From contig NZ_CP049199.1 in the NCBI RefSeq assembly GCF_011045195.1, forward strand, positions 3,596,001-3,660,000: 64,000 nucleotides of DNA, written 5' to 3'. Below are positions 1 through 64,000 of the stretch, one piece after another. Under the pieces are notes generated by a model that saw only the letters and a program-made list of their open reading frames with translations, was not told where the DNA came from and did not search any database. The position numbers and the translations under genes were made by a program. Source of the DNA: Caulobacter soli. Its GTDB lineage: Bacteria; Pseudomonadota; Alphaproteobacteria; Caulobacterales; Caulobacteraceae. How positions within the stretch are numbered: position 1 is the first letter of the stretch; the number at the start of each line of letters is the position of its first letter.

Positions 1-329
1 ATCGACCGCCCCGGCATGCCGTTCACGGTAAATCACCCGGAACCTTTACCATCGCTCGCCGTTAGAAGCTCCGCGTGATGGGGCGCGCGGTCGGGGGTGT
101 CGGGTGGTTCGGGCGTATTTCGTGTGGCTTGGCTTGAGCGGAAAAAACCTTCGGTCATCTGAAGATGAACGGTTGCCCCGGCTCGCGGATATGACCGATA
201 GCCTGACGGCCCGCGCGCCAATCCGCCCCATCTCGCCCATCCCGTGCGAGCGCTGACCCCTTCAAGACCGCCTGCTTCCCGGCCGCGACCGGGCGGGCGG
301 GATCGAAAAACTCCGACTTCGAGAATCTC
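1..329. other. Leader region upstream of the first kinase
   Basis: No convincing gene is seen. The short open frames here have no recognisable domain and conflict with one another. Near the left edge GGTAAA and TTTACC form an interrupted inverted repeat separated by about 12 bases. A leftward gene could begin at the extreme edge (a minus-strand GTG/ATG near 15-30), but too little is present to call it. The promoter of the signalling unit that starts at 330 presumably lies here; no sigma-factor consensus was clear. Confidence 0.4.
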
Positions 330-3300
330 ATGTCCCTGATCGAACCTCGTCGCGCGTCCTCCTCCCGGACGAAAGTGGAGTTATGGACAACGATCGGGCT
401 GGCGCTCGTGCTCGCCTTCTTTCTGGTCAGCGGGGTCACGGCCTATCGCAACATCGAGGTGCTGCGCAGCGACAGCGAAAAGATCTGGCACACGCACGAG
501 GTGCTGATCTCGCTGGACGAGCTCCTCTCCACCACCCAGGACGCCGAGACCGGCCAGCGCGGCTACCTGCTGACCGGCAATGATCGCTACCTGGAACCCT
601 ATCAGCGCGCGGTCACAGCCGCCGCGTCGCGCGTCGAGACCGTCGCCTCGCTGACCAAGGACAACCCGGTGCAGCAGGCCAATATCGGCCCGCTCAAGCG
701 ACACCTGGACGCCAAGCTCGGCGAGTTGGCGGAAACCATCGCCTTGCGACGCGACCAGGGCGCTCAAGCCGCGCTGGCCGTCGTCGCCACCGACCGCGGC
801 AAGGTCGAGATGGACGCGATCCGCACCCAGCTCGAGGTCATGCGCCAGGAGGAAAACCGCCTGCGCGACATCCGCCTGGCCGAGATGGACGCCGCCTACA
901 AGTCAGCCCTGACCAGCGGCGTGCTGTCGGGCCTGCTCGGCGCGGCCCTGACGATCGCGGTGTTCGTCCTGATCCGTCGCAGCACCCAGGCTCGCGCTCG
1001 CGAGGAATGGCTGCAATCGGGCCAGGTCGGCCTGTCGGTCGCGATGATGGGCGACAAGTCGGTCGAGGAACTGAGCGACAGCATCCTGGCCTTCCTGGCG
1101 CAGTATCTGGGCTTCCAGGCCGGCGCGCTGTTCAAGGGTGAAAAGGGTCACTTCCACCGCGCCGCGGCCCTGGGCATTCCGGCCGACGCCGACGTGACCG
1201 TCCGCTTCGACCTCAAGGAAGGCTTGCTGGGCAAGGCCGCGGCCGACGGGCTGGCGACGATCATCCGCGACGTGCCCGACGGCTACCTGACGATCGGCTC
1301 GGGCCTGGGCCGCGACAAGCCAAGGCACCTGGTCATCGTCCCGACCCATGCCGACGATCTGGTCAACGCCGTGATCGAGCTGGGCTTCCTGCATCCCGTC
1401 GACGATCTGGTTCTCGACCTGCTGAACCAGGCCTCGGCCTCGATCGGCATCGCCCTGCGCTCGGCGCGCTATCGGTCCGAACTGCAGGACGTACTGGAGG
1501 AAACCCAGCGCCAGGCCGAAGAACTGCAGGTGCAGAGCGAAGAGCTGCGGGTCTCCAACGAGGAGTTGGAGGAGCAAGGCCGGGCGCTCAAGGAGTCGCA
1601 GACGCGGCTTGAGCAGCAGCAGGTCGAGCTGGAGCAGACCAACAGCCAGTTGGAAGAGCAGGCCCAGACCCTGGAGACCCAGCGCGACGAGCTGGAGAAA
1701 ACCGGCGCCGCCGTGGCCCTGAAGGCGCGCGAACTGGAGCAGGCCAGCCAGTACAAATCCGACTTCCTGGCCAACATGTCCCACGAGCTGCGCACGCCGC
1801 TCAATTCGCTGCTGATCCTGTCCAAGCTGCTGGGCGACAATCCGGACGGCAACCTTTCGGGCGAGCAGGTCAAGTTCGCCCAGACCATTCAGTCGTCGGG
1901 CAATGACCTGCTGACCCTGATCAACGACATCCTCGACCTGTCGAAGATCGAGGCGGGCCACATCGAGGTTCGCCCCGAGAGCGTTCCGCTGCAGCGACTG
2001 ACGGGCGACCTCCGCCAGCTGTTCCAGCCGGTGGCCGACGAACGCAACCTGGATTTCGAGATTGTCGTCGCGGAAAACTGCCCGGCTCTGGTCGAAACCG
2101 ATCGCCAGCGCCTGGAGCAGATCCTCAAGAACCTGCTGTCGAACGCCTTCAAGTTCACCGAGAGCGGCGGCGTTCGCCTGGCCGTCACGCCGGCCGCCAA
2201 CGACAGCCTGGCCTTCGCCGTCACCGACACCGGCATCGGCATCCCGCGCGAAAAGCAGGAAAGCATCTTCGAGGCCTTCCGCCAGGCCGACGGCACCATC
2301 AGCCGCAAGTACGGCGGCACAGGCCTTGGCCTGTCGATCTCGCGCGAGCTGTCGCGTCTGCTGGGCGGGGCGATCACGCTGCGGAGCCAGGCCGGCGAAG
2401 GCAGCACCTTCACCGTCACCGTGCCGCGCACCTACGACCCGGCGCGCGTGGGCCCTCGCGAACAATCGTCTCCCATCGACGCTGCGCCCTCCCCGACGCC
2501 GGCACGCGCGAAGCGGTCAAAGCCCGCGCCCACCCTGGTCGAGGACGATCGCGACAAGCTGACCGGCGGCCGCCGTGTGCTGCTGGTCATCGAGGACGAC
2601 GACAAGTTCGCCAGCATCGTGCGTGACCTCTCCCACGAGCTGGGCTTCGAATGCCTGGTGGCCGGCACCGCCGAGGACGCCCTCAAGCTGGCCCGGAAGT
2701 TCAAGCCCAGCGCCGTGGTGCTGGACGTGGGCCTGCCGGATGAATCGGGCCTGATGGTCCTGGACCGCCTCAAGCGCGACGACACCACCCGGCACATCCC
2801 GATCCACGTCATCTCGGCCGCCGACCACAGCCAGACCGCCCTGTCGCTGGGCGCGATCGGCTACATGATCAAGCCGGTCAAGCGCGACGACCTGGCCGAG
2901 GTGCTCAAGACGCTGCAGTCGAAACTGACCAGCACGGTGCGGCGGGTCCTGATCGTGGAGGACGACGAGGTCCAGCGCGACGCCGTCGGCAAGCTGCTGT
3001 CCTCGGGCGACGTCGAGACGGTCGGCGTCGGCACGGCGGCCGAATGTCTGGAGCAGCTCAAGCAGCAGACCTTCGACTGCATGGTCCTGGACCTGTCGCT
3101 GCCGGACGCCTCGGGCTTCTCCCTGCTGGAGACGCTCAGCCAGGACGGTGATCACGCCTTCCCGCCGGTCATCGTCTACACCGGCCACGACCTGTCGGCG
3201 GACGACGAGCAGCGGCTGCGCCGCTATTCCAGCTCGATCATCATCAAGGGCGCCAAGTCTCCCGAGCGCCTGCTGGACGAGGTCTCGCTGTTCCTGCACC

Positions 3301-3758
3301 AGGTGGTGTCGGAACTACCGCCCGAGCAGCAGAAGATGATCCAGAAGGCGCGCAATCGCGACGCCGTCCTGGAGGGCCGGCGCGTGCTGATCGTCGAAGA
3401 CGACATCCGCAACGTCTATTCCCTGACCAACGTGCTGGAGCCGCGCGGCGCCGTCATCGAGATCGCCCGCAACGGCCGCGAAGCGATCGAGGCCCTGGCC
3501 CGCTCGGCCGAGGATCCGTCGCGCGCCGTCGACCTGGTGTTGATGGACGTGATGATGCCGGTCATGGACGGCCTGGCGGCGACGCGCGAGATCCGCGACG
3601 ATCCCAAGTGGTCCAAGCTGCCGATCCTGATGCTGACGGCCAAGGCCATGCCCGACGACCAGGAGCGCTGTCTCGCCGCCGGCGCCAGCGACTACATGGC
3701 CAAACCCATCGACGTGGACAAGCTGCTCTCGCTCGTCCGGGTCTGGATGCCCAGGTAG
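330..3758 (+). CDS. Hybrid histidine kinase, CHASE3-GAF-HisKA-HATPase with three receivers
   Basis: Membrane sensor kinase of 1142 residues. An N-terminal membrane segment (about 20-40) and a second one (about 200-222) bracket a CHASE3-type extracytoplasmic helical domain containing the typical QRGYLLTG motif. A GAF-like domain follows (about 235-380), then a long Glu/Gln-rich coiled coil (about 385-470). The HisKA H-box MSHELRTPLNS places the phosphorylated histidine near residue 485, and the N and G boxes of the ATPase follow. Three receiver domains close the protein, with acceptor aspartates near 799, 921 and 1073; only the first and third have a standard KP-type end. The gene is followed after 9 bases by cheR, then cheB and a receiver-kinase, so it probably shares their transcript. 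The ligand cannot be read from sequence. Confidence 0.93.
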   Translation: MSLIEPRRASSSRTKVELWTTIGLALVLAFFLVSGVTAYRNIEVLRSDSEKIWHTHEVLISLDELLSTTQDAETGQRGYLLTGNDRYLEPYQRAVTAAASRVETVASLTKDNPVQQANIGPLKRHLDAKLGELAETIALRRDQGAQAALAVVATDRGKVEMDAIRTQLEVMRQEENRLRDIRLAEMDAAYKSALTSGVLSGLLGAALTIAVFVLIRRSTQARAREEWLQSGQVGLSVAMMGDKSVEELSDSILAFLAQYLGFQAGALFKGEKGHFHRAAALGIPADADVTVRFDLKEGLLGKAAADGLATIIRDVPDGYLTIGSGLGRDKPRHLVIVPTHADDLVNAVIELGFLHPVDDLVLDLLNQASASIGIALRSARYRSELQDVLEETQRQAEELQVQSEELRVSNEELEEQGRALKESQTRLEQQQVELEQTNSQLEEQAQTLETQRDELEKTGAAVALKARELEQASQYKSDFLANMSHELRTPLNSLLILSKLLGDNPDGNLSGEQVKFAQTIQSSGNDLLTLINDILDLSKIEAGHIEVRPESVPLQRLTGDLRQLFQPVADERNLDFEIVVAENCPALVETDRQRLEQILKNLLSNAFKFTESGGVRLAVTPAANDSLAFAVTDTGIGIPREKQESIFEAFRQADGTISRKYGGTGLGLSISRELSRLLGGAITLRSQAGEGSTFTVTVPRTYDPARVGPREQSSPIDAAPSPTPARAKRSKPAPTLVEDDRDKLTGGRRVLLVIEDDDKFASIVRDLSHELGFECLVAGTAEDALKLARKFKPSAVVLDVGLPDESGLMVLDRLKRDDTTRHIPIHVISAADHSQTALSLGAIGYMIKPVKRDDLAEVLKTLQSKLTSTVRRVLIVEDDEVQRDAVGKLLSSGDVETVGVGTAAECLEQLKQQTFDCMVLDLSLPDASGFSLLETLSQDGDHAFPPVIVYTGHDLSADDEQRLRRYSSSIIIKGAKSPERLLDEVSLFLHQVVSELPPEQQKMIQKARNRDAVLEGRRVLIVEDDIRNVYSLTNVLEPRGAVIEIARNGREAIEALARSAEDPSRAVDLVLMDVMMPVMDGLAATREIRDDPKWSKLPILMLTAKAMPDDQERCLAAGASDYMAKPIDVDKLLSLVRVWMPR

Positions 3759-3767
3759 GCATGATCC

Positions 3768-4592
3768 GTGTCCGAGAAGATTGAAGACCTCGAGATCCAG
3801 CTCCTTCTGGAGGCGCTCTTCCAGCGCTACCACTATGACTTCCGCCACTATGCGCGGGCGTCGATCAAACGACGCCTGATCCAGGCGCGCGACCAGCTGG
3901 GCTTCGCCAGCATCTCGGCGTTGCAGGATCGCGTCCTGCACGACCCGGCCATGCTGCCGCGCCTGCTCGACTATCTGACCGTGCAGGTCAGCGAGATGTT
4001 CCGCGACCCGACCTACTTCCGGGCGCTGCGGGAAAAGGTGCTGCCGCACCTGCGGACCTATCCGTCCCTGAAGGTGTGGATCGCCGGCAGCAGCGCCGGC
4101 GAGGAGCTCTACTCGCTGGCCATCCTGTTTCGCGAGGAAGGCCTCTACGATCGGACGCTGTTCTATGCGACCGACATCAATCCCGAGGCCCTGAGGGCCG
4201 CCGAGGCCGGCGCCTATCCGATCGACCGGATCCGGAAGTTCACCGAGAACCACCAGAAGTCCGGTGGCCGCTCGTCGCTGTCGGACTACTACACGGCCGC
4301 CTACGGCCGGGCGGTGTTCGACAAGACCTTGCGCGACCGCGTGGTGTTCTCGGACCACAGCCTGGTGACCGACGCCGTCTTCGCCGAGATGCACCTGATC
4401 TCGTGCCGCAACGTGATGATCTATTTCGATCGGGCGCTGCAGGACCGGGCCATCGGCCTGTTCCGCGACTCCCTGGCCCGCAAGGGGTTCCTGGGCCTGG
4501 GCTCGAAGGAGAGCCTGCGCTTCTCGGCCCACGCCACGGGCTTCTCCGACTTCGTGCCGGAAGAGAAGATCTATCAAAGGCGCGAGCTGTGA
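3768..4592 (+). CDS. cheR: CheR-type protein-glutamate methyltransferase
   Basis: Uses S-adenosylmethionine to methylate glutamates on chemoreceptor-like proteins. The 274-residue product has the CheR N-terminal helical domain (residues 8-65) and the SAM-binding domain with WIAGSSAGEELYSLAI, then the family sequence LISCRNVMIYFD. It begins at GTG nine bases after the hybrid kinase stop; no ATG lies nearby in this frame. It overlaps cheB by four bases (GTGA). It has no VWRPW-type tethering partner next door, and the neighbours are kinases rather than MCPs, so its substrate may be a kinase-linked or non-standard receptor. That last point is inference. Confidence 0.92.
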   Translation: MSEKIEDLEIQLLLEALFQRYHYDFRHYARASIKRRLIQARDQLGFASISALQDRVLHDPAMLPRLLDYLTVQVSEMFRDPTYFRALREKVLPHLRTYPSLKVWIAGSSAGEELYSLAILFREEGLYDRTLFYATDINPEALRAAEAGAYPIDRIRKFTENHQKSGGRSSLSDYYTAAYGRAVFDKTLRDRVVFSDHSLVTDAVFAEMHLISCRNVMIYFDRALQDRAIGLFRDSLARKGFLGLGSKESLRFSAHATGFSDFVPEEKIYQRREL

Positions 4593-5164
4593 GCCGGCGC
4601 CCCATCAAGGCGGTGGCGATCGGCGCCTCGGCCGGCGCGGTCCAGGCGCTGCAGGCCATCCTGCCGCGCCTGCCCGTCGGCTATCCCCTCCCCGTGGTGG
4701 TGGTCGTGCACGTGCCCTCGGACCGTTCCAACGTCCTGCTGCCGCTGTTCCAGGCCAAGTGCCGGATCACGGTCAAGGAGGCCGAGGACAAGGAGCCCGT
4801 GGTCGGCGGCGTGATCTATTTCGCGCCCTCGGACTATCACGTGCTCATCGAGGCGGACGGCGCCTTCGCCCTGTCGTCCGACGAGGCGGTGAACTATTCC
4901 CGCCCCTCCATCGACGTCCTGTTCGAGAGCGCCGCCGACGCCTATGGCCCAGGCCTGGTCGGCGTCATCCTGACCGGCGCCAACCACGACGGCGCGGCCG
5001 GTCTCAAGGCGATCGTCGACGCCGGTGGCATGGCGATCGTCGAGAACCCCGTCGGGGCCTATGCGTCGGCCATGCCCGAAGCGGCGATCGAGGCCAGTTC
5101 GGCCGCCACCATCATGAACCTGGATGCGATCGCATCATACTTGTCGAGTTTGGGGACCGCATGA
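4589..5164 (+). CDS. cheB: CheB-type methylesterase, catalytic domain only
   Basis: A 191-residue protein matching only the CheB methylesterase domain. The catalytic serine lies in GASAG, the histidine in VVHVPSDRS and the aspartate in LTGANHDGA. The receiver domain and linker found in ordinary CheB (about 350 residues) are absent, so activity cannot be controlled by phosphorylation in cis. The GTG start overlaps the cheR stop (GTGA) and its own stop overlaps the next start (ATGA), which implies coupled translation. The open frame extends further upstream, but that part lies inside cheR and has no domain. The neighbouring receiver-kinase could supply regulation in trans (inference). Confidence 0.9.
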   Translation: MSRRPIKAVAIGASAGAVQALQAILPRLPVGYPLPVVVVVHVPSDRSNVLLPLFQAKCRITVKEAEDKEPVVGGVIYFAPSDYHVLIEADGAFALSSDEAVNYSRPSIDVLFESAADAYGPGLVGVILTGANHDGAAGLKAIVDAGGMAIVENPVGAYASAMPEAAIEASSAATIMNLDAIASYLSSLGTA

Positions 5165-6321
5165 TGATCGCGGAAAAGCCGATCAACTTCCTCCTCGTCG
5201 ATGACCTCGAAGAGAACCTGCTGGCGCTCGAGGCGCTGCTGCAGCGGGAGGGTCTGACCTGTCTGAAGGCGCGGTCCGGCGAGGAAGCGCTCGAGCTGCT
5301 GCTGATGCACGACGTCGCGCTGGCGCTGCTCGACGTCCAGATGCCCGGCATGAACGGCTTCGAACTGGCCGAGTTCATGCGCGGCAACGTCCGCACCAGC
5401 CGCGTGCCGATCATCTTCGTGACCGCCGGCGCCTCCAGCAACCAGCGCCGCTTCCGAGGCTACGAGGCCGGCGCGGTCGACTTCATCCAGAAGCCGATCG
5501 AAGCCCACGTGCTGCGCAGCAAGGCCAACGTGTTCTTCGACCTGTACAAGCAGCGCCAGCAGCTCGAACTTCAGCGCGACGAGCTGGAAGCCGCGGCCCA
5601 GGCCCTGCGGCGGGCCGATCGCCACAAGGACAGCTTCCTGGCGGTGCTGGCCCACGAACTGCGCAACCCCGTCGCGGCGCTGAGCGGCGGCCTGCACCTG
5701 CTGGGCAAGGACATCCCGCCGGAACGCGCCAGCGACATCCGCACGCGCATGGACCGGATGCTGACCCACCTCTCGCACCTGGTCGACGACCTGCTCGACG
5801 TTTCGCGGGTCAACCAGGGCAAGATCTCGCTGAAGAAGGAGCGGCTCGACCTGGGCGAAATCCTTCGCTCGGCGATCGAGGCCAGCCAGCACAATATCGA
5901 CGCCGGCGGCCACCAGTTCACGATCCAGATTCCCGACGAGGCGATCTGGCTGGACGCCGATCACACCCGCCTGGCCCAGGTCGTGTCCAACCTGCTCAAC
6001 AACGCGGCCAAGTACACGCCGTCGGGCGGCCAGGTCTCGCTGTCGGTGACGACCCACGGCGACGCGGCGGTGATCACGGTCTCGGACACCGGCGTCGGCA
6101 TCCCGCCGGAGATGCAGTCGGGCATCTTCGAGATCTTCGCCCAGGTCGAGGACCACCTGACCAAGGCCCAGGGCGGCCTTGGCATCGGACTGGCCCTGGT
6201 CAAGCAACTGGTCGCGCTGCACGGCGGTTCGATCGAGGTGGAAAGCGCGGGCCAGGACATGGGCAGCACCTTCAGCGTCAGGATCCCCATCGCCGACCAG
6301 CCTGGCCAGGACGCCGCTTAA
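5161..6321 (+). CDS. Receiver-histidine kinase (REC-HisKA-HATPase)
   Basis: Cytoplasmic 386-residue protein with a receiver at the N terminus (phospho-acceptor D58, closing IQKP near 109-112), a short coiled coil (125-155), the H-box LAHELRNPVAAL (H165), and an ATPase domain with N box NLLNNAAKYTP and G box GGLGIGLAL. No membrane segment is present. The order receiver first, kinase second differs from the usual hybrid kinase and suggests that the kinase is gated by phosphorylation of its own receiver, for example by phosphate from the large hybrid kinase at 330. The ATG overlaps the cheB stop. The upstream extension of the frame lies inside cheB and is rejected. Confidence 0.92.
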   Translation: MMIAEKPINFLLVDDLEENLLALEALLQREGLTCLKARSGEEALELLLMHDVALALLDVQMPGMNGFELAEFMRGNVRTSRVPIIFVTAGASSNQRRFRGYEAGAVDFIQKPIEAHVLRSKANVFFDLYKQRQQLELQRDELEAAAQALRRADRHKDSFLAVLAHELRNPVAALSGGLHLLGKDIPPERASDIRTRMDRMLTHLSHLVDDLLDVSRVNQGKISLKKERLDLGEILRSAIEASQHNIDAGGHQFTIQIPDEAIWLDADHTRLAQVVSNLLNNAAKYTPSGGQVSLSVTTHGDAAVITVSDTGVGIPPEMQSGIFEIFAQVEDHLTKAQGGLGIGLALVKQLVALHGGSIEVESAGQDMGSTFSVRIPIADQPGQDAA

Positions 6322-6370
6322 GAGTCTTTTCAACCAAGCATGACCTTATGGCGCTCCGGGTCGCCTGTCA

Positions 6371-8407
6371 GTGGACAGCGCGACCCGACAGTCAGCCAGA
6401 AAGGCCCCGCGAGCCGTGCACGGCCAGTCCTCCAGCGATCAGAGCGTCGGCTACGGCGCCCTCGACATCCTGGACGCCAGCCAGGACTGCGCCTGGATCC
6501 TGCGGCTGGACGGCTCCATCGAGCACGCCAATCGCCGCGCCCGGGCGATGTTCCCCGCCGGTCCCGCCGACCTCGCCAACTGGCGCGAGATCTGGCCCGA
6601 GGAAAGCCGCTTCTCGCTCGACCGCTCGTTCAATATCGCCGTGACCGGACAGGTCGCCCGCTTCCGCGCCTTCCTCGGCGCGGCGCAGCACACCCGCGCC
6701 TATTGCGACACGACCATCTCGCCCATCGTGGATCGGGCGGGCCAGGCGATCCGCCTGCTGGCGACCGCCCGCGACGTGACCCAGACCGTCGAGACCCAGG
6801 GCTTCCTGCGGACGGTCATCCAGCTCCTGCCCTCGCCCCTGACGGTGAAGAACGTCGAGGACGGCCGCTACGTGCTGATCAACCGCGCGGCCGAGGACGC
6901 GCTGGGCGTGGTCGCCGACGAAGCCATGGGCCGGACAGCCGCCGAGGTCCTGTCGCCCGAGATCGCCGCCCAGTCGGCGCAGATCGAGGCCAAGGTCCTG
7001 CGGTCCGGCGAGATGCAGCTGTCGGAAGACGCGCTGGGCGTCGGCGCCGACGGCCTGCCGCGCTATTTCACGACCAAGACCCTGGCCACCTATGACGACG
7101 TCGGCGCGCGCCACCTGATCACCCTGGGCGAGGACGTCACGGCCCGCCGGTCGGCCGCCGCCTCGCTGCGCGCCGCCCTGGAACAGGCCGAACACGCCAG
7201 CCAGGCCAAGACCGCCTTCCTGGCCAATATGAGCCACGAGATCCGCACGCCGCTGAACGGCATCGTCGCCGGCGCGGACCTGCTGGCCAAGAGCGCGCTC
7301 GATCCGCGCGCGCGGGAGCTGGTCGAGATCATCCTCAATTCCGGTCGCGGTCTGGAGCGGCTGCTGTCCGACATTCTCGACCTGGTGCGCGTCGAGGCCG
7401 GCCAGGTGGCCGTCGAAAACGGCGCGTTCCACCTGGGCGACATGGCCCGCTCGGTCGCTGCCCTGTGCGCCCTGCGCGCCGAGGAAAAGGGAGTCGCCCT
7501 GGAGGCCCATGTTTCGGCGGGCGCCGACGTCATGGTGACCGGCGACGGCGCCCGGCTGCGCCAGGTGCTGACCAACCTGCTCAGCAACGCCGTGAAGTTC
7601 ACCGACCGCGGCCAGGTCACGCTGGACGCGATCCTCGACGCCGACGGCCGGGCGCGGTTCTCGGTGTCCGACACCGGGATCGGCTTCGACGCGGCCGAGA
7701 AGGCGCGGATCTTCGACCGCTTCCAGCAGGCCGACGCCTCGTTCACGCGCCGGTTCGGCGGCGCGGGCCTGGGCCTGGCGATCTCGCGCGAGCTGGTCGA
7801 ACTGATGGGCGGCGCCCTGGAGTGCGACAGCGCGCCGGGCCAGGGGTCGACCTTCTGGTTCACCCTGCCCCTCCCCGTCCATCACGCGGCGCCGGCCGAG
7901 ACCGCCGCCGACTGCGCGGCCGAGGGGCCCGACACGCCCCGCGTGCTGGTCGCCGACGACCATCCGACCAACCGCAAGATCGTCGAGCTGATGCTGGCCG
8001 AGGTGGCCGAGATCTTCACCGCCGAGAACGGCCGCGAGGCCGTCGACGTCTACAGGGTCGCCGCGCCCGACCTGATCCTGATGGACATGCAGATGCCGGT
8101 CATGGACGGGCTGGACGCGGTTCGCGAGATCCGGGCGCGCGAGGCGGCGTCGGGCGCGGGCCGCACGCCGATCATCATGCTGACCCAATGCGCGCCCCGA
8201 GCACGTCCGCGCCAGCCGCGAGGCCGGCGCCGACCTGCACCTGGAAAAGCCGATCACCAGCGCCATGCTGTTCGCCGCCATCGGCCAGGCGTTCGAGGCG
8301 GCCCAGTGCCTGCCCGAAGCCGCCGTCGCCGAAGCCTGAATCGGAAAAACACGCCCCGATCTTTACCCCGCCTTCGCACATCCTCCGGCATAGTGCGGCC
8401 AGCGTAA
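6371..8407 (+). CDS. PAS hybrid histidine kinase with frameshifted receiver
   Basis: The product as read has 678 residues: a PAS-like region (35-140), a second PAS (about 145-250), HisKA with MSHEIRTPLNG (H289), an ATPase domain and a receiver (acceptor D572). After PIIMLT the frame derails near 8183-8197 into an Arg/Pro-rich tail. In the +1 frame the expected receiver end appears, including LHLEKPITSAMLF, and stops at 8337-8339. Two bases appear to be missing relative to the usual LTAN motif. In this sequence the receiver therefore lacks its conserved lysine. Either the gene is a recent pseudogene or the base calls are wrong. The start is GTG at 6371; a GTG at 6416 is possible. It precedes the MCP-like gene by 15 bases. 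Confidence 0.85.
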   Translation: MDSATRQSARKAPRAVHGQSSSDQSVGYGALDILDASQDCAWILRLDGSIEHANRRARAMFPAGPADLANWREIWPEESRFSLDRSFNIAVTGQVARFRAFLGAAQHTRAYCDTTISPIVDRAGQAIRLLATARDVTQTVETQGFLRTVIQLLPSPLTVKNVEDGRYVLINRAAEDALGVVADEAMGRTAAEVLSPEIAAQSAQIEAKVLRSGEMQLSEDALGVGADGLPRYFTTKTLATYDDVGARHLITLGEDVTARRSAAASLRAALEQAEHASQAKTAFLANMSHEIRTPLNGIVAGADLLAKSALDPRARELVEIILNSGRGLERLLSDILDLVRVEAGQVAVENGAFHLGDMARSVAALCALRAEEKGVALEAHVSAGADVMVTGDGARLRQVLTNLLSNAVKFTDRGQVTLDAILDADGRARFSVSDTGIGFDAAEKARIFDRFQQADASFTRRFGGAGLGLAISRELVELMGGALECDSAPGQGSTFWFTLPLPVHHAAPAETAADCAAEGPDTPRVLVADDHPTNRKIVELMLAEVAEIFTAENGREAVDVYRVAAPDLILMDMQMPVMDGLDAVREIRAREAASGAGRTPIIMLTQCAPRARPRQPRGRRRPAPGKADHQRHAVRRHRPGVRGGPVPARSRRRRSLNRKNTPRSLPRLRTSSGIVRPA

Positions 8408-8422
8408 ACATCCGGCGATTTC

Positions 8423-10195
8423 ATGGCCTTAGCGTCTTCCTCCGCGGCTTTCGCGACGCCCTACCAGGCCTCCTCCCAGGCTGGTGGCGGCGCGCGGATC
8501 GGCGCGCGCCTCGAAGCCGCCCGTCAGGTGGTGGAAACCCGCTTTCTCGAAGCCGGCGACGTGCTGTCGCGCGCCGTCGACGGCGTCGGCTCGCTGATCG
8601 CCGCCCTGGACGCCATCCGCGCCAATCTCGACGCCGAGACCGTCGCCGCGACCACCGGCGAACTGGTCCAGGCGGCCGAAACCCTGAAATCCCTGCCCGA
8701 CAGCCTGGACGCCCGCCGCGACCGCGTGGGCGAACTGGTCAAGTTCAGCGACGGCCTGGGCGGCCGCATCGGCGAGATGCGCCAGCACCTGGCCTATCTC
8801 CGGGTCTTCGCGATCAACATCAAGATCACCTCCGGCGGCATCGCCGCGGCCGGCCCCGAATTCGCGATCTTCGCCCAGGAGATCTACGACTGCATCGAGA
8901 TGGGCGGCGCCCAGCTGGACGCGCTGAACAACGACCTGATGGGTCTGGACCACACCCTGCGCGGCGCCCTGGCGCATGAGCAGACCCTGGCCAAGAACTG
9001 CGCCACCCTGCTGCCGGCCGTGCCCGACGCCCTGACGGCCAGCGCGGCCGCCATCGCCGATCATCACGCCCGCATCGCCAGCGTCGCCGTCACCGTCGCC
9101 GCCCTGGCGCGCGACGTCCAGAAGAAGGTCGGCGGCGGCCTGGCCGCCCTGCAGGTCGGCGACAGCACCCGCCAGCGGATCGAGCACGTGCAGGCCGGGC
9201 TGACGTTCCTGGACGAGGCGGGCGAGATCGCCGCCTTGCCGGCCGAACCGCGCGAGCGCGCCCACGCCTTCGTGCACCGCCTGCTGGGCGCTCAATTGGT
9301 CGCGATGGGCGAGGACTTCCATCGCGAGGTCGCCCGCATCAATGACAGCGTGATCGGCATGGCCGCCGACGCGACGGAACTGCTGCGCCTGCGCGACCTG
9401 GCTTCGGGCCAGGGCGACGGGACCGAGGCCAACTTCCTGCGCAATCTGGAAGGCAATGTCGGCCAGGCCCTGGGGCTGGTGGGCGACATGACCGCCGGCG
9501 AACGCGCCGCCGAAGAGGTCAGCCGCTCGGCCGCCGTCTCGGCCCGTGAACTGACCGAGCGCATCGCCGGCATCCAGAACATCCGCGCCGACGTGCAGAT
9601 GATGGCCCTGAACACCACGTTGAAGTGCGCCCGTATCGGCGAGACCGGCAAGCCGCTGGGCGTCATCGCCGTTGAACTGCGCGCCCACGCCATCCACCTG
9701 GAAAAGTCCGCCGCCGAGACCACCAGCTCGCTAGAAGGCCTGTTCAGCGCCGCCGAGGCCCTGGGCCAGCGCGACGTCAGCCATGACGGCGAGGACGGCA
9801 AGGCCGCGGCCGCCGCCACGGTGCTGAGCGGCGCCGTCGCCCGGATCGGCAAGGCCGGCGACGGGGTCGACAGCGCCCTGGACGCCGTGGCCCGCCAAGG
9901 CGCGGACGTCGTCGACATGCTGCGCCGCGCCGCCGAGCGCTGCGACCTCCACACCCAGATCGGCTCGGTGCTGGACGCCGCCGCCAACCAGCTTCTGGAC
10001 ATGGCGGGCGACGACGAAATCTTCGCCGACGACATCGCCCCGGCCCTGCACCCCCTGCTGGCCAAGCTGGCCAAGCAGTACACCATGGCCCGCGAGCGCG
10101 AGGTTCATCGCGCGTTGACCGAGGCTCTCGGCGAAGCGGTCGTGACCGAGGTCGTCGCGACGCCGGTCGCGGACGAGGACGACGTGCTGTTCTGA
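8423..10195 (+). CDS. Soluble MCP-like chemotaxis protein
   Basis: A 590-residue alpha-helical protein with no signal peptide or membrane segment. Residues about 380-440 (NIRADVQMMALN, then GETGKPLGVIAVEL) closely resemble the MCP hairpin tip that docks CheA and CheW. A second stretch near 115-175 (HLAYLRVFAINIK, then GPEFAIFAQEIYD) has the same pattern, so the protein may carry two tips by internal duplication. It lies just downstream of the PAS hybrid kinase and convergent to the che operon, which supports a role in chemosensory signalling. Function is inferred; it could also be a kinase-associated scaffold. The ATG has a poor ribosome site, so coupling to the upstream gene is likely. Confidence 0.75.
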   Translation: MALASSSAAFATPYQASSQAGGGARIGARLEAARQVVETRFLEAGDVLSRAVDGVGSLIAALDAIRANLDAETVAATTGELVQAAETLKSLPDSLDARRDRVGELVKFSDGLGGRIGEMRQHLAYLRVFAINIKITSGGIAAAGPEFAIFAQEIYDCIEMGGAQLDALNNDLMGLDHTLRGALAHEQTLAKNCATLLPAVPDALTASAAAIADHHARIASVAVTVAALARDVQKKVGGGLAALQVGDSTRQRIEHVQAGLTFLDEAGEIAALPAEPRERAHAFVHRLLGAQLVAMGEDFHREVARINDSVIGMAADATELLRLRDLASGQGDGTEANFLRNLEGNVGQALGLVGDMTAGERAAEEVSRSAAVSARELTERIAGIQNIRADVQMMALNTTLKCARIGETGKPLGVIAVELRAHAIHLEKSAAETTSSLEGLFSAAEALGQRDVSHDGEDGKAAAAATVLSGAVARIGKAGDGVDSALDAVARQGADVVDMLRRAAERCDLHTQIGSVLDAAANQLLDMAGDDEIFADDIAPALHPLLAKLAKQYTMAREREVHRALTEALGEAVVTEVVATPVADEDDVLF

Positions 10196-10224
10196 TCCGT
10201 TGCGACGGAGGGGCGTCTCCTGCC

Positions 10225-11340
10225 CTACCTGTTCGCCGCCCGCAGCACTTCGGTCGTCAGGTTGTGCAGCGGAACCACGCGGTCCACGCAGCCCAGGGCG
10301 ATGGCTTCCTTGGGCATGCCGAACACCACCGAGGTGGCCTCGTCCTGCGCCAGGGTGAAGGCGCCGGCCTGCTTCATTTCGGCCATGCCGCGCGCGCCGT
10401 CGTCGCCCATGCCGGTCATGATCACGCCCACCGCGTTCGAGCCCGCCGAACGGGTGGCCGAGCGGAACAGCACGTCGACCGACGGCCGGTGGCGCGAGAC
10501 CAGCGGACCGTCCTTGACCGAGACGTAGTAGCGGGCGCCGCTGCGCTCCAGCAGGGTGTGCTTGTTGCCGGGCGCGATCAGCACCCGGCCGCGCCGCACG
10601 GTGTCGCCGTCCTCGGCTTCCTTGACCTCGACCGCGCACAGCCCGTCCAGCCGCTTGGCGAACGAAGCGGTGAACTTCTCGGGCATGTGCTGGACGATGA
10701 CCATGCCCGGCGAGTCCGGCGGCAGGGCTTCCAGCAGGACCCGCAGGGCCTCGGTGCCGCCAGTCGAGGCGCCGACGCAGACGATGCTTTCGGTGGTGCG
10801 CGCCATGGCCCTAGCCGCCCCGCCCTTTGGCGCTGGCGGCGGCGGCAGCATGGCGTCGGCGGTCAGCTTCTTCTCCGGCTCGTGCGCCGGACGGGCGAAC
10901 TGGGGGACCGGCCGCTTGGACCCGGCCAGCTTGGCGCCGGCGGCGGCCTTCACCGCGTCGCAGATGCGGATCTTGGATTCCATCAGATGGTCGGCCACGC
11001 CCATCTTCGGCTTCAGAATGATGTCGACCGCCCCGGCCTCCAGGGCCTGCAGCAGGGTCTCCGACCCCGCCTCGGTCAGGGATGAGCACATCACCACCGG
11101 GATCGGCTTCTGGGCCATCAGCTTGCGCAGGAAGGTGATGCCGTCCATGCGCGGCATCTCGACGTCCAGCGTGATGACGTCGGGGATTTCCTCGGCGATC
11201 TTGCGGGCGGCGACGAACGGATCCGACGCCACGCCGATCACCTCGATCTGCGGATCGGACTCCAGCACCGCCGCCAGGGTCTGACGGACCGTCGCCGAGT
11301 CGTCGATGATCAGAACGCGGACTTTTCGGCCCAAGGGCAT
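10225..11340 (-). CDS. cheB: CheB chemotaxis response regulator methylesterase
   Basis: Full-length CheB of 371 residues. The receiver domain ([11 protein letters not shown], acceptor D59) is joined by a linker to the methylesterase domain. The catalytic residues are serine in GASTGG, histidine in IVQHMPEK and aspartate in MTGMGDDGA. It removes methyl groups from MCP glutamates once phosphorylated by CheA. It is the last gene of the leftward che operon, five bases after cheR. The ATG at 11340 starts exactly at the receiver domain; the open frame upstream overlaps cheR and is not used. Confidence 0.96.
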
Positions 11341-11345
11341 GGCGA

Positions 11346-12200
11346 CTACCGCTTCTGGAATACGGTGTTGGCGATCTGGACGACGGGCAAGTCGATGCCG
11401 ACGATGGATTCCGAATGGCCCAGGAACAGATACCCGCCAGGCGCCAGATGGTTGCACAGCCGGTTCAGAACCTTGGCCTGGGTGACCTTGTCGAAATAGA
11501 TCAGGATGTTGCGGCAGAAGATGATGTCGAGGTCGGTGTCGACCGGATAGGCCTCGTCCATCAGGTTCAGGCGGGCGAAGGCCAGCTTGGCGCGCAGGCG
11601 CGGCGTGATCCGGACCTGGCCGGTGCTGCGGTCCTTGGCGCGCATCACATAGCGCTGGCGGCGATCCATCGAGACCGGCTCGATCATCTGCTCGCTGAAG
11701 ATGCCCGCGACGGCCTGGTCCAGCACCTCGGTGCAGATGTCGGTGCACAGGACGGAATAGTCGACGCCCCGGCGCTTTTCACAGAACTCGTCCATGACCA
11801 TGGCGATGGTGTAGGGCTCCGCGCCCGTCGAGCAGGCCGAGCTCCAGATCTTGATCTCGCGCCGGCCGGCGGCCGCCAGGGCGGCCAGGCCCTTCTTGGC
11901 CATGAAGTCGAAATGGGCCGGCTCGCGGAAGAACTCGGTCTTGTTGGTGGTCACCGCGTCGATCAGGTGGATGACCTCGGCGGTCATGCCGTCGTCTTCG
12001 AACAGATACCGGCAGTAGTCATTAACGTTACCGATGCGCGTGGCTCGCATGCGGCGGCGCAGACGGCCCTCCAGCATGGTGCGCTTGTTGGCCGGCATCT
12101 TGATGCCGCTGTAGCCGTGGATGAACTCGGCCAGGCGGCGGAAGTTCTTTTCGCTCAGTTGTTCGGCCGGCGGAGGGGCCTGGAGAGCTTGAGTCGACAC
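11346..12200 (-). CDS. cheR: CheR chemotaxis methyltransferase
   Basis: A 284-residue CheR. Its N-terminal helical domain contains [20 protein letters not shown], and the SAM-binding domain contains [30 protein letters not shown] and the closing FLGHSES. It methylates glutamates of MCPs to set adaptation. It sits between cheW and cheB in the leftward operon and should act on the two membrane MCPs encoded at 12709-16237. The paralogue at 3768 is clearly divergent, so the two probably serve different receptors. Confidence 0.96.
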
Positions 12201-12223
12201 GAAGGTCCTTCCGTCCGGAACGT

Positions 12224-12709
12224 TTAGGCGGCTTGGGCGATGACAGCGACGTCCTGGCTGGTCAGCAGGCGCGGCAGGTCGAAGATCACGACGAAGCCGC
12301 CCTTGCCGGCGGCGTTATCCCGGCGCACCACGCCCTGGATGTAGTCCGAACGCCACGGCACGCCGATGTCCGGCGCGGTCTCGATCTGCTCGGCGGCCAC
12401 GGTGATCACTTCGATCACCCGGTCGGCGACCAGGCCCAGCGACAGCACGCGGTCGGCCAGCGGCACGTCCAGCACCAGCACTCGGGTGGCGATGGTCGGC
12501 TCGGCGCGCGGCAGGCCCAGCTTGATCCGCAGGTCGATGGTCGGGGTGCCCCTGCCCCGCACGTCGGTCAGGCCCAGCAGGTAGGCCGGTCCCTCAGGGA
12601 TGGCGAACGGCGCCTGGTAGTCGAGGATCTCGCGGACGAAGGCCACCGAGACGGCGAACACCTCGTCGCCGAGCGCCAGGGTGACATAGGCGGTTTCAGA
12701 TGTGGCCAT
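12224..12709 (-). CDS. cheW: CheW coupling protein
   Basis: A 161-residue single-domain CheW that links MCPs to CheA. It starts with the typical VTLALGDEVFAVSVAFVREIL and carries YLLGLTDVRGRGTPTIDLR in the second subdomain. The ATG shares one base with the MCP stop (TGATG), which suggests coupled translation; a GTG one codon upstream is possible. A second cheW is present in the same operon at 16257, and the two proteins are only moderately similar, so each may prefer a different receptor. Confidence 0.95.
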   Translation of the reverse strand: MATSETAYVTLALGDEVFAVSVAFVREILDYQAPFAIPEGPAYLLGLTDVRGRGTPTIDLRIKLGLPRAEPTIATRVLVLDVPLADRVLSLGLVADRVIEVITVAAEQIETAPDIGVPWRSDYIQGVVRRDNAAGKGGFVVIFDLPRLLTSQDVAVIAQAA

Positions 12710-14502
12710 CACGCATAGTCCCTGAAATCGGCGTCGGTGGCGTCGGGCCCGCCGTTGGTCAGGTCCAGAGCGAAACCGCTGACGCGAGCCTGCTGGGCCG
12801 CCACGGTGCGCGCCGGCGCGGCGGCCTTGCGGACCGTCGGCGCGGGCGAACGCTTGGCGGCGGCGCGAACCGCCGGCTTGCGAGCCGAACCGACGCTGTC
12901 GGTGCGGAAGTAGGCGATCGAGGTCTGAAGCTCCTCGGCCTGTGCGGCCAGTTCTTCCGAGGTCGCCGACATCTCCTCGGAGGCGCTGGCGTTCTGCTGG
13001 GTGACCTTGTCCAGTTGCTGGATCGCCTCGTTGATCTGCGAAGCGCCGATGTCCTGCTCGCGGCAGGCGGCGCTGATCTCGGCGACCAGTTCGGCGGTCT
13101 TGCGGATGTTGGGCACCAGGCTGGTCAGCATTTCGCCGGCCGACTGGGCGGCTTTCACCGTATCCGACGACACGGCGCCGATCTCGGTGGCGGCGGTCTG
13201 GCTGCGCTCGGCCAGCTTGCGGACTTCCGAAGCGACCACCGCGAAACCACGACCGTGCTCGCCGGCCCGGGCGGCTTCCACCGCCGCGTTCAGGGCCAGC
13301 AGGTCGGTCTGGCGGGCGATTTCCTGGACGATGGTGATCTTCTCGGCGATCGTCTGCATGGCGCTGACGGCGCGGTTGACCGCTTCACCCGAAACCTCGG
13401 CGTCCTTGGCCGACTGGCGGGCGATCTTCTCGGTCTGGGCGGCGTTGTCGGCGTTCTGCTTGATGTTGGCGGCCATCTCTTCCATCGAGGCCGAGGCCTC
13501 TTCGGCCGACGAGGCCTGCTCGGTGGCGCCTTGCGACACCTGCTCCGAGGCCGCCGACAGCTCCTGCGAGCCGGCCGAGACGTTCTCCGAGGCCGAGATG
13601 GCGTCGGCCACCACGCCCTGCAGGCGCTCCACCATCCGGGCCAGGGCCAGGCCCAGGGTGTCCTTGTCCGACAGCGGGGTGGGCTGCACCGTCAGGTCGC
13701 CGTCGGCGACGCGGTCGGCCAGGGCGGCGGTGGCGCGCAGATTGGCGGTCATGGTGTTGACGGTGTCGACCAGGTCCTTGATCTCGTCATTGCTGGTCAC
13801 CGTGACCTGCTGGTCGAGATCGCCAAGCGCCACGGCGCCGGCCAGGGCGGAGATCTTGCCCAGGCCCCGGCTGATGTTCAGCGAGATCCAGACGGCGGCG
13901 CCGGCGGCCACGAGCACGGCGACCAGCGATAGGCCGATCAGGATCGCCCGGATCCGGGCGTAGTCGGCGTCGGCCTTGTCGATCGAGGCCTGCAGTTGGT
14001 TCTCCGACAGTTCGACCAAGCCCTCGACGTGATCGCTGGTGTCGGCGACCAGCTGGTGCGACTCGCCGGCCGACAGCGCCTGGGCCTCGGCCTTGCGGCC
14101 TTGGTCGATCAGCTCGCGCAGGTGGTCGTCGACCGCCTGGAACCGCTCCCAGGTCCGGCCCAGGGCTTCCCACTTCGGCTTGCCCTCGACGGTGGCCTTT
14201 TCCTTGGTCTTGTTCAGCAGGTCCTCGAAGGCCTGCCGATCGTCGTCGATCTTGGTCTCCAGCGCCTTGGACTGCTCGCCGGACTCCGCCGCCATCAAAC
14301 TCTTTTCCGACCGCACGATGTCCAGCAGGTGGATGTTGAGCTGCTGGGCGGCCTTCAGGCGCGCGGTGGGACCCGACACCAGCGCGTTCATCTCGCTGTT
14401 GGACGTCGCCAGGGCGTTGATGCCGAACAGCGATGTGCCGGCCAGCAGGAGGATCAGACCTCCGAAGGCCAGGGCGAGTTTCAGTTTGATGGTCAGGCGC
14501 AC
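12709..14502 (-). CDS. Methyl-accepting chemotaxis protein, double HAMP
   Basis: Membrane chemoreceptor of 597 residues. A short cytoplasmic start, TM1 (about 10-32), a four-helix periplasmic sensor domain of the 4HB type (35-185) and TM2 (about 188-210) are followed by two consecutive HAMP-like segments (about 210-310), then the signalling domain with tip [20 protein letters not shown]. The C-terminal tail is an Ala/Pro/Arg-rich linker ending in DFRDYA, with no NWETF-type CheR tether. The signalling half is almost identical at DNA level to the next MCP gene, while the sensor halves differ. It lies between MCP 14555 and cheW. Confidence 0.95.
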
Positions 14503-14554
14503 GGTGGTCGCTCCGAAGGAGACTTAAGGGTGGTCAGGTCGAGGAACGCCGTCC

Positions 14555-16237
14555 TCAGGCATAGTCGCGGAAGTCGGCGTCGGCGGCGTCGGGGCCGCCA
14601 TTGGTCAGGTCCAGGGCGAAGCCGCTGACGCGGGCCTGCTGGGCGGCCACGGTCGAACGGGCCGGCGCGGCGACCTTGCGGGCGACCGGAGCTGGGGCGC
14701 GCTTGGGGGCCGCGGCGCGAACCGGCTTGCGCGCGGCGCCGCCGGAGGCGTCGGTGCGGAAGTAGGCGATCGAGGTCTGCAGCTCCTCGGCCTGGGCCGC
14801 CAGTTCCTCGGAGGTCGCCGACATCTCTTCCGAGGCGCTGGCGTTCTGCTGGGTGACCTTGTCCAGTTGCTGGATGGCTTCGTTGATCTGCGAAGCGCCG
14901 ATGTCCTGTTCGCGGCAGGCGGCGCTGATCTCGGCCACCAGTTCGGCGGTCTTGCGGATGTTGGGCACCAGGCTGGTCAGCATCTCGCCGGCCGACTGGG
15001 CGGCCTTGACGGTGTCGGTGGAGACCGCGCCGATTTCGGTGGCGGCGGTTTGCGACCGCTCGGCCAGCTTGCGGACTTCCGAGGCGACCACCGCGAAGCC
15101 TCGGCCGTGCTCGCCGGCCCGGGCCGCTTCGACGGCCGCGTTCAGGGCCAGCAGATCGGTCTGGCGCGCGATTTCCTGGACGATGGTGATCTTCTCGGCG
15201 ATCGTCTGCATGGCGCTGACGGCGCGATTGACCGCTTCACCCGAAACCTCGGCGTCCTTGGCCGACTGGCGGGCGATCTTCTCGGTCTGGGCGGCGTTGT
15301 CGGCGTTCTGCTTGATGTTGGCGGCCATTTCTTCCATCGAGGCCGAGGCCTCTTCGGCCGACGAGGCCTGCTCGGTGGCGCCTTGCGACACCTGCTCCGA
15401 GGCCGCCGACAGCTCCTGCGAGCCGGCCGAGACGTTCTCCGAGGCCGAGATGGCGTCGGCCACCACGCCCTGCAGGCGCTCGATCATGATGTTCACGTGA
15501 CCCAGCAGGTCGCCGATCTCGTCGCGGGTGGTGATGGCGACCGTCTTGGTCAGATCGCCGTCGGCCACGGTCTGCACGGCGTCGGACGCGCGCTTGAGGC
15601 CTTTGCTGACCGTCATGGAGATGTAGACGGCGGCGCCGGCCGCCATCAGCAGCGAGACGACGGTCAGACCCAGCATCCAGTTGCGGACGTCGGCGAAGTC
15701 GGCGTCGGCCTTGTCGGTGGCGGCGTCCATCTGGGCCTTCGACAGGTCGACCAGTTCCTGCACCTGGGCGCTGGCCTCGGTCACCGCCTTGCGGCCGTCG
15801 CCCATCGACAGGGCGGCCGCTTCGGCGTCGTGGTTCTCGATGGCCAGGTCATAGACCCGCTCGTGCACCTCGATCATCCGATCCCAGGCCGCGCCCAGCG
15901 ACTGCCACTTGGGCTTGCCTTCGGCCGTGGACAGGCTCTCGGCCTTGGTCAGCAGGGCCTGGAAAGCAGCCTGCTCCTTGTTGATCGTCGTCTCGTAGGA
16001 CTTCACATCTTCGACCGAGTTGACCAGCACCATGTTCTTCTCGGCCCGCACCACGTTGAGCATGTGGATGTTGAGCTGCTGGGCGGCGGCCAGGCGAACG
16101 GCGGGGCCGTCGACCATCGCGTTCATGTCGCGATTGGTCGATCCCAGGCTGGTGATCCCGAAGGACGTGACAACCAGCAGGAGCGCGATGATCAGGCCGA
16201 AAGCCAGACCCAGTTGCAGTTTGATCGTGAAACGCAT
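14555..16237 (-). CDS. Methyl-accepting chemotaxis protein, single HAMP
   Basis: Membrane chemoreceptor of 560 residues with TM1 (about 8-30), a four-helix periplasmic domain with conserved [21 protein letters not shown]2 (about 190-210), one HAMP domain and the methyl-accepting signalling domain with tip [20 protein letters not shown]. The end (DFRDYA) is the same as in the downstream MCP. It follows cheW by 19 bases and precedes the paralogue by 52 bases. The pair arose by duplication; a stretch of roughly 290 bases around the tip differs at only about two positions, which points to recent gene conversion. Confidence 0.95.
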
Positions 16238-16256
16238 GGGAAGGTCTCCGGCGCGG

Positions 16257-16784
16257 TCAGCGTTGCGAGGCGGTGATGGGGGTGATCGAGGCCGACGAGC
16301 GGCCCTTGGCGGCGAAAATCTGTTCGAGGTCGGGGATGACGATCAGGTCGCCCCCGCGCCGCGCGAGGCGGCGGATGAAGTCCTGGCGCCAGCTCATGCC
16401 GACGCGCGGGGCGTCTTCGGTGGTGTCGTGAGTGATCGAGGTGACCTCGTGCACCTTGTCGGCTCGCAGGCCGATCAGCGTGGGCTCGCCGTCCAGTTCG
16501 TGCTCGATGACCACGATGCGGCTGTCGATGGTGGGCGCGGCGGCGTCCATGTCGAAAGCCAGGCGCAGGTCGACCAGCGGCACGACCCGGCCGCGGAAAT
16601 TGATCACCGCCCCGACGAAGGGCGCCGAGCCGGGCACGACGGTTTCGGGCAGCAGGTCCAGGACCTCGCGCACCATTCCCGCCTCGAGGGCGAAGGTCTC
16701 GCCCTGCAGGTCGAAGGTCAGGGCTTCGATCGCGGCTTCGGCTTCGATGCTCGAGGCCTGAATGCTCATGGATTGCGTGCTCAT
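16257..16784 (-). CDS. cheW: CheW coupling protein
   Basis: CheW-family adaptor of 175 residues with a short extra N-terminal tail before the domain (about residue 18 onward). Family sequences visible are [21 protein letters not shown] and [19 protein letters not shown]. Its ATG shares one base with the cheA stop (TGATG). It probably couples CheA to the first MCP of the operon, which follows 19 bases on. It is longer at the N terminus than the second CheW at 12224. Confidence 0.95.
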
Positions 16785-18766
16785 CAGCTGGCCGCCCGCA
16801 GTTGGGCGTCGGACCGTTGGCCGGCGGCGACGAGATGGGCGATGTCGAGGATCAGGGCGACGCCGCCGTCGCCCAGGATGGTCGCGCCCGAAAAGGTCCC
16901 GACATCGGCGTGGAAGCTCGACAGCGGCTTGATGACGGTCTGGTGGTCGCCGAGGATCTGGTCGACGACCAGGCCCACCCGCTCCTGCCCGACCGCGACC
17001 ACCACCACCTTCTGGTGCGGATCGGGGGCCAGGCCCGTGGCGAACAACGAACGCAGGCGGATGAAGGGCACCAGTTGATCACGCAGGGTGATCAGGCTGC
17101 GACCGGTCGAGCGCATGTCCTGCTCGACCGACAGCTCGACGCATTCCTCGACGGCCGACAGCGGGATGACGTAGCGACCGGTCCCGACCCGCACCAGCAG
17201 GCCGTCGATGATCGCCAGGGTCAGGGGGATGCGCAGCGAGACCACCGAGCCTTCGCCCGGCGTGCTGGACAGTTCGATCGAACCGCGCAGACCTTCGATG
17301 GTGCGCTTGACCACGTCCATGCCGACGCCGCGACCCGACAGGTTGGTGATCGCCGCCGCGGTCGAGAAGCCGGGGGCGAAGATCAGTTGCAGCAGGTCGC
17401 TGTCGCTCAGCACCTGGCCGGGCTGGATCAGGCCGTTCTCCTCGGCCTTGGCGCGGACCCGGGCGCGGTCGACGCCACGGCCGTCGTCGGTGATGGTGAT
17501 CACCACCTCGGCGCCGGACTGGCGGGCGGCCAGGACGATGTTGCCGGTCGCGGACTTGCCGGCGGCCAGGCGCTGTTCGGGGGTTTCAAGGCCGTGGTCG
17601 GCGGAATTGCGGATCAGGTGGATCAGCGGATCGGCCAGGCGCTCGATCACCGTCTTGTCCAGCTCGGTGGCCTCGCCCTCGGTCGACAGCTCGATGGTCT
17701 TGCCGGTGTCGCGAGCCAGGTCATGGATCAGGCGGCGGAAGCGGCCGAACAGCTGGGCGATTGGCACCATGCGCACGACCATCATGGTGTCGCGCATTTC
17801 CGAAGCCAGGCGCTCGATCTCCTCGGCGACGGCGCGCAGGGCGATATCGCTGCTGGAAGCGGCCAGTTGCTTGAGGCGCGACTGGGCGATGACCAGTTCG
17901 CCCACGCGGTCCATCATCTCGTCGAGGCGCTCGGCCGGCACGCGGACGGTGTCGCCCCCGGCCTTGCGACCTTCGCCGGCGGCGGGGGCCTCGTCCTTGG
18001 CCGGAGCGGCGATCGGGGCGGCGGCGCTCGGCGCGGCTTCGACGACGGCCTTCTCGACAACGGCGGCTTCGACCGAAGCCTCGCCGACCGCCTGGATGTC
18101 CAGGGTCATGTCGTCGATCACGAAGATGAAGACGTCCTCGATCGCGTCGCGGCCATGCTTGGTGACCAGGGTCACGTCCCAGGCCAGGTGGCACTCGCTG
18201 GCGACCAGGATGTCGAAATCGGGGATGTTGTCGGTGACGGCGGTCACCTGGCAGTCGCCCAGCTCGCGCAGCTCGTCCAGCAGCGGCAGCGGCCGGGTGC
18301 CGTTGACCAGGGCGTCGGCCGGCAGGCTGAACCGCACGCGCCAGGTGTTGAGGTCGGGCTCGGCGGCGGCGACCTCGGCGGACGAGGCCTGGCCGGCGCT
18401 TTCGACGACACGGTGCAGTTCGGCCAGGAGCATTTCGCCGGTCGCTTCCGACGCGGCGCCCCCCTCGGCCAGGGCGCGCATGTGGTCCTGACAGGCCAGG
18501 ACGGCGCCGACCAACTCGGAGGTGGCGGCGACCTCGCCCTTGCGGACGCGGTCGAAGGCGGTTTCGCAGTGGTGGGTGAAGGCGGCCAGGGCGTCAAAAC
18601 CGAACATGGCCCCAGACCCTTTCAGGGTGTGGAGCCCGCGGAACACCGCATCGACCAGATCCCGGTCGCCCGGACGATGAGCCAGATCGAGCAGGCCCTG
18701 CTCGATCTCCTCGAACAGCTCCTGGGCTTCCTGGCGGAAGATCTCGACGGGATCCTGGCCGCTCAT
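16784..18766 (-). CDS. cheA: CheA chemotaxis histidine kinase
   Basis: A 660-residue CheA. The P1 Hpt domain has the phosphorylated histidine in FRGLHTLKGSGAMFG (H46). A P2-like region (about 165-265) is followed by an Ala/Pro/Glu-rich linker, then P3 dimerisation (KAGGDTVRVPAERLDEMM onward), the P4 kinase domain (HLIRNSADHGLE, ITDDGRGVD, GRGVGMDVV) and the P5 CheW-like domain. It phosphorylates the CheY upstream and the CheB downstream. The ATG overlaps the cheY stop (ATGA); the longer open frame upstream lies inside cheY and is discarded. Confidence 0.96.
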   Translation of the reverse strand: MSGQDPVEIFRQEAQELFEEIEQGLLDLAHRPGDRDLVDAVFRGLHTLKGSGAMFGFDALAAFTHHCETAFDRVRKGEVAATSELVGAVLACQDHMRALAEGGAASEATGEMLLAELHRVVESAGQASSAEVAAAEPDLNTWRVRFSLPADALVNGTRPLPLLDELRELGDCQVTAVTDNIPDFDILVASECHLAWDVTLVTKHGRDAIEDVFIFVIDDMTLDIQAVGEASVEAAVVEKAVVEAAPSAAAPIAAPAKDEAPAAGEGRKAGGDTVRVPAERLDEMMDRVGELVIAQSRLKQLAASSSDIALRAVAEEIERLASEMRDTMMVVRMVPIAQLFGRFRRLIHDLARDTGKTIELSTEGEATELDKTVIERLADPLIHLIRNSADHGLETPEQRLAAGKSATGNIVLAARQSGAEVVITITDDGRGVDRARVRAKAEENGLIQPGQVLSDSDLLQLIFAPGFSTAAAITNLSGRGVGMDVVKRTIEGLRGSIELSSTPGEGSVVSLRIPLTLAIIDGLLVRVGTGRYVIPLSAVEECVELSVEQDMRSTGRSLITLRDQLVPFIRLRSLFATGLAPDPHQKVVVVAVGQERVGLVVDQILGDHQTVIKPLSSFHADVGTFSGATILGDGGVALILDIAHLVAAGQRSDAQLRAAS

Positions 18767-19128
18767 TTGGCCAGGACCTTCTTGACGACCCGTACCAGTT
18801 GCTCGGGATCGAAGGGCTTGGTCAGCCAGCCGGTCGCGCCGGCGGCCTTGGCCTGGGCCTTGATCTCGGCGTCGGATTCCGTGGTCAGGAACAGGATCGG
18901 CACGCCCGCGCCGGCCGGTCGCTGGCGCAGTTCGCGGATCATCTGCAGTCCGTCCATGACCGGCATGTTCAGGTCGGTGACGATCAGGTCGAAGCCGCCG
19001 GCCGAACCCTTGTCCAGGCCGTCCTGGCCGTTCACCGCCTCGGTGACGGCGTAGCCTTCGCCGCTCAGGGCGATCTTGATCGCCTGACGGATGCTGGCGG
19101 AATCGTCGACGGTGAGGATCGAAGTCAT
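18763..19128 (-). CDS. cheY: CheY-like response regulator
   Basis: Single-domain receiver of 121 residues with the acidic pair D8/D9, the phospho-acceptor D52 (VTDLNMPVMDG), the switch threonine in LFLTTES and K104 in WLTKPF. It has no output domain, as expected for CheY. It overlaps the STAS gene before it and cheA after it, each by ATGA, so all three are translationally coupled. It is the likely phosphate acceptor of the CheA in this operon; whether its target is the flagellar motor or another effector is not visible. Confidence 0.95.
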   Translation of the reverse strand: MTSILTVDDSASIRQAIKIALSGEGYAVTEAVNGQDGLDKGSAGGFDLIVTDLNMPVMDGLQMIRELRQRPAGAGVPILFLTTESDAEIKAQAKAAGATGWLTKPFDPEQLVRVVKKVLAK

Positions 19129-19451
19129 TGGGCGGCCCCTTGCAGCCAGAACTGCGCACGCTGGGAGTTTTCGTTGTCGAGGAAGCCGCCGCGTCGCAGC
19201 ACTTCCAGTACTGCGCCGTCGGCGGGGTGACGCAGAGTAAGGTCACGCCCAGTCTCGGCCGCCTTCCGACGAGCGGACTCAAGCAACTGAACGAAGGTCA
19301 GGTCGATTTCGGCCACGCCATCGATGTCCACGACGACAGGACCGTCCTGTCGCAGGGCGGCTCCCAGCTCTTCGTGAGCTTGAACAATATTGGAAACCGT
19401 CAGATCACCGACAAAGGTGATCAGGTTGTGTTCGACGCCTGCCAATAACAT
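19125..19451 (-). CDS. STAS-domain protein heading the che operon
   Basis: A 108-residue single STAS domain, the fold of anti-sigma-factor antagonists. The pattern VVVDIDGVAEIDLTFVQLLE matches the loop region, but the residue where SpoIIAA-type proteins have a phosphorylatable serine reads D-L-T, leaving threonine as the only candidate. It is the first gene of the leftward operon and overlaps cheY by ATGA, so it is made together with the chemosensory proteins. A comparable STAS gene placed before cheY and cheA is known from a few chemosensory clusters; its job here is inferred to be regulatory or structural. Confidence 0.85.
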   Translation of the reverse strand: MLLAGVEHNLITFVGDLTVSNIVQAHEELGAALRQDGPVVVDIDGVAEIDLTFVQLLESARRKAAETGRDLTLRHPADGAVLEVLRRGGFLDNENSQRAQFWLQGAAQ

Positions 19452-19789
19452 CAGCCCCCGCTGGAAAGTAAGTATCGGCGTTATGCGAAATCTTTTCTAA
19501 ATGTAACCTTGTGGGAGGCGAATTAAATTACGGTAAACGGGACAACCTCTGGGGGAGCGGCAATTTGTCTCGTTCCCGGTGCGCCATTGGCCGACGCCCT
19601 CCCGCCCCTCGAAGCGAATACAACCCATTGTTTTCCAGGACGGTTCGCGGTCGCGATGTTTTCCGTCAAACGCCGTCCGCTGATCGACTTGCGCCGAATG
19701 GCGGGACTAGGCTGACCCTGCCTCCATCGGATCAGGCGCGCCGAACGACGCCTGAGGCCGCCGGCGGAACCGGCAAAGGGGCGGACACC
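19452..19789. other. Divergent intergenic region between che operon and hydrolase
   Basis: About 340 bases with locally lower GC than the neighbours, especially 19485-19570. It must hold the promoter of the STAS-che operon on the minus strand and that of the hydrolase on the plus strand. The open frame running in from 19511 toward the hydrolase has no domain and atypical composition, so it is not taken as coding. No operator was recognised. Confidence 0.4.
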
Positions 19790-20656
19790 ATGGCGCGAAT
19801 TTCGATCTTGGGCGTCGACGTCGAATACGAGCTGCTGGGCGAGCCGAACGCCCCGGCGGTCGCCATCACGCCCGGCGGCCGGTTTTCGAAGGACACCCCG
19901 GGGATCCGCGAACTGGGCCAGGCCCTGGCCGCCGGCGGTCGCCGCGTGCTGTTGTGGGACCGCCCCAACTGCGGCGCCTCGGACATCTCGTTCGACGCCG
20001 ACGGCGAATCCGACCTGCACGCGCGGACGCTGCTGGCGCTGATCGACGCGCTGGACCTGGGTCCGACGGCCCTGGCCGCGGGCTCGGCCGGCTCACGGAT
20101 CTCGCTGATCGCGGCGTCGCGCGAACCCGACAAGGTCTCGCACTTGGCGCTGTGGTGGATCAGCGGCGGCGTCGTCAGCCTGATCACCCTGGCCAACTAC
20201 TACTGCTGCGACTACGCCCTGGCGGCCAGCGCGGGCGGCATGCCGGCTGTCGTCGCCCTGCCCGGCTGGGCCGAGCAGATCGCGCGCAATCCCAAGAACC
20301 GCGACATCCTGCTGGCCCAGGACCCGGCGCGCTTCATCCAGAAGATGGAGCAATGGGCGTCGGTCTATCTGCCGGTGGCGGACTCGCCGGTGCCGGGCAT
20401 GACGCCCGCCGATTTCGCCAGGCTGCGCATGCCGACGCTGCTGTTCCAGAACGGCCTCAGCGACATCAGCCACACCCGCGCCACCAGCGACTGGGTAAGC
20501 CGGCTGATCCCGCACGCCGACCTGCGCGATCCGCCCTGGCCGGACCAGGAGTGGAACCAGCGCATGCTCAGCAAGACGCCGGACGGCAAGCCGGGCCTGT
20601 TCGCCGGATGGCCGGCGCTGGCGCCCGCCATCCTGGAGTTCACGGCGATCCAATAG
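19790..20656 (+). CDS. Alpha/beta hydrolase
   Basis: A 288-residue alpha/beta-hydrolase-fold protein. It shows an oxyanion-hole segment (ITPGGRFSKD) and a nucleophile elbow of the A-G-S-A-G form near residue 97, where many relatives have GxSxG. A late histidine lies in LIPHADLRDPPW. The substrate is unknown. The ATG at 19790 begins the conserved domain; the earlier open frame is not conserved in type. The next gene, a PAS kinase, starts 140 bases on and appears unrelated. Confidence 0.75.
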   Translation: MARISILGVDVEYELLGEPNAPAVAITPGGRFSKDTPGIRELGQALAAGGRRVLLWDRPNCGASDISFDADGESDLHARTLLALIDALDLGPTALAAGSAGSRISLIAASREPDKVSHLALWWISGGVVSLITLANYYCCDYALAASAGGMPAVVALPGWAEQIARNPKNRDILLAQDPARFIQKMEQWASVYLPVADSPVPGMTPADFARLRMPTLLFQNGLSDISHTRATSDWVSRLIPHADLRDPPWPDQEWNQRMLSKTPDGKPGLFAGWPALAPAILEFTAIQ

Positions 20657-20796
20657 GCGTCGACGGACCGCGACACGCGGCGGTTCGAGTTGCGCCGCAC
20701 CGCCAAGCGCGCGATGGTCCGTCGACATCGCCCGTTTCGCGGAACCCCGCCTCGGGCGCCGAGTTTCACAACCTGCACAATGCCCCAGGACACTCG

Positions 20797-22731
20797 ATGC
20801 TATCCCGTCGCCTGACCGACTTGGACCAGGCTGGCCGTTTCCAGCTGCTGATCGACGCGGTCAAGGACTACGCCATCTACCTGCTCGACGCCGACGGGTG
20901 CGTGGCGACCTGGAACACCGGCGCCCAGCTGTTCAAGGGCTACACCGCCGACGAGATCATCGGCCATCACTTCTCGACCTTCTACACCCCGGAAGACCGC
21001 GAGGCCGGCCTGCCCGAACACGCCCTGAAAACCGCCGCCGAAGCCGGCCGGTTCGAGGCCGAGGGCTGGCGGGTGCGCAAGGACGGCACGCGCTTCTGGA
21101 CCCATGTGGTGATCGATCCGGTGATCGATGCGGGCCAGTTGATCGGCTACGCCAAGATCACCCGCGACGTCTCCGAGCGTCGCGCCGCCGACCAGGCGTT
21201 GCGCGAAAGCGAGCGCCAATTCCGGCTGCTGATCCAGGGCGTCCACGACTACGCCATCTACATGCTCGATCCCGAAGGCGCCGTCACCAACTGGAACGCC
21301 GGGGCCCAGGCCATCAAGGGCTACACCGCGGGCGAGATCGTGGGCCGCCATTTCTCGCTGTTCTACACGCCTGAAGACCGCGAGGCGGGCGCGCCGGCCG
21401 CCGCCCTGGCCACCGCGTTGCGCGAAGGCAAGTTCTCGGGCGAGGCCCAGCGCATGCGCAAGAACGGCGAGCGGTTCTGGGCCAGCGTGGTGATCGATCC
21501 GATCCACGACGAGGCCGGCCGGCTGCTGGGCTTCGCCAAGGTGACCCGCGACATCACCGAGAAGCGCCTGGCCGAGGAAGAACTGGAGCGCTCGCGCGAA
21601 GCCCTGGTCCAGGCCCAGAAGATGGAAGCGATCGGGCGGCTGACCGGCGGCGTCGCCCACGACTTCAACAACCTGCTGACCGTGATCCGCGCCTCGGCCG
21701 ACTTCCTGCGCCGGCCCAATCTGACCGAGGAAAAACGCGTCCGCTATGTCGAGGCGATCGCCGAAACCGCCGATCGCGCCGCGACCCTGACCGGCCAACT
21801 GCTGGCCTTCGCTCGCCGCCAGCCCCTGCAGCCGGAAGTCTTCGACGTCTGCGCGCGCCTGCGCGGCCTGCACCGGATCATCGGCAGCACCATCGGCTCG
21901 TCGGTGGTCATCGAGACCGACCTGCCCGAGACCGAACACGTGGTCGAGGCCGATCCCAGCCAGTTCGACACCGCCGTCCTCAACATGGTCATCAACGCCC
22001 GGGACGCGATGCCGCGCGGCGGCACGATCAAGCTGCGCGCCAGGATCGCGAACGGCGTCCCGGCGGTTCGCGGCCACGCCGCCGCCAGCGGGGCGTTCAT
22101 CGCCGTCGACATCGCCGACAACGGCACGGGCATGCCGCCCGAAACCCTTCAGAAGATCTTCGAGCCGTTCTTCACGACCAAGCCGGTCGACAAGGGCACG
22201 GGCTTGGGCCTCAGCCAGGTCTATGGCTTCGCCAAGCAGTCGCGGGGCGAAATCGACGTCGCCAGCCAGCAGGACGTCGGCACGACCTTCACGCTCTACC
22301 TGCCCAGCGCCGATGGCCAGCCGCTGACGGCCATCGCCCCGGTCGCCACCCTGGTGGACCTGTCGGCGGTGACCGCGCGCCGCGTCCTGCTGGTCGAGGA
22401 CAACGAGGGCGTGGGCAAGTTCGCCGCCGGCCTGCTCAAGGAGCTGGGCCAGACCGTCACCTGGGTCGGCGACGGCCAAGCCGCGCTCAAGCAGCTGGAC
22501 GCCAATCCCGAAGCCTTCGACCTGGTGTTCTCCGACGTGGTCATGCCGGGCATCAGCGGGCTCGAACTGGCCCAGCTGATCCGGCAGCGCTGGCCCAAGC
22601 TGCAGGTGGTGCTGACCAGCGGCTACAGCCACGTCATCGCCGAGCAAGGCGCCCAGGGCTTCCCCCTGGTGCGCAAGCCCTATTCGATCGACGGCCTGCT
22701 GACGATCCTGGCCTCGAAGACCGGCGGCTAG
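20797..22731 (+). CDS. PAS-PAS hybrid histidine kinase
   Basis: Cytoplasmic 644-residue hybrid kinase. Two PAS domains (about 15-125 and 140-255) are near copies of each other: both contain DYAIY, KGYTA-EI and FYTPEDREAG, so they come from internal duplication. HisKA follows with GGVAHDFNNLLTV (H288), an ATPase domain with GTGLGLSQVYGF, and a C-terminal receiver with acceptor D580 (FSDVVMPG). The H-D-F-N-N box is the type common in bacteriophytochrome- and FixL-like kinases, but no heme or chromophore residue is clear. The start ATG at 20797 directly precedes the first PAS. It ends four bases into the convergent GST-like gene. Confidence 0.92.
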   Translation: MLSRRLTDLDQAGRFQLLIDAVKDYAIYLLDADGCVATWNTGAQLFKGYTADEIIGHHFSTFYTPEDREAGLPEHALKTAAEAGRFEAEGWRVRKDGTRFWTHVVIDPVIDAGQLIGYAKITRDVSERRAADQALRESERQFRLLIQGVHDYAIYMLDPEGAVTNWNAGAQAIKGYTAGEIVGRHFSLFYTPEDREAGAPAAALATALREGKFSGEAQRMRKNGERFWASVVIDPIHDEAGRLLGFAKVTRDITEKRLAEEELERSREALVQAQKMEAIGRLTGGVAHDFNNLLTVIRASADFLRRPNLTEEKRVRYVEAIAETADRAATLTGQLLAFARRQPLQPEVFDVCARLRGLHRIIGSTIGSSVVIETDLPETEHVVEADPSQFDTAVLNMVINARDAMPRGGTIKLRARIANGVPAVRGHAAASGAFIAVDIADNGTGMPPETLQKIFEPFFTTKPVDKGTGLGLSQVYGFAKQSRGEIDVASQQDVGTTFTLYLPSADGQPLTAIAPVATLVDLSAVTARRVLLVEDNEGVGKFAAGLLKELGQTVTWVGDGQAALKQLDANPEAFDLVFSDVVMPGISGLELAQLIRQRWPKLQVVLTSGYSHVIAEQGAQGFPLVRKPYSIDGLLTILASKTGG

Positions 22732-23465
22732 GCCGCCCGGCACATCTCCTCGGCCTTCTCGGGCGCCCAGTCCGGATAGTACCCCGCCATCATCCGCTCG
22801 GCGTAGTTCACCAGGTTGGGCAGACTCTCGGCCCGGCGGCGCAGCGGCGAGTCAAAGAACGGCGTCAGGATCTGGGCCAGCATGGCGAAGACGATGGCGT
22901 CGACGCTGGTGGGCCGGTGGCCCATCATGAACGACTTGCTCCCCAGCATCTCCGACAGGGCGGTCAGCGACCAGGCGCCCAGCTCGACGATCTCGTCGGG
23001 CGAGTGGCGGCCGATGCCGACGGCCTTCAGATTGGTCTGCACCGCGCCCAGCAGGCCGTCGATCGCGTCAGCCCGCGCCTCGCCCGGCATGCCCTCGAAC
23101 CAGCGGGCCGGGCCCTTGGCGAAGTTGTCGTCGTCGAAGAACCGGAAGTGGCAACTGGCCCAGCCCAGGTGGTTCTCGACCATCCGCTCGATCGCCCAGG
23201 CCTGGCCGCGCTGGGCCTTGCTGAGACCGGCGTCCAGGTCGACGCCGTAGCTGCGCTCGATATAGGCCCGAATGAAGGTGGAGTCGGCCACCTTGATCCC
23301 GTCGTCGTCGATCCACGGCAGTTGGCCCTTGGGCGAGGTCTCCGGATGAGCCGGCAGCTTCTGGTACCAGAGGCCGGCCATCTTCAGATGGATCTCGGTC
23401 TTGGTGACATAGGGGCTGCCTTCGGGGAGGCCGTAGGCGGGTCCGGCGGCGTAGAGCGTGATCAT
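22728..23465 (-). CDS. Glutathione S-transferase-like protein
   Basis: A 245-residue protein with an N-terminal thioredoxin-like domain (ITLYAAGPAYGLPEGSPYVTK, then KGQLPWIDDDG, then the ADSTFI segment) and a helical C-terminal domain typical of the GST/metaxin-like branch. No catalytic cysteine motif is apparent, so glutathione transfer is not assured. The ATG at 23465 is preceded by GGAGAGA; the longer frame is rejected. It is divergent from the WYL regulator at 23588, which probably controls it. Confidence 0.8.
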   Translation of the reverse strand: MITLYAAGPAYGLPEGSPYVTKTEIHLKMAGLWYQKLPAHPETSPKGQLPWIDDDGIKVADSTFIRAYIERSYGVDLDAGLSKAQRGQAWAIERMVENHLGWASCHFRFFDDDNFAKGPARWFEGMPGEARADAIDGLLGAVQTNLKAVGIGRHSPDEIVELGAWSLTALSEMLGSKSFMMGHRPTSVDAIVFAMLAQILTPFFDSPLRRRAESLPNLVNYAERMMAGYYPDWAPEKAEEMCRAA

Positions 23466-23544
23466 GGTGGTCTCTCCCTGCTGAGCCGCCTCTCGTGATC
23501 CCGTCCAAGACCTCGGTTGCGACATTCGGACGCTACCGCCATCC

Positions 23545-23566
23545 TGCTGCCAGCATGCTGTCAGCA
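23545..23566. promoter_or_regulatory. Two tandem 11-bp palindromes, candidate WYL operator
   Basis: TGCTGCCAGCA and TGCTGTCAGCA follow each other without a gap. Each is a perfect palindrome around its central base. They lie 22 bases before the WYL regulator start and about 80 bases before the divergent GST-like gene, a natural place for an operator shared by both. Regulator assignment is inference. Confidence 0.6.
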
Positions 23567-23587
23567 TCGGTCGAGCACAGTGAAGCC

Positions 23588-24313
23588 ATGAGACGCGCCG
23601 AACGCCTTTTCCAGATCATCCAGATCCTGCGCCGCAGTCGCCAGCCGGTCACGGCCGACGCCATGGCGTCGGAGCTGGAGACCTCCAAACGCAGCGTTTA
23701 TCGCGACATCGCCGCCTTGATCGGCCAGAGGGCGCCCATCCGCGGCGAGGCGGGCGTCGGCTACGTGCTGGAGGCCGGATACGACATGCCGCCCCTGATG
23801 CTGACACCGGACGAGATCGAGGCCGCCGTGCTGGGGGCCCAGTGGGTCGCCGGACGCGGCGACCCGGTGCTCGCCACCGCCGCCAACGACCTGATCGCCA
23901 AGATCGCCGCCGCCGTGCCCGAGCAGCTGCGGCCCTATGTGCTGACGCCCGCCACCGGGACCGGCACGAACTGGAAGGCCCTGCCCGACGGCATCGACAT
24001 CGCCCAGACCCGGGCCTGGATCCACGCCGGCCGCAAGATCCGCCTGGACTATCGCGACGAAAAGGGCGCGGTCAGCCAGCGGGTGATCTGGCCGGTGACG
24101 GTGGGCTATCTGGACACCGTGCGCCTGCTGATCGGCTGGTGCGAACTGCGCAACGACTTCCGCAACTTCCGCACCGATCGGATCGAGGGCGCGCAGTTCC
24201 TGGACGAGCGCCACGGCCAGCGGCCCGGCGTGCTGCGGACGAAATGGCAGCGGGCGCTGGAGGAAGAGCGCAAGCGCTGGGCGGCCAAGGGCGAGGGCTG
24301 CTCGCCTACTTGA
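23588..24313 (+). CDS. HTH/WYL-domain transcriptional regulator (YafY-like)
   Basis: A 241-residue DeoR-like regulator. Its N-terminal winged helix (MRRAERLFQIIQILRR, then TSKRSVYRDIAAL) is followed by a WYL-type ligand-binding domain (about 130-215), where the RLLIGWCELRNDFRNFRTDRI block is typical. Such regulators often control a divergently transcribed neighbour; here that is the GST-like gene. Start chosen at the ATG that begins the HTH. Its end overlaps the convergent small gene at 24306 by eight bases. Confidence 0.88.
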   Translation: MRRAERLFQIIQILRRSRQPVTADAMASELETSKRSVYRDIAALIGQRAPIRGEAGVGYVLEAGYDMPPLMLTPDEIEAAVLGAQWVAGRGDPVLATAANDLIAKIAAAVPEQLRPYVLTPATGTGTNWKALPDGIDIAQTRAWIHAGRKIRLDYRDEKGAVSQRVIWPVTVGYLDTVRLLIGWCELRNDFRNFRTDRIEGAQFLDERHGQRPGVLRTKWQRALEEERKRWAAKGEGCSPT

Positions 24314-24707
24314 CGTCGGCCAGCATCTGATCGCCCACGCCGTCGCAGTTCCAGTCGGCCGAGACCATGCCGGTCCTGGGATTGTACAGCGCGCCGGCGT
24401 CGATCACGCCGTCCCCGTCGCGGTCGGCGTAGAGATGGCGCTGGGTCATCGGGCGATAGTCGCCCTTCCGGGCGTAGAGCTTCGTGCGCCCCAGGGTCCA
24501 GACCATGGCCAGGGAGGTCTTCTCGACTCGCTCGCCCCCGAAGCCGCCCAGCAGCTTCAGCCGCATCTCGGCGATGTTCACGCCCAGATGGTCGGCGTCC
24601 GCGTGCTCCGTGTAGGAGGGGACCGTCGGCTTGCCCAGGCGGGCCTGAAGGTCGGCGATGGTCGTGGTCGAGGCCGTCGAGACGGCCAGCAGCGCGACAA
24701 GGATCAT
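24306..24707 (-). CDS. Small exported protein with EF-hand-like loop
   Basis: A 133-residue protein with a short N-terminal hydrophobic segment (MILVALLAV) that could be a signal sequence. Near the C terminus, DRDGDGVIDAG resembles a calcium-binding EF-hand or dockerin-type loop, and a second Asp-containing stretch (DWNCDGVGDQ) follows. It is downstream of the esterase at 24737, separated by 29 bases, and may be co-transcribed. Function unknown. Confidence 0.65.
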   Translation of the reverse strand: MILVALLAVSTASTTTIADLQARLGKPTVPSYTEHADADHLGVNIAEMRLKLLGGFGGERVEKTSLAMVWTLGRTKLYARKGDYRPMTQRHLYADRDGDGVIDAGALYNPRTGMVSADWNCDGVGDQMLADVK

Positions 24708-24736
24708 CGTGAACCCCCGTTTTCTAATCCAGGATT

Positions 24737-25726
24737 TCAGATCCCGTGCCGCTTGGCGAAGGTCTCGAACAGGCTCGGCCAGGCCGCGACCGGCTTGCCG
24801 GCGATGGAGCGCAGGCCAAAGCCGTGGCCGCCCTCCTCGAAGATGTGCATCTCGGTCGGGACCGCCTTGGCCTTCAGGGCCGTGAACATCATCAGGCTGT
24901 TGGCCACCGGCACGGTCTTGTCGTCGGCGGCGTGGACCAGGAACACCGGCGGGACGCGGTCGGTGACGTTCTGGTCGGGCGAATAGAGCGCGATCTGCTC
25001 GGCCGTCGGCGTCGGCCCCAGCAGTTGCTTGCGCGAGCCGCCGTGGGCCGGGCCGTCGACCATGGTCACCACCGGATACATCAGGCACGACAGGTCGGGG
25101 CGGGCCGACAGGTCGTCGGCGGCGTCGACCTTGTCATAAACCTTGGCGTCGAAGCGGGTGGTCAGGCTGGCGGCCAGGTGCCCGCCGGCCGAGAAGCCCA
25201 TGATCGAGACCCGGGCCGGGTCGAACTTCATGTTCGCCGCCTTCGAACGGACCAGACGCACGGCGCGCTGGGCGTCCTGCAGCGGGGCGTCGGGGCCCGC
25301 GCCCCAGTGGTCGCCCGGCAGGCGGTACAGCAGGACGAAACAGGTGTAGCCGCGATCGGCCAGCCAGCGGCCGGTCTCGAAGCCCTCCTTGTCGCTGACC
25401 ACGCGCTCGTAGCCGCCGCCGGGCATCAGCACCACCGCCGCGCCGTTCGGCTTGGCCGGGCGGAAGACGGTCAGGGTCGGCTTGCGGGTGTGGGTGGTGG
25501 CGCGGTCGCGCAGACCGTTGGGGTCGCCCCGCTCGACCACGGTCTCGACGGCGGTGACGCCGGCCGAGCCGGGCGCGTCGCCGGGCCACAGGGGAAAGAC
25601 TTCGGTCGGATCCATCGGGGACTTCTGGGGTTGGGCGGCGTCTGGCCTAGCTTGCGCCATGCCCGCCAGCAGCGATGTCAACAGGCCTCCCGTGAGGGTA
25701 GCCAGGGTTCCCCGGCGGTTGAACAT
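24737..25726 (-). CDS. Exported alpha/beta hydrolase (acetylxylan-esterase-like)
   Basis: A 329-residue esterase of the BD-FAE/acetylxylan esterase type. It has a probable Tat-type signal (RRGTLATL with a hydrophobic run to about 25), an oxyanion motif PGGGYERV, the nucleophile in GFSAGGHLAASL, an aspartate in HAADDKTVP and a histidine in EEGGHGFGL. These make a full Ser-Asp-His triad. It likely deacetylates plant polysaccharides or similar esters outside the cytoplasm (family-based inference). It precedes the small exported gene in the same direction. Confidence 0.87.
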   Translation of the reverse strand: MFNRRGTLATLTGGLLTSLLAGMAQARPDAAQPQKSPMDPTEVFPLWPGDAPGSAGVTAVETVVERGDPNGLRDRATTHTRKPTLTVFRPAKPNGAAVVLMPGGGYERVVSDKEGFETGRWLADRGYTCFVLLYRLPGDHWGAGPDAPLQDAQRAVRLVRSKAANMKFDPARVSIMGFSAGGHLAASLTTRFDAKVYDKVDAADDLSARPDLSCLMYPVVTMVDGPAHGGSRKQLLGPTPTAEQIALYSPDQNVTDRVPPVFLVHAADDKTVPVANSLMMFTALKAKAVPTEMHIFEEGGHGFGLRSIAGKPVAAWPSLFETFAKRHGI

Positions 25727-25798
25727 GCGACCTCCCTAAGCGACGCGCAGGGACCCTACGGCGGCCCTGTCGTTCCGGCAAGTCACCGGTGTCATCGG

Positions 25799-26635
25799 CT
25801 AAAACCAGGGGGCCGCGAACCGCAGGTGGTGCAGCACGATCCCGCTGGTGGTGGCCACGTTCAGCGAGTCGAAGCCGTTGGCCATCGGGATGCCGACGGT
25901 TCGCACCCGGTCCATGACGGCCCGGGACAACCCCGGCCCTTCCGCGCCCAGCAGCACCGCCGAGCGGGCCGGCGGGGCCAGCCTCGCCAAGGTCTCGCCG
26001 GCGGCCGGGCTCAGGGCCAGGCCCTGGAAGTCGTGACGCGCCAGCAGGTCGACGACATCCTCGCCCGGCGCCAGCCAGGCGGTGGGCACGCTGAGCGTCG
26101 CGCCGATCGAGACGCGGATGGCCTTGCGATAGAAGGGATCGCAGCAGTCGCCGTCCAGGATCACGCCGTCGACGCCGAACGCGGCGGCGTTGCGGAAGAT
26201 GCCGCCCAGATTGTCGTGGTTGGCGATGCCCATCAGCACCAGCACCACCGCGCGAGGGCTCGAACGCGCCAACAGCGCTTCGGCCGACAACTGTTCGGGC
26301 TTCTCGCCCACGGCCAGGACGCCGCGATGCAGATGGAAGCCGGCGATGGCGTCCAGCACCGCCTGGCCGACGACATAGACCGGAACGTCCGGTGGCAGGC
26401 CGTCGAACACCTCGCCCAGCTTGTCGGCGCGCTTGCCGTCGATCAGCAGCGATCGCACCCGTTCCGGCGCGTCGCGGACGAAGGCCCGCAGCACCGTCTC
26501 GCCCTCGGCGATGAACAGCCCCTGGCGGCCGACCAGGTCGCGCTCCTTGATGTCGCGATAGGCCGCCACGCGCGGGTCGCTCGGGTCGTCGATGGGGATC
26601 AGGTCGGGCACGGAACCTCGGACGAGCGTTTTCAA
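25799..26635 (-). CDS. SpoU/TrmH-family RNA 2'-O-methyltransferase
   Basis: A 278-residue RNA methyltransferase of the SpoU (SPOUT) class. Motif 1 (IANHDNLGGIFRNAAAFG), motif 2 (LLGAEGPGLS) and motif 3 (IPMANGFDSLNVATTSGI) are all present, with a substrate-binding N-terminal domain. It methylates ribose 2'-OH in rRNA or tRNA; the exact site cannot be read. It stands alone, with the MFS gene 52 bases upstream in the same direction. Confidence 0.92.
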   Translation of the reverse strand: MKTLVRGSVPDLIPIDDPSDPRVAAYRDIKERDLVGRQGLFIAEGETVLRAFVRDAPERVRSLLIDGKRADKLGEVFDGLPPDVPVYVVGQAVLDAIAGFHLHRGVLAVGEKPEQLSAEALLARSSPRAVVLVLMGIANHDNLGGIFRNAAAFGVDGVILDGDCCDPFYRKAIRVSIGATLSVPTAWLAPGEDVVDLLARHDFQGLALSPAAGETLARLAPPARSAVLLGAEGPGLSRAVMDRVRTVGIPMANGFDSLNVATTSGIVLHHLRFAAPWF

Positions 26636-26687
26636 GCGAAGTGGCCGCCGGTTCGCGTGAAGAAAACGCGCAAACCAAAAAGCAGGC

Positions 26688-27974
26688 TTACCGCACGCCC
26701 CGTATCGGAAGGATCGTCAGACCGCCAGCCATCGCCAGTCCGGCGGCCACCAGATAGAGGGCGTGATAGTTGACGTGGGCCGGGCCCAGCACCCACATCG
26801 CCAGGACCGGCGCCATGGCCTGGGGCAAGGTGTTGGCGAGGTTGATCACCCCCAGGTCCTTGCCGGCGTCCTTCTGCGAGGGCAGCACCTGGCTGACCAG
26901 GGCGATGTCGACGGCGTAGTAGCAGCCCACCGCGCAGCCGAAGATCACGAAGCCGGCCACCACCACCGGCCATCCCGGCACCAGCGAGAAGACGATCATC
27001 GCCATCGCCAGCACCATGGCGGCTCCGGAGGCGAACAGCTTGCGGCGCTTCAGTCGGTCCGACAGCATCCCGCCCAGCATGCCGCACGCGACGTTGGCGG
27101 CGGTATAGACGGTGGTCAGCAGCGCCATGCCCTGCTCGGCGTGGCGGCCGGGAAACAGGACCGAATAGTGCAGCGCGTCCTGCAGATAGAACAGCATGTA
27201 GCACTGGGTCAGGGTGATCGCGACCAGCACCATGAACCGGCTGGCCCAGGCCAGGGCGAAGTCGGGATGGGCGCGCGGATCGATCCAGAACCCGGCCAGA
27301 AAGCTTCGCCAGTCCAGCGGCGGCCGCTCGCCGGGCGGCAGTGGCGTGTCTTTCAGACCCAGGGCGAACGGCGCGACCGCCACCAGCAGCACCACGCCGA
27401 TGGCCAGGTAGCGCGAGGCCTCGCTGACCAGCAGGCCGCCAACCAGGATCGCCCCGGCCATGGCGCCGATCGGATGACCCAGGCTGAGGAACGCCGCCAC
27501 CCTGCCCTTCTGGGCGTCGGGCACCCGGTCGGGCAGCACCGCCAGCATGGCCGAGAACATCAGGTTGAAGGCCAGCTGGAAACAGACCAGGCCCGCCACC
27601 AGCTGGGCCGCGCCGTGGGCCGCCATGATCACGAAATACGAAGCTGTCGTGCCCAGGGCCCCGACCACCATCCACGGGCGACGACGCCCGAAGCGCGAGG
27701 TCGTCCGGTCGCTGATCGCGCCGGCCAGCAGGTTGGCGAGACTGGCGGTGAGCGAACCCAGGATGGCGACCTGGCTCAGCAGCACGGCCTTGTCGCCCGA
27801 AGCGATGGCCTCGGCCTTCAGCGGCAGCAGCACCTGCAGCAGGGGCATGAAACTGACATAGGCCCCGATCTGGGCCAGGGTGAAGGCGGCGATGAAGCTG
27901 GGCCTTACGGGGATGGTCGGCTTGGCCTTGTCGATTCCCGAAACCCCCGCCCCCAAAACCCCAGTCGCTGTCAT
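26688..27974 (-). CDS. MFS transporter, probably a sugar symporter
   Basis: A 428-residue membrane protein with about twelve hydrophobic segments and the MFS loop DRTTSRFGRRRPWM between TM2 and TM3. The ATG at 27974 follows a strong GGGGAGG ribosome site; upstream in-frame codons are not used. It is divergent from a LacI-type regulator at 28190. That arrangement suggests LacI-controlled uptake of a sugar or glycoside, related to the GPH/sucrose-type MFS group (inference). Confidence 0.88.
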   Translation of the reverse strand: MTATGVLGAGVSGIDKAKPTIPVRPSFIAAFTLAQIGAYVSFMPLLQVLLPLKAEAIASGDKAVLLSQVAILGSLTASLANLLAGAISDRTTSRFGRRRPWMVVGALGTTASYFVIMAAHGAAQLVAGLVCFQLAFNLMFSAMLAVLPDRVPDAQKGRVAAFLSLGHPIGAMAGAILVGGLLVSEASRYLAIGVVLLVAVAPFALGLKDTPLPPGERPPLDWRSFLAGFWIDPRAHPDFALAWASRFMVLVAITLTQCYMLFYLQDALHYSVLFPGRHAEQGMALLTTVYTAANVACGMLGGMLSDRLKRRKLFASGAAMVLAMAMIVFSLVPGWPVVVAGFVIFGCAVGCYYAVDIALVSQVLPSQKDAGKDLGVINLANTLPQAMAPVLAMWVLGPAHVNYHALYLVAAGLAMAGGLTILPIRGVR

Positions 27975-28189
27975 CACGCCTCCCCGTTCACACGCGGTCT
28001 TCGCCGCGTTTGCCCCTGACACTGGCCTTCCAGGCGAGGCGACACAAGCCACGAGCGACCGGCCCCCTATTTTTGATCTGGGCTTTTTTGATCGGGAGCG
28101 TCGCCTTGTACCGTCCAGTTGCACTAGGCTGGCGACATGAACATGAGTCCCGACCATCAGGACCGAAACAAACGGAATCGGGCGGCCCC

Positions 28190-29245
28190 ATGGCGTCGGT
28201 GACGATCTATGACGTGGCGGCGCGCGCCGAGGTCTCGATCAAGACCGTCTCCCGCGTGATGAACAACGAGCCCAATGTGCGGCCCGTGATGCGCGAGCGC
28301 GTGCTGGAGGCGGCCGGCGCGCTGGGCTATGCGCCCAATCTGTCGGCCCGCAGCCTGGCCGGCTCGCGCTCGTTCGTGATCGCCGTCTTCGCCGACGCCC
28401 CGCTGACCCTGGACCACTGGCGCAGCGAGCGCGGCTCCGACTACCTGCAGCGCATCCAGCTGGGCGCGACGGTCGAGACGCGCGGCGCGGGCTATCACCT
28501 GCTGGTCGAACTGATCGATCACGACGGCCCCAAGGTCCGGCAAGAGGTCGGCGCCCTGCTGGCCGCCCTCAAGCCCGACGGCGTGATCCTGACCCCGCCC
28601 TCCTGCGACAACGAAGTGGTGCTGGAGCTGCTGGACAAGGCCGGCACGCCCTATGTGCGGCTAGGCCCGGAACGGCCCGAAGGCCTGGGCCCGCGCGTGC
28701 ACATGGACGACGTCGCCGCCGCCCGCGAGATGACCGAGCACCTGGCCGATCTGGGCCACACGCGCATCGGCTTCGTCACCGGCGACAAGCGCCTGGGCGC
28801 CAGCCAGGCGCGGCGCGAGGGCTACGTAGCGGCGATGAAGGCGCGCGGCCTGAAGGTCGACAAGGCCTGGATCCGCCAGGGCGACTTCACCTTCGAGTCC
28901 GGGCACAAGGCGGCCAAGGCCCTGCTGGCTCTGGACGCGCCGCCCACCGCGATCTTCGCCAGCTCCGACGAAATGGCCGTGGGCGTGCTGGCGGCGATGG
29001 CCGAGGCCGACCTGTCCGCGCCGGGCGACATCTCGGTGGCCGGCTTCGACGACAGCCCCGTCTCGCGCCTCACCCGCCCGCAACTGACCACGATCCGCCA
29101 GCCGCTGGTCGAGATGTCGACCCTGGCGGCCCGGATGCTGATCAACGGCGTGGCCCGCTATTCCGACAACGGCCAGCGCCCGCGCGACGAGCTCCTGCCC
29201 TTCACCCTGATCCAGCGGGCCTCGACGGCGGCGCCGAAGGGGTGA
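28190..29245 (+). CDS. LacI-family transcriptional regulator
   Basis: A 351-residue repressor. Its N-terminal LacI helix-turn-helix (TIYDVAARAEVSIKTVSRVM) and hinge helix (NLSARSLAG) are followed by a periplasmic-binding-protein-like ligand domain ending in DDSPVSRLTRPQLTTIRQP. It probably senses a sugar and controls the divergent MFS gene. The ATG at 28190 sits three residues before the HTH; the longer frame is not supported. No clear operator palindrome was found in the 215-base divergent region. Confidence 0.92.
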   Translation: MASVTIYDVAARAEVSIKTVSRVMNNEPNVRPVMRERVLEAAGALGYAPNLSARSLAGSRSFVIAVFADAPLTLDHWRSERGSDYLQRIQLGATVETRGAGYHLLVELIDHDGPKVRQEVGALLAALKPDGVILTPPSCDNEVVLELLDKAGTPYVRLGPERPEGLGPRVHMDDVAAAREMTEHLADLGHTRIGFVTGDKRLGASQARREGYVAAMKARGLKVDKAWIRQGDFTFESGHKAAKALLALDAPPTAIFASSDEMAVGVLAAMAEADLSAPGDISVAGFDDSPVSRLTRPQLTTIRQPLVEMSTLAARMLINGVARYSDNGQRPRDELLPFTLIQRASTAAPKG

Positions 29246-29677
29246 GGTCGGGGCCTCGACTCCATGACCGATCCGCGCCCCTTGCGGAAATTGGCGCGGC
29301 TCCAGGATCCAGACGTTCACGCCGGCGCTGAACGAACCGGTGCGATCGGGCGCGGGCCTTCGCGCGCGCAGTTGGCAGGCCCTCCGAGCGCCCGCCGCAC
29401 ACCCCTCTGAATATTCACGGTTTATATACCAGCTTTTATACGCAATTACTTGACCATCGCCTCGACTGATTAAGCAAATACCAAGCACATATCGGCGACT
29501 CTTCACTACAAGTGAAATTAGCATTCCGCTAGGAAGTGTATTTCCCAACCTTCTCACCCCGTACGTAGCGGGGTTTTGACTAGGCAGTCATGCGGATTGA
29601 CTCATTAACCCACGTAGGTTCAACCTTAAGCGGAGTCGATGCACGGGCCAGTTCGTAACGCTGCGGGGTGAGCGGAA
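29246..29677. other. AT-rich intergenic region before the sugar genes
   Basis: About 430 bases without a supported gene. From about 29400 the composition shifts to markedly AT-rich, unlike the flanks, and stays atypical through the next two genes. The stretch contains a plus-strand hairpin followed by TTTT near 29577. It probably holds the promoter of the epimerase and may encode a small RNA. Confidence 0.45.
29557..29577 (+). terminator. Candidate intrinsic terminator
   Basis: CCCCG and CGGGG form a five-pair stem around a seven-base loop, followed by TTTT. No gene ends close by on the plus strand: the LacI gene stops 310 bases earlier. It may end a small RNA or the long tail of the lacI transcript. 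Confidence 0.45.
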
Positions 29678-30676
29678 ATGCAAGCTGTGGTCGTTGGCGG
29701 CGCGGGCTTTATAGGCGCCCACCTGGTGCGGCGCCTCTGCTCCGCGGGCGCCGATACGCTCGTGCTCGATTGGGAAAAGTTCAACCCAAGGCCAAGACAA
29801 CGATTTGGCGTTTCCGAAAAACACCTCTACCGGCGCAAATATCTTCTAAACAACGCCGAAATTATTTGCTGCGATGCAGCCTCAAAGACAGAATTAGCGG
29901 AGTCTTTGCGCGGCAGAGACATAGACTGCCTGTTTTATCTGGCTGCCCTACCCGTCGTTCACTTGGCCAATCAAAAATTCGTGGAAGCAGGGGATAGCAT
30001 GCTTCGCGGACTAATGAATTGTCTCGAAGTTGTGCGCGAGTGCGGAAAGGTTCGCCGATTTATTTATGTATCGTCAAGCATGGTGTACGGAAATTTCACC
30101 CAAGACCCGCTGCCAGAGTCTGCCGCTACTGCGCCGACAAACCTCTACGGCGGGTTCAAGTTGGCCGGGGAAACGTTGACCCGCGCCTATCTCGAGAACA
30201 CCGATATTGAGAGCGTCATCATTCGGCCGACGGGTGTCTATGGTCCGACGGCGCTCAACAACACCGTGGTGCAGACATTCTGCGAAGCCGCGATCCTGGG
30301 CGGCGCCCTCGAGGCCCGCGATGCTCAAAACACATTCATCGATTTTACCTGGGTCGAGGACCTGGCCTTCGGACTCGCTCAAGCGGGACTGACGCCTGGG
30401 ATCGACAACGAGATCTTCAATTTGTCTTTTGGCAAGGCCCGCAGCCTTGAAGAACTCGTTGGCTTGGTGGTTGCGGCCCACCCCTCCACCCGGGTGCTGT
30501 TCACCGCGGAGCATGATCGAACTCGCCCCCGCCGCGGCGGAGCGCTCGATATATCCAAGGCAAGGGATCGGCTTGGGTATGCCCCGCAGATCAACTTGGA
30601 AGCAGGGATCCTTCGCTACATGAAATTCCTTCACAACAGCGAGATGCATCCGCAGGCCGCGGAAGCCTGTGCCTAG
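29678..30676 (+). CDS. NAD-dependent sugar epimerase/dehydratase
   Basis: A 332-residue extended short-chain dehydrogenase. The Rossmann motif GGAGFIGAHL begins the protein, the catalytic serine is in YVSSSMVYG, and the Tyr-x-x-x-Lys pair is in NLYGGFKLAGE. Such enzymes change nucleotide-sugar stereochemistry or dehydrate them for surface polysaccharide. Codons end in A/T far more often than in neighbouring genes, suggesting recent transfer. It overlaps the aminotransferase by eight bases, so the two likely act on one sugar pathway. Confidence 0.88.
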   Translation: MQAVVVGGAGFIGAHLVRRLCSAGADTLVLDWEKFNPRPRQRFGVSEKHLYRRKYLLNNAEIICCDAASKTELAESLRGRDIDCLFYLAALPVVHLANQKFVEAGDSMLRGLMNCLEVVRECGKVRRFIYVSSSMVYGNFTQDPLPESAATAPTNLYGGFKLAGETLTRAYLENTDIESVIIRPTGVYGPTALNNTVVQTFCEAAILGGALEARDAQNTFIDFTWVEDLAFGLAQAGLTPGIDNEIFNLSFGKARSLEELVGLVVAAHPSTRVLFTAEHDRTRPRRGGALDISKARDRLGYAPQINLEAGILRYMKFLHNSEMHPQAAEACA

Positions 30677-31778
30677 GACATCTCAGATCGATTTTGTCGG
30701 CTGCGGTCGAGAACACCTCGAAATGAAAGAGGCCATCGGGAGCCGGGTGGCCGAGGTGCTGAGTTCGGGAAAGTTAATTCTCGGACCCGTTGTCGAGTCA
30801 TTTGAAGAGCAGTTGGCGGACGCATGCGGACGCCGCCATGCGATCACGGTGGGCTCGTGCACTGATGCCCTGTTCTTCGCGCTTCAAGCGCTTGATATCG
30901 GCCCCGGCGACGAAGTCTTGGTGCCCGACGTGTCGTTCATCGCCACGGCGTCCGCTGTTGTCCGAACGGGAGCGCGGCCGGTCTTCGTGGATGTCGATGA
31001 GAATTGCCATCTAGATCTCAATCTCGCGGCTGAGCTCGTGACCCCGCGAACGCGGGCGCTGATGTTCGTGCAGCTCTTCGGCGCGATGGGCGATCCCGAT
31101 GCGATCGAAGCATTCGCCGTTCGGCACAAGCTTGCGGTCGTTGAAGACGGGGCGCAGGGATTTGGCGCAAGGTTTGGGCAGAGGCGATGTGGGAGCGTCG
31201 GAAACATCTCGGCGCTCAGCTTTAGTCCGATGAAAGTCCTCAGCGCGCCCGGAAACGGCGGGGCGGTTCTAACCGATGACGACGCCTACGCGGCGACCGT
31301 TCGCCGGTTGCGATACCACGGACGGGAGTCGGCGCGCTTTGTCGAGCTGGGCTACAGTTCGCTACTGCCATCCATCGCGGCGGCGGTTTTGTCGTTGAAG
31401 TTGGTGGAGCAGGATCGATGGGCCGCGCGTCGGACTGAAATTGCCCAGCGCTATATCAAGGGACTGGAGGGCTTGCCGATCGAGTTGCCGAGGTGCGTGC
31501 CGGGAATGCACCACGTGTGGCACAAGTTTACGGTCGCCCTTGCTGGACGGAACGCCCTTGGAGCTTCCCTAAAGTCGGCGGGCGTGCCGACCATGGTCCA
31601 TTATCCGCTGCCGCTTCATCGAGAACCGCTCTTTGAGCCGTGGGAGGACCGCGCGTTTCCCCGCGCCTGCGCACATGCGGCGAGGACACTCTCCCTTCCA
31701 ATTCACGCCCATCTCTCTGACGAGGAGATCAAGCATGTCGTTAGCGCGACGGCAGAATATCTTGCGTCCGGCACATGA
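30669..31778 (+). CDS. DegT/DnrJ/EryC1/StrS sugar aminotransferase
   Basis: A 369-residue PLP-dependent enzyme of the sugar aminotransferase family. The PLP-binding lysine is in SFSPMKVLSAPGNGG and the aspartate that holds the PLP ring is in VVEDGAQGFGA. It transfers an amino group from glutamate to a keto-sugar nucleotide, giving amino sugars for O-antigen or glycosylation. The GTG at 30669 overlaps the epimerase end by eight bases. Codon usage is atypical, like the epimerase. The product of the pair cannot be named. Confidence 0.9.
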   Translation: MPRTSQIDFVGCGREHLEMKEAIGSRVAEVLSSGKLILGPVVESFEEQLADACGRRHAITVGSCTDALFFALQALDIGPGDEVLVPDVSFIATASAVVRTGARPVFVDVDENCHLDLNLAAELVTPRTRALMFVQLFGAMGDPDAIEAFAVRHKLAVVEDGAQGFGARFGQRRCGSVGNISALSFSPMKVLSAPGNGGAVLTDDDAYAATVRRLRYHGRESARFVELGYSSLLPSIAAAVLSLKLVEQDRWAARRTEIAQRYIKGLEGLPIELPRCVPGMHHVWHKFTVALAGRNALGASLKSAGVPTMVHYPLPLHREPLFEPWEDRAFPRACAHAARTLSLPIHAHLSDEEIKHVVSATAEYLASGT

Positions 31779-31930
31779 GGTTCGACGTTCACCTGCTCGA
31801 AGATCGTCCGATATTTCGCGAGGCGCTGAGCGAGGGACTCGAGGCTTAGGTGGCGCGCGACAAATGCGTCGCCCGTGGGGAAGGCGCCGCTCGCGTCGGA
31901 CGAACCAGCGTTTGGGCGTGAACGTTTAGC
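31779..31930 (-). pseudogene. Possible glycosyltransferase C-terminal remnant
   Basis: Read on the minus strand, this stretch gives an uninterrupted coding-like segment containing FPTGDAFVARHLSLESLA and AKYRTIFEQVNVEP, with mostly G or C at third positions in the middle. It has an in-frame stop shortly upstream and no start. It may be the tail of a deleted gene at the island edge. A plus-strand 24-codon frame from 31775 overlaps the aminotransferase by ATGA but is equally short. Low certainty. Confidence 0.22.
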
Positions 31931-31994
31931 TTGCTCTCGCGTATCACCTTAGGCGGTGCGGGGCCTCAGGGCTCGAGTTCATTCCCCTTCGGCC

Positions 31995-32492
31995 CTACCC
32001 CCGAACGAAGATGTTCCGCAGCCACTGCGAGCCGGCCTTGGCGGCCTGGCCCCAGTCTTCGCTGTCGTCCAGCGCCTCGGGTTTGTAGCCCCAGGGATTG
32101 AACAGCTTCAGGCGGTTGACCTTGAACGTCGCGACCTCACGGGTGACCAGAGTCAGGCCGTGCTCGAGCGCCGTGGCGGCCAGCAGGGCGTCGCGGGTGT
32201 CGGTCAAGGGCACGCGGGCCCGCCCCCGGACGACGGCGGCGTCGACCGGCAGGACGCGCCCCTCGAAGGCCACCGCGACCTGGTCGTTCAGCCAGGTCCG
32301 CAAGGCCAGGCCCGCCGCCTTGTCCTTGCGCTCGACCCGCCCCGCGCCGGTCTCCAGCTCCAGCAGGGTGATGGCCGAGATGAACAGGCTGGACCGGGCC
32401 TGGGCGGCGGCCCAGCCGCCAAGGCCGGCGTCGGTGGCGCCGGCCTTGGCGTTGCGCAGTTCGAAGACGATGTCGGTGTCGAGCAGGTACAT
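31995..32492 (-). CDS. PIN-domain toxin (VapC-like)
   Basis: A 165-residue PIN-domain ribonuclease. The acidic metal-binding residues sit in MYLLDTDIVFEL (D5, D7), LLELETG, and DTRDALLAATALEHGLTLVTRE. Such toxins cut tRNA or rRNA when freed from their antitoxin. The C-terminal tail after about 135 is somewhat longer than in many VapC proteins. The ATG shares one base with the antitoxin stop (TGATG). Confidence 0.9.
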   Translation of the reverse strand: MYLLDTDIVFELRNAKAGATDAGLGGWAAAQARSSLFISAITLLELETGAGRVERKDKAAGLALRTWLNDQVAVAFEGRVLPVDAAVVRGRARVPLTDTRDALLAATALEHGLTLVTREVATFKVNRLKLFNPWGYKPEALDDSEDWGQAAKAGSQWLRNIFVRG

Positions 32493-32746
32493 CAGCCGCG
32501 CCAGTTCCGAGGATTGTCCCAGGCCTCGTCGGACCGCGCCTCGGCGACGTCCAGGGCGACCGGCGCGGCCATGGCCAGCAGGTCGACGATCGTCTCGGTC
32601 TGGCCCGACAGCTTGCGATAGGCCTCGATGCTCATCAGCACGTGGGTAGTCCGGCCGCGGTCGGTGACGAACACCGGCTCGATCCGCGCCGCCCGCTTGG
32701 CCTGGCTGACATCCTGGTTGAAGTCACGACTGGAGATGACTTTCAC
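32492..32746 (-). CDS. Phd/YefM-family antitoxin
   Basis: An 84-residue antitoxin with the Phd/YefM N-terminal fold (MKVISSRDFNQDVSQAK, then FVTDRGRTTHVLMSIEAYRKL), which binds DNA and neutralises the PIN toxin through its C-terminal tail. It is the first gene of the pair. An interrupted palindrome ten bases upstream of its start is the likely autoregulatory site. Confidence 0.9.
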   Translation of the reverse strand: MKVISSRDFNQDVSQAKRAARIEPVFVTDRGRTTHVLMSIEAYRKLSGQTETIVDLLAMAAPVALDVAEARSDEAWDNPRNWRG

Positions 32747-32755
32747 GTGCCTACT

Positions 32756-32786
32756 TACCTACATTGACAGGGCTGTCTTGTAGGTA
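32756..32786. promoter_or_regulatory. Nested palindromes upstream of the toxin-antitoxin pair
   Basis: TACCTACA and TGTAGGTA are perfect 8-base inverted arms separated by 15 bases. Inside the spacer, GACAG-GG-CTGTC forms a second perfect palindrome. The block sits ten bases upstream of the antitoxin start and is probably its autorepression operator. Confidence 0.65.
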
Positions 32787-32953
32787 CGTTACTATGTTGT
32801 GACGTTCCGGCAACAGGAAATTCGCCAGCAAAAACAATCTTCTGCCCGCGCCGTCAAAACCGTGTTTTTCGGCTTGCGCGAAAAAGCCAACTCTGCGCGG
32901 CTTGGCCTCAACGGCGGACAACGCCGAGCGAAATTCAGCAGGGGGAAACACGG

Positions 32954-34324
32954 ATGTCCGACATCTTAGCCAGCATCATCAGCACCGCGAGCGGCATATT
33001 GGGCCCGCACGGACCCGCCACGGCCAGCGCCGCGCACAGCTACACGCCGGGCGATTTCAGCGTGCACTTCTTCCTCCAGCTGGCGGTCATCGTGCTGGCC
33101 TGCCGCGTCGTCGGCTGGCTGGGCCAGAAGCTGCTGGGCCAGCCCCAGGTGGTGGGCGAGATGATCGCCGGCGTGGTGCTGGGCCCGTCCCTGCTGGGCC
33201 TGCTGTTCCCGCACTTCCAGCTGGCGCTGTTCCCCAAGGAAACCAAGAACGTCCTGTATGTCGGCGCCCAGCTGGGTGTGGGGCTCTACATGTTCATGGT
33301 CGGCACCAGCTTCCAGGCGGGCCACTTCAAGGCCAAGGCCAAGAGCGCGATGAGCGTGTCGTTCGCCGGCATCGCCGCGCCGTTCGTCATCGCGGCCCTG
33401 ATCACGCCGTTCCTGCTGAAGGTCCCGGGCCTGTTCGCTCCGAACATCAGCCAAGGCAACGCCACCCTGTTCATGGGCGCCTGCATCGCCCTGACCGCCT
33501 TCCCCATGCTGGCGCGGATCATCAACGAGCGCGGCCTGGCCAAGACCTCGCTGGGCACCCTGTCCCTGACCGCCGGCGCCTTCGACGACGCGGTCTCGTG
33601 GTGCGTGCTGGCCGTGGTGCTGGCGACCTTCGGCGGAGGCCCGGGCGTGGCGGTGCTGGCCATCGGCGGCGGCCTGGCCTGGGTGGCCTTCGTCACCCTG
33701 CTCGGCCCGAAGATCCTGGCCCCGCTGGGTCGGATCGTCGAGCGTGAGGGCGAGATGAGCAATGGCGTCCTGGCGCTGGTCATCCTGGCCTTCTGCTTCT
33801 CGGCCTTCCTGATGGACGCCGTCGGCATCCACGCGATCTTCGGCGGCTTCATCCTGGGCGTGGTCATGCCGCGCGGGAAGCTGGTCGAGGAGCTCAAGCG
33901 CAAGGTCGAGCCGATCGCGGTCGTCCTGCTGCTGCCGATGTTCTTCACCTATTCGGGCCTGAACACCCGGATGGACATGGTCAACTCGCCCCAACTGCTG
34001 CTGATCGCCCTGGGCATCCTGGCCTGCTCGATCCTGGCCAAGTGGGGCGCCTGCTACGCCGCCGCCCGCGTGACCGGCGAGAACCACCACACCGCCATGG
34101 GCATCGGCGCCCTGATGAACTCGCGCGGCCTGATGGAGCTGATCATCATCAATATCGGCCTGCAGAAGGGCATCATCGGCCCGACCCTGTTCTCGATGCT
34201 GGTGCTGATGGCCATCGTCACCACCGTCATGGCCAGCCCGCTGTTCGAGGTGGTCTACGGCAAGAAGGCCCGCGAGTCGGGCGAGCTGGACGCCATCGAC
34301 GGCGCCGTCGCCAAGGCCGCCTGA
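32954..34324 (+). CDS. CPA2-family cation:proton antiporter
   Basis: A 456-residue integral membrane protein with about twelve to thirteen hydrophobic segments. The early GEMIAGVVLGPSLLG and the ion-binding pair in GAFDDAVSWCVLAVV are hallmarks of the Na+/H+ exchanger CPA2 (KefB/NapA) group. It exchanges Na+ or K+ for protons across the inner membrane. No C-terminal TrkA-N domain is attached, unlike KefB/KefC. A strong intrinsic terminator follows at 34355. Confidence 0.9.
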   Translation: MSDILASIISTASGILGPHGPATASAAHSYTPGDFSVHFFLQLAVIVLACRVVGWLGQKLLGQPQVVGEMIAGVVLGPSLLGLLFPHFQLALFPKETKNVLYVGAQLGVGLYMFMVGTSFQAGHFKAKAKSAMSVSFAGIAAPFVIAALITPFLLKVPGLFAPNISQGNATLFMGACIALTAFPMLARIINERGLAKTSLGTLSLTAGAFDDAVSWCVLAVVLATFGGGPGVAVLAIGGGLAWVAFVTLLGPKILAPLGRIVEREGEMSNGVLALVILAFCFSAFLMDAVGIHAIFGGFILGVVMPRGKLVEELKRKVEPIAVVLLLPMFFTYSGLNTRMDMVNSPQLLLIALGILACSILAKWGACYAAARVTGENHHTAMGIGALMNSRGLMELIIINIGLQKGIIGPTLFSMLVLMAIVTTVMASPLFEVVYGKKARESGELDAIDGAVAKAA

Positions 34325-34354
34325 CGGCCTTCCACAAGTTGCTTCCCTAGCAAT

Positions 34355-34388
34355 GGCCCTCGCTCCTCACGGAGCGGGGGCTTTTTTT
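34355..34388 (+). terminator. Intrinsic terminator of the antiporter gene
   Basis: A twelve-pair stem (two G-T pairs) formed by GGCCCTCGCTCC and GGAGCGGGGGCT around the loop TCAC, followed by seven T. It lies 31 bases after the antiporter stop and abuts the end of the convergent halogenase gene. Confidence 0.88.
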
Positions 34389-35947
34389 CAGGCCGGCTCC
34401 AGCGAACGGTCGAAGCCGAAGCGGTTGATCTGGGCGATCAGGTCGCGGTGGCTGGGCAGGTCGTGGGTGGCGCGCTCGCCGAAGCTTCGGATCTTGGCGA
34501 ACAGCTTCTCGGCCGCCGCCACGTCGGGAAACTCGCTGCGCCCGGGCGACAGGTCGGTTTTGAAGCCCATGCCGTACAGGATGTACTGGTAGTTGAAGAA
34601 GGCGAACGTCTCCAGATCCAGGATGAAGTCGTACCGGGTCGGAGGCCGCCAGCGCCACTGCTCCAGCAAGTCGGCGAGCCGCTCGGGGATCGAGGTCGGG
34701 TCGGCGTTCTCCCGCCAGAACGGCTCGGTCCGCTGGCTCAGGCAGTAGTGCAGTTTCAAAAAGGTGATGATGTTGTCGTAACGGGCCGTCATCAGCTCGT
34801 TGAAGCGGAAAGCCGGGGCGCTGATCGGGCCGTTGTGCGGGAACAGCTCGGCGATGATCGCCACGGCCGCCTCGATCAGCACCACGCCGGTCGATTCCAG
34901 CGGCTCCAGGAAGCCCGCCGACAGGCCCACCGCCACGCAGTTCTTGACCCACTGCTTGGTGCGATAGCCGGCCTCGAACGACAGCGCCCGGGGCGTGATC
35001 TGGACGCCCTCCCCCACATAGCCGCGCAGGATCGCCTCGGCCCGGTCGTCGCCGATGTGGTCGCTGGAATAGACGCAGCCGACGCCGCGCGCGCCGTTCA
35101 GGCCGATGTCCCAGGTCCAGCCGGCCTCGTGGGCGGTGGCGATCGTGAAGCTCTGGATCGGGGCGTCCGGGCGGTCGTAGGGGATCTTGCAGGCCAGGGC
35201 CTTGTCGGCGAACAGGATCGGCCGCGCCGACTTGAACGGGGCCTTCAACGCCCGGCCGATCAGCTCGGCGTGGAAGCCGGTGCAGTCGATATAGAGGTCG
35301 GCGTCCAGCCGCCCATGCTCCTGGCAGAGCACGTGGTCGATGGCGCCCGTCGCGTCCAGCTCGACGCCGGTCAGCAGGCCCTGCAGGTGACGCACGCCCA
35401 GCTCGCGGGCCCGCTCGGCCAGCACCTGGGCCAGTTGAGCGGCGTCGAAGTGGTAGGCGTAGTTCAGCGGGCCGGAGAAGTTGCCCTCGTGCGGCCGCTT
35501 GGGCGCGCGCTGGGCGTCGGCGACCCGGGCCTGGATGGTCATGGCTTCGGCGAACGGCGCGCGCGTCGCTTCGTTCTGCAGAAGCCAGTAGGGCGCCAGC
35601 GACGTGCCGTCGGTCGAGAACGGCGCCTCGAACGGATGGAAGTACTGGTGACGCTGGCCGTCGCCCTTCGGCGCCCAGGCCCAGTCGTTGAAACGGATGC
35701 CCTGCTTGAAGGTGGCCGAGGTCTCGCGGATGAACCGGGCCTCGTCGATGCCTAGGAACTGCAGGGTCGTGCGGATGGTCGGGAACGTGGCCTCGCCGAC
35801 GCCGATGATCCCGACGTCGGGCGACTCCAGCAGGGTGATCTCCAGATGCGCCTGCTCGGTCGCTCGCAGCGACTTGGCCAGATAGGCGGCGGTCAGCCAC
35901 CCGGCCGTCCCGCCCCCGACGATCAGGATTCTGCGTCTACGATCCAT
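34388..35947 (-). CDS. Flavin-dependent tryptophan halogenase-like protein
   Basis: A 519-residue FAD protein of the tryptophan halogenase family. The FAD motif is in ILIVGGGTAGWLTA, the second family motif GVGEATFPT follows, and the lysine that carries the hypohalite in PrnA-type enzymes matches K81 in ATFKQGIRF. The WxWxIP motif that blocks monooxygenase activity reads W-T-W-D-I-G here, so proline is replaced by glycine. Halogenation is therefore likely but unproven; substrate unknown. In Caulobacter-like genomes such genes often lie near TonB receptors; none is adjacent here. It overlaps the downstream end of the antiporter terminator. Confidence 0.85.
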   Translation of the reverse strand: MDRRRRILIVGGGTAGWLTAAYLAKSLRATEQAHLEITLLESPDVGIIGVGEATFPTIRTTLQFLGIDEARFIRETSATFKQGIRFNDWAWAPKGDGQRHQYFHPFEAPFSTDGTSLAPYWLLQNEATRAPFAEAMTIQARVADAQRAPKRPHEGNFSGPLNYAYHFDAAQLAQVLAERARELGVRHLQGLLTGVELDATGAIDHVLCQEHGRLDADLYIDCTGFHAELIGRALKAPFKSARPILFADKALACKIPYDRPDAPIQSFTIATAHEAGWTWDIGLNGARGVGCVYSSDHIGDDRAEAILRGYVGEGVQITPRALSFEAGYRTKQWVKNCVAVGLSAGFLEPLESTGVVLIEAAVAIIAELFPHNGPISAPAFRFNELMTARYDNIITFLKLHYCLSQRTEPFWRENADPTSIPERLADLLEQWRWRPPTRYDFILDLETFAFFNYQYILYGMGFKTDLSPGRSEFPDVAAAEKLFAKIRSFGERATHDLPSHRDLIAQINRFGFDRSLEPA

Positions 35948-35998
35948 GCCGCCTTGATAGCGTCTTCCGAGGGAAGAACGGAAACCAAAGTTCGACGT

Positions 35999-37510
35999 CT
36001 ACCGACCCGGCCGCGCGAAGGCCGCCACCCGCTCGCGGGTCTGGGCCATCGCCGCCGAGCCCGTCCGGAACCCGCCGACGTGGTTGGTCAGGTCCGCGGC
36101 CTCGGCGCGCAGGGCGTGAGTGGCCTCGGTCGACTGCTGGACCATGGCCGTGTTGCGCTGGGTCACCTGGTCCAACTGGGCGACGGCCGTGTTGACCTGG
36201 CCCAGGGCGGCCGCCTGTTCGTTGGCCGAGGCGGCGATCTCGTCGACCAGACCGTCGATGGCTCCGACCTTGGCGACGATGCCGCGCAGGGCCTCGCCGG
36301 TCTGGCCGACCAGGTCGACGCCCTCGCCCACCTGGCGGCTAGAGTCGGCGATCAGGGTCTTGATCTCCTTGGCCGCGTCGGCAGAACGCTGGGCCAGGGC
36401 CCGCACTTCCTGGGCCACCACCGCGAAGCCACGGCCGGCGTCACCCGCCCGCGCGGCCTCGACCCCGGCGTTCAGGGCCAGCAGGTTGGTCTGGAAGGCG
36501 ATCTCGTCGATCACGCCCAGGATCTGCGAGACCTTGGCCGAGGAGGCCTCGATCTGGGTCATGGCCTCGGCGGCGCGGGTCACCACCGCGCCCGAGGCCT
36601 GGGCGTCGGCGGCGGCTTCGCTGATCTGGGCCGAGACGGCCTTGGCGCTCTTGGCCGTGCGATCGACCGTGGCGGTCAGCTGCTCGACAGCGGCGGCGGT
36701 CTCTTCCAGGGTCGCGGCCTGCTGCTCGGTGCGCTGGGCCATGTCGTCGGCGGCGCGGGCGATGTCGTCGGTTCCGGCCCGGATGCTCTGGGCGCCGTGC
36801 GACACCGCGCCCATGGCCTTGTCCAGCGCCGCGGCGGCGTGGTCGAAATCGATCTTCAGGCTCTCGAACTCGGGCGCCAGCACGCCTTCGACGCGGGCCG
36901 ACAGATCACCGGACGCCAGCTTCGACAAGGCCACGCCCAGGGCCGCGACCGCATTGGCCTGCTGCTGCTCGGCCGCCTGGCGCTCGGCCTCCAGCCGGTC
37001 GCGCTGTTCCAGCAGCACCGTGAAATAGGCCGAGATGGCCAGGTCCATGTCGAGGAACACCGCCTTGGCCAGGGCCGCGACCTGGTCGGCTGATCCGGCG
37101 TCGGCCCCGGCCTTGCCGCCGAACGGACCGGTCTTGGCCTTCTTGCCCAGCACGGCGTGGATCAGCTTGTCCAGCACCAGGGCGTAGCCGCCGATCGACC
37201 AGCGCGGCTCCAGGCCGGCCCGGGCGTTGGACTGGCCGATGCGCTCGACCGCCTGGAGGTAGTCGGCGCCCTGGTCGCCCGACAGCATCCGCCGCCAGTG
37301 CGCCACCTGCCGGGCCTGGGCGCTCTCGCCCCGCCCGTCCTTGAACAGGCCGCGCGTCTCGGCGAAGCCCCGCAGCTGCTCGTAGAAGCCTTCCATCGCC
37401 GAGGGGATCGCCTCGTCCAGCACCGGCTTGGCCGCCTGCAGCGCCGCCCGCGACCGATGGTCGAACCGCATGAAGCTGAGACGTTGATCCAGCTGGTGGT
37501 TGGCGCTCAT
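35999..37510 (-). CDS. Globin-coupled chemoreceptor (HemAT-like MCP)
   Basis: Soluble 503-residue MCP with an N-terminal globin-sensor domain (about 10-160). The probable proximal heme histidine is H71 in [10 protein letters not shown], followed by the family pattern [20 protein letters not shown]. No membrane segment is present. The signalling domain (about 250-480) has the tip [20 protein letters not shown]. It should sense oxygen or another heme ligand for aerotaxis (family-based inference). It stands alone, 52 bases from the halogenase, and a near-consensus CtrA site lies upstream of its start. Confidence 0.92.
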
Positions 37511-37567
37511 GCCGCAGTTCCCCCGAGTCGTTCTTTTTCTTAGGGCGATAGCGGTGACGGGAATTCA

Positions 37568-37582
37568 TTAACCAAGCTTGAA
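37568..37582. promoter_or_regulatory. Near-consensus CtrA site upstream of globin chemoreceptor
   Basis: TTAA, seven bases, then TGAA: one mismatch to the CtrA full site TTAA-N7-TTAA. It lies 58 bases upstream of the chemoreceptor start on the minus strand. Chemotaxis and flagellar genes are frequent CtrA targets in Caulobacter, which makes it plausible, but one mismatch leaves doubt. Confidence 0.4.
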
Positions 37583-37620
37583 GCGTGGCCTTTGGGGAGG
37601 CGATAGCGCGGAACGCGTTC

Positions 37621-37769
37621 CCTCTCCCCTTGCGGGAGAGGGGGGCCCGCGAAGCGGTCGGTGAGGGGTTGAAGGCAGTCGCCGTTCCCGCGGCGGCCCG
37701 ATCGAGCGCCGAGCCGACAGGCCTATCGACCCCTCATCCGACCGGCTTCTCCCGCAAGGGGAGAAGGAC
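37621..37769. repeat. Intergenic inverted repeat (REP-like)
   Basis: Left arm CCTCTCCCCTTGCGGGAGAG with GAAGCGGTCGGTGAGGGG is mirrored on the right by CCCTCATCCGACCGGC and CTTCTCCCGCAAGGGGAGAA. The arms enclose about 60 bases of non-coding sequence. The block sits just after the end of the opgD-like gene and probably folds into a large hairpin that may stabilise or terminate transcripts. It carries no gene. Confidence 0.75.
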
Positions 37770-37781
37770 GATGGCGCGCTC

Positions 37782-39323
37782 CTACGCCGTCCAGAGATAC
37801 TTCCACGTCTCGGAAACCACCTGGTCGCCCCGCGTCAGGCGCAGCGTCAGGTCCATGTTCGCCGCCTTGGGACGTACGCCGAAGGCCACGCGGGCCGCGG
37901 CTTCGTCGGGATAGGGCGACAGATCGCGCCAGACGATCTCGCCGCCCTGGGCCTGGAGATCCATCGCCACCCCGTCCAGCCCCTCGGCCAGGGCCCCGCC
38001 CTGCAGGTCGACGGTGAACAGACGCAGGCCCGCCTTGGCGTCGGCGCCGGTGCGGGTGCGGAACACCCGGGCGTCGGGGCTGGCGAAGCGCTCCTGGCCC
38101 CAGTGCAGGCGATAGCGCAGGTCGACCTGGCTTCCGGCCTTCCACGGGGACTTGGGCCGCCAGAAGATGGCGATGTTGTCGTCGGTCTCCTTGGTGGTGG
38201 CCAGCTCGGCCAAGTGCACCGCGCCCTCGCCCCAGGCGTCCAATGGCTCGACCCACAGGCTGGGCCGCAGGTCGTAGCGGGCCTGCAGGTCGCCGAAGTC
38301 CTCCAGCGTCCTGGCCCGCTGGACCAGGCCGAAGCCCTTGGGATCCTGGTCCAGGAAGCTGCTGAGGCGGTGGGCCTTGGGGTTCTGCAACGGCCGCCAG
38401 ATGTGCTCGTCCCGCCCCGTCCAGATCGCCAGGCCGTCGCTGTCGTGCACGCCGGTGCGGTAGTCGTCGACTGGCGAAGCGTCGGCCACGTTGAACAGGA
38501 ACATGCTGCTCATCGCCGCCACGCCGGTCTTGGTCATGGTCGCGCGTGGGAAGATGCTGGCGCTGACCTCGAACACCACGTCGTCGCCCGGGCGGATCGT
38601 GAAGCTGTAGGCGCCGGCGCAGCTGGGGCTGTCCATCAGGGCGTGGACGACCACCGCGTCGCCATCGATCGCGGGCCGTTCCAGCCAGAAGCTGGTGAAG
38701 TCGGGAAACTCCTCGTTCGGCTCGCCGGCCCCGATAGCCAGGCCGCGCGCCGACAGGCCGTAGCGCTGGCCCCGGCCCAGGCTGCGGAAATAGCTGGCGC
38801 CCTGGAAGACGGCGACCTCGTCCATCTTGCCGGGCTCGTTCAGCGGCCACAGCAGGCGGAAGCCGGAAAAGCCGTTCCAGCTCTTGGCGACGTCGGCGTG
38901 CTCGCCGGGAATGTCGAACATCGCCGGGTCGAAGGCGATGGGTCGCGCAAGGCCAGCCACCACCTCGAAGATCGGCAGCGGACGCGGATAGAGCCAGGCC
39001 GGCGGGAAAAACTCGGCGCGGAACGCCGGCGTGCGGTCCTTCCAGAGATCGGCGTCCTTGCGGAAGCGGATCTGGAAATACTCGTCATAGGTCAGGCCGG
39101 TGATCGTCGCCGGCGCCGGCGGCTTGGCGTAGGGCGCGGCGGCCAGGGCGCGGGCCTTGTCGCGCAGCAGGTCGGGCGAGAACGGCTCGCTGATGGCGGC
39201 GTCGACGGCCCCTCCTTCGGAATTTGGGGTCTGGGCGGCCGCCAGCTTCGGGGCCAGGGCCAGGACGGCCGACAGCGAAAGCTGGCCGAGCGCGGCGCGG
39301 CGGTTGAGCAAACTGGAAAACAT
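37782..39323 (-). CDS. opgD: OpgD/MdoG-type periplasmic glucan biosynthesis protein
   Basis: A 513-residue protein of the MdoG/OpgG/OpgD family that shapes osmoregulated periplasmic glucans. The N terminus has a Tat-type signal (RRAALGQLSLSAVLALAPKLAAAQ), as in OpgD rather than OpgG. Family segments such as YDEYFQIRFRKDADLW, GFSGFRLLWPLN and YFRSLGRGQRYGLSARGLAI are visible. The ATG at 39323 is preferred to an upstream TTG because it starts right before the signal. No opgH neighbour is present in this window. Confidence 0.88.
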   Translation of the reverse strand: MFSSLLNRRAALGQLSLSAVLALAPKLAAAQTPNSEGGAVDAAISEPFSPDLLRDKARALAAAPYAKPPAPATITGLTYDEYFQIRFRKDADLWKDRTPAFRAEFFPPAWLYPRPLPIFEVVAGLARPIAFDPAMFDIPGEHADVAKSWNGFSGFRLLWPLNEPGKMDEVAVFQGASYFRSLGRGQRYGLSARGLAIGAGEPNEEFPDFTSFWLERPAIDGDAVVVHALMDSPSCAGAYSFTIRPGDDVVFEVSASIFPRATMTKTGVAAMSSMFLFNVADASPVDDYRTGVHDSDGLAIWTGRDEHIWRPLQNPKAHRLSSFLDQDPKGFGLVQRARTLEDFGDLQARYDLRPSLWVEPLDAWGEGAVHLAELATTKETDDNIAIFWRPKSPWKAGSQVDLRYRLHWGQERFASPDARVFRTRTGADAKAGLRLFTVDLQGGALAEGLDGVAMDLQAQGGEIVWRDLSPYPDEAAARVAFGVRPKAANMDLTLRLTRGDQVVSETWKYLWTA

Positions 39324-39557
39324 CCGGGCCTTGTAAAGCAACGCCCCCGTTGCACGCCATAGAACGCAGCTTTAGCGACAAAGGTTCGACCATTCGCCCC
39401 ATTTGCGGGTCGGCCCGAGATGGTCGCTGGCGCGAGACCGCGCACCCGCCTATTCCTACTGAAATAAGCGTTGCAACAAGCCAGGCCTTGGAACGTTTGG
39501 GCTTGGTCGAACGCGTTGGTAGAGTTCGACGGCGGATAGAGGGACCGACAAGGCTTA

Positions 39558-40673
39558 ATGGGCGCTCCGGCTGATTTCACCCTCGAAGAGACCGCCGGTC
39601 ACAAGACGGCCGTGCTGTCGGGGGACTGGACCGCGCGCGGCATGGTCGACGCCGGCGAGCGCCTGGTCCAGGCCATGGAAGGTTCGGACGCGGTCGACCT
39701 GGACCTCAGCGACATCACCCGCTGCGACACCGCCGGGGCCTACGCCATCATCCGCGCCGCCGACGGCCGGATCAGCGCGGGCAAGATCAAGGCCGGTCCG
39801 CGCACCCTGCGCCTGCTGCAACTGGTCGACGACGCCATCCAGGTCGAGCCCGAGGCCGCCCCGCCGCAGAAGGGCTTCCTCGCCCTGCTGGAGCGGATCG
39901 GCCGGGGCGTCTACGGCCTGGGCGACGACCTCTACAGCACCATGGCGTTCCTGGGCCACCTGCTGGTGGCCATCGGACGCTGCATCGCCAAGCCCAGCCG
40001 CATCCGCTGGGCGCCGGTCGTGTCGCTGGCCGAGCGCGCGGGCTTGGACGCCATCCCGATCGTGGCGGTCACCACCTTCTTTATCGGCGCGGTCGTCGCC
40101 CTGCTGGGCGCCAACCTGCTGACCCAGTTCGGGGCCCAGGTGTTCGCCGTCGAACTGATCGGCATCTCGGTGCTGCGCGAGTTCAACATCCTGATCACCG
40201 CCATCCTGCTGGCCGGCCGCTCGGCCTCCAGCTTCGCCGCCGAGATCGGCTCGATGAAGATGAACCAGGAAATCGACGCCATGCAGGTAATGGGGGTCGA
40301 CCCCTACGAGGCGCTGGTCCTGCCGCGCTTCGCCGCCCTGCTGATCACCATTCCGCTGCTGACCTTCGTGGCCACCCTGGCCGGCCTGGCCGGCGGCATG
40401 ATGGTGACCTGGGCGGCGCTGGACCTGTCGCCGACCTTCTTCCTGCAGCGTATGCAGGACTCGATCGGCATCCAGCACTTCTGGATCGGCCTGTCCAAGG
40501 CCCCGGTCATGGCCATGGTCATCGCCGCCATCGGCTGCCGCCAGGGCATGGAGGTCGGCAACGACGTCGAGTCGCTGGGCCGCCGCGTCACCGCCGCCGT
40601 GGTCCACGCCATCTTCGCGATCATCGCCATCGATGCGGTCTTCGCCCTGATCTACATGGAGCTGAACCTGTGA
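39558..40673 (+). CDS. STAS-MlaE permease fusion of an Mla/MCE transporter
   Basis: A 371-residue inner-membrane permease. The first 100 residues look like a STAS domain (VDLDLSDITRCDTAGAYAII), the role of MlaB in Escherichia coli, and the rest is MlaE with several membrane segments and the conserved FNILITAILLAGRSASSFAAEIGSM. It starts the operon permease-ATPase-MCE-lipoprotein that moves phospholipids between the outer and inner membrane. Fusion of MlaB to MlaE spares a separate gene. The GTG of the ATPase overlaps its stop. Confidence 0.93.
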   Translation: MGAPADFTLEETAGHKTAVLSGDWTARGMVDAGERLVQAMEGSDAVDLDLSDITRCDTAGAYAIIRAADGRISAGKIKAGPRTLRLLQLVDDAIQVEPEAAPPQKGFLALLERIGRGVYGLGDDLYSTMAFLGHLLVAIGRCIAKPSRIRWAPVVSLAERAGLDAIPIVAVTTFFIGAVVALLGANLLTQFGAQVFAVELIGISVLREFNILITAILLAGRSASSFAAEIGSMKMNQEIDAMQVMGVDPYEALVLPRFAALLITIPLLTFVATLAGLAGGMMVTWAALDLSPTFFLQRMQDSIGIQHFWIGLSKAPVMAMVIAAIGCRQGMEVGNDVESLGRRVTAAVVHAIFAIIAIDAVFALIYMELNL

Positions 40674-41587
40674 GCCCCAAGGCGCCCCAGACCCCGGGCA
40701 AGCCCAACGCTCAGGCCCAGACCCAGGCTCAAGCCCAGACCCAAGCGCTGTCGAAGGCCACGCCCAACGTCGAGGACGAGGCGGAGTCGACCGCCGAGGC
40801 CCCGCCGATCCGGGTCACGGGCCTGGTCTCGCGGTTCGGCGACAACGTCATCCACGACGGCCTGGACCTGACCGCCGAGCGCGGCGAGGTGCTGGGCGTG
40901 GTCGGCGGGTCGGGCGCCGGCAAGTCGGTGCTGCTCAACACCATCATCGGCCTGAAGGTCCCCGACGGCGGCTCGGTCAAGCTGTTCGGCCAGGACATGG
41001 CCGACGCCTCGCGCACCCGCTGGAGCGTCATCGAGCGCCGCTGGGGCGTGCTGTTCCAGCAGGGCGCGCTGTTTTCGAACCTGACCGTGCGCGAGAACGT
41101 CGCCGCGCCGCTGCACGAGCACACCCGCCTGCCCAAGGGCGAAATCGAGCACCTGGCCGATCTGAAGATCGCCCTGGTCGGCCTGCCCGCCCGGGCCGGC
41201 AACCTGAAACCCGCCGAGCTGTCGGGCGGCATGCGCAAGCGCGCCGGCCTGGCCCGCGCCCTGGCCATGGATCCGGAGCTGCTGTTCCTGGACGAGCCCA
41301 CCGCGGGCCTGGACCCGATCAGCGCCGCGGCTTTCGACACCCTGATCAAGGACCTGTCCGACAGCCTGGACCTGACGGTGTTCATGATCACCCATGACCT
41401 GGACACCCTCTACGAGATCACCGACCGGATCGCGGTGATCGCCGACAAGCATGTGGTCGCGACCGGCTCGGTCCACGAGCTGGAAAAGAACGACCACCCC
41501 TGGATCCAGGAATACTTCATGGGGCCGCGCGGACGCGCGGCCGCCGGCCAGTCGACACCCCACAAGTCGACACGTAGGACGAGCTGA
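40670..41587 (+). CDS. ABC transporter ATP-binding protein (MlaF-like)
   Basis: A 305-residue ABC ATPase. Walker A is GGSGAGKS, the signature is LSGGMRKRAGLARAL and Walker B is LLFLDEPTAGLD, with the switch histidine in MITHDLDTL. Residues 10-24 are a Gln/Ala/Thr repeat that is low-complexity and unusual. It powers the MlaE permease encoded just before it. The GTG start overlaps the permease stop (GTGA). Confidence 0.95.
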   Translation: MSPKAPQTPGKPNAQAQTQAQAQTQALSKATPNVEDEAESTAEAPPIRVTGLVSRFGDNVIHDGLDLTAERGEVLGVVGGSGAGKSVLLNTIIGLKVPDGGSVKLFGQDMADASRTRWSVIERRWGVLFQQGALFSNLTVRENVAAPLHEHTRLPKGEIEHLADLKIALVGLPARAGNLKPAELSGGMRKRAGLARALAMDPELLFLDEPTAGLDPISAAAFDTLIKDLSDSLDLTVFMITHDLDTLYEITDRIAVIADKHVVATGSVHELEKNDHPWIQEYFMGPRGRAAAGQSTPHKSTRRTS

Positions 41588-41588
41588 G

Positions 41589-42527
41589 ATGGAAAGAAAC
41601 GCCAACTACGCCTTGGTGGGCGCCGCGACCCTGATCCTGTTCATGGGGTTGCTGATCTTCGCCGTCTGGCTGGCCAAGCTGAGCTTCAACCAGGAATACG
41701 ACCTGTACGACGTGCTGTTCGTCGGCCCCGTGCGCGGCCTGTCGGACGGCGGCGAGGTGCACTTCAACGGCATCAAGGTCGGCGAGGTCACCAAGATCGC
41801 CCTGGACAAGTCCGACCCCAACCGCGTCATCGCCCGCGTGCGCGTCACCTCGGACGTGCCGATCAAGACCGACAGCTTCGCCACCCTGGAGCCGCAAGGC
41901 ATCACCGGCGTGAACTACGTACAGATCACCGCCGGCGCGCCGTCCAAGCCGCTGCTGAAGAGCACCGTCAAGAGCGGCGAGGTGCCCGTGATCCGCAGCC
42001 AGCGCAGCGCCCTGTCCGACCTGCTGGAAGGCGGCGGCACCGTGCTGACCCGCACCATCGAGGCCCTGGACCGCGTCAACCGCGTGCTGTCGGACGACAA
42101 CGTCAAGACCTTCAGCGCCTCGCTCAGCGACATCCAGTCGGTCACCGCCGAGCTGCGCGAGCGCAAGGCGATCATCGCCGACGCCGACAAGGCCCTGCAG
42201 AGCATCGAGGCCACCTCGACCAAGATCGGCCAGCTGTCCGACAGCGCCGACGGCCTGGTCAACGGCGACGCCAAGCGCACCCTGAAGAACCTGGGCGACG
42301 CCGCCGACGAGCTGAAGGCCACCGCCAAGGACGTGCGCGGCATGGTGGGCAAGCTGGAAGGCCCCACCACCGACTTCGCCACCACCGGCCTGCCGCAGCT
42401 GTCGTCGGCCGTGATCACCCTGCAGTCGGCCGCCGAGTCCCTGGACCGGCTGGTCAGCGAAGTCGAACAGAACCCGCGCGCCCTGGTCGGGAAGGCGCCG
42501 GCCAAGGAACTGGAGGTCAAGCCGTGA
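41589..42527 (+). CDS. MCE-domain substrate-binding protein (MlaD-like)
   Basis: A 312-residue protein anchored by one membrane helix (residues 8-30), with a single MCE domain (about 38-116, GPVRGLSDGGEVHFNGIKVG then PQGITGVNYVQI) and a long helical C-terminal tail. It forms the periplasmic ring that channels lipids to the permease. It starts one base after the ATPase stop; the upstream extension is inside that gene. Confidence 0.92.
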   Translation: MERNANYALVGAATLILFMGLLIFAVWLAKLSFNQEYDLYDVLFVGPVRGLSDGGEVHFNGIKVGEVTKIALDKSDPNRVIARVRVTSDVPIKTDSFATLEPQGITGVNYVQITAGAPSKPLLKSTVKSGEVPVIRSQRSALSDLLEGGGTVLTRTIEALDRVNRVLSDDNVKTFSASLSDIQSVTAELRERKAIIADADKALQSIEATSTKIGQLSDSADGLVNGDAKRTLKNLGDAADELKATAKDVRGMVGKLEGPTTDFATTGLPQLSSAVITLQSAAESLDRLVSEVEQNPRALVGKAPAKELEVKP

Positions 42528-43162
42528 GCGTCCTGCGAACCACTCTGCGATCGCTGACGGTCGCGACCGCCGCCGTCGCCCTCACCGGCTGCATCAGCCT
42601 GTTCCCCAAGGCCAATCCCGCCGGCCTCTACCGCTTCGGCCACGTCGCGGCCGAGAGCTCCAGGCCGGCGACCGACAAGAGCTTCGGGGTCTTCAAGGCC
42701 CCGACCGTCTTCACCCGCGCCGCCATGAGCGACCGGCTGCTGTCGGTGACCAACGGCGAGGCGGCCTATATCGCCGACGCCCGCTGGGTGTCGCCGGCCA
42801 TCGTGCTGTTCGACGAGGCCGTGGCCCGGGCCTTCGAAGCCGACAACAGCCGCGCCCGCCTGGTCACCCGCGGCGAAGCGCTGAAGGCGATCATGGCCGT
42901 GCGCCTGGAGGTCCGTTCGTTCGAGACCGACTATGTCGACGGCCCCAAGGCCGCGCCCGAGGTGCTGGTCGAGATCCGCGCCGTCATGACCCGCACCAGC
43001 GACCGCGCGCTGCTGGGCGACAAGGTCTTCGTGGCCCGGGTCAAGGCGAGCGACAACCGCCTGGCGGCCATCATCCCGGCCTACGACAAGGCCACCGATC
43101 AGGCTCTGTCGGAGATCGTCGCCTGGGTCAGCGACACGGGCGCCAAGCAGCCCGCCAGCTAG
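42524..43162 (+). CDS. ABC-type transport auxiliary lipoprotein
   Basis: A 212-residue lipoprotein with signal peptide and lipobox LTGC (Cys near 22). The mature part matches the PqiC/ABC auxiliary lipoprotein family often found with MCE operons, and probably links the system to the outer membrane. The GTG overlaps the MCE stop (GTGA). Its stop overlaps the convergent Fur-family gene by four bases. Confidence 0.88.
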   Translation: MSVLRTTLRSLTVATAAVALTGCISLFPKANPAGLYRFGHVAAESSRPATDKSFGVFKAPTVFTRAAMSDRLLSVTNGEAAYIADARWVSPAIVLFDEAVARAFEADNSRARLVTRGEALKAIMAVRLEVRSFETDYVDGPKAAPEVLVEIRAVMTRTSDRALLGDKVFVARVKASDNRLAAIIPAYDKATDQALSEIVAWVSDTGAKQPAS

Positions 43163-43617
43163 TCGCGCTCGCCGCTCTCCTTGGGACCATCATGCCCCGT
43201 CGCCGGATCGCGGCGGAAGCGCACCAGGATCTCCACCCCGTCCGGCCGCCGCGCCAGGGCGTCGCGGACCATGGCCAGCAGGGTGTCGGCCGAGACGTGC
43301 AGGTCCACGACCTGCCCTGTCTCCTCGTAGACCAGGTGGGCGTGCGGCCCCGGCACGGTGTCGAACACCAGCTCGGTGGTCGTGGTGGGCACGCGGCCGA
43401 TCAGGCCATGGTCGGCGAAGGTTTCCAGATGGCGGGCCAATTCGGCGGGCGACAGGGCCAGGCCCGCCTCGGCCGCCAGGTCGGCCGCCTCCGGCAACGT
43501 CAGGTGCGTTTCCTGCGCGCCGCGCATCAAGGACAGCAGACGCGCCGGCGCGCCGCGGCACGGCAGACCGGCGCGGCGAAGCTCCTCCTGGAGAGCGGCC
43601 TCCACGGCGTGGGGCAT
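43159..43617 (-). CDS. Fur-family transcriptional regulator, cysteine-poor
   Basis: A 152-residue winged-helix regulator of the Fur superfamily. The HAH metal site appears in GPHAHLVYEETGQVVDLH, but the two CxxC zinc-binding pairs of Fur and PerR are missing; the only cysteine is near residue 20. That pattern recalls the Irr branch. A GGGAGG ribosome site precedes the ATG at 43617. It lies downstream of katG on the same strand, so metal- or peroxide-linked control is plausible (inference). Confidence 0.75.
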   Translation of the reverse strand: MPHAVEAALQEELRRAGLPCRGAPARLLSLMRGAQETHLTLPEAADLAAEAGLALSPAELARHLETFADHGLIGRVPTTTTELVFDTVPGPHAHLVYEETGQVVDLHVSADTLLAMVRDALARRPDGVEILVRFRRDPATGHDGPKESGERD

Positions 43618-43724
43618 CCAGCGTCCTCCCAAAGCGTCCGGGACGGCCGTGGTCGTTGGAGCGCCACGGCCTGATCCGAAGCTCAAGAATTCCGGGCGCG
43701 GCGTCGCCGCCGCGCCCGGTCGTA

Positions 43725-45935
<2,211 letters not shown>

Positions 45936-46043
45936 TCACAGATCGCCGGACCCGAAGGCCTGCACGGGTTGTCGTCCCGGTGTTGGGCGCGATTGTTCGC
46001 TCAACTTCTCGATAAAGAGAAGCCTCAAGATTCAATGGATGTG

Positions 46044-46058
46044 ATAGGCTTAGCCTAT
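46044..46058. promoter_or_regulatory. OxyR-type binding site between katG and oxyR
   Basis: ATAG, seven bases, then CTAT: the core of the OxyR consensus, inside a perfect ATAGGC-TTA-GCCTAT palindrome. It lies 22 bases upstream of oxyR and 127 bases upstream of katG. A further palindrome CTTCTC-GATAAA-GAGAAG at 46005-46022 could be part of a second contact. Confidence 0.75.
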
Positions 46059-46079
46059 TACGCTTGAACGACGGACCGC

Positions 46080-46985
46080 ATGAACCTTCGAGACCTCCGC
46101 TACCTGCTGGCCGTGGCCGAGCACGAGCATTTCGGACGCGCCGCGCGGGCCTGCGGCGTCAGCCAACCGACCCTGTCGGTGCAGATCCGCAAGCTGGAAG
46201 AGCTGATGGGCGTGACGCTGTTCGAGCGCACTAGCAAGACGGCCGCCCCGACCGCCGCCTGCCAGCAACTGATCGGCCACGCCCGCGCCGCCGTGACCGC
46301 CGCCGAGGCCATACTGGCCACGGCCCGAAACCTGCGCGACCCGCTGTCGGGCCGCTTCCGCCTGGGCATCATCCCGACCCTGGCGCCCTATTTGCTGCCT
46401 CTGGTCTTCGCTCCCCTGCGCGAGGCCCTGCCCATGCTGGAGCTGGAGCCCTGGGAGGACCAGACCTCGGCCCTGCTGGAGCGGCTGCGCACGCACGAGC
46501 TGGACGCCGCCCTGCTGGCCACCGAGGTCGACGGACCGGACCTGATCAGCCTGCCGCTGTTCGCCGAACCCTTCCTGGCCGCCCTGCCCCCCGAGCATCC
46601 GCTGGCTGGAAGTCCGGTGATCCAGGAAACCGACCTGGCGAGCGACATCCTGGTGCTGGCCGACGGCCACTGCCTGCGCGACCAGACGGTGGAAGCCTGC
46701 GGCGGCGACGCGGCGCTGAGCGGTCCACTGCGGGCCGCCAGCCTGTCGACGCTGCTGAACATGGTGGCGGCCGGCTACGGCACGACCCTGATCCCGGGCC
46801 TGGCGGCGGGCGCCGCCCAGGACGCCGGCATCGTGCTGCGGCCGCTGGCGTCCCAGGCGGGGCGCACCGTGCGCATCGTCTGGCGGGCGCACTACCCCCG
46901 GCGCGCGGCGGTGGAAGCCGTGGGCGAGGTCATCGCCGACCGTTTGCGGGGGTTCGCGGAGGGGGCGGCGACGGGGATGGTTTAG
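46080..46985 (+). CDS. oxyR: LysR-family peroxide sensor OxyR
   Basis: A 301-residue LysR regulator. The helix-turn-helix is NLRDLRYLLAVAEHEHFGRAARACGVSQPTLSVQIRKLE, and the ligand domain has the redox cysteines expected of OxyR: one in ADGHCLRDQ and one in VEACGGD, about nine residues apart. Oxidation by peroxide would make a disulfide that switches it to activate katG. It is divergent from katG and overlaps no other gene. Confidence 0.92.
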   Translation: MNLRDLRYLLAVAEHEHFGRAARACGVSQPTLSVQIRKLEELMGVTLFERTSKTAAPTAACQQLIGHARAAVTAAEAILATARNLRDPLSGRFRLGIIPTLAPYLLPLVFAPLREALPMLELEPWEDQTSALLERLRTHELDAALLATEVDGPDLISLPLFAEPFLAALPPEHPLAGSPVIQETDLASDILVLADGHCLRDQTVEACGGDAALSGPLRAASLSTLLNMVAAGYGTTLIPGLAAGAAQDAGIVLRPLASQAGRTVRIVWRAHYPRRAAVEAVGEVIADRLRGFAEGAATGMV

Positions 46986-47006
46986 GGACGTTCGTGCCGG
47001 TGAACA

Positions 47007-47114
47007 CCTGCCCCCTACGGATCGCTTCGCGATCGTCTTCCCCCGTAGGGGGAAGAGGCGCGTCCTCCGCCCCTACGGGGGCGGACAGACCGCGAAGCGG
47101 TCAGGTGGGGGCAA
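47007..47114. repeat. Dispersed palindromic repeat, family 1 copy A
   Basis: About 108 non-coding bases built from GC-rich hairpins such as CCCCCGTAGGGGG and GACCGCGAAGCGGTC. A second copy lies in inverted orientation at 55811-55920 with roughly nine in ten bases matching by eye. The element sits just after oxyR. No open frame. Confidence 0.8.
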
Positions 47115-47133
47115 GTGCGTGTGCGCCAACGCC

Positions 47134-47895
47134 CTACAACGCCGACAACGGCTCCGCCACATCGCCATATCCCGCGTCCGGCTGGATCCGCAGCGACGCC
47201 CCGTCGACCCAGGGCTCCACGGTCACCAGCGGCCGCGCTCGCGCCGTCTCGATCGCCCCTTCGGCGCTGAGACTCTCCGCCAGCAGCTGCAGGTTCATCC
47301 GCGTGGGAAAGATCACCTTGCGCTCACCCGCCTCCGCCAGGGCCAGCGCCTCGCCGGGCGCGATCCATTCGGCGTCGACCGCCTCGTGACCGTCGCAAAC
47401 GGCCAGCTGCGCCGAGGGCGCGTGGGCCACGTAGAACCAGGTGTCGAAGCGCTTGGCCATCAGCGGCGGGGTGATCCAGCGGGCGAACAGGGTCAGGGCC
47501 GCCAAGTCCAGCTTCAAGCCAAGGTCCCGGACCACGTCCAGGAAGGCCACGCGATCCTCGGCCACCGCCGCCCGCACGTCGATCGCCGCCTCGCCGACAT
47601 AGATCGCGCCGGCCGCGTCGCGGGCCAGCAGCACGCCAGCCTCCTCATAGGCCTCGCGGATGGCGGCGATGCGCAGGGGCGCGCCGTCCTCGCCGACGCT
47701 CTCCCAGCCGGTGGCGTGGTCGGCCCAGGCCGGGTCGTGGTCGCCGGCGTGGCTCTTGCCGCCCGGAAAGACCAGGGCCCCGGCCGCGAAGTCGATCTGG
47801 TGATGCCGCTTGACCATAAGCACCTCGAACGGCGCGTCCCGCAGCAGCAGGATGGTGGCGGCGGGGCGGATGGGGTCGGCGGCGCGCTCGGTCAT
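47134..47895 (-). CDS. Nudix hydrolase
   Basis: A 253-residue Nudix-fold pyrophosphatase. The Nudix box is split: GGKSHAG, then about thirty extra residues, then REAYEEAGVLL, which carries the metal-binding glutamates. That enlarged box resembles NUDT19/coenzyme-A-type members. Substrate not determinable. It stands alone between two repeat elements. Confidence 0.87.
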   Translation of the reverse strand: MTERAADPIRPAATILLLRDAPFEVLMVKRHHQIDFAAGALVFPGGKSHAGDHDPAWADHATGWESVGEDGAPLRIAAIREAYEEAGVLLARDAAGAIYVGEAAIDVRAAVAEDRVAFLDVVRDLGLKLDLAALTLFARWITPPLMAKRFDTWFYVAHAPSAQLAVCDGHEAVDAEWIAPGEALALAEAGERKVIFPTRMNLQLLAESLSAEGAIETARARPLVTVEPWVDGASLRIQPDAGYGDVAEPLSAL

Positions 47896-47973
47896 CGCAT
47901 GAGGTTGGCGCCGATGCGGGGCGGCGGCCAGAGGTTTCGAACGGGCGTTTGCCGCACCAAACTCCGCTCATCC

Positions 47974-48090
47974 CGGCGAATGCCGGGACCCAGATCCCGT
48001 GGCGATGTGGATGATTGGAAGGGCTCAACGCTTATGGCGTCAGCCTCGAAGTCATTCCATCTGGGTCCCGGCATTCGCCGGGATGAGCGG
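47974..48090. repeat. Dispersed inverted repeat, family 2 copy A
   Basis: Arms CCGCTCATCCCGGCGAATGC and its complement, each about 30 bases, flank a 55-base core containing TTGGAAGGGCTCA and AGCCTCGAAG. A second copy in the same orientation lies at 52466-52592. Non-coding; sits between two leftward genes. Confidence 0.82.
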
Positions 48091-48102
48091 ATAAGTGAAG
48101 CC

Positions 48103-49239
48103 CTACCCCGCCGCCGCCGTCTTGGCCCGCTCGCTCAGGCGGTCCGCCCGGTCCAGCAGATAGTCGGCGTCCTCGCGCGACACCGACGGCGCGGCGGTGA
48201 GGAAGCGCTGGATCATGTGCTCCTGGAAACGCTCGCGATCGCCCGGGCGGCCGTCGTATTCCAGGGCGTGGAAGGCGTCGACGCCCGCGCGGAAGGCCGG
48301 TTGCAGGCGCGGCGGCAGGCCGGCCCGCTCGCAGATCGCCTTCAGGCCCAGGTGCCCGGCGTCGTGGATCATCAGCCAGGTGCGGTGATGCGGCACGCCG
48401 GCCAGCTCGGCCACGCCCCACTCGAAGAAGGTCATGTGGCCATGGGCCAGGGCCCGCAGCAGCAGCGACGGCGACAGGCGCCCCACGCTGTTGAGGTGTG
48501 CGGCGAAGGCCTTGGTGTCGACCGAGCGGCCGGCCTGGTCGACCAGGTCGATGGTCGCCCGTTCCTTGGTGTCGAGGATCAGCTCCAGCGTCCGTTCCGC
48601 CGACAGCGGATGCGAGGCCAGGATGTGGTCGCGCAGGTGGTCGCCGACCATATCGATCAGGCGCTCTGTCACCGCCAACGGCAGGCTCGAGCGGTAGGCG
48701 ACGGCGGTCAGCACGGTCTCGGACTTGGAGAAGCGTTCGAGCGCCCGCTGCAGGGCGCTCTCGGTCATGCGGGCGTTGTCGTTGGCGCAGACGGCGGCGA
48801 CCACGTCTTCGCCCCCCTGCTCGACCAGCAGGCTCGTCACCTTGCGCGACAGCTTGGGGCGCTTGGCCACGGCCATCTGGCGCACCGGACCGCCCAGGCG
48901 GACGATCTCGGCCAGATCGGCGTCGCTGAACACCGGCGAGAAGCTGATGATCGGCAGCGAGATGCTCTCGACGTCGCGGGCCAGACGGTTGGCGACATCG
49001 GCGGGCAGGGTCGGCGAATTGCGTAACGTGACCGCCATGGCGCGGCGCACCAGTTCGGCGGCGTCGGCGGCCATGACCCGCAGGATCTCGGCCGCCAGCA
49101 CGCGCTGGTCCTCGTCCAGCTCGGCGCGGTCGATGGTGCGGCACAGCTTGTGGGCCGCCAGCGCACGCTCGTCGGGCGTCGCGCCCTTCACCAGCATGCG
49201 GATGTCGTGTTCGGTCAGAGCGGCGCGCGTGGTGGCCAT
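48103..49239 (-). CDS. DUF2336-domain protein
   Basis: A 378-residue, wholly helical protein of the DUF2336 family, widespread in Caulobacterales and other alphaproteobacteria. Repeats of about 25-30 residues (for example VRRAMAVTLRNSPTLPADVANRLA) suggest a HEAT-like array in the first 280 residues. No catalytic motif or membrane segment. It is divergent from the hybrid kinase at 49401, which may or may not be linked. Function unknown. Confidence 0.8.
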   Translation of the reverse strand: MATTRAALTEHDIRMLVKGATPDERALAAHKLCRTIDRAELDEDQRVLAAEILRVMAADAAELVRRAMAVTLRNSPTLPADVANRLARDVESISLPIISFSPVFSDADLAEIVRLGGPVRQMAVAKRPKLSRKVTSLLVEQGGEDVVAAVCANDNARMTESALQRALERFSKSETVLTAVAYRSSLPLAVTERLIDMVGDHLRDHILASHPLSAERTLELILDTKERATIDLVDQAGRSVDTKAFAAHLNSVGRLSPSLLLRALAHGHMTFFEWGVAELAGVPHHRTWLMIHDAGHLGLKAICERAGLPPRLQPAFRAGVDAFHALEYDGRPGDRERFQEHMIQRFLTAAPSVSREDADYLLDRADRLSERAKTAAAG

Positions 49240-49400
49240 GGACGTTCCCCATCCCCCCTTTGGATGGTGTGGAATCGGATCATCCCCCGTTAGGCTTAAC
49301 GATTGTTTGCCCTCAATGCTCTGCGCGTTAACGATATGCCGTAACTCGGCGCAAACCGCGATCGCCTAGGGTCTGCCCTCACCAGCCGAGGAATCAGTCC

Positions 49401-51206
49401 TTGTTCGCCGAGCGCCGACCAAACACCCCCGCGGACGGCGGCGCCGACGCCCGTCTGGCGCTCGACGCCCAGACCGCGCTGTTGCCCTACGCGCTGGCCG
49501 TTTTCGCTGTCAGCCTGCCGATTTTCGTCTGGGCCTGCTCGTTCGCCGAGAACGCCGGCTGGATGGCGATCAGCTTCGCCGTGTTCGCGATCAACTGGGG
49601 CGTCTTCTACGGCGTGGTGGCCTGGCTGCGCACCGAGGCGGCCCTGGACCTGAACCGCCGCGCTCGCGTGCATGTGCTGTCGGGCCTGCTGTGGGCCGTG
49701 GCGGTGTGCCAAATGGCCGCATTCGCCGATGCGTCCGGCGGCGTGCGCGAGACCCTGCTGCTGCTGTCGGCCGGCGCGGCCGTGGTCTGCATCTTCTTCG
49801 CCGCCCCGTGGCTGCTGGCCCTGCTGATCACCGCTCCCGTCGCGGCCGCCGGTCCGCTGTACCTGCTGTTCTCACGGCCGGAGAGCGAGCGGTCGGGCAG
49901 CATGGCGTTCGGGGCCATCGCCCTGGCCATGGCCCTGTCGCTGGTTCTCAACCGCATGCTGCGTCGCCAGCACGCCCTGGCTCGGGCCCACGAGGCCCTG
50001 CTGGAGGAGCGGCTGAGCGTTCTGGAGTCCGCCGAGCGCGCCGCCCGCTCCAAGTCCGACATCGTCGCCACCCTCAGCCACGAGATCCGCAACGGCCTGA
50101 CCGGCGTGACCCACGTGCTGGCCGCCGCCGCCGGCAAGGGCGGACGCGCCGCGCCGTCGCGCGAGCAACTGAACGCCGCCCTCGACGCCGCCCAGGACCT
50201 GGTGGCCGTGCTGAACGCCACCCTGGACTCCGAGACCGCCGAAAGCGGCCGCCTGGCCGTCGAGAGCGTGGCCTTCGAGCCCGTCCGCCTGATCCGCGAC
50301 CTGGTGCTGCTGGACCGTCCGCACGCCGTGGCCAAGGGCCTGGAGCTGGTCGTCCATGTCGAGCCCGACCTGGAGCATCGCCAGCTGGGCGCGGCGATCG
50401 GCGACGCCCTGCGCACCCGCCAGATCATCGCCAACATCGTCGGCAACGCCGTCAAGTACACCGTGCGAGGCCGGATCGAGGTCCGGGTCGAGCGCCGCGA
50501 CAACCTGATCGCCATCGAGGTGGCCGACACCGGTCCGGGCCTGTCGCGCGACGAGATGGACCAGGCCTTCCTGGCGTTCCAGCGGGTCGAGCGCACCGGG
50601 GCTGGCGTCAACGGCGCCGGTCTGGGCCTGTCGCTGTCGCGCCAGCTGGCCAAGCTGATGGGCGGCGCGCTGGAGGCGACCAGCGCCGTCGGCGTCGGCA
50701 GCTGCTTCACCCTGACCCTGCCCTTCGACGAGAACGCCATCTGCGCGATCGAGCCGACCGGCGGCGAGGCCCCGCAGCCGGTCGAGGCCGCCGGCGCCCC
50801 GCCGCGCAACCTGCGCATCCTGATCGCCGAGGACGACGCCCTCAACGCCGCCATGCTGCGCGCCATCCTCGAGCAACTGGGCCACCAAGTGGTCCACGCC
50901 CAGAACGGCCGCCGCGCCCTGGACCTGGCCAAGATCTGCGACTTCGACCTGGTGATGCTGGACGGCCGCATGCCGATCCTGGACGGCCCCCAGACCGCCG
51001 CCGCCCTGCGCGCCCTGGACGGCGCCAACCGCGACGTGGCGATCGTGGCGGTGATCGGCGGCGACGCCGACGAGGCCCGCGAATGCCTGGACGCCGGCGC
51101 CGACACCGTGCTGCGCAAGCCCGTCAGCGTCGCCGCCGTGGCCCGCGCGGTGGCCGACGCCGCGTCGCTGGATCGCAAGAGCGCCAACCAGGCAGCGGTC
51201 GCCTAA
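49401..51206 (+). CDS. Membrane hybrid histidine kinase
   Basis: A 601-residue protein. Its N-terminal half (about 25-180) has six to seven hydrophobic segments without a periplasmic domain, so it probably senses within or at the membrane. HisKA has LSHEIRNGLTGV (H227), the ATPase domain has NIVGNAVKYT and GAGLGLSLSRQL, and a C-terminal receiver has acceptor D521 (VMLDGRMPILDG) with closing LRKPV. The start is a TTG at 49401; a better in-frame ATG was not found close by. It is followed by the CoA-transferase after 63 bases. Confidence 0.9.
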   Translation: MFAERRPNTPADGGADARLALDAQTALLPYALAVFAVSLPIFVWACSFAENAGWMAISFAVFAINWGVFYGVVAWLRTEAALDLNRRARVHVLSGLLWAVAVCQMAAFADASGGVRETLLLLSAGAAVVCIFFAAPWLLALLITAPVAAAGPLYLLFSRPESERSGSMAFGAIALAMALSLVLNRMLRRQHALARAHEALLEERLSVLESAERAARSKSDIVATLSHEIRNGLTGVTHVLAAAAGKGGRAAPSREQLNAALDAAQDLVAVLNATLDSETAESGRLAVESVAFEPVRLIRDLVLLDRPHAVAKGLELVVHVEPDLEHRQLGAAIGDALRTRQIIANIVGNAVKYTVRGRIEVRVERRDNLIAIEVADTGPGLSRDEMDQAFLAFQRVERTGAGVNGAGLGLSLSRQLAKLMGGALEATSAVGVGSCFTLTLPFDENAICAIEPTGGEAPQPVEAAGAPPRNLRILIAEDDALNAAMLRAILEQLGHQVVHAQNGRRALDLAKICDFDLVMLDGRMPILDGPQTAAALRALDGANRDVAIVAVIGGDADEARECLDAGADTVLRKPVSVAAVARAVADAASLDRKSANQAAVA

Positions 51207-51269
51207 GCTCTTCCAACAAGCGTTTAAGTCGCCCACACTCGCCGCAATGACAAGAAGCGGGAGGATGCG

Positions 51270-52454
51270 ATGCTGCGCGATCTGCGGGTCATCGAGCTGG
51301 CCACCTACATCGCCGCTCCGGGCGCGGCCGGGATCATGGCCGACTGGGGCGCCGACGTGATCAAGATCGAGTCGCCCGACGGCGACCCTGTGCGCGGCTT
51401 CTTCGACACCCTGGGCTCGGACCAGGCCGCCAACCCGATCTTCGAGCTGGACAATCGCGGCAAGCGCTCGGTCGTGCTCGACATCCGCACGCCCGCCGGC
51501 CGCGACGCCGCCAAGGCCTTGGTCAAGAGCGCCGACATCTTCCTGACCAATGTCCGCCCCGCCGGCCTGGCGCGGGCTGGGCTGGACCACGACAGCCTCA
51601 AGGCGGTCAATCCGCGCCTGATCTATTGCAGCGTCACCGGCTATGGCCTGGAAGGCCCCGACGCCGACCGCCCCGCCATGGACATCGCCGCCTTCTGGTC
51701 ACGCTCGGGCGTGGGCGCGATCACCGGCCTGAAGGGCGCCGAGCCCCTGCCCCTGCGCACCGGCATGGGCGATCACGTGACTTCCTTGGCGACGGTGTCC
51801 GCCATCCTGGCGGCCGTCCACGAACGCCACCGCACGGGCGTCGGCCGGCTGGTCGAGACCTCGCTGCTGCGCACCGGCGTCTATGCGATCGGCTCGGACA
51901 TGGCCGTCCAGCTGCGGTTCGGCAAGCTGGCCTCGACGCGGGGGCGACGCGAGGCGATCCAGCCCCTGGCCAACTTCTTCCAGACCCGCGACGGGCGCTG
52001 GATCTGCCTGCTGGCCCGCCAAGGCACCACCGACTGGGGCCGGATCGCGGCCGCCGCCGGCCGGCCGGACCTGGCGACGGACCCGCGCTTCGCCACCGCC
52101 CGCCTGAGGCGCGAGAACGGCCCGGAGCTGGTCGACATCCTGGACGGGGCCTTCGCGGCCATGGACTACGCGGAGGCCGCCGCCGCCCTGGACGCCGGCG
52201 ACATCACCTGGGCGCCGTGGCAGACCCCGCGCGACCTGGTCGCCGACCCGCAGGCGACGGCGGCCGGCTGTTTCGTGGAGACCCCCGACGGCCAGGGCGC
52301 GACCTTCCCCGCCCCGGCCGGTCCGGCGCGGTTTCCAGGGGCGGAGGACGGGCCACGCGGCCCAGCGCCCAAGCTGGGAGAACACACGGCGGCGGTGCTG
52401 GCGGAGATCGGTTGGTCGGAGGATCAGGCCGGAGAGGCGGCGGGCGCACGCTAG
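51270..52454 (+). CDS. CaiB/BaiF family CoA-transferase
   Basis: A 394-residue family III CoA-transferase. It begins with LRDLRVIELATYIAAPGA and contains ADWGADVIKIESP and the catalytic-aspartate region RPAMDIAAFWSRSG. It moves coenzyme A between carboxylic acids through a mixed-anhydride mechanism on that aspartate. The acid substrate is unknown. It follows the hybrid kinase and ends just before a repeat element. Confidence 0.93.
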   Translation: MLRDLRVIELATYIAAPGAAGIMADWGADVIKIESPDGDPVRGFFDTLGSDQAANPIFELDNRGKRSVVLDIRTPAGRDAAKALVKSADIFLTNVRPAGLARAGLDHDSLKAVNPRLIYCSVTGYGLEGPDADRPAMDIAAFWSRSGVGAITGLKGAEPLPLRTGMGDHVTSLATVSAILAAVHERHRTGVGRLVETSLLRTGVYAIGSDMAVQLRFGKLASTRGRREAIQPLANFFQTRDGRWICLLARQGTTDWGRIAAAAGRPDLATDPRFATARLRRENGPELVDILDGAFAAMDYAEAAAALDAGDITWAPWQTPRDLVADPQATAAGCFVETPDGQGATFPAPAGPARFPGAEDGPRGPAPKLGEHTAAVLAEIGWSEDQAGEAAGAR

Positions 52455-52465
52455 CCCCGTTTCAA

Positions 52466-52592
52466 CCGCTCATCCCGGCGAATGCCGGGACCCAGATCCC
52501 ATAGCGGTGTGCCTGGTTGGAAGGGCTCAGAGCTCTTGGCGACAGCCTCGAAGCTATTCCATCTGGGTCCCGGCATTCGCCGGGATGAGCGG
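52466..52592. repeat. Dispersed inverted repeat, family 2 copy B
   Basis: Same arms and core as the copy at 47974-48090, in the same orientation. It lies between two convergent genes, the CoA-transferase and the lytic transglycosylase, where it could act as a bidirectional hairpin. Non-coding. Confidence 0.82.
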
Positions 52593-52602
52593 ATTTTGGG
52601 TG

Positions 52603-53466
52603 TTACCGCTTGGCCTTGTCGCTGGCGTCGGACAGCACGCGCAGCATTTCCGACGAGAACATCGAGCTGGTCATCCGGGCGGCCGAGGAGCCGCCATTCG
52701 AGGCCAGGCTGAAGCCGTCATCGGCGTCCTGCGAGCCGCGCAGGATCAGGCTGACCAGGGCCTGCTGCTGCTGGATGCGCTCCAGCCGGCGACCGGTGGC
52801 GTATTGAACGAAGCCCTGGTCGGTGTCGGGCGTCTGGGTCGGCTCGGGCGTGGAAACCTCGCCGCCGCCGCCCGTCTTGGTCAGGTTGGCGTAGACCTCG
52901 CTGACCGTGGCCGCCCGCCCCTCGCGATAGAAGATCGAGCGATTGGCCGCCGCCGCGTCGGGGAACATGGCCGCGGCGCTGGCGCCCGGCGCGTTGCCCA
53001 CGGCCTCGATCAGCCGCGCCGAACCCTGCGGTCCCAGGAAGTGGGCGGCGTAGAGCTCGCCGGCCGTGGGCGAGCGCCCGACCCGGCCGCGCAGATAAGA
53101 GGCGTGGTCGCTGGTCAGCTCGCCGGCCATCAGCGAGGCGGCGTGCGGATCCAGCTTCAGGCCCAGCACCGCCTTGCGGGCCTCGTCGCCGCTGACCCGG
53201 TACTTGCCGTCCGAACCCTGCTGGATCAGGTCGGCGTAGCGGGCGTAGCCGTACTTGGCGCCGTGTTTCTTCAGCGTCGACAGCCAGGTCTGGTCGACGA
53301 ACTGGAACAGGCCCGAGGCCGACGAGGTGCGGGCCTTGGCGGCGGGATTGTAGCCGCTTTCGCGCTTGGCCGCGCCCATCAGAAACGTGAAATCCACGCC
53401 CGTCGCGCTGGACGCGCGCTGGATCGCCGACTCGACGACGCTGCGTATGGAGGTGACATCAGCCAT
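52603..53466 (-). CDS. Lytic transglycosylase domain protein without signal peptide
   Basis: A 287-residue protein with an SLT-type lytic transglycosylase domain: the catalytic glutamate in GAAKRESGYNPAAK (about residue 37), then ASGLFQFVDQTWL. It cleaves peptidoglycan. No signal peptide or membrane segment is seen; export might use the flagellar or another dedicated route, as in some flagellum-linked transglycosylases (inference). A perfect CtrA-type site lies 25 bases upstream of its start, which suggests expression timed to the cell cycle. The C-terminal third is low in known domains and Ser/Gly-rich. Confidence 0.85.
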   Translation of the reverse strand: MADVTSIRSVVESAIQRASSATGVDFTFLMGAAKRESGYNPAAKARTSSASGLFQFVDQTWLSTLKKHGAKYGYARYADLIQQGSDGKYRVSGDEARKAVLGLKLDPHAASLMAGELTSDHASYLRGRVGRSPTAGELYAAHFLGPQGSARLIEAVGNAPGASAAAMFPDAAAANRSIFYREGRAATVSEVYANLTKTGGGGEVSTPEPTQTPDTDQGFVQYATGRRLERIQQQQALVSLILRGSQDADDGFSLASNGGSSAARMTSSMFSSEMLRVLSDASDKAKR

Positions 53467-53490
53467 GCCCGAAGATGTGAACGCGCATGG

Positions 53491-53505
53491 TTAATCACGC
53501 CTTAA
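53491..53505. promoter_or_regulatory. Perfect CtrA full site
   Basis: TTAATCACGCCTTAA matches TTAA-N7-TTAA exactly, and flanking GG and CC extend the symmetry. It lies 25 bases upstream of the lytic transglycosylase and 137 bases upstream of the divergent TonB gene. CtrA is the master cell-cycle regulator in Caulobacter; binding is inferred. Confidence 0.75.
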
Positions 53506-53641
53506 CCACCCGGCAGAAATTGCCTGTGTCGGGTTGACGCAGTTACGGATGTAAAAATTCTACGACCGTAATATTTACAAACGTAATTCCGCATGACAGG
53601 CTTGCTTCATCGACCCAACACGGTCGTTGAAGGAGGTCGCC

Positions 53642-54367
53642 ATGGTTGCGTATGAAGGTTCGATCGGTTCCTACATCCCCGGCGTCGACGGACCCCGCCG
53701 CAAGCCGTCGAAGGCCCTGGTCGCGGCGCTGATCGCCGTTTCCGTCGCTCATGCCGGCCTGTTCGCCTATCTGGCTTACCAGAAGTATGTGCCGCCGATT
53801 ACGACCGACAGTAGTGAGCCGCCAGCGTTCAAGCTCGATCCGGTGATCCCCGATCCCCTAAAGCCCGACAAGCCGGTCCCGCCCAAGGCGACGTCGAACC
53901 CGCCGCTGGTTCACAAGCCGACGCTGTTCACGCCTCCAACCGTCGACCCGCTGCCGGTCAAGCCGGTGGAAGGCCCACGCGATCCGCCCGGACCAGGTCC
54001 GGTGGACCTGAAGACCGACCTGCCGCCCGGACCTCCGACCACGGTCGATCCGACGCCCCAGCCCAAGGTCATCACCCGTCCCAACTGGCTGAAGAAGCCG
54101 GGGGCCTCGGAGTTCAGCCGGTTCTATCCGGAAAGCGCCATGCGGCGAGGCGTCGGCGGCCTGGCGACCCTGAACTGCACGGTGGCCGCCAACGGCTCGA
54201 TCCAGGCCTGCAGCGTGCTGGACGAAACCCCCTCCGAGGAGGGGTTCGGCAAGGCGGCGCTGAAGCTGTCGAAGTTCTTCCGGATGAGCCCGCAGACCGA
54301 GAACGGCCAAGCCGTCGACGGCGCCAATGTCCGCATCCCGATCCGCTTCAACGCGGCCGAGGGTTAG
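53642..54367 (+). CDS. Energy transducer TonB protein
   Basis: A 241-residue TonB-like protein with one N-terminal membrane helix (about 28-48), a Pro/Lys-rich periplasmic linker (about 65-145) and a TonB C-terminal domain ([22 protein letters not shown], then [11 protein letters not shown]). It would pass energy to outer-membrane receptors. No exbB/exbD is adjacent; the set at 59529-61618 could serve it. A GGAGG ribosome site precedes the ATG. Confidence 0.9.
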
Positions 54368-54388
54368 GTTGAAAGCGCCGTGCGTGGT

Positions 54389-54476
54389 CCTCGTCCTTCG
54401 ACAGGCTCAGGATGAGGACCATTTCATGCGTCGCGGGCAGTAGAAAACCTCATCCTGAGCTTGTCGAAGGACGAGG
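54389..54476. repeat. Long inverted repeat with 29-base arms
   Basis: Arms at 54389-54417 and 54448-54476 are complementary with one mismatch and carry CTTCGACAGGCTCAGGATGA. The arms enclose a 30-base loop. Related repeats are common in proteobacterial intergenic DNA. It lies after the TonB stop and before the convergent membrane-protein gene, where it may end both transcripts. Confidence 0.85.
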
Positions 54477-54530
54477 TTTTCGGCACTCAAGGCTGAATGT
54501 CGATCGGCCGGACCAAGAAGGCCACCCGGA

Positions 54531-54941
54531 CTAGGCCGCCTTCGTCGTGTCCCGCAGCGACAGGCAATAGCCGAGCGTCACGACGATCCCCGCCAGGACC
54601 GCGCCGGTCCCGCCCAGGGCCGCCTGTCGGATCGGCGCGAACGCGAACAGCCCGGCATAGACCAGCCCGCTCAACGCCAGGGACCAGCCCGCCACCCGCC
54701 GGGCCTTGCGGGCCTGGGCGTTGGGGGCCTGGGCGTTGGGGACGAAGACCTTGGGCATCCGGTTGCCTTGCCAGGCGATCATCAGTCCGTTCATGCCGAT
54801 GACCAGTCGTGTGACCGTGTCGCCGTCGACATAGCCCAGCTTGCGCGCAACGACCGCGCTCAGCGTCACGGCGAGGATGGCGCCGGCCCAGACGAGACTC
54901 CCGACCCATTCCCTGTTCATCGCACAGCCTCGGTCGTTCAT
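54531..54941 (-). CDS. Small membrane protein of the ArsR-linked pair
   Basis: A 136-residue protein with about four hydrophobic segments (GSLVWAGAILAVTLSAVVA, then LVIGMNGLMIAW, a segment near 85-100 and LGGTGAVLAGIVVTLGYCL). Its ATG at 54941 overlaps the ArsR stop (ATGA) and has GGAGG seven bases before it; a second ATG at 54920 sits in a duplicated copy of the same start region. The neighbour resembles SdpR, whose partner in Bacillus is the immunity protein SdpI, but similarity of this protein to SdpI is not clear. Function unknown. Confidence 0.7.
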   Translation of the reverse strand: MNDRGCAMNREWVGSLVWAGAILAVTLSAVVARKLGYVDGDTVTRLVIGMNGLMIAWQGNRMPKVFVPNAQAPNAQARKARRVAGWSLALSGLVYAGLFAFAPIRQAALGGTGAVLAGIVVTLGYCLSLRDTTKAA

Positions 54942-54956
54942 CGCACAGCCTCCGTC
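54915..54956. repeat. 21-bp tandem duplication at the gene junction
   Basis: Two adjacent 21-base units (54915-54935 and 54936-54956) differ at one position. Each carries a ribosome-site-like motif and an ATG on the minus strand, so the duplication creates a second start for the membrane-protein gene. The upstream copy also forms the end of the ArsR gene. Confidence 0.8.
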
Positions 54957-55234
54957 TTGAGCGCCGGCGCCGCCTCGCCGAGGTCGAACGATTGGACGAA
55001 GCCCAAAAGTGCGTCTTCCAGCACCGAGAGCTTCAGGTGGTAGAGGACCGACTTGCCGGCCTTCTCGACGTGCACCAGGTCGGCCTCTTTCAGCACCGCG
55101 AAGTGCGCCGACATCGTCGGCTTGGAGACATCGAACTGCCCCGCCAGCTCACCCGCGCTCATCGGCCCCTGACGCAACAGCTGCAGCACCCGCCGGCGGG
55201 TGGGATCGGAAAGGGCTTTGAAGACCTGGCTCAT
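54938..55234 (-). CDS. ArsR-family regulator, SdpR-like
   Basis: A 98-residue winged-helix repressor. It starts MSQVFKALSDPTRRRVLQLL and carries the recognition helix in SKPTMSAHFAVLKEADLV, a sequence layout close to the SdpR autorepressor group. No metal-binding cysteine pair is present, so it is unlikely to sense arsenic. An 18-base perfect palindrome starts six bases upstream of its ATG and is the probable autoregulatory operator. It is coupled to the membrane-protein gene by ATGA. Confidence 0.88.
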   Translation of the reverse strand: MSQVFKALSDPTRRRVLQLLRQGPMSAGELAGQFDVSKPTMSAHFAVLKEADLVHVEKAGKSVLYHLKLSVLEDALLGFVQSFDLGEAAPALKTEAVR

Positions 55235-55239
55235 GGTGA

Positions 55240-55257
55240 GACGATTAGCTAATCGTC
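55240..55257. promoter_or_regulatory. 18-bp perfect palindrome, candidate ArsR operator
   Basis: GACGATTAGCTAATCGTC reads the same on both strands. It sits six bases upstream of the ArsR start, overlapping the expected promoter region. Autorepression by the adjacent ArsR protein is inferred from position and symmetry. Confidence 0.75.
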
Positions 55258-55309
55258 GAAATGAGTCAAGAAGGATGTCGCGCAGGGGCACGGTTGGGGA
55301 CACACGCAT

Positions 55310-55810
55310 GCGTGTGTCCCCGGCCTTGCGCCAACAAGCGCCTGATATCCCTGCGCTAAATCTTTAATCCCCTCACCCTTTCAGGTCGCCCGTATCCTTT
55401 ACCCACCTCGCAGCAGGGAAAGGGCGCATGGCCAGCGACCGATGCGGCGGCGAGGGGCGATCGAGCGGGAAGCTCTGTCGGCGGTTCTTTTCGGAGGACC
55501 GAACCTTGCGTCTCTGGTGCCGGTCGGGCCTGGAACACAGATACGACGTGACGTGAGGGTCGACTTAGCAGCAGGCGAGCGGTGACAGGCTCGCGGTCCG
55601 GGACAGGGGTTCGTTGACCTGGCCCGCCCGTCGGAGGCTTCAAAGCGGCGAGGCCCTAACAGGGCTCAGCGTCGCGGGCTTTCGGATAACGATGGCGCGG
55701 AGCGATCGGGCTTCGTCGAAACGGTATTCTTTTTTCGAACTCCGGACGATGTCCGGCGCTCCGCGACCCTTTCCATCAGCTCACAGCCAATGGCGTGGGA
55801 TCACACCCCC
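55310..55810. other. Unassigned intergenic region
   Basis: About 500 bases without a supported gene. A 95-codon minus-strand frame (55356-55643) and a 114-codon plus-strand frame lack domains and codon bias. Several short hairpins occur, for example GGCCCTAACAGGGCT near 55653. A structured RNA cannot be excluded but no known family was recognised. Confidence 0.35.
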
Positions 55811-55920
55811 TTGCCCCCACCTGACCGCTACGCGGTCTGTCCGCCCCCGTAGGGGGCGGAGGACGAGCCTCTTCCCCCTCCGGGGGAAGACGACCGCGAA
55901 GCGGTCCGTAGAGGGCACGT
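55811..55920. repeat. Dispersed palindromic repeat, family 1 copy B
   Basis: Reverse-orientation copy of the element at 47007-47114, with the same order of hairpins (GACCGC-GCGGTC, CCCCCGTAGGGGG, CTTCCCCC-GGGGGAAG). The two copies differ at a scatter of positions. It sits just downstream of the acyl-CoA dehydrogenase gene. Non-coding. Confidence 0.8.
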
Positions 55921-55951
55921 GGTCGCCGCACGGCCCGGAAAAAGACGTCCC

Positions 55952-57115
55952 TCAATAACTCTTCGGCAGACCCAGCACCCGCTCGGCGATGAAGTTCAGG
56001 ATCATCTCGCGGCTGATCGGCGCGATGCGCGCGATCATCGCCTCGCGGAAATAGCGCTCGACGTCATATTCCTTGGCGTAGCCCATGCCGCCATGGGCCA
56101 GGACCGAGCTCTCGCAGGCGGTGAAGCCGGCCTCGGCGCCCAGGTACTTGGCGGCGTTGGCCTCGGCCCCGCAGTCCTGGCCGGCGTCGTAGAGGGCCGC
56201 GGCCTTGAAAGCCAGCAGGTTGGCGGCCTCCAGTTCGGCCCAAGACTTGGCCAGCGGATGGGCCACGCCCTGGTTCTGGCCGATCGGCCGGCCGAACACG
56301 ATGCGCTCCTTGGCGTAGGTCGCCGCTTTCGCCAAAGCGGCCCGTCCCAGGCCGATGGCCTCGACCGCGAACAGCACCCGCTCGGGATTGAGGCCGTGCA
56401 GCAGGTAGGCGAACCCCTTGCCCTCCTCTCCGACCAGATCGCCCTCCGGCACGAACAGGTCCTCGATGAAGAGCATGTTACACTCGACGGCCTTGCGCCC
56501 CATCTTGGGGATCGGCTTGGCCTCGATCTGCTCACGATCGGTGTAGAACAGGCTCAGGCCCTGGGTCGGCTTTGCGCACTGGTCCTTGGGCGTGGTGCGG
56601 GCGATGATCAGGATCTTGTTGGCGCGCTGGGCGCCGGTCGTCCAGATCTTGCGGCCGTTCAGGCGATAGCCGCCCTCGACCTTCTCGGCCCGGGTCTCCA
56701 GGCTGGACGTATCCAGGCCCGAATTGGGCTCGGTCACGGCGAAGCACATCTTGTCCTCGCCCGAGATCAGGCGCGGCAGATGCCTTTCCCGCTGCGCGTC
56801 CGTGCCGAACTTCACGATCGGCATCGGCCCGAAAATGTTCAGGTGAATGGCGCTGGCGCCCGAGAAGCCCGCGCCGGACTGGGCCACGGTCTGCATCATG
56901 ATCGCCGCCTCGGTCAGGCCCAGGCCCGCCCCGCCCACGCTCTCGGGCATGGCCACGCCCAGCCAGCCGCCCTGGGCGATGGCGGCCACGAATTCCTCGG
57001 GGAAGAGTCCGGTCTCGTCGGTGCGGCGCCAGTACTCGTCATCGAAGTCGGCGCACAGCTTGGCGACGCCCTCGCGGATGGCCTCCTGCTCGTCGGTCAG
57101 ACCAAATCCCGCCAT
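55952..57115 (-). CDS. Acyl-CoA dehydrogenase
   Basis: A 387-residue FAD enzyme that introduces a trans-2 double bond into acyl-CoA in beta-oxidation or a related pathway. Visible segments are CFAVTEPNSGLDTSSLETRA and RKIWTTGAQRANKILIIART of the middle domain, and AHGGMGYAKEYDVERYFREA of the C-terminal domain. The ATG at 57115 has AGGGA upstream; an ATG nine codons further up is possible. It may be co-transcribed with the FAD oxidoreductase upstream at 57158. Chain-length preference is unknown. Confidence 0.92.
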   Translation of the reverse strand: MAGFGLTDEQEAIREGVAKLCADFDDEYWRRTDETGLFPEEFVAAIAQGGWLGVAMPESVGGAGLGLTEAAIMMQTVAQSGAGFSGASAIHLNIFGPMPIVKFGTDAQRERHLPRLISGEDKMCFAVTEPNSGLDTSSLETRAEKVEGGYRLNGRKIWTTGAQRANKILIIARTTPKDQCAKPTQGLSLFYTDREQIEAKPIPKMGRKAVECNMLFIEDLFVPEGDLVGEEGKGFAYLLHGLNPERVLFAVEAIGLGRAALAKAATYAKERIVFGRPIGQNQGVAHPLAKSWAELEAANLLAFKAAALYDAGQDCGAEANAAKYLGAEAGFTACESSVLAHGGMGYAKEYDVERYFREAMIARIAPISREMILNFIAERVLGLPKSY

Positions 57116-57157
57116 GCGTCCCTGCCCTGCTCTGTTAGCCATTTCTGGCGTTGTCGC

Positions 57158-58147
57158 TCAGGTCCTCGAGAAGCGTTTCGCGTCGAGCGACGCGGCGTCC
57201 GGGCCTGGGTTATCACCCTTCAGATACGCCGCGACCAGACCGGCCACAAGCGGGGCCAGCAGCCAGCCGTTGCGTCGCGCGCCCACGGCCAGCATCACGC
57301 CCGGCGTCGCGCTCCAGCCCACCAGGGGCAAGCCGTCGGGCGTGCTGGCCCGCACGCCCACCTCGGTGGTCAGCACCGCCTGGGCCAGCTCCGGACGCAG
57401 GCGGATCGCCGCCGCGCGCAGCGCCTCGGTCGCCGACGGATCGACGATCAGGTCGCCCCGGCCCATCTCCATGGTGGCGCCGATCGCGGGGCTTTCACCG
57501 GCGGCGATATAGACCCCCTCGCCTCGGATCACCGGTCCGGTCGCCGGGCCGCGGTCGGCGCGCAGGATCTGGCCCTTGATGGGCGCCAGCGCCGCCAGTT
57601 CCGGGGTCAGGCCGGCCGCGTCGCCGGCGCCCGTGGCCAGCACCACGGCGTCGAAGGCCGGCAGGTCGCCGGCGGCGAAGGCGCGGGGCTCGAACCGTCC
57701 GCCCAGAGCCTCGAAGGCGGTCTTGAGAACGGCCAGGGCCGGCCGTGCTTCGATCCGCCAGTCCTCCGCGTCGACCAGGGCCCCGTCCAGGCGCTGGAAG
57801 GGGGCGTCCAGGGCCTCGAAGCGGGCGGCGATGGTCGCCAGCCAGGCCGCCTCGCCTTCCACCCTGAGGCCGTCGCGCAGGATCGGCAGGTCCAGCCCCT
57901 CGACGAACGCCGGCCACAGGTCGCGGGCCCGGCGCAGCAGCGCCAGGTGCGGGGTCGAGACGGGATCGAACACGGCCTCGGCCACGGGGGCCAGCATGCC
58001 GGCGGCCACGCCGGAGGCGTTGTCGCCAGGCGGGGCGGGATCGAACAGCGTGACGTCGAATTGGGCGCGGGCCAGGGTCAACGCCACGGCCGATCCGATC
58101 GCGCCGGCGCCGGCCACCGCCACCCGCGCGCGCAGCTTGGTCTCCAT
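57158..58147 (-). CDS. FAD-dependent amino-acid oxidoreductase (ThiO/DadA-like)
   Basis: A 329-residue DAO-family flavoprotein. The FAD motif is VAVAGAGAIGSAVALTLARA and the C-terminal half carries GRGDLIVDPSATEALRAAA and LPLVGWSATPGVMLAVGARRNG. Length and motifs fit glycine oxidase (ThiO) or a small D-amino-acid oxidase; no thiamine gene lies next to it, so the specific role is open. It is 42 bases upstream of the acyl-CoA dehydrogenase. Confidence 0.82.
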   Translation of the reverse strand: METKLRARVAVAGAGAIGSAVALTLARAQFDVTLFDPAPPGDNASGVAAGMLAPVAEAVFDPVSTPHLALLRRARDLWPAFVEGLDLPILRDGLRVEGEAAWLATIAARFEALDAPFQRLDGALVDAEDWRIEARPALAVLKTAFEALGGRFEPRAFAAGDLPAFDAVVLATGAGDAAGLTPELAALAPIKGQILRADRGPATGPVIRGEGVYIAAGESPAIGATMEMGRGDLIVDPSATEALRAAAIRLRPELAQAVLTTEVGVRASTPDGLPLVGWSATPGVMLAVGARRNGWLLAPLVAGLVAAYLKGDNPGPDAASLDAKRFSRT

Positions 58148-58328
58148 GGGCGGCAAACACCCCCGCTCGCGCCAAACGTCAACCCCGGCGGGACATTTTG
58201 CGCCGGCGCGGCGTGTGTCAGAGGCGTGACTAACGCGCCCGCTTGGGTCTATCCTGCGTTAACCAAGCTGGACCACACGCACCAGCCTCGCGATGTGGCG
58301 TGTGGCGGCTGGGAGGAACGTGACGCGG

Positions 58329-58751
58329 ATGACCGACAAACCCCCTTCCGACACGACTCACCCCGTCGATCTCTATGTCGGGGCCCGTCTGCGCATTCGC
58401 CGCAAGGTTCTGGGGCTCAGCCAGACTCAGTTGGCCGAGGCTCTGGGCATCACCTTCCAGCAGATCCAGAAGTACGAACGCGGGGCCAATCGGATCAGCG
58501 CCTCCAAGCTCTACGAGGCCGCGCGCCTGCTGCAGTCGCCGGTGTCCTACTTCTTCGAGGGGCTGGACGAGACCAACCACGACGGCGCCGACGACGGCTT
58601 CGCCCAGCGCATGACCCAGTTCGTGGCCACGCCTGAGGGCCTGGAGCTGGCCGGCCTGTTCCCGCGGCTGGACGACCGCCGGCTGCGCCGCCGGGTGGTC
58701 GACCTGGTCAAGGCCATGGTCGACGACGAACCGGGGGCGATCACGCCCTAG
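58329..58751 (+). CDS. XRE-family transcriptional regulator
   Basis: A 140-residue regulator with a Cro/C1-type helix-turn-helix (ARLRIRRKVLGLSQTQLAEALGITFQQIQKYERG) and a short C-terminal tail containing SPVSYFFEGLDE, a pattern shared by many alphaproteobacterial XRE regulators. GGGAGGAA precedes the ATG; a GTG three codons upstream is an alternative. Target genes are unknown; the two short genes downstream may or may not be linked. Confidence 0.87.
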   Translation: MTDKPPSDTTHPVDLYVGARLRIRRKVLGLSQTQLAEALGITFQQIQKYERGANRISASKLYEAARLLQSPVSYFFEGLDETNHDGADDGFAQRMTQFVATPEGLELAGLFPRLDDRRLRRRVVDLVKAMVDDEPGAITP

Positions 58752-58844
58752 TCCCCGTCACCGGCTTCGGACGTCGGGGCGGATCAACCACACCGCCCAG
58801 GCGTTTGAGGGGCGACCGGCTCTGGTCGTCGCCTCTGGGCCTTC

Positions 58845-58997
58845 ATGATCCTGATCGTCTCGCTCTTCCTGATCTGCGCCGTCGTCACCCCGTCGGCGGG
58901 CGAGGCCCTGCGCCGCCGTCAGCGCGCGATCCAGAACCGCAAGCGGATCGAGGCCTTCCTGCGCGACAGCCCGGTGGCAGACTATCGCCTCGACTAA
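58845..58997 (+). CDS. Small membrane protein, 50 residues
   Basis: Starts MILIVSLFLICAVV, one hydrophobic helix, then an Arg/Glu-rich cytoplasmic tail ending in VADYRLD. GC-biased third positions agree with real coding. It lies 93 bases after the XRE regulator stop. Function unknown; too short for database-type recognition by eye. Confidence 0.5.
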   Translation: MILIVSLFLICAVVTPSAGEALRRRQRAIQNRKRIEAFLRDSPVADYRLD

Positions 58998-59077
58998 TCC
59001 ATCCCCATATCGATGGGAAGCGGCGCTGTGCCGCACTGTCGCGAAACCGTCTTTGGGCGCAGCCTGAGGGTCGGCGA

Positions 59078-59263
59078 ATGGATGCGCGAAGGTCGCGCGA
59101 GAGTCCGGAGGCCAGCGTGAAAACGTCTTCAGAGGCGGCCCAGGGTCGCATTCGCTATTGGTGGCAAGCCCGGCCCATGACCGGCCTGCTGGCGGGCTGG
59201 CTCGCGATCGCCCTCGTCGGCTGGCGGCTCTGGAGCGGCCTCAACGGTCACCATCACGCCTAG
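59078..59263 (+). CDS. Small membrane protein, 61 residues
   Basis: A short protein with a charged N terminus (MDARRSRESPEASVKTSSEA) and one membrane helix near the C terminus (MTGLLAGWLAIALVGWRLW), ending in HHHA. GAGGG lies about eight bases upstream of the ATG. Function unknown. It precedes the tRNA-His gene, which is on the other strand. Confidence 0.5.
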   Translation: MDARRSRESPEASVKTSSEAAQGRIRYWWQARPMTGLLAGWLAIALVGWRLWSGLNGHHHA

Positions 59264-59278
59264 GCGCGGCCCCGGAAC

Positions 59279-59305
59279 GAAAAAACCCCGGGCGCAAACC
59301 CAGGG
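59279..59305 (-). terminator. Intrinsic terminator after tRNA-His
   Basis: On the minus strand CCCTGGG and CCCGGGG form a seven-pair stem around a short loop, followed by a run of T. It begins 17 bases after the tRNA 3' end. Confidence 0.8.
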
Positions 59306-59321
59306 CTCTTTGGCTTCACGA

Positions 59322-59398
59322 TGGTACCGCCTCTCAGGCTTGAACTGAGGACCTCCGGTTCCACAAACCGGCGCTCTAACCAACTGAGCTAAGGCGGC
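59322..59398 (-). tRNA. tRNA-His (GUG)
   Basis: Full cloverleaf with CCA encoded. The anticodon loop TTGTGGA gives anticodon GTG between CCGGT and ACCGG stems; the D-arm has TAGCTCAGTTGGTTAGAGC and the T-arm TTCAAGC. The acceptor starts GCCGCCT and ends AGGCGGT, so position 1:72 is G:U, the discriminator is A73, and the base before position 1 is C, not G. This is the alternative tRNA-His architecture known from some alphaproteobacteria such as Caulobacter. Confidence 0.95.
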
Positions 59399-59468
59399 GC
59401 ATCGCGAGGGAGTGTCTTTAGTCGGACGCGAGAGCCGGATCAAGCGTCGAAACACTGCTTTTCACACG

Positions 59469-59500
59469 AAAACGCCCCGGAGCGATAAAGCTCCGAGGCG
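59469..59500 (-). terminator. Intrinsic terminator of the tonB-exbD-exbB operon
   Basis: On the minus strand CGCCTCGGAGC and GCTCCGGGGCG form an eleven-pair stem with a six-base loop, followed by TTTT. It lies 29 bases after the tonB stop. Confidence 0.85.
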
Positions 59501-59528
59501 CTCGTTTCTTGGCCTGTCGCCTCGGTCC

Positions 59529-60269
59529 CTAGCGGGGGACCGTGAAGACGATCGGGATCGTGATCTGACCACCATCCACCGGGGCGCCGTCAAGCGTCTT
59601 CGGCTTCATGCGGAACAGTCGCGACAACTTCAGGGCCGCGTCGCCGAAGCCGTAGTCAGCCGGATTTTCCGACACGACCGAGCAGCCTTCCAGCGACCCC
59701 TTGGCGGTGACGGTGCACGACAGGGTCGCGCGACCGCCAACTTCCATCCGCTGAGCGCGGTCGGGGTAGTAGCGAGCCATGTCCTCGCCGGTGGGCTTGC
59801 GGGCCCAGTCCGGCTTGGTGATCACCGAAGCCCGAGCCGGCGGGTTCGAAGGAACCGGCGGCACGTTCGAGATCACCGGCGGAGCCGTTTGCTCGACCCG
59901 CTCCTTGACGGGAGGGATCGGCAGCGGCGGCGGCGGCGTCACGTCCGGCGGCGGCGCAATCGGCGGCCTCGGCTGCACCACCGCGGGAGGCGGAGGCGGA
60001 GCATTGGTCGGCGGCGGCGGCGGGGGCGGAGGAGGCGGCGGCGGCGGCGGGGGCGGCGGAGGCAGCTCCACGTCCACGGCGTCGTCGTGATACTCCTTCA
60101 TCACCGCTTCGAACTTCTGCTTCGCCAGATATGCGAACAAAGCAGCGTGCAAACCGACGACGACGAGGGTCGCGATACCAAAGGCGCCGAGGCCACCTTT
60201 TTTGCGTCGCGGGCCGTCTGAGGTGAGCGGGTCGTAGTGGCGATGCTCAGGCGCTTGTTGTTCAGCCAT
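59529..60269 (-). CDS. tonB: Energy transducer TonB with long polyproline linker
   Basis: A 246-residue TonB. It has one membrane helix (about 30-50, GAFGIATLVVVGLHAALFAY), then VELPP followed by a run of about eighteen prolines and further Pro-rich sequence to about 160, and a TonB C-terminal domain (VGGRATLSCTVTAKGSLEGCSV, then ALKLSRLFRMKPK). The rigid linker spans the periplasm to reach outer-membrane receptors. It is the last gene of the leftward exbB-exbD-tonB operon. Confidence 0.93.
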   Translation of the reverse strand: MAEQQAPEHRHYDPLTSDGPRRKKGGLGAFGIATLVVVGLHAALFAYLAKQKFEAVMKEYHDDAVDVELPPPPPPPPPPPPPPPPPPTNAPPPPPAVVQPRPPIAPPPDVTPPPPLPIPPVKERVEQTAPPVISNVPPVPSNPPARASVITKPDWARKPTGEDMARYYPDRAQRMEVGGRATLSCTVTAKGSLEGCSVVSENPADYGFGDAALKLSRLFRMKPKTLDGAPVDGGQITIPIVFTVPR

Positions 60270-60278
60270 GCATCACCC

Positions 60279-60713
60279 CTAGCTGTTTTGATCCTTGCCG
60301 ATGAGCGCCACGCTATAGAAGCCGTTATCCTGGAGGGTGTTCATCACCTCCATGAAAGCTCCGTAGCGCGTCTTTTCGTCGGCACGGATATAGATGCGCT
60401 CCTTGGTGGGATCGCGACGACCGATGCTCTTCGTGAGGTCCGCACCCATCTCGTCGACCGTAGTGGGGTCGTCGCCAATGAAGACCTTTCCCGAAGCCTT
60501 GATCGAAATGTAGACAGGCTTTGGCGGGCTCGGCGACGGTTTCGCGACCGCCGGCGGCAGGTTCACTTCGACCGACACGGAGGCGAGCGGAGCCGCCACC
60601 ATGAAGATGATCAGGAGGACCAGCATGACGTCCACGAAGGGCGTAACGTTGATCTCGCTGTTCTGGTCGATATTAAACCTGTCGCCCCCACCGCCTGAGA
60701 GTTTGGCGGCCAT
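60279..60713 (-). CDS. exbD: ExbD/TolR-family proton channel subunit
   Basis: A 144-residue ExbD. It has a short cytoplasmic start, one membrane helix beginning INVTPFVDVMLVLLIIFMVA that carries the conserved channel aspartate, and a periplasmic domain. With ExbB it uses proton flow to energise TonB. It is nine bases from tonB and five from exbB. Only one exbD copy is present in the operon. Confidence 0.94.
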   Translation of the reverse strand: MAAKLSGGGGDRFNIDQNSEINVTPFVDVMLVLLIIFMVAAPLASVSVEVNLPPAVAKPSPSPPKPVYISIKASGKVFIGDDPTTVDEMGADLTKSIGRRDPTKERIYIRADEKTRYGAFMEVMNTLQDNGFYSVALIGKDQNS

Positions 60714-60718
60714 CGGTC

Positions 60719-61618
60719 TTACGCCCCTTTGTCGAGCTGGCGCGAGATGGCGTTCATCAGTTCAGCAACGAAACCTTCAGAGCGCGTGCCGTAGCCGGAA
60801 ATGCGGGTCTGGAAGTAGTTGTAGAAGATAACGGCCGGGATAGCGGCGAACAGACCAATACCGGTGGCGAGCAGCGCTTCGGCGATACCGGGAGCGACGA
60901 CGGCCAGGTTGGTCGTGTTGGTGTTCGCGATGCCGATGAACGAGGTCATGATCCCGTAAACCGTACCGAACAGACCGATGAACGGACCGGCCGAACCGAC
61001 CGAGGCCAGGAACACCATGCCGCCCGACAGACGCTTGGCCAGCGAGGCTTGCACCGCGTTGATGGCGTAGGTGGCGCGCGACAGGGTCGAGTCGCGGTGT
61101 TCGCCGCCGACGGCCAGGCCAGCTTGGCGCGACAGTTCGACTTCTTGGGCGGCCGCGGCGGCCATGTCGGCCATCGGGTTGCCTTCGAATTCTTCCGACG
61201 AGCCGATGCGGGCGATGTCGGCGATCGAGCGAGCGCCGCGGAAGGCTTCCAGGAACTTGTCCGACTGCTTGTTCAGGGCGCCGAACTCGAACAGCTTGGT
61301 GATCAGCAGGACCCACGAGAAGACCGAGGCCAGGATCAGGCCGATCATCACGACCTTAACCACCGCCTGGGCCGACAAGAACATGCCGATCGGGGTCAGG
61401 GAGTGGGATTTCATCTTTTCGGTCGCGGCGACGCCGGCGTCCAGGGGCTCTTCAGCGGGCGCGGCGGCCGGGGCCGGCGCGGCGGCGGCCGGAGCGGCCG
61501 CTTCGGTGGTGGCCGGCGCAGGAGCCGCAGCGTCCTGAGCAAAAGCCGGGGCGCTCACCATCAGCGCCATGGCGCCGACGAGAGCGATGAGGGGGGTTTT
61601 CCGTTTAATGTCGAGCAT
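60719..61618 (-). CDS. exbB: MotA/TolQ/ExbB proton channel protein
   Basis: A 299-residue ExbB with a cleavable signal sequence (MVSAPAFAQDA, about residues 1-28) and an Ala/Pro-rich segment (30-60), then three membrane helices and the conserved SAGPFIGLFGTVYGIMTSFIGI and GIAEALLATGIGLFAAIPAVIFYN. It forms the channel core with ExbD. The ATG at 61618 starts the signal sequence; the longer frame is rejected. It is the first gene of its operon. Confidence 0.94.
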   Translation of the reverse strand: MLDIKRKTPLIALVGAMALMVSAPAFAQDAAAPAPATTEAAAPAAAAPAPAAAPAEEPLDAGVAATEKMKSHSLTPIGMFLSAQAVVKVVMIGLILASVFSWVLLITKLFEFGALNKQSDKFLEAFRGARSIADIARIGSSEEFEGNPMADMAAAAAQEVELSRQAGLAVGGEHRDSTLSRATYAINAVQASLAKRLSGGMVFLASVGSAGPFIGLFGTVYGIMTSFIGIANTNTTNLAVVAPGIAEALLATGIGLFAAIPAVIFYNYFQTRISGYGTRSEGFVAELMNAISRQLDKGA

Positions 61619-62564
61619 CTGTCGCCAGTTCCTGATTGGTCTAGCACGTTTGGACCGAGGGTCGTCGCGCGAGAGCGTCTCCACCCTAACTTGAATAGCT
61701 CGCAAGCTGGCCGATCGCTCGGACGTCCTGCGAACCCGCTTCGCTGCGCTCGACCCGTTACGCCCCCCAAGCCAGGCTCATGCCCATCAAGAAGGATCGT
61801 TTCGAAGCGCGTGTGATCGCCGCCTCCGGGAAGGCTGCGATCTTACCGCAATGTTAGAATTGCGGCAGGGGTCCTTTGGCAACCCCTTTTCGTACCGTCA
61901 AGGGGTTCGAAGAGGCATAAATTCACCGCCCCTCCGATGCACCCCATGCCGTTGCCGCACCGCACAAATGAGAAATCAGGATTTGAGGGCGGTTTTTCCC
62001 TGCCAAAGGGAATATCGATGTTGCGGCGCAGCATGCTTACAAAACATCGGTCTCGCAGACCTGATCGGAACGCGCATGACGCCAGAGTTCAATCTAGCCG
62101 CGAAACGCCTCCACCAGTGGTCTGACCTCCGCCACCGGCATAGCCGCCTCGACTAGCCCCGCGGAGACCGGATTTTCACCACCGGTCAGCCTTTCGACGC
62201 CGCAAATCGCCTCTCGCGTCGGCGCCGGAACGAAAATGGCGTCGTCACCCACCCTGTCAGCGACGGAACCTTCGCCAGGTCCGATCGATCACCCAACACC
62301 ACGCCAGTGCCCCGCTCACCTCCCCCGGATCGTCTAAACGACCACTCCAGGAATCGGCGACGCGCTCGACAGCGTTTCCCGCTGGTCGATTTCGACGTGG
62401 CCTCGCCGCAGACCGCTAAAATTTCACATCTGCCCTGAGGCGGACGGATATGATCAAGATCGCGGCGCCAGCACTACGCCCCCTCTCCCGCGAAGCCGCG
62501 GAGATTCAGCGACACAATCCCGCTCGTGGAGAAAACGGGACGAGGAGTTCGCTTGAAAAGGAGG
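61619..62564. other. Long intergenic region upstream of exbB
   Basis: About 945 bases with no complete gene. It must hold the exbB promoter. An inverted repeat CCGCAAT-GTTAGA-ATTGCGG lies at 61847-61866. A short hairpin GGGGT-ACCCC with TTTT follows near 61868-61893. From 62094 to about 62430 the minus strand shows broken coding-like segments. No clear Fur box was seen. Confidence 0.45.
62094..62288 (-). pseudogene. Possible gene remnant
   Basis: A 64-codon open segment on the minus strand reads as plausible protein (VADRVGDDAIFVPAPTREAI, then GGENPVSAGLVEAAMPVAEV) and ends at a TAG, but it has an in-frame stop just upstream and no convincing start. Adjacent frames upstream (62290-62400) also look protein-like in pieces, as expected of a decayed gene with frameshifts. 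No family recognised; the evidence is weak. Confidence 0.25.
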
Positions 62565-62640
62565 TGGTGCCTGGAGGCGGATTCGAACCACCGACACGCG
62601 GATTTTCAATCCGCTGCTCTACCAGCTGAGCTATCCAGGC
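62565..62640 (-). tRNA. tRNA-Phe (GAA)
   Basis: Full cloverleaf with CCA encoded. The acceptor stem GCCTGGA pairs with TCCAGGC, the D-arm has GCTCAGCTGGTAGAGC, the anticodon loop TTGAAAA gives anticodon GAA between GCGGA and TCCGC, and the T-arm has GGTGGTTCGAATCCGCC. It follows the maf-RNase-yacG operon, a gene order common in alphaproteobacteria. Confidence 0.96.
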
Positions 62641-62749
62641 CTAGGCCAAAAGGCGGTGTAAACCACCTCGGCGCCCACCTTGCGGCGGGGAGCCGCGTCT
62701 ATAGGGGAGGCTAAAAACGAAGTCCAGCCCCTGTTGAAGCGATCTTGAA

Positions 62750-62920
62750 CTATTCGCGACCGAAGTCTGTGGACGGCGGATTCTCCTCGTCCTCGTCGGC
62801 TCCTGGCACCACGTACCGGTCCGACAGCCAGCGGTTCAGGTCGATGTCGGCGCAGCGCTTGGAGCAGAACGGGCGGAAGGCCTGCTCGGCGGGTTTCTTG
62901 CAGATCGGACAGGCGCTCAT
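62750..62920 (-). CDS. yacG: Zinc-binding DNA gyrase inhibitor YacG
   Basis: A 56-residue YacG. The four zinc-binding cysteines are in ACPIC (C4, C7) and FCSKRC (C19, C23), followed by ADIDLNRWLSDRYVVPG and an acidic tail. It binds GyrB and restrains gyrase. The ATG overlaps the stop of the RNase E/G-type gene upstream (ATGA), so the two are coupled. Confidence 0.93.
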   Translation of the reverse strand: MSACPICKKPAEQAFRPFCSKRCADIDLNRWLSDRYVVPGADEDEENPPSTDFGRE

Positions 62921-63957
62921 GAGGATGCGACCTCCAGACGGTCGTTTGGCCAGTCGGCGACGACGGCCAAGGTGAAGCGGCGGCCGATCTTGTCGGCCAG
63001 GGCCGTGTCGAGGGCCGCGAAGGCCTCGGCGACGGCGGCGTTGCAGCGGCCGGCCAGCTTGCCGCCGGGATCCGCCCTGCCCTCGCGCTCGAAGGCCCGG
63101 ACCAGACGCAGAGCGCCATGGCGCGCCGACGGTTCGCCCGACTCGTCCAGAAGCCGGTCGAGAATCGGCTTGGTCCGGCGCGGCACGATCATCTCCAGCG
63201 CCCCGAACTTGCTGATCGGGCCCAGGCCCACGCCGGGATTGTCGATGGCGAAGGCGTTGCGGGCCGCCGTGGTCAGGGCCGGACCGTCGTGGCCTCGACC
63301 GACCAGGTCGAAGACCACCAGCCCCGCCAGCCCTTTCAGGCGCAGGATGCGGGCGGCTGTCGTGAAGGCGGCCATGTTGGCGGCGCGGGCCGCCTTCTTG
63401 GAATCACCGTCGCGGGCGCCGAGATCGACGTCGACGGCGACCAGGGCCCGGGTCGCCTCGATGCTGACGTCGCCGCCGCCCGGCAGGGCGAAGACGGTCT
63501 CCAGGGCCTCGGCCTCGGCGGCCTCAACCGCCTCCAGGGCGGCCAAGCCCTGGGTCGGCGAGCCGGACTTCACCCACAAGCGCAGCAGCTCGTCGATGGT
63601 CGGGGCGAGGGCCAGCACGCGCGGCTCGCCCTCGGCCGGGCCGACATAGCGGGCCACGGCCGACTTGTCGCGACGCGAGGGATTGCGAATCTCGACCTCG
63701 ACCACCTGGCCCTCGACCAGCTTGGGCATGTCGGGCTTCAGCGCCAACAGCAGATCCGCGCCGCCCGGCAGGGCGACGAAGGCCGAGTTGAAGGCGCGCT
63801 CGATCTTCTTGACCCGAGCGACGCCGCGCACGCCCTCGGCGTCCAGCGGGTCGTCGCCGTCCCATTGGGCGACCAGGCGTTCGGGGCGACCGTCCAGGGT
63901 GACGACCCCGACCGTCTCGCCGATGCCCGTATAGAGGTAGGCGCGCCGTTCGCTCAT
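62917..63957 (-). CDS. Short ribonuclease E/G family protein
   Basis: A 346-residue member of the RNase E/G family. It begins with an S1-like region (KKIERAFNSAFVALPGG), and the catalytic metal-binding aspartates match ALVAVDVDLGARDGDSKK and GLAGLVVFDLVGRG. It is shorter than RNase G (about 490) and RNase E, and lacks the CxxC zinc link and C-terminal scaffold. The maf-RNase-yacG order is typical of alphaproteobacteria. Its RNA targets are unknown. It overlaps maf and yacG by ATGA on each side. Confidence 0.87.
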   Translation of the reverse strand: MSERRAYLYTGIGETVGVVTLDGRPERLVAQWDGDDPLDAEGVRGVARVKKIERAFNSAFVALPGGADLLLALKPDMPKLVEGQVVEVEIRNPSRRDKSAVARYVGPAEGEPRVLALAPTIDELLRLWVKSGSPTQGLAALEAVEAAEAEALETVFALPGGGDVSIEATRALVAVDVDLGARDGDSKKAARAANMAAFTTAARILRLKGLAGLVVFDLVGRGHDGPALTTAARNAFAIDNPGVGLGPISKFGALEMIVPRRTKPILDRLLDESGEPSARHGALRLVRAFEREGRADPGGKLAGRCNAAVAEAFAALDTALADKIGRRFTLAVVADWPNDRLEVASS

Positions 63958-64000
63958 TTTCGATAGCCCAGGCCGGTCAGCAGGTTCAGCGTCTCGTACA
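63954..64000 (-). CDS. maf: Maf nucleotide pyrophosphatase, C-terminal end
   Basis: Partial at the right edge of the window. The last 15 residues read YETLNLLTGLGYRK, the usual end of Maf-family nucleoside triphosphate pyrophosphatases, and the gene overlaps the RNase E/G-type start by ATGA. The rest lies outside the window. Confidence 0.7.
   Translation of the reverse strand, partial: YETLNLLTGLGYRK

Follow-up and report, generated by a model that had tools for sequence, protein, structure and literature searches.

A hybrid kinase linked to CheR and CheB, and a candidate methylation ladder in its signaling helix

Genes of the unit and their surroundings

Four successive genes on the + strand occupy positions 330..6321 of the window, the 64,000-nucleotide stretch of Caulobacter soli DNA that we have analysed. 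The first (330..3758) encodes a transmembrane hybrid histidine kinase of 1142 residues, whose domain matches give the order CHASE3 (residues 49-184), GAF (243-376), coiled coil, HisKA (476-543), HATPase (591-700) and three receivers, with His485 as the phospho-acceptor by motif. It is followed by a CheR-type protein-glutamate methyltransferase of 274 residues (3768..4592, GTG start; CheR_N plus CheR domains), a CheB-type methylesterase that consists of the methylesterase domain only and has no receiver (4589..5164, GTG start), and a REC-HisKA-HATPase kinase of 386 residues (5161..6321, ATG start), which is likely the receiver-bearing output of the unit. The positions and types of the four genes are those of the original prediction, whose description of the hybrid kinase lacked the GAF domain. 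It had also described the genes as coupled by overlapping stops and starts, which holds for two of the three junctions: the GTG of CheB lies across the CheR stop (GTGA) and the ATG of the last kinase lies across the CheB stop (ATGATGA), but the hybrid kinase stop (3756-3758) is separated from the CheR start at 3768 by a gap of 9 nt.

The window CheR has the CheR_N and SAM-binding domains and the GEExY motif of a CheR methyltransferase. Its best PDB match is 5ftw, followed by 5xly and others, with 1bc5/1af7 last of the six. A loop insertion in the beta-subdomain, as in Salmonella CheR, is what we take to be the mark of pentapeptide dependence, and in that region the window CheR aligned with gaps to the CheR structures in the PDB. 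The window CheB is of the methylesterase type, its Ser, His and Asp positions aligning with those of the solved CheB 1chd, which presumably form the catalytic triad.

That no MCP is encoded in the unit, as had been stated, is literally correct. Outside the unit, a classical che cluster with a REC-CheB, a CheR, a CheW, two 4HB-HAMP MCPs, a further CheW and a CheA lies on the other (-) strand at 10225..19282, and a 590-residue protein whose MCP signalling domain is only a weak match, at 24.3 bits under a cut-off of 34.6, is encoded on the + strand at 8423..10195.

Linkage of the kinase with CheR and CheB

We show that the linkage is kept in other genomes. The gene immediately 5' of CheR encodes a kinase in 79 of the 80 close loci, which were picked by CheR, and in 57 of the 68 distant loci (8 from a class sample and 60 hand-chosen of 87 listed places), with 7 more distant loci having a fused CheB-CheR gene. 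The adjacency of kinase and CheR is beyond chance, and the same counts exclude the absence of conserved linkage that the original prediction had allowed for. CheR is the most identical of the four unit proteins in 80/80 close loci, a figure to be read with the selection of these loci by CheR. In a tree of sequences picked by similarity, with long branches flagged, the unit CheRs form one supported branch (100/99), apart from the four other CheRs of the genome. CheRs of the unit type are also present on 82 plasmid records.

CheB lies near CheR in all 80 close loci. It is not near CheR in 22 of the 68 distant loci, of which 7 carry a CheB-CheR fusion and 2 have CheB at a distance of 1.8 kb. Such loci would fit a system in which kinase methylation depends on CheR only and is essentially irreversible, in the manner of RsbM, which the text of PMC4574943 describes as an orphan methyltransferase, so that CheB would have another target or only deamidate Gln. 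We consider this rather unlikely, as the constant presence of CheB in the close loci, its fusion to CheR in seven distant loci, and the alignment of its catalytic positions with a solved CheB all argue against it. A PP2C output, considered for the CheB-less loci L086, L101 and L113, was rejected because REC-PAS-HWE kinases are found there.

The EE-Leu ladder and the carriers without MCPs

The signaling-helix coiled coil of the hybrid kinase lies between GAF and HisKA at about residues 383-470 (1476..1739, + strand). It contains an EE-Leu ladder, which we define as EE before a core Leu in consecutive heptads (7-residue spacing), with Glu pairs at residues 397/398, 404/405 and 411/412 and a core Leu after each; this segment (residues 397-413; 1518..1568, + strand) holds the predicted methylation sites. 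When the window coil was shuffled within heptad classes, three ladder steps arose by chance in 397 of 20000 shuffles. The richness of the coil in Glu and Gln, which had first been offered as the argument for methylation, failed to separate CheR-linked from unlinked kinases (38% vs 36%, p 0.33), and the classical MCP methylation-site consensus found no match in the hybrid kinase. For ungapped conservation of exposed coil positions, linked pairs scored above unlinked ones where the kinases were 65-75% identical (0.73 and 0.79 against 0.47 and 0.59), much the same at 75-80% identity (0.84 against 0.83) and below them at 50-65% (0.31 and 0.34 against 0.41 and 0.42); since the direction varies with kinase identity, these mixed results are of no use as support and were rejected.

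The ladder is associated with CheR. A ladder of two or more heptads is found in 131 of the 142 kinases nearest to CheR, the window included, and in 5 of 39 unlinked relatives (0/19 and 5/20), in a comparison of mutually related kinases by a pattern that was found post hoc, after the sequences had been viewed. The 142 include L015 and L047, which the ORF count given below assigns to the other kinases, and 7 of the 149 entries were dropped as having no kinase or no H-box pattern; the unlinked controls are 19 of 20 HAMP-array loci (L161 having no H-box pattern) and 20 kinases found by similarity (18 by coil and 2 by whole protein). No CheR is encoded in the 40 unlinked control loci, several of which (e.g. 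L155, L260 and L262) are short or run up to a contig end, so that a CheR could lie beyond. When the count was instead made over all ORFs of CheR loci with two or three receivers at the C-terminus (n=148), at least two steps were present in 131 and at least three in 98. Elsewhere, the 103 other HisKA kinases include 2 with the ladder, which are split copies of the unit kinase, and the 6025 other ORFs include 1, a GAF-kinase-receiver protein adjoining unit L118. The ladder is also present in two HAMP-type kinases of Deinococcus that are encoded next to a CheR, and 19 CheR-free relatives have none. Within 1.244 Mb of this genome, it is found in 3 of 852 genes, namely the hybrid kinase and the two window MCPs. 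As the MCPs among these 852 genes were uncounted, we make no claim on the ladder for MCPs in general; in a group found by similarity to the window MCPs, and including them, 5 of 8 have it.

The ladder could instead be a mere coiled-coil or receiver-docking trait of the kinase lineage, with CheR and CheB as non-catalytic scaffolds. The common descent of the kinases is consistent with this, and so are the five unlinked relatives that keep the ladder (L251, L261, L265, L269 and L270, one of them with three steps; their genomes encode CheRs elsewhere) and its absence from all 7 fused CheB-CheR loci, which are among the 11 of 142 linked kinases without it. On the other hand, GEExY and CRN, searched as strict patterns, are both present in 130 of 149 unit CheRs (15 are without GEExY only and 1 without CRN only), and the three CheRs without either motif (L140, L150 and L152) are paired with kinases that have no ladder. 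With the ladder also present in MCPs and in CheB-CheR-PAS fusions, we regard a purely structural role as very unlikely.

Another partner could conceivably accept the methyl groups, for instance the receiver-first kinase or the MCP-like protein of 8423..10195, both encoded nearby and on the same strand. Neither protein has the ladder. Moreover, the gene 3' of CheR/CheB varies among loci (HisKA, HWE, HisKA_3 and GGDEF-EAL outputs), with no receiver gene there in 3 of 68 distant loci, and the MCP-like gene was rejected as a conserved partner because it has a relative in 1 of 80 close loci. Such an acceptor seems most improbable to us.

The ordinary MCPs of these genomes are a further candidate. 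MCPs are present in 124 of the 127 carrier genomes examined, and those of the window lie about 8 kb from the unit and carry the same ladder, so CheR and CheB could serve MCPs such as those of the che cluster, with the kinase adjacent for coupled expression only. However, a CheR and a REC-CheB are encoded within the che cluster itself, and the unit CheR is on a separate branch from the other CheRs of the genome. In loci reaching at most about 8 kb to each side, no MCP, CheA or CheW was found in the 80 close loci, and an MCP was found in 8 and CheA in 0 of the 68 distant loci. Furthermore, three of the 127 carrier genomes have neither an MCP nor any CheW-like domain, which rules out an MCP as the substrate in those genomes. 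One unit kinase in every one of the three carries a three-step ladder, and in one genome (G038) the unit CheR is the sole strong CheR of the genome. In another (G293), the kinase of a second unit (L091) has a ladder of two steps, and the CheB-CheR-PAS fusions of G293 and of MCP-free G670 have the ladder between CheR and PAS in 3/3 cases. Methylation only of ordinary MCPs, the outcome that the original prediction had set against itself, is thus excluded in three genomes by gene content, although not by chemistry, and we consider service to MCPs unlikely.

A proposed adaptation module and its known relatives

Gene order and its conservation, the catalytic motifs, the association of the ladder with CheR and the MCP-free carriers are observed directly. 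As the kinase ladder is also found in some chemotaxis receptors and CheR and CheB are encoded next to it, the hybrid kinase itself is probably the methylation target. We argue that the unit is, with reasonable likelihood, a self-contained sensory module. The hybrid kinase would sense through CHASE3 outside and GAF inside the cell, CheR would methylate ladder Glu residues of the signaling helix, most likely E398, E405 and E412 or their partners, and CheB may take the methyl groups off again. The charge state of the helix would then set kinase activity, in a direction that we can only suppose, and phosphate would pass to the receivers of the kinase and presumably on to the last-encoded REC-kinase. 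The view that the kinase coil, and not an MCP, is the target of CheR and CheB thus draws on the linkage, the MCP-free carriers, the CheR-associated ladder and the precedent of RsbK/RsbM; Glu/Gln richness and the MCP consensus do not support it, and its reversibility is what we infer.

If this holds, a two-component sensor would possess an adaptation loop to itself, like the one behind the memory of chemotaxis but with no chemotaxis involved. The ladder points to E397/398, E404/405 and E411/412 as candidate residues, the MCP-free carriers offer clean backgrounds for testing, and the result would bear on the substrate of CheR/CheB pairs outside chemotaxis, a question arising from the cfc work (PMC4951495). 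More tentatively, the ladder may be a portable CheR substrate element, shared by the methylation helix of one class of MCPs, the signaling helix of the CheR-linked kinases and the coil of the CheB-CheR-PAS fusions; methylation adaptation could then be a general, plasmid-mobile add-on to transmembrane histidine kinases, reversible where CheB is present, even without chemotaxis. We hold this to be possible rather than likely.

The unit shares the CheR and CheB families with classical chemotaxis adaptation, as well as the ladder with its 7-residue spacing, which is found in both window MCPs. It differs from a chemotaxis (MCP) pathway in that MCP, CheA and CheW are all absent, CheB has no receiver, and the kinase is the presumed substrate. 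The HAMP-array GAF-coil-HK-3xREC kinases (L154-L173) have the same layout as the window kinase and mostly an adjacent receiver-bearing gene, but no CheR in 20/20 loci (some of them short), no transmembrane segment in 18/19 and no ladder in 19/19.

With a CHASE3/GAF hybrid kinase bearing receivers and a CheR directly 3' of it, the unit is a kinase-CheR module, and with CheB and a receiver protein 3' of CheR it is of the cfcABCD type. By their published descriptions, Pseudomonas putida cfcABCDE (PMC4951495) and the BmsA locus (PMC8175716) likewise combine a CHASE3/GAF hybrid kinase, CheR, CheB and a receiver or kinase gene, the likeness to cfcABCDE being drawn from the description and not from P. 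putida sequences. As stated in PMC4951495, CfcA is required for the diguanylate cyclase CfcR, and a chemotaxis role of CfcB/CfcC was ruled out, according to a paper cited there. Mutants in the other cfc genes retain the crinkle phenotype (given there as unpublished), and therefore CheR and CheB would be at most modulatory in that assay. Our literature search found no methylation data for any unit with both CheR and CheB.

The closest precedent for methylation is RsbK-RsbM-RsbY of Bacillus cereus, in which the CheR-type RsbM methylates the signaling helix (S-helix) of RsbK (PMC4574943). Like the window unit, it has a sensor with CHASE3, GAF, S-helix, kinase and receiver and a methyltransferase in the operon, and RsbK-like kinases, as cited in the same text, number 127 across 10 phyla. 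As described there, RsbK has a HAMP domain and one receiver, compared with three receivers in the window kinase, and RsbM has no CheB partner; deletion of the only CheB of B. cereus left sigma-B unaffected (data not shown there). The window unit is not an RsbK-M-Y system proper, having CheB and a REC-HisKA kinase in place of RsbY, a REC-PP2C phosphatase. Because PMC4574943 reports S-helix methylation, the idea of a CheR-methylated kinase helix is not new but already in print, and the window unit would be a further case of it.

Conservation of the unit

The unit, which is real, widespread and portable, consists of a CHASE3-GAF hybrid kinase with three receivers (330-3758), a CheR (3768-4592), a CheB (4589-5164) and a receiver-first kinase (5161-6321). 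The original prediction had these genes and their domains in place, but missed that the kinase has a GAF domain and that 9 nt separate its stop from the start of CheR. The source genome has 5.68 Mb in two contigs, the window beginning at C1:3596001, and contains five CheR places above the Pfam cut-off. Among the matches listed, the closest named CheR relatives are held by Caulobacter.

The anticipated conservation of gene order was borne out. With CheR as query, 80 close loci were fetched (the best 80 of 184 relatives, reaching up to 8 kb on each side and less in some). A kinase ending in tandem receivers is located immediately 5' of CheR in 79 of them, and the sole exception, L036, lies on a contig that begins 146 nt ahead of CheR. 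CheB is close to CheR in all 80 loci, and within this reach none of them yielded an MCP, CheA or CheW. In 68 distant loci drawn from the class and phylum samples, a kinase is immediately 5' of CheR in 57, a fused CheB-CheR gene takes its place in seven (L132, L133, L149-L153), and L120, L123, L145 and L147 have other arrangements, with a receiver-HD protein ahead of CheR at L123. CheB is close by in 46 of these 68 loci in addition to the seven with the fusion; 8 of the loci include an MCP, and none has CheA or CheW. Within 2.5 kb downstream, 65 of the 68 have a receiver-bearing gene (exceptions L092, L140 and L144), and its outputs differ (HisKA, HWE, HisKA_3 or GGDEF-EAL). Next to the unit CheRs of two distant loci (L118:6373-8208 and L123:6816-7988) are receiver proteins whose output domain is GGDEF-EAL or HD, pointing to c-di-GMP outputs. 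Counting the window's own genome, unit-type CheR at E 1e-45 or better occurs in 8/389 same-class and 74/396 same-phylum genomes.

In PLSDB, CheR reaches E 1e-40 or better on 82 records, of which 31 are typed as conjugative and 9 as mobilizable. In all nine annotated plasmid regions examined for CheR neighbours, a kinase-size response-regulator, HAMP-domain or hybrid-kinase protein is immediately 5' of CheR; CheB is annotated in five, and pSWIT01 has the complete four-gene set. On three sphingomonad plasmids typed conjugative (L183, L185, L186), htpG/Hsp90 lies shortly upstream of the unit, which hints at a stress role. On plasmid pTK1 (L182:8977-11474), an IS3 transposase is next annotated after CheR, in the expected CheB position.

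The glutamate ladder of the kinase coil

The earlier argument from a coil rich in Glu and Gln did not survive comparison. Since they account for 38% of coil residues in distant kinases with CheR beside them and for 36% in the 19 relatives lacking that link (p 0.33), richness is uninformative, and we rejected it as a mark of CheR linkage. The ladder, a heptad-by-heptad repeat of EE immediately ahead of a core Leu (Ile, Met and Val also being accepted), has three steps in the window kinase, at residues 397/398, 404/405 and 411/412. Among the kinases nearest to CheR at its loci, 131 of 142 have at least two steps. The same holds for none of 19 HAMP-array relatives (CheR is absent at all 20 of their loci), for 5 of the 20 additional GAF-coil relatives that have no CheR close by, and for 2 of 103 other HisKA kinases, each of which is a split copy of the unit kinase. 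A ladder of this length also occurs in 1 of 6025 other ORFs and 5 of 8 MCP ORFs, the window's pair among them. The 11 linked kinases that lack it include all seven fused-gene loci. The Fisher p for 131/142 linked against 5/39 unlinked kinases is very small but only descriptive and gives no probability, because the sequences share descent.

In the source genome, a scan of 1.244 Mb (59 stretches of 20 kb at even spacing, plus the window) found the ladder in 3 of 852 genes, namely the unit kinase and the two window MCPs, where it is near the C-terminal end, in what we take to be the methylation helix. These MCPs belong to a classical che cluster (10225-19282) on the strand opposite to the unit. 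They are of the 4HB-HAMP type (12709-14502 and 14555-16237), adjoin each other and have identical ladder-stretch sequences. Nearby, a 590 aa protein (8423-10195) matches the MCP signalling domain weakly (24.3 bits) and has relatives of ~30% identity in 15 plasmid records, most of them rhizobial. In a PAS-HK-REC hybrid kinase (6371-8407), the receiver match ends at 78 of 111 positions, with an apparent reading-frame change close to the end.

Within the subfamily, two Deinococcus plasmid relatives have both an adjacent CheR and a two-step ladder, and at L140 a CheR without the GEExY and CRN patterns accompanies a kinase without the ladder. This CheR region (L140:8198-10417) matches Pfam poorly and neighbours a HAMP-array kinase. 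A counterexample is L269, with the same coil type and a two-step ladder but no CheR within the 7.7 kb examined; its genome has two other CheRs. At L270 (1-7701), a CHASE3-GAF kinase with three receivers and a two-step ladder precedes a receiver gene without an intervening CheR; this may be a unit from which CheR and CheB have been lost. By simple hydropathy, two TM-like segments are found in 75 of 77 close CheR-linked kinases (window counted), at least two in 63 of 67 distant ones, and none in 18 of 19 HAMP-array controls. Of the candidate substrates for CheR, the signaling helix of the kinase is the likeliest.

Carriers without MCPs

PF00015 was searched in 50 + 8 + 70 carrier genomes (127 distinct, G038 run twice) and had no match in three of the 127: G038 (Phyllobacterium pellucidum BT25, unit at locus L069, without a completeness figure), G293 (95% complete) and G670 (100%). 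No CheW-like domain was found in these three, nor a CheA dimer domain in G038. The unit's CheR is the only strong CheR in G038 (second match 24.6 bits). G670 has one unit and one CheB-CheR-PAS fusion, and G293 two of each, with the ladder between CheR and PAS in all three fusions. The lack of both MCPs and CheW-like domains in three carriers is an argument that, in these genomes at least, the unit CheR functions independently of MCPs.

Comparison with known systems

Both arrangement and concept are already known. The S-helix of the Bacillus cereus kinase RsbK, whose phospho-acceptor is H505, is methylated by RsbM, which represses sigma-B and is described there as having no esterase partner, and 127 RsbK-like kinases from 10 phyla are cited (PMC4574943). 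In Pseudomonas putida, cfcABCDE combines a CHASE3/GAF kinase with CheR, CheB and a protein bearing a receiver (PMC4951495), and a bmsA orthologue is described as adjoined by CheR, CheB and a hybrid kinase (PMC8175716). No report of reversible kinase methylation by CheR plus CheB was found in the literature searched, which is weak evidence of absence since subscription papers mostly fell outside it. What is predicted here is a form reversible by CheB, with the ladder marking it.

Chen et al. 2012 reportedly place the methylation sites of RsbK at E439 and E446, which would be 66 and 59 residues ahead of H505. In the window kinase, the second Glu of each pair is 87, 80 and 73 residues ahead of H485. 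As all five offsets are 3 modulo 7, the reported RsbK sites and these ladder glutamates would be in phase with each other along the heptads, provided that the helix is uninterrupted.
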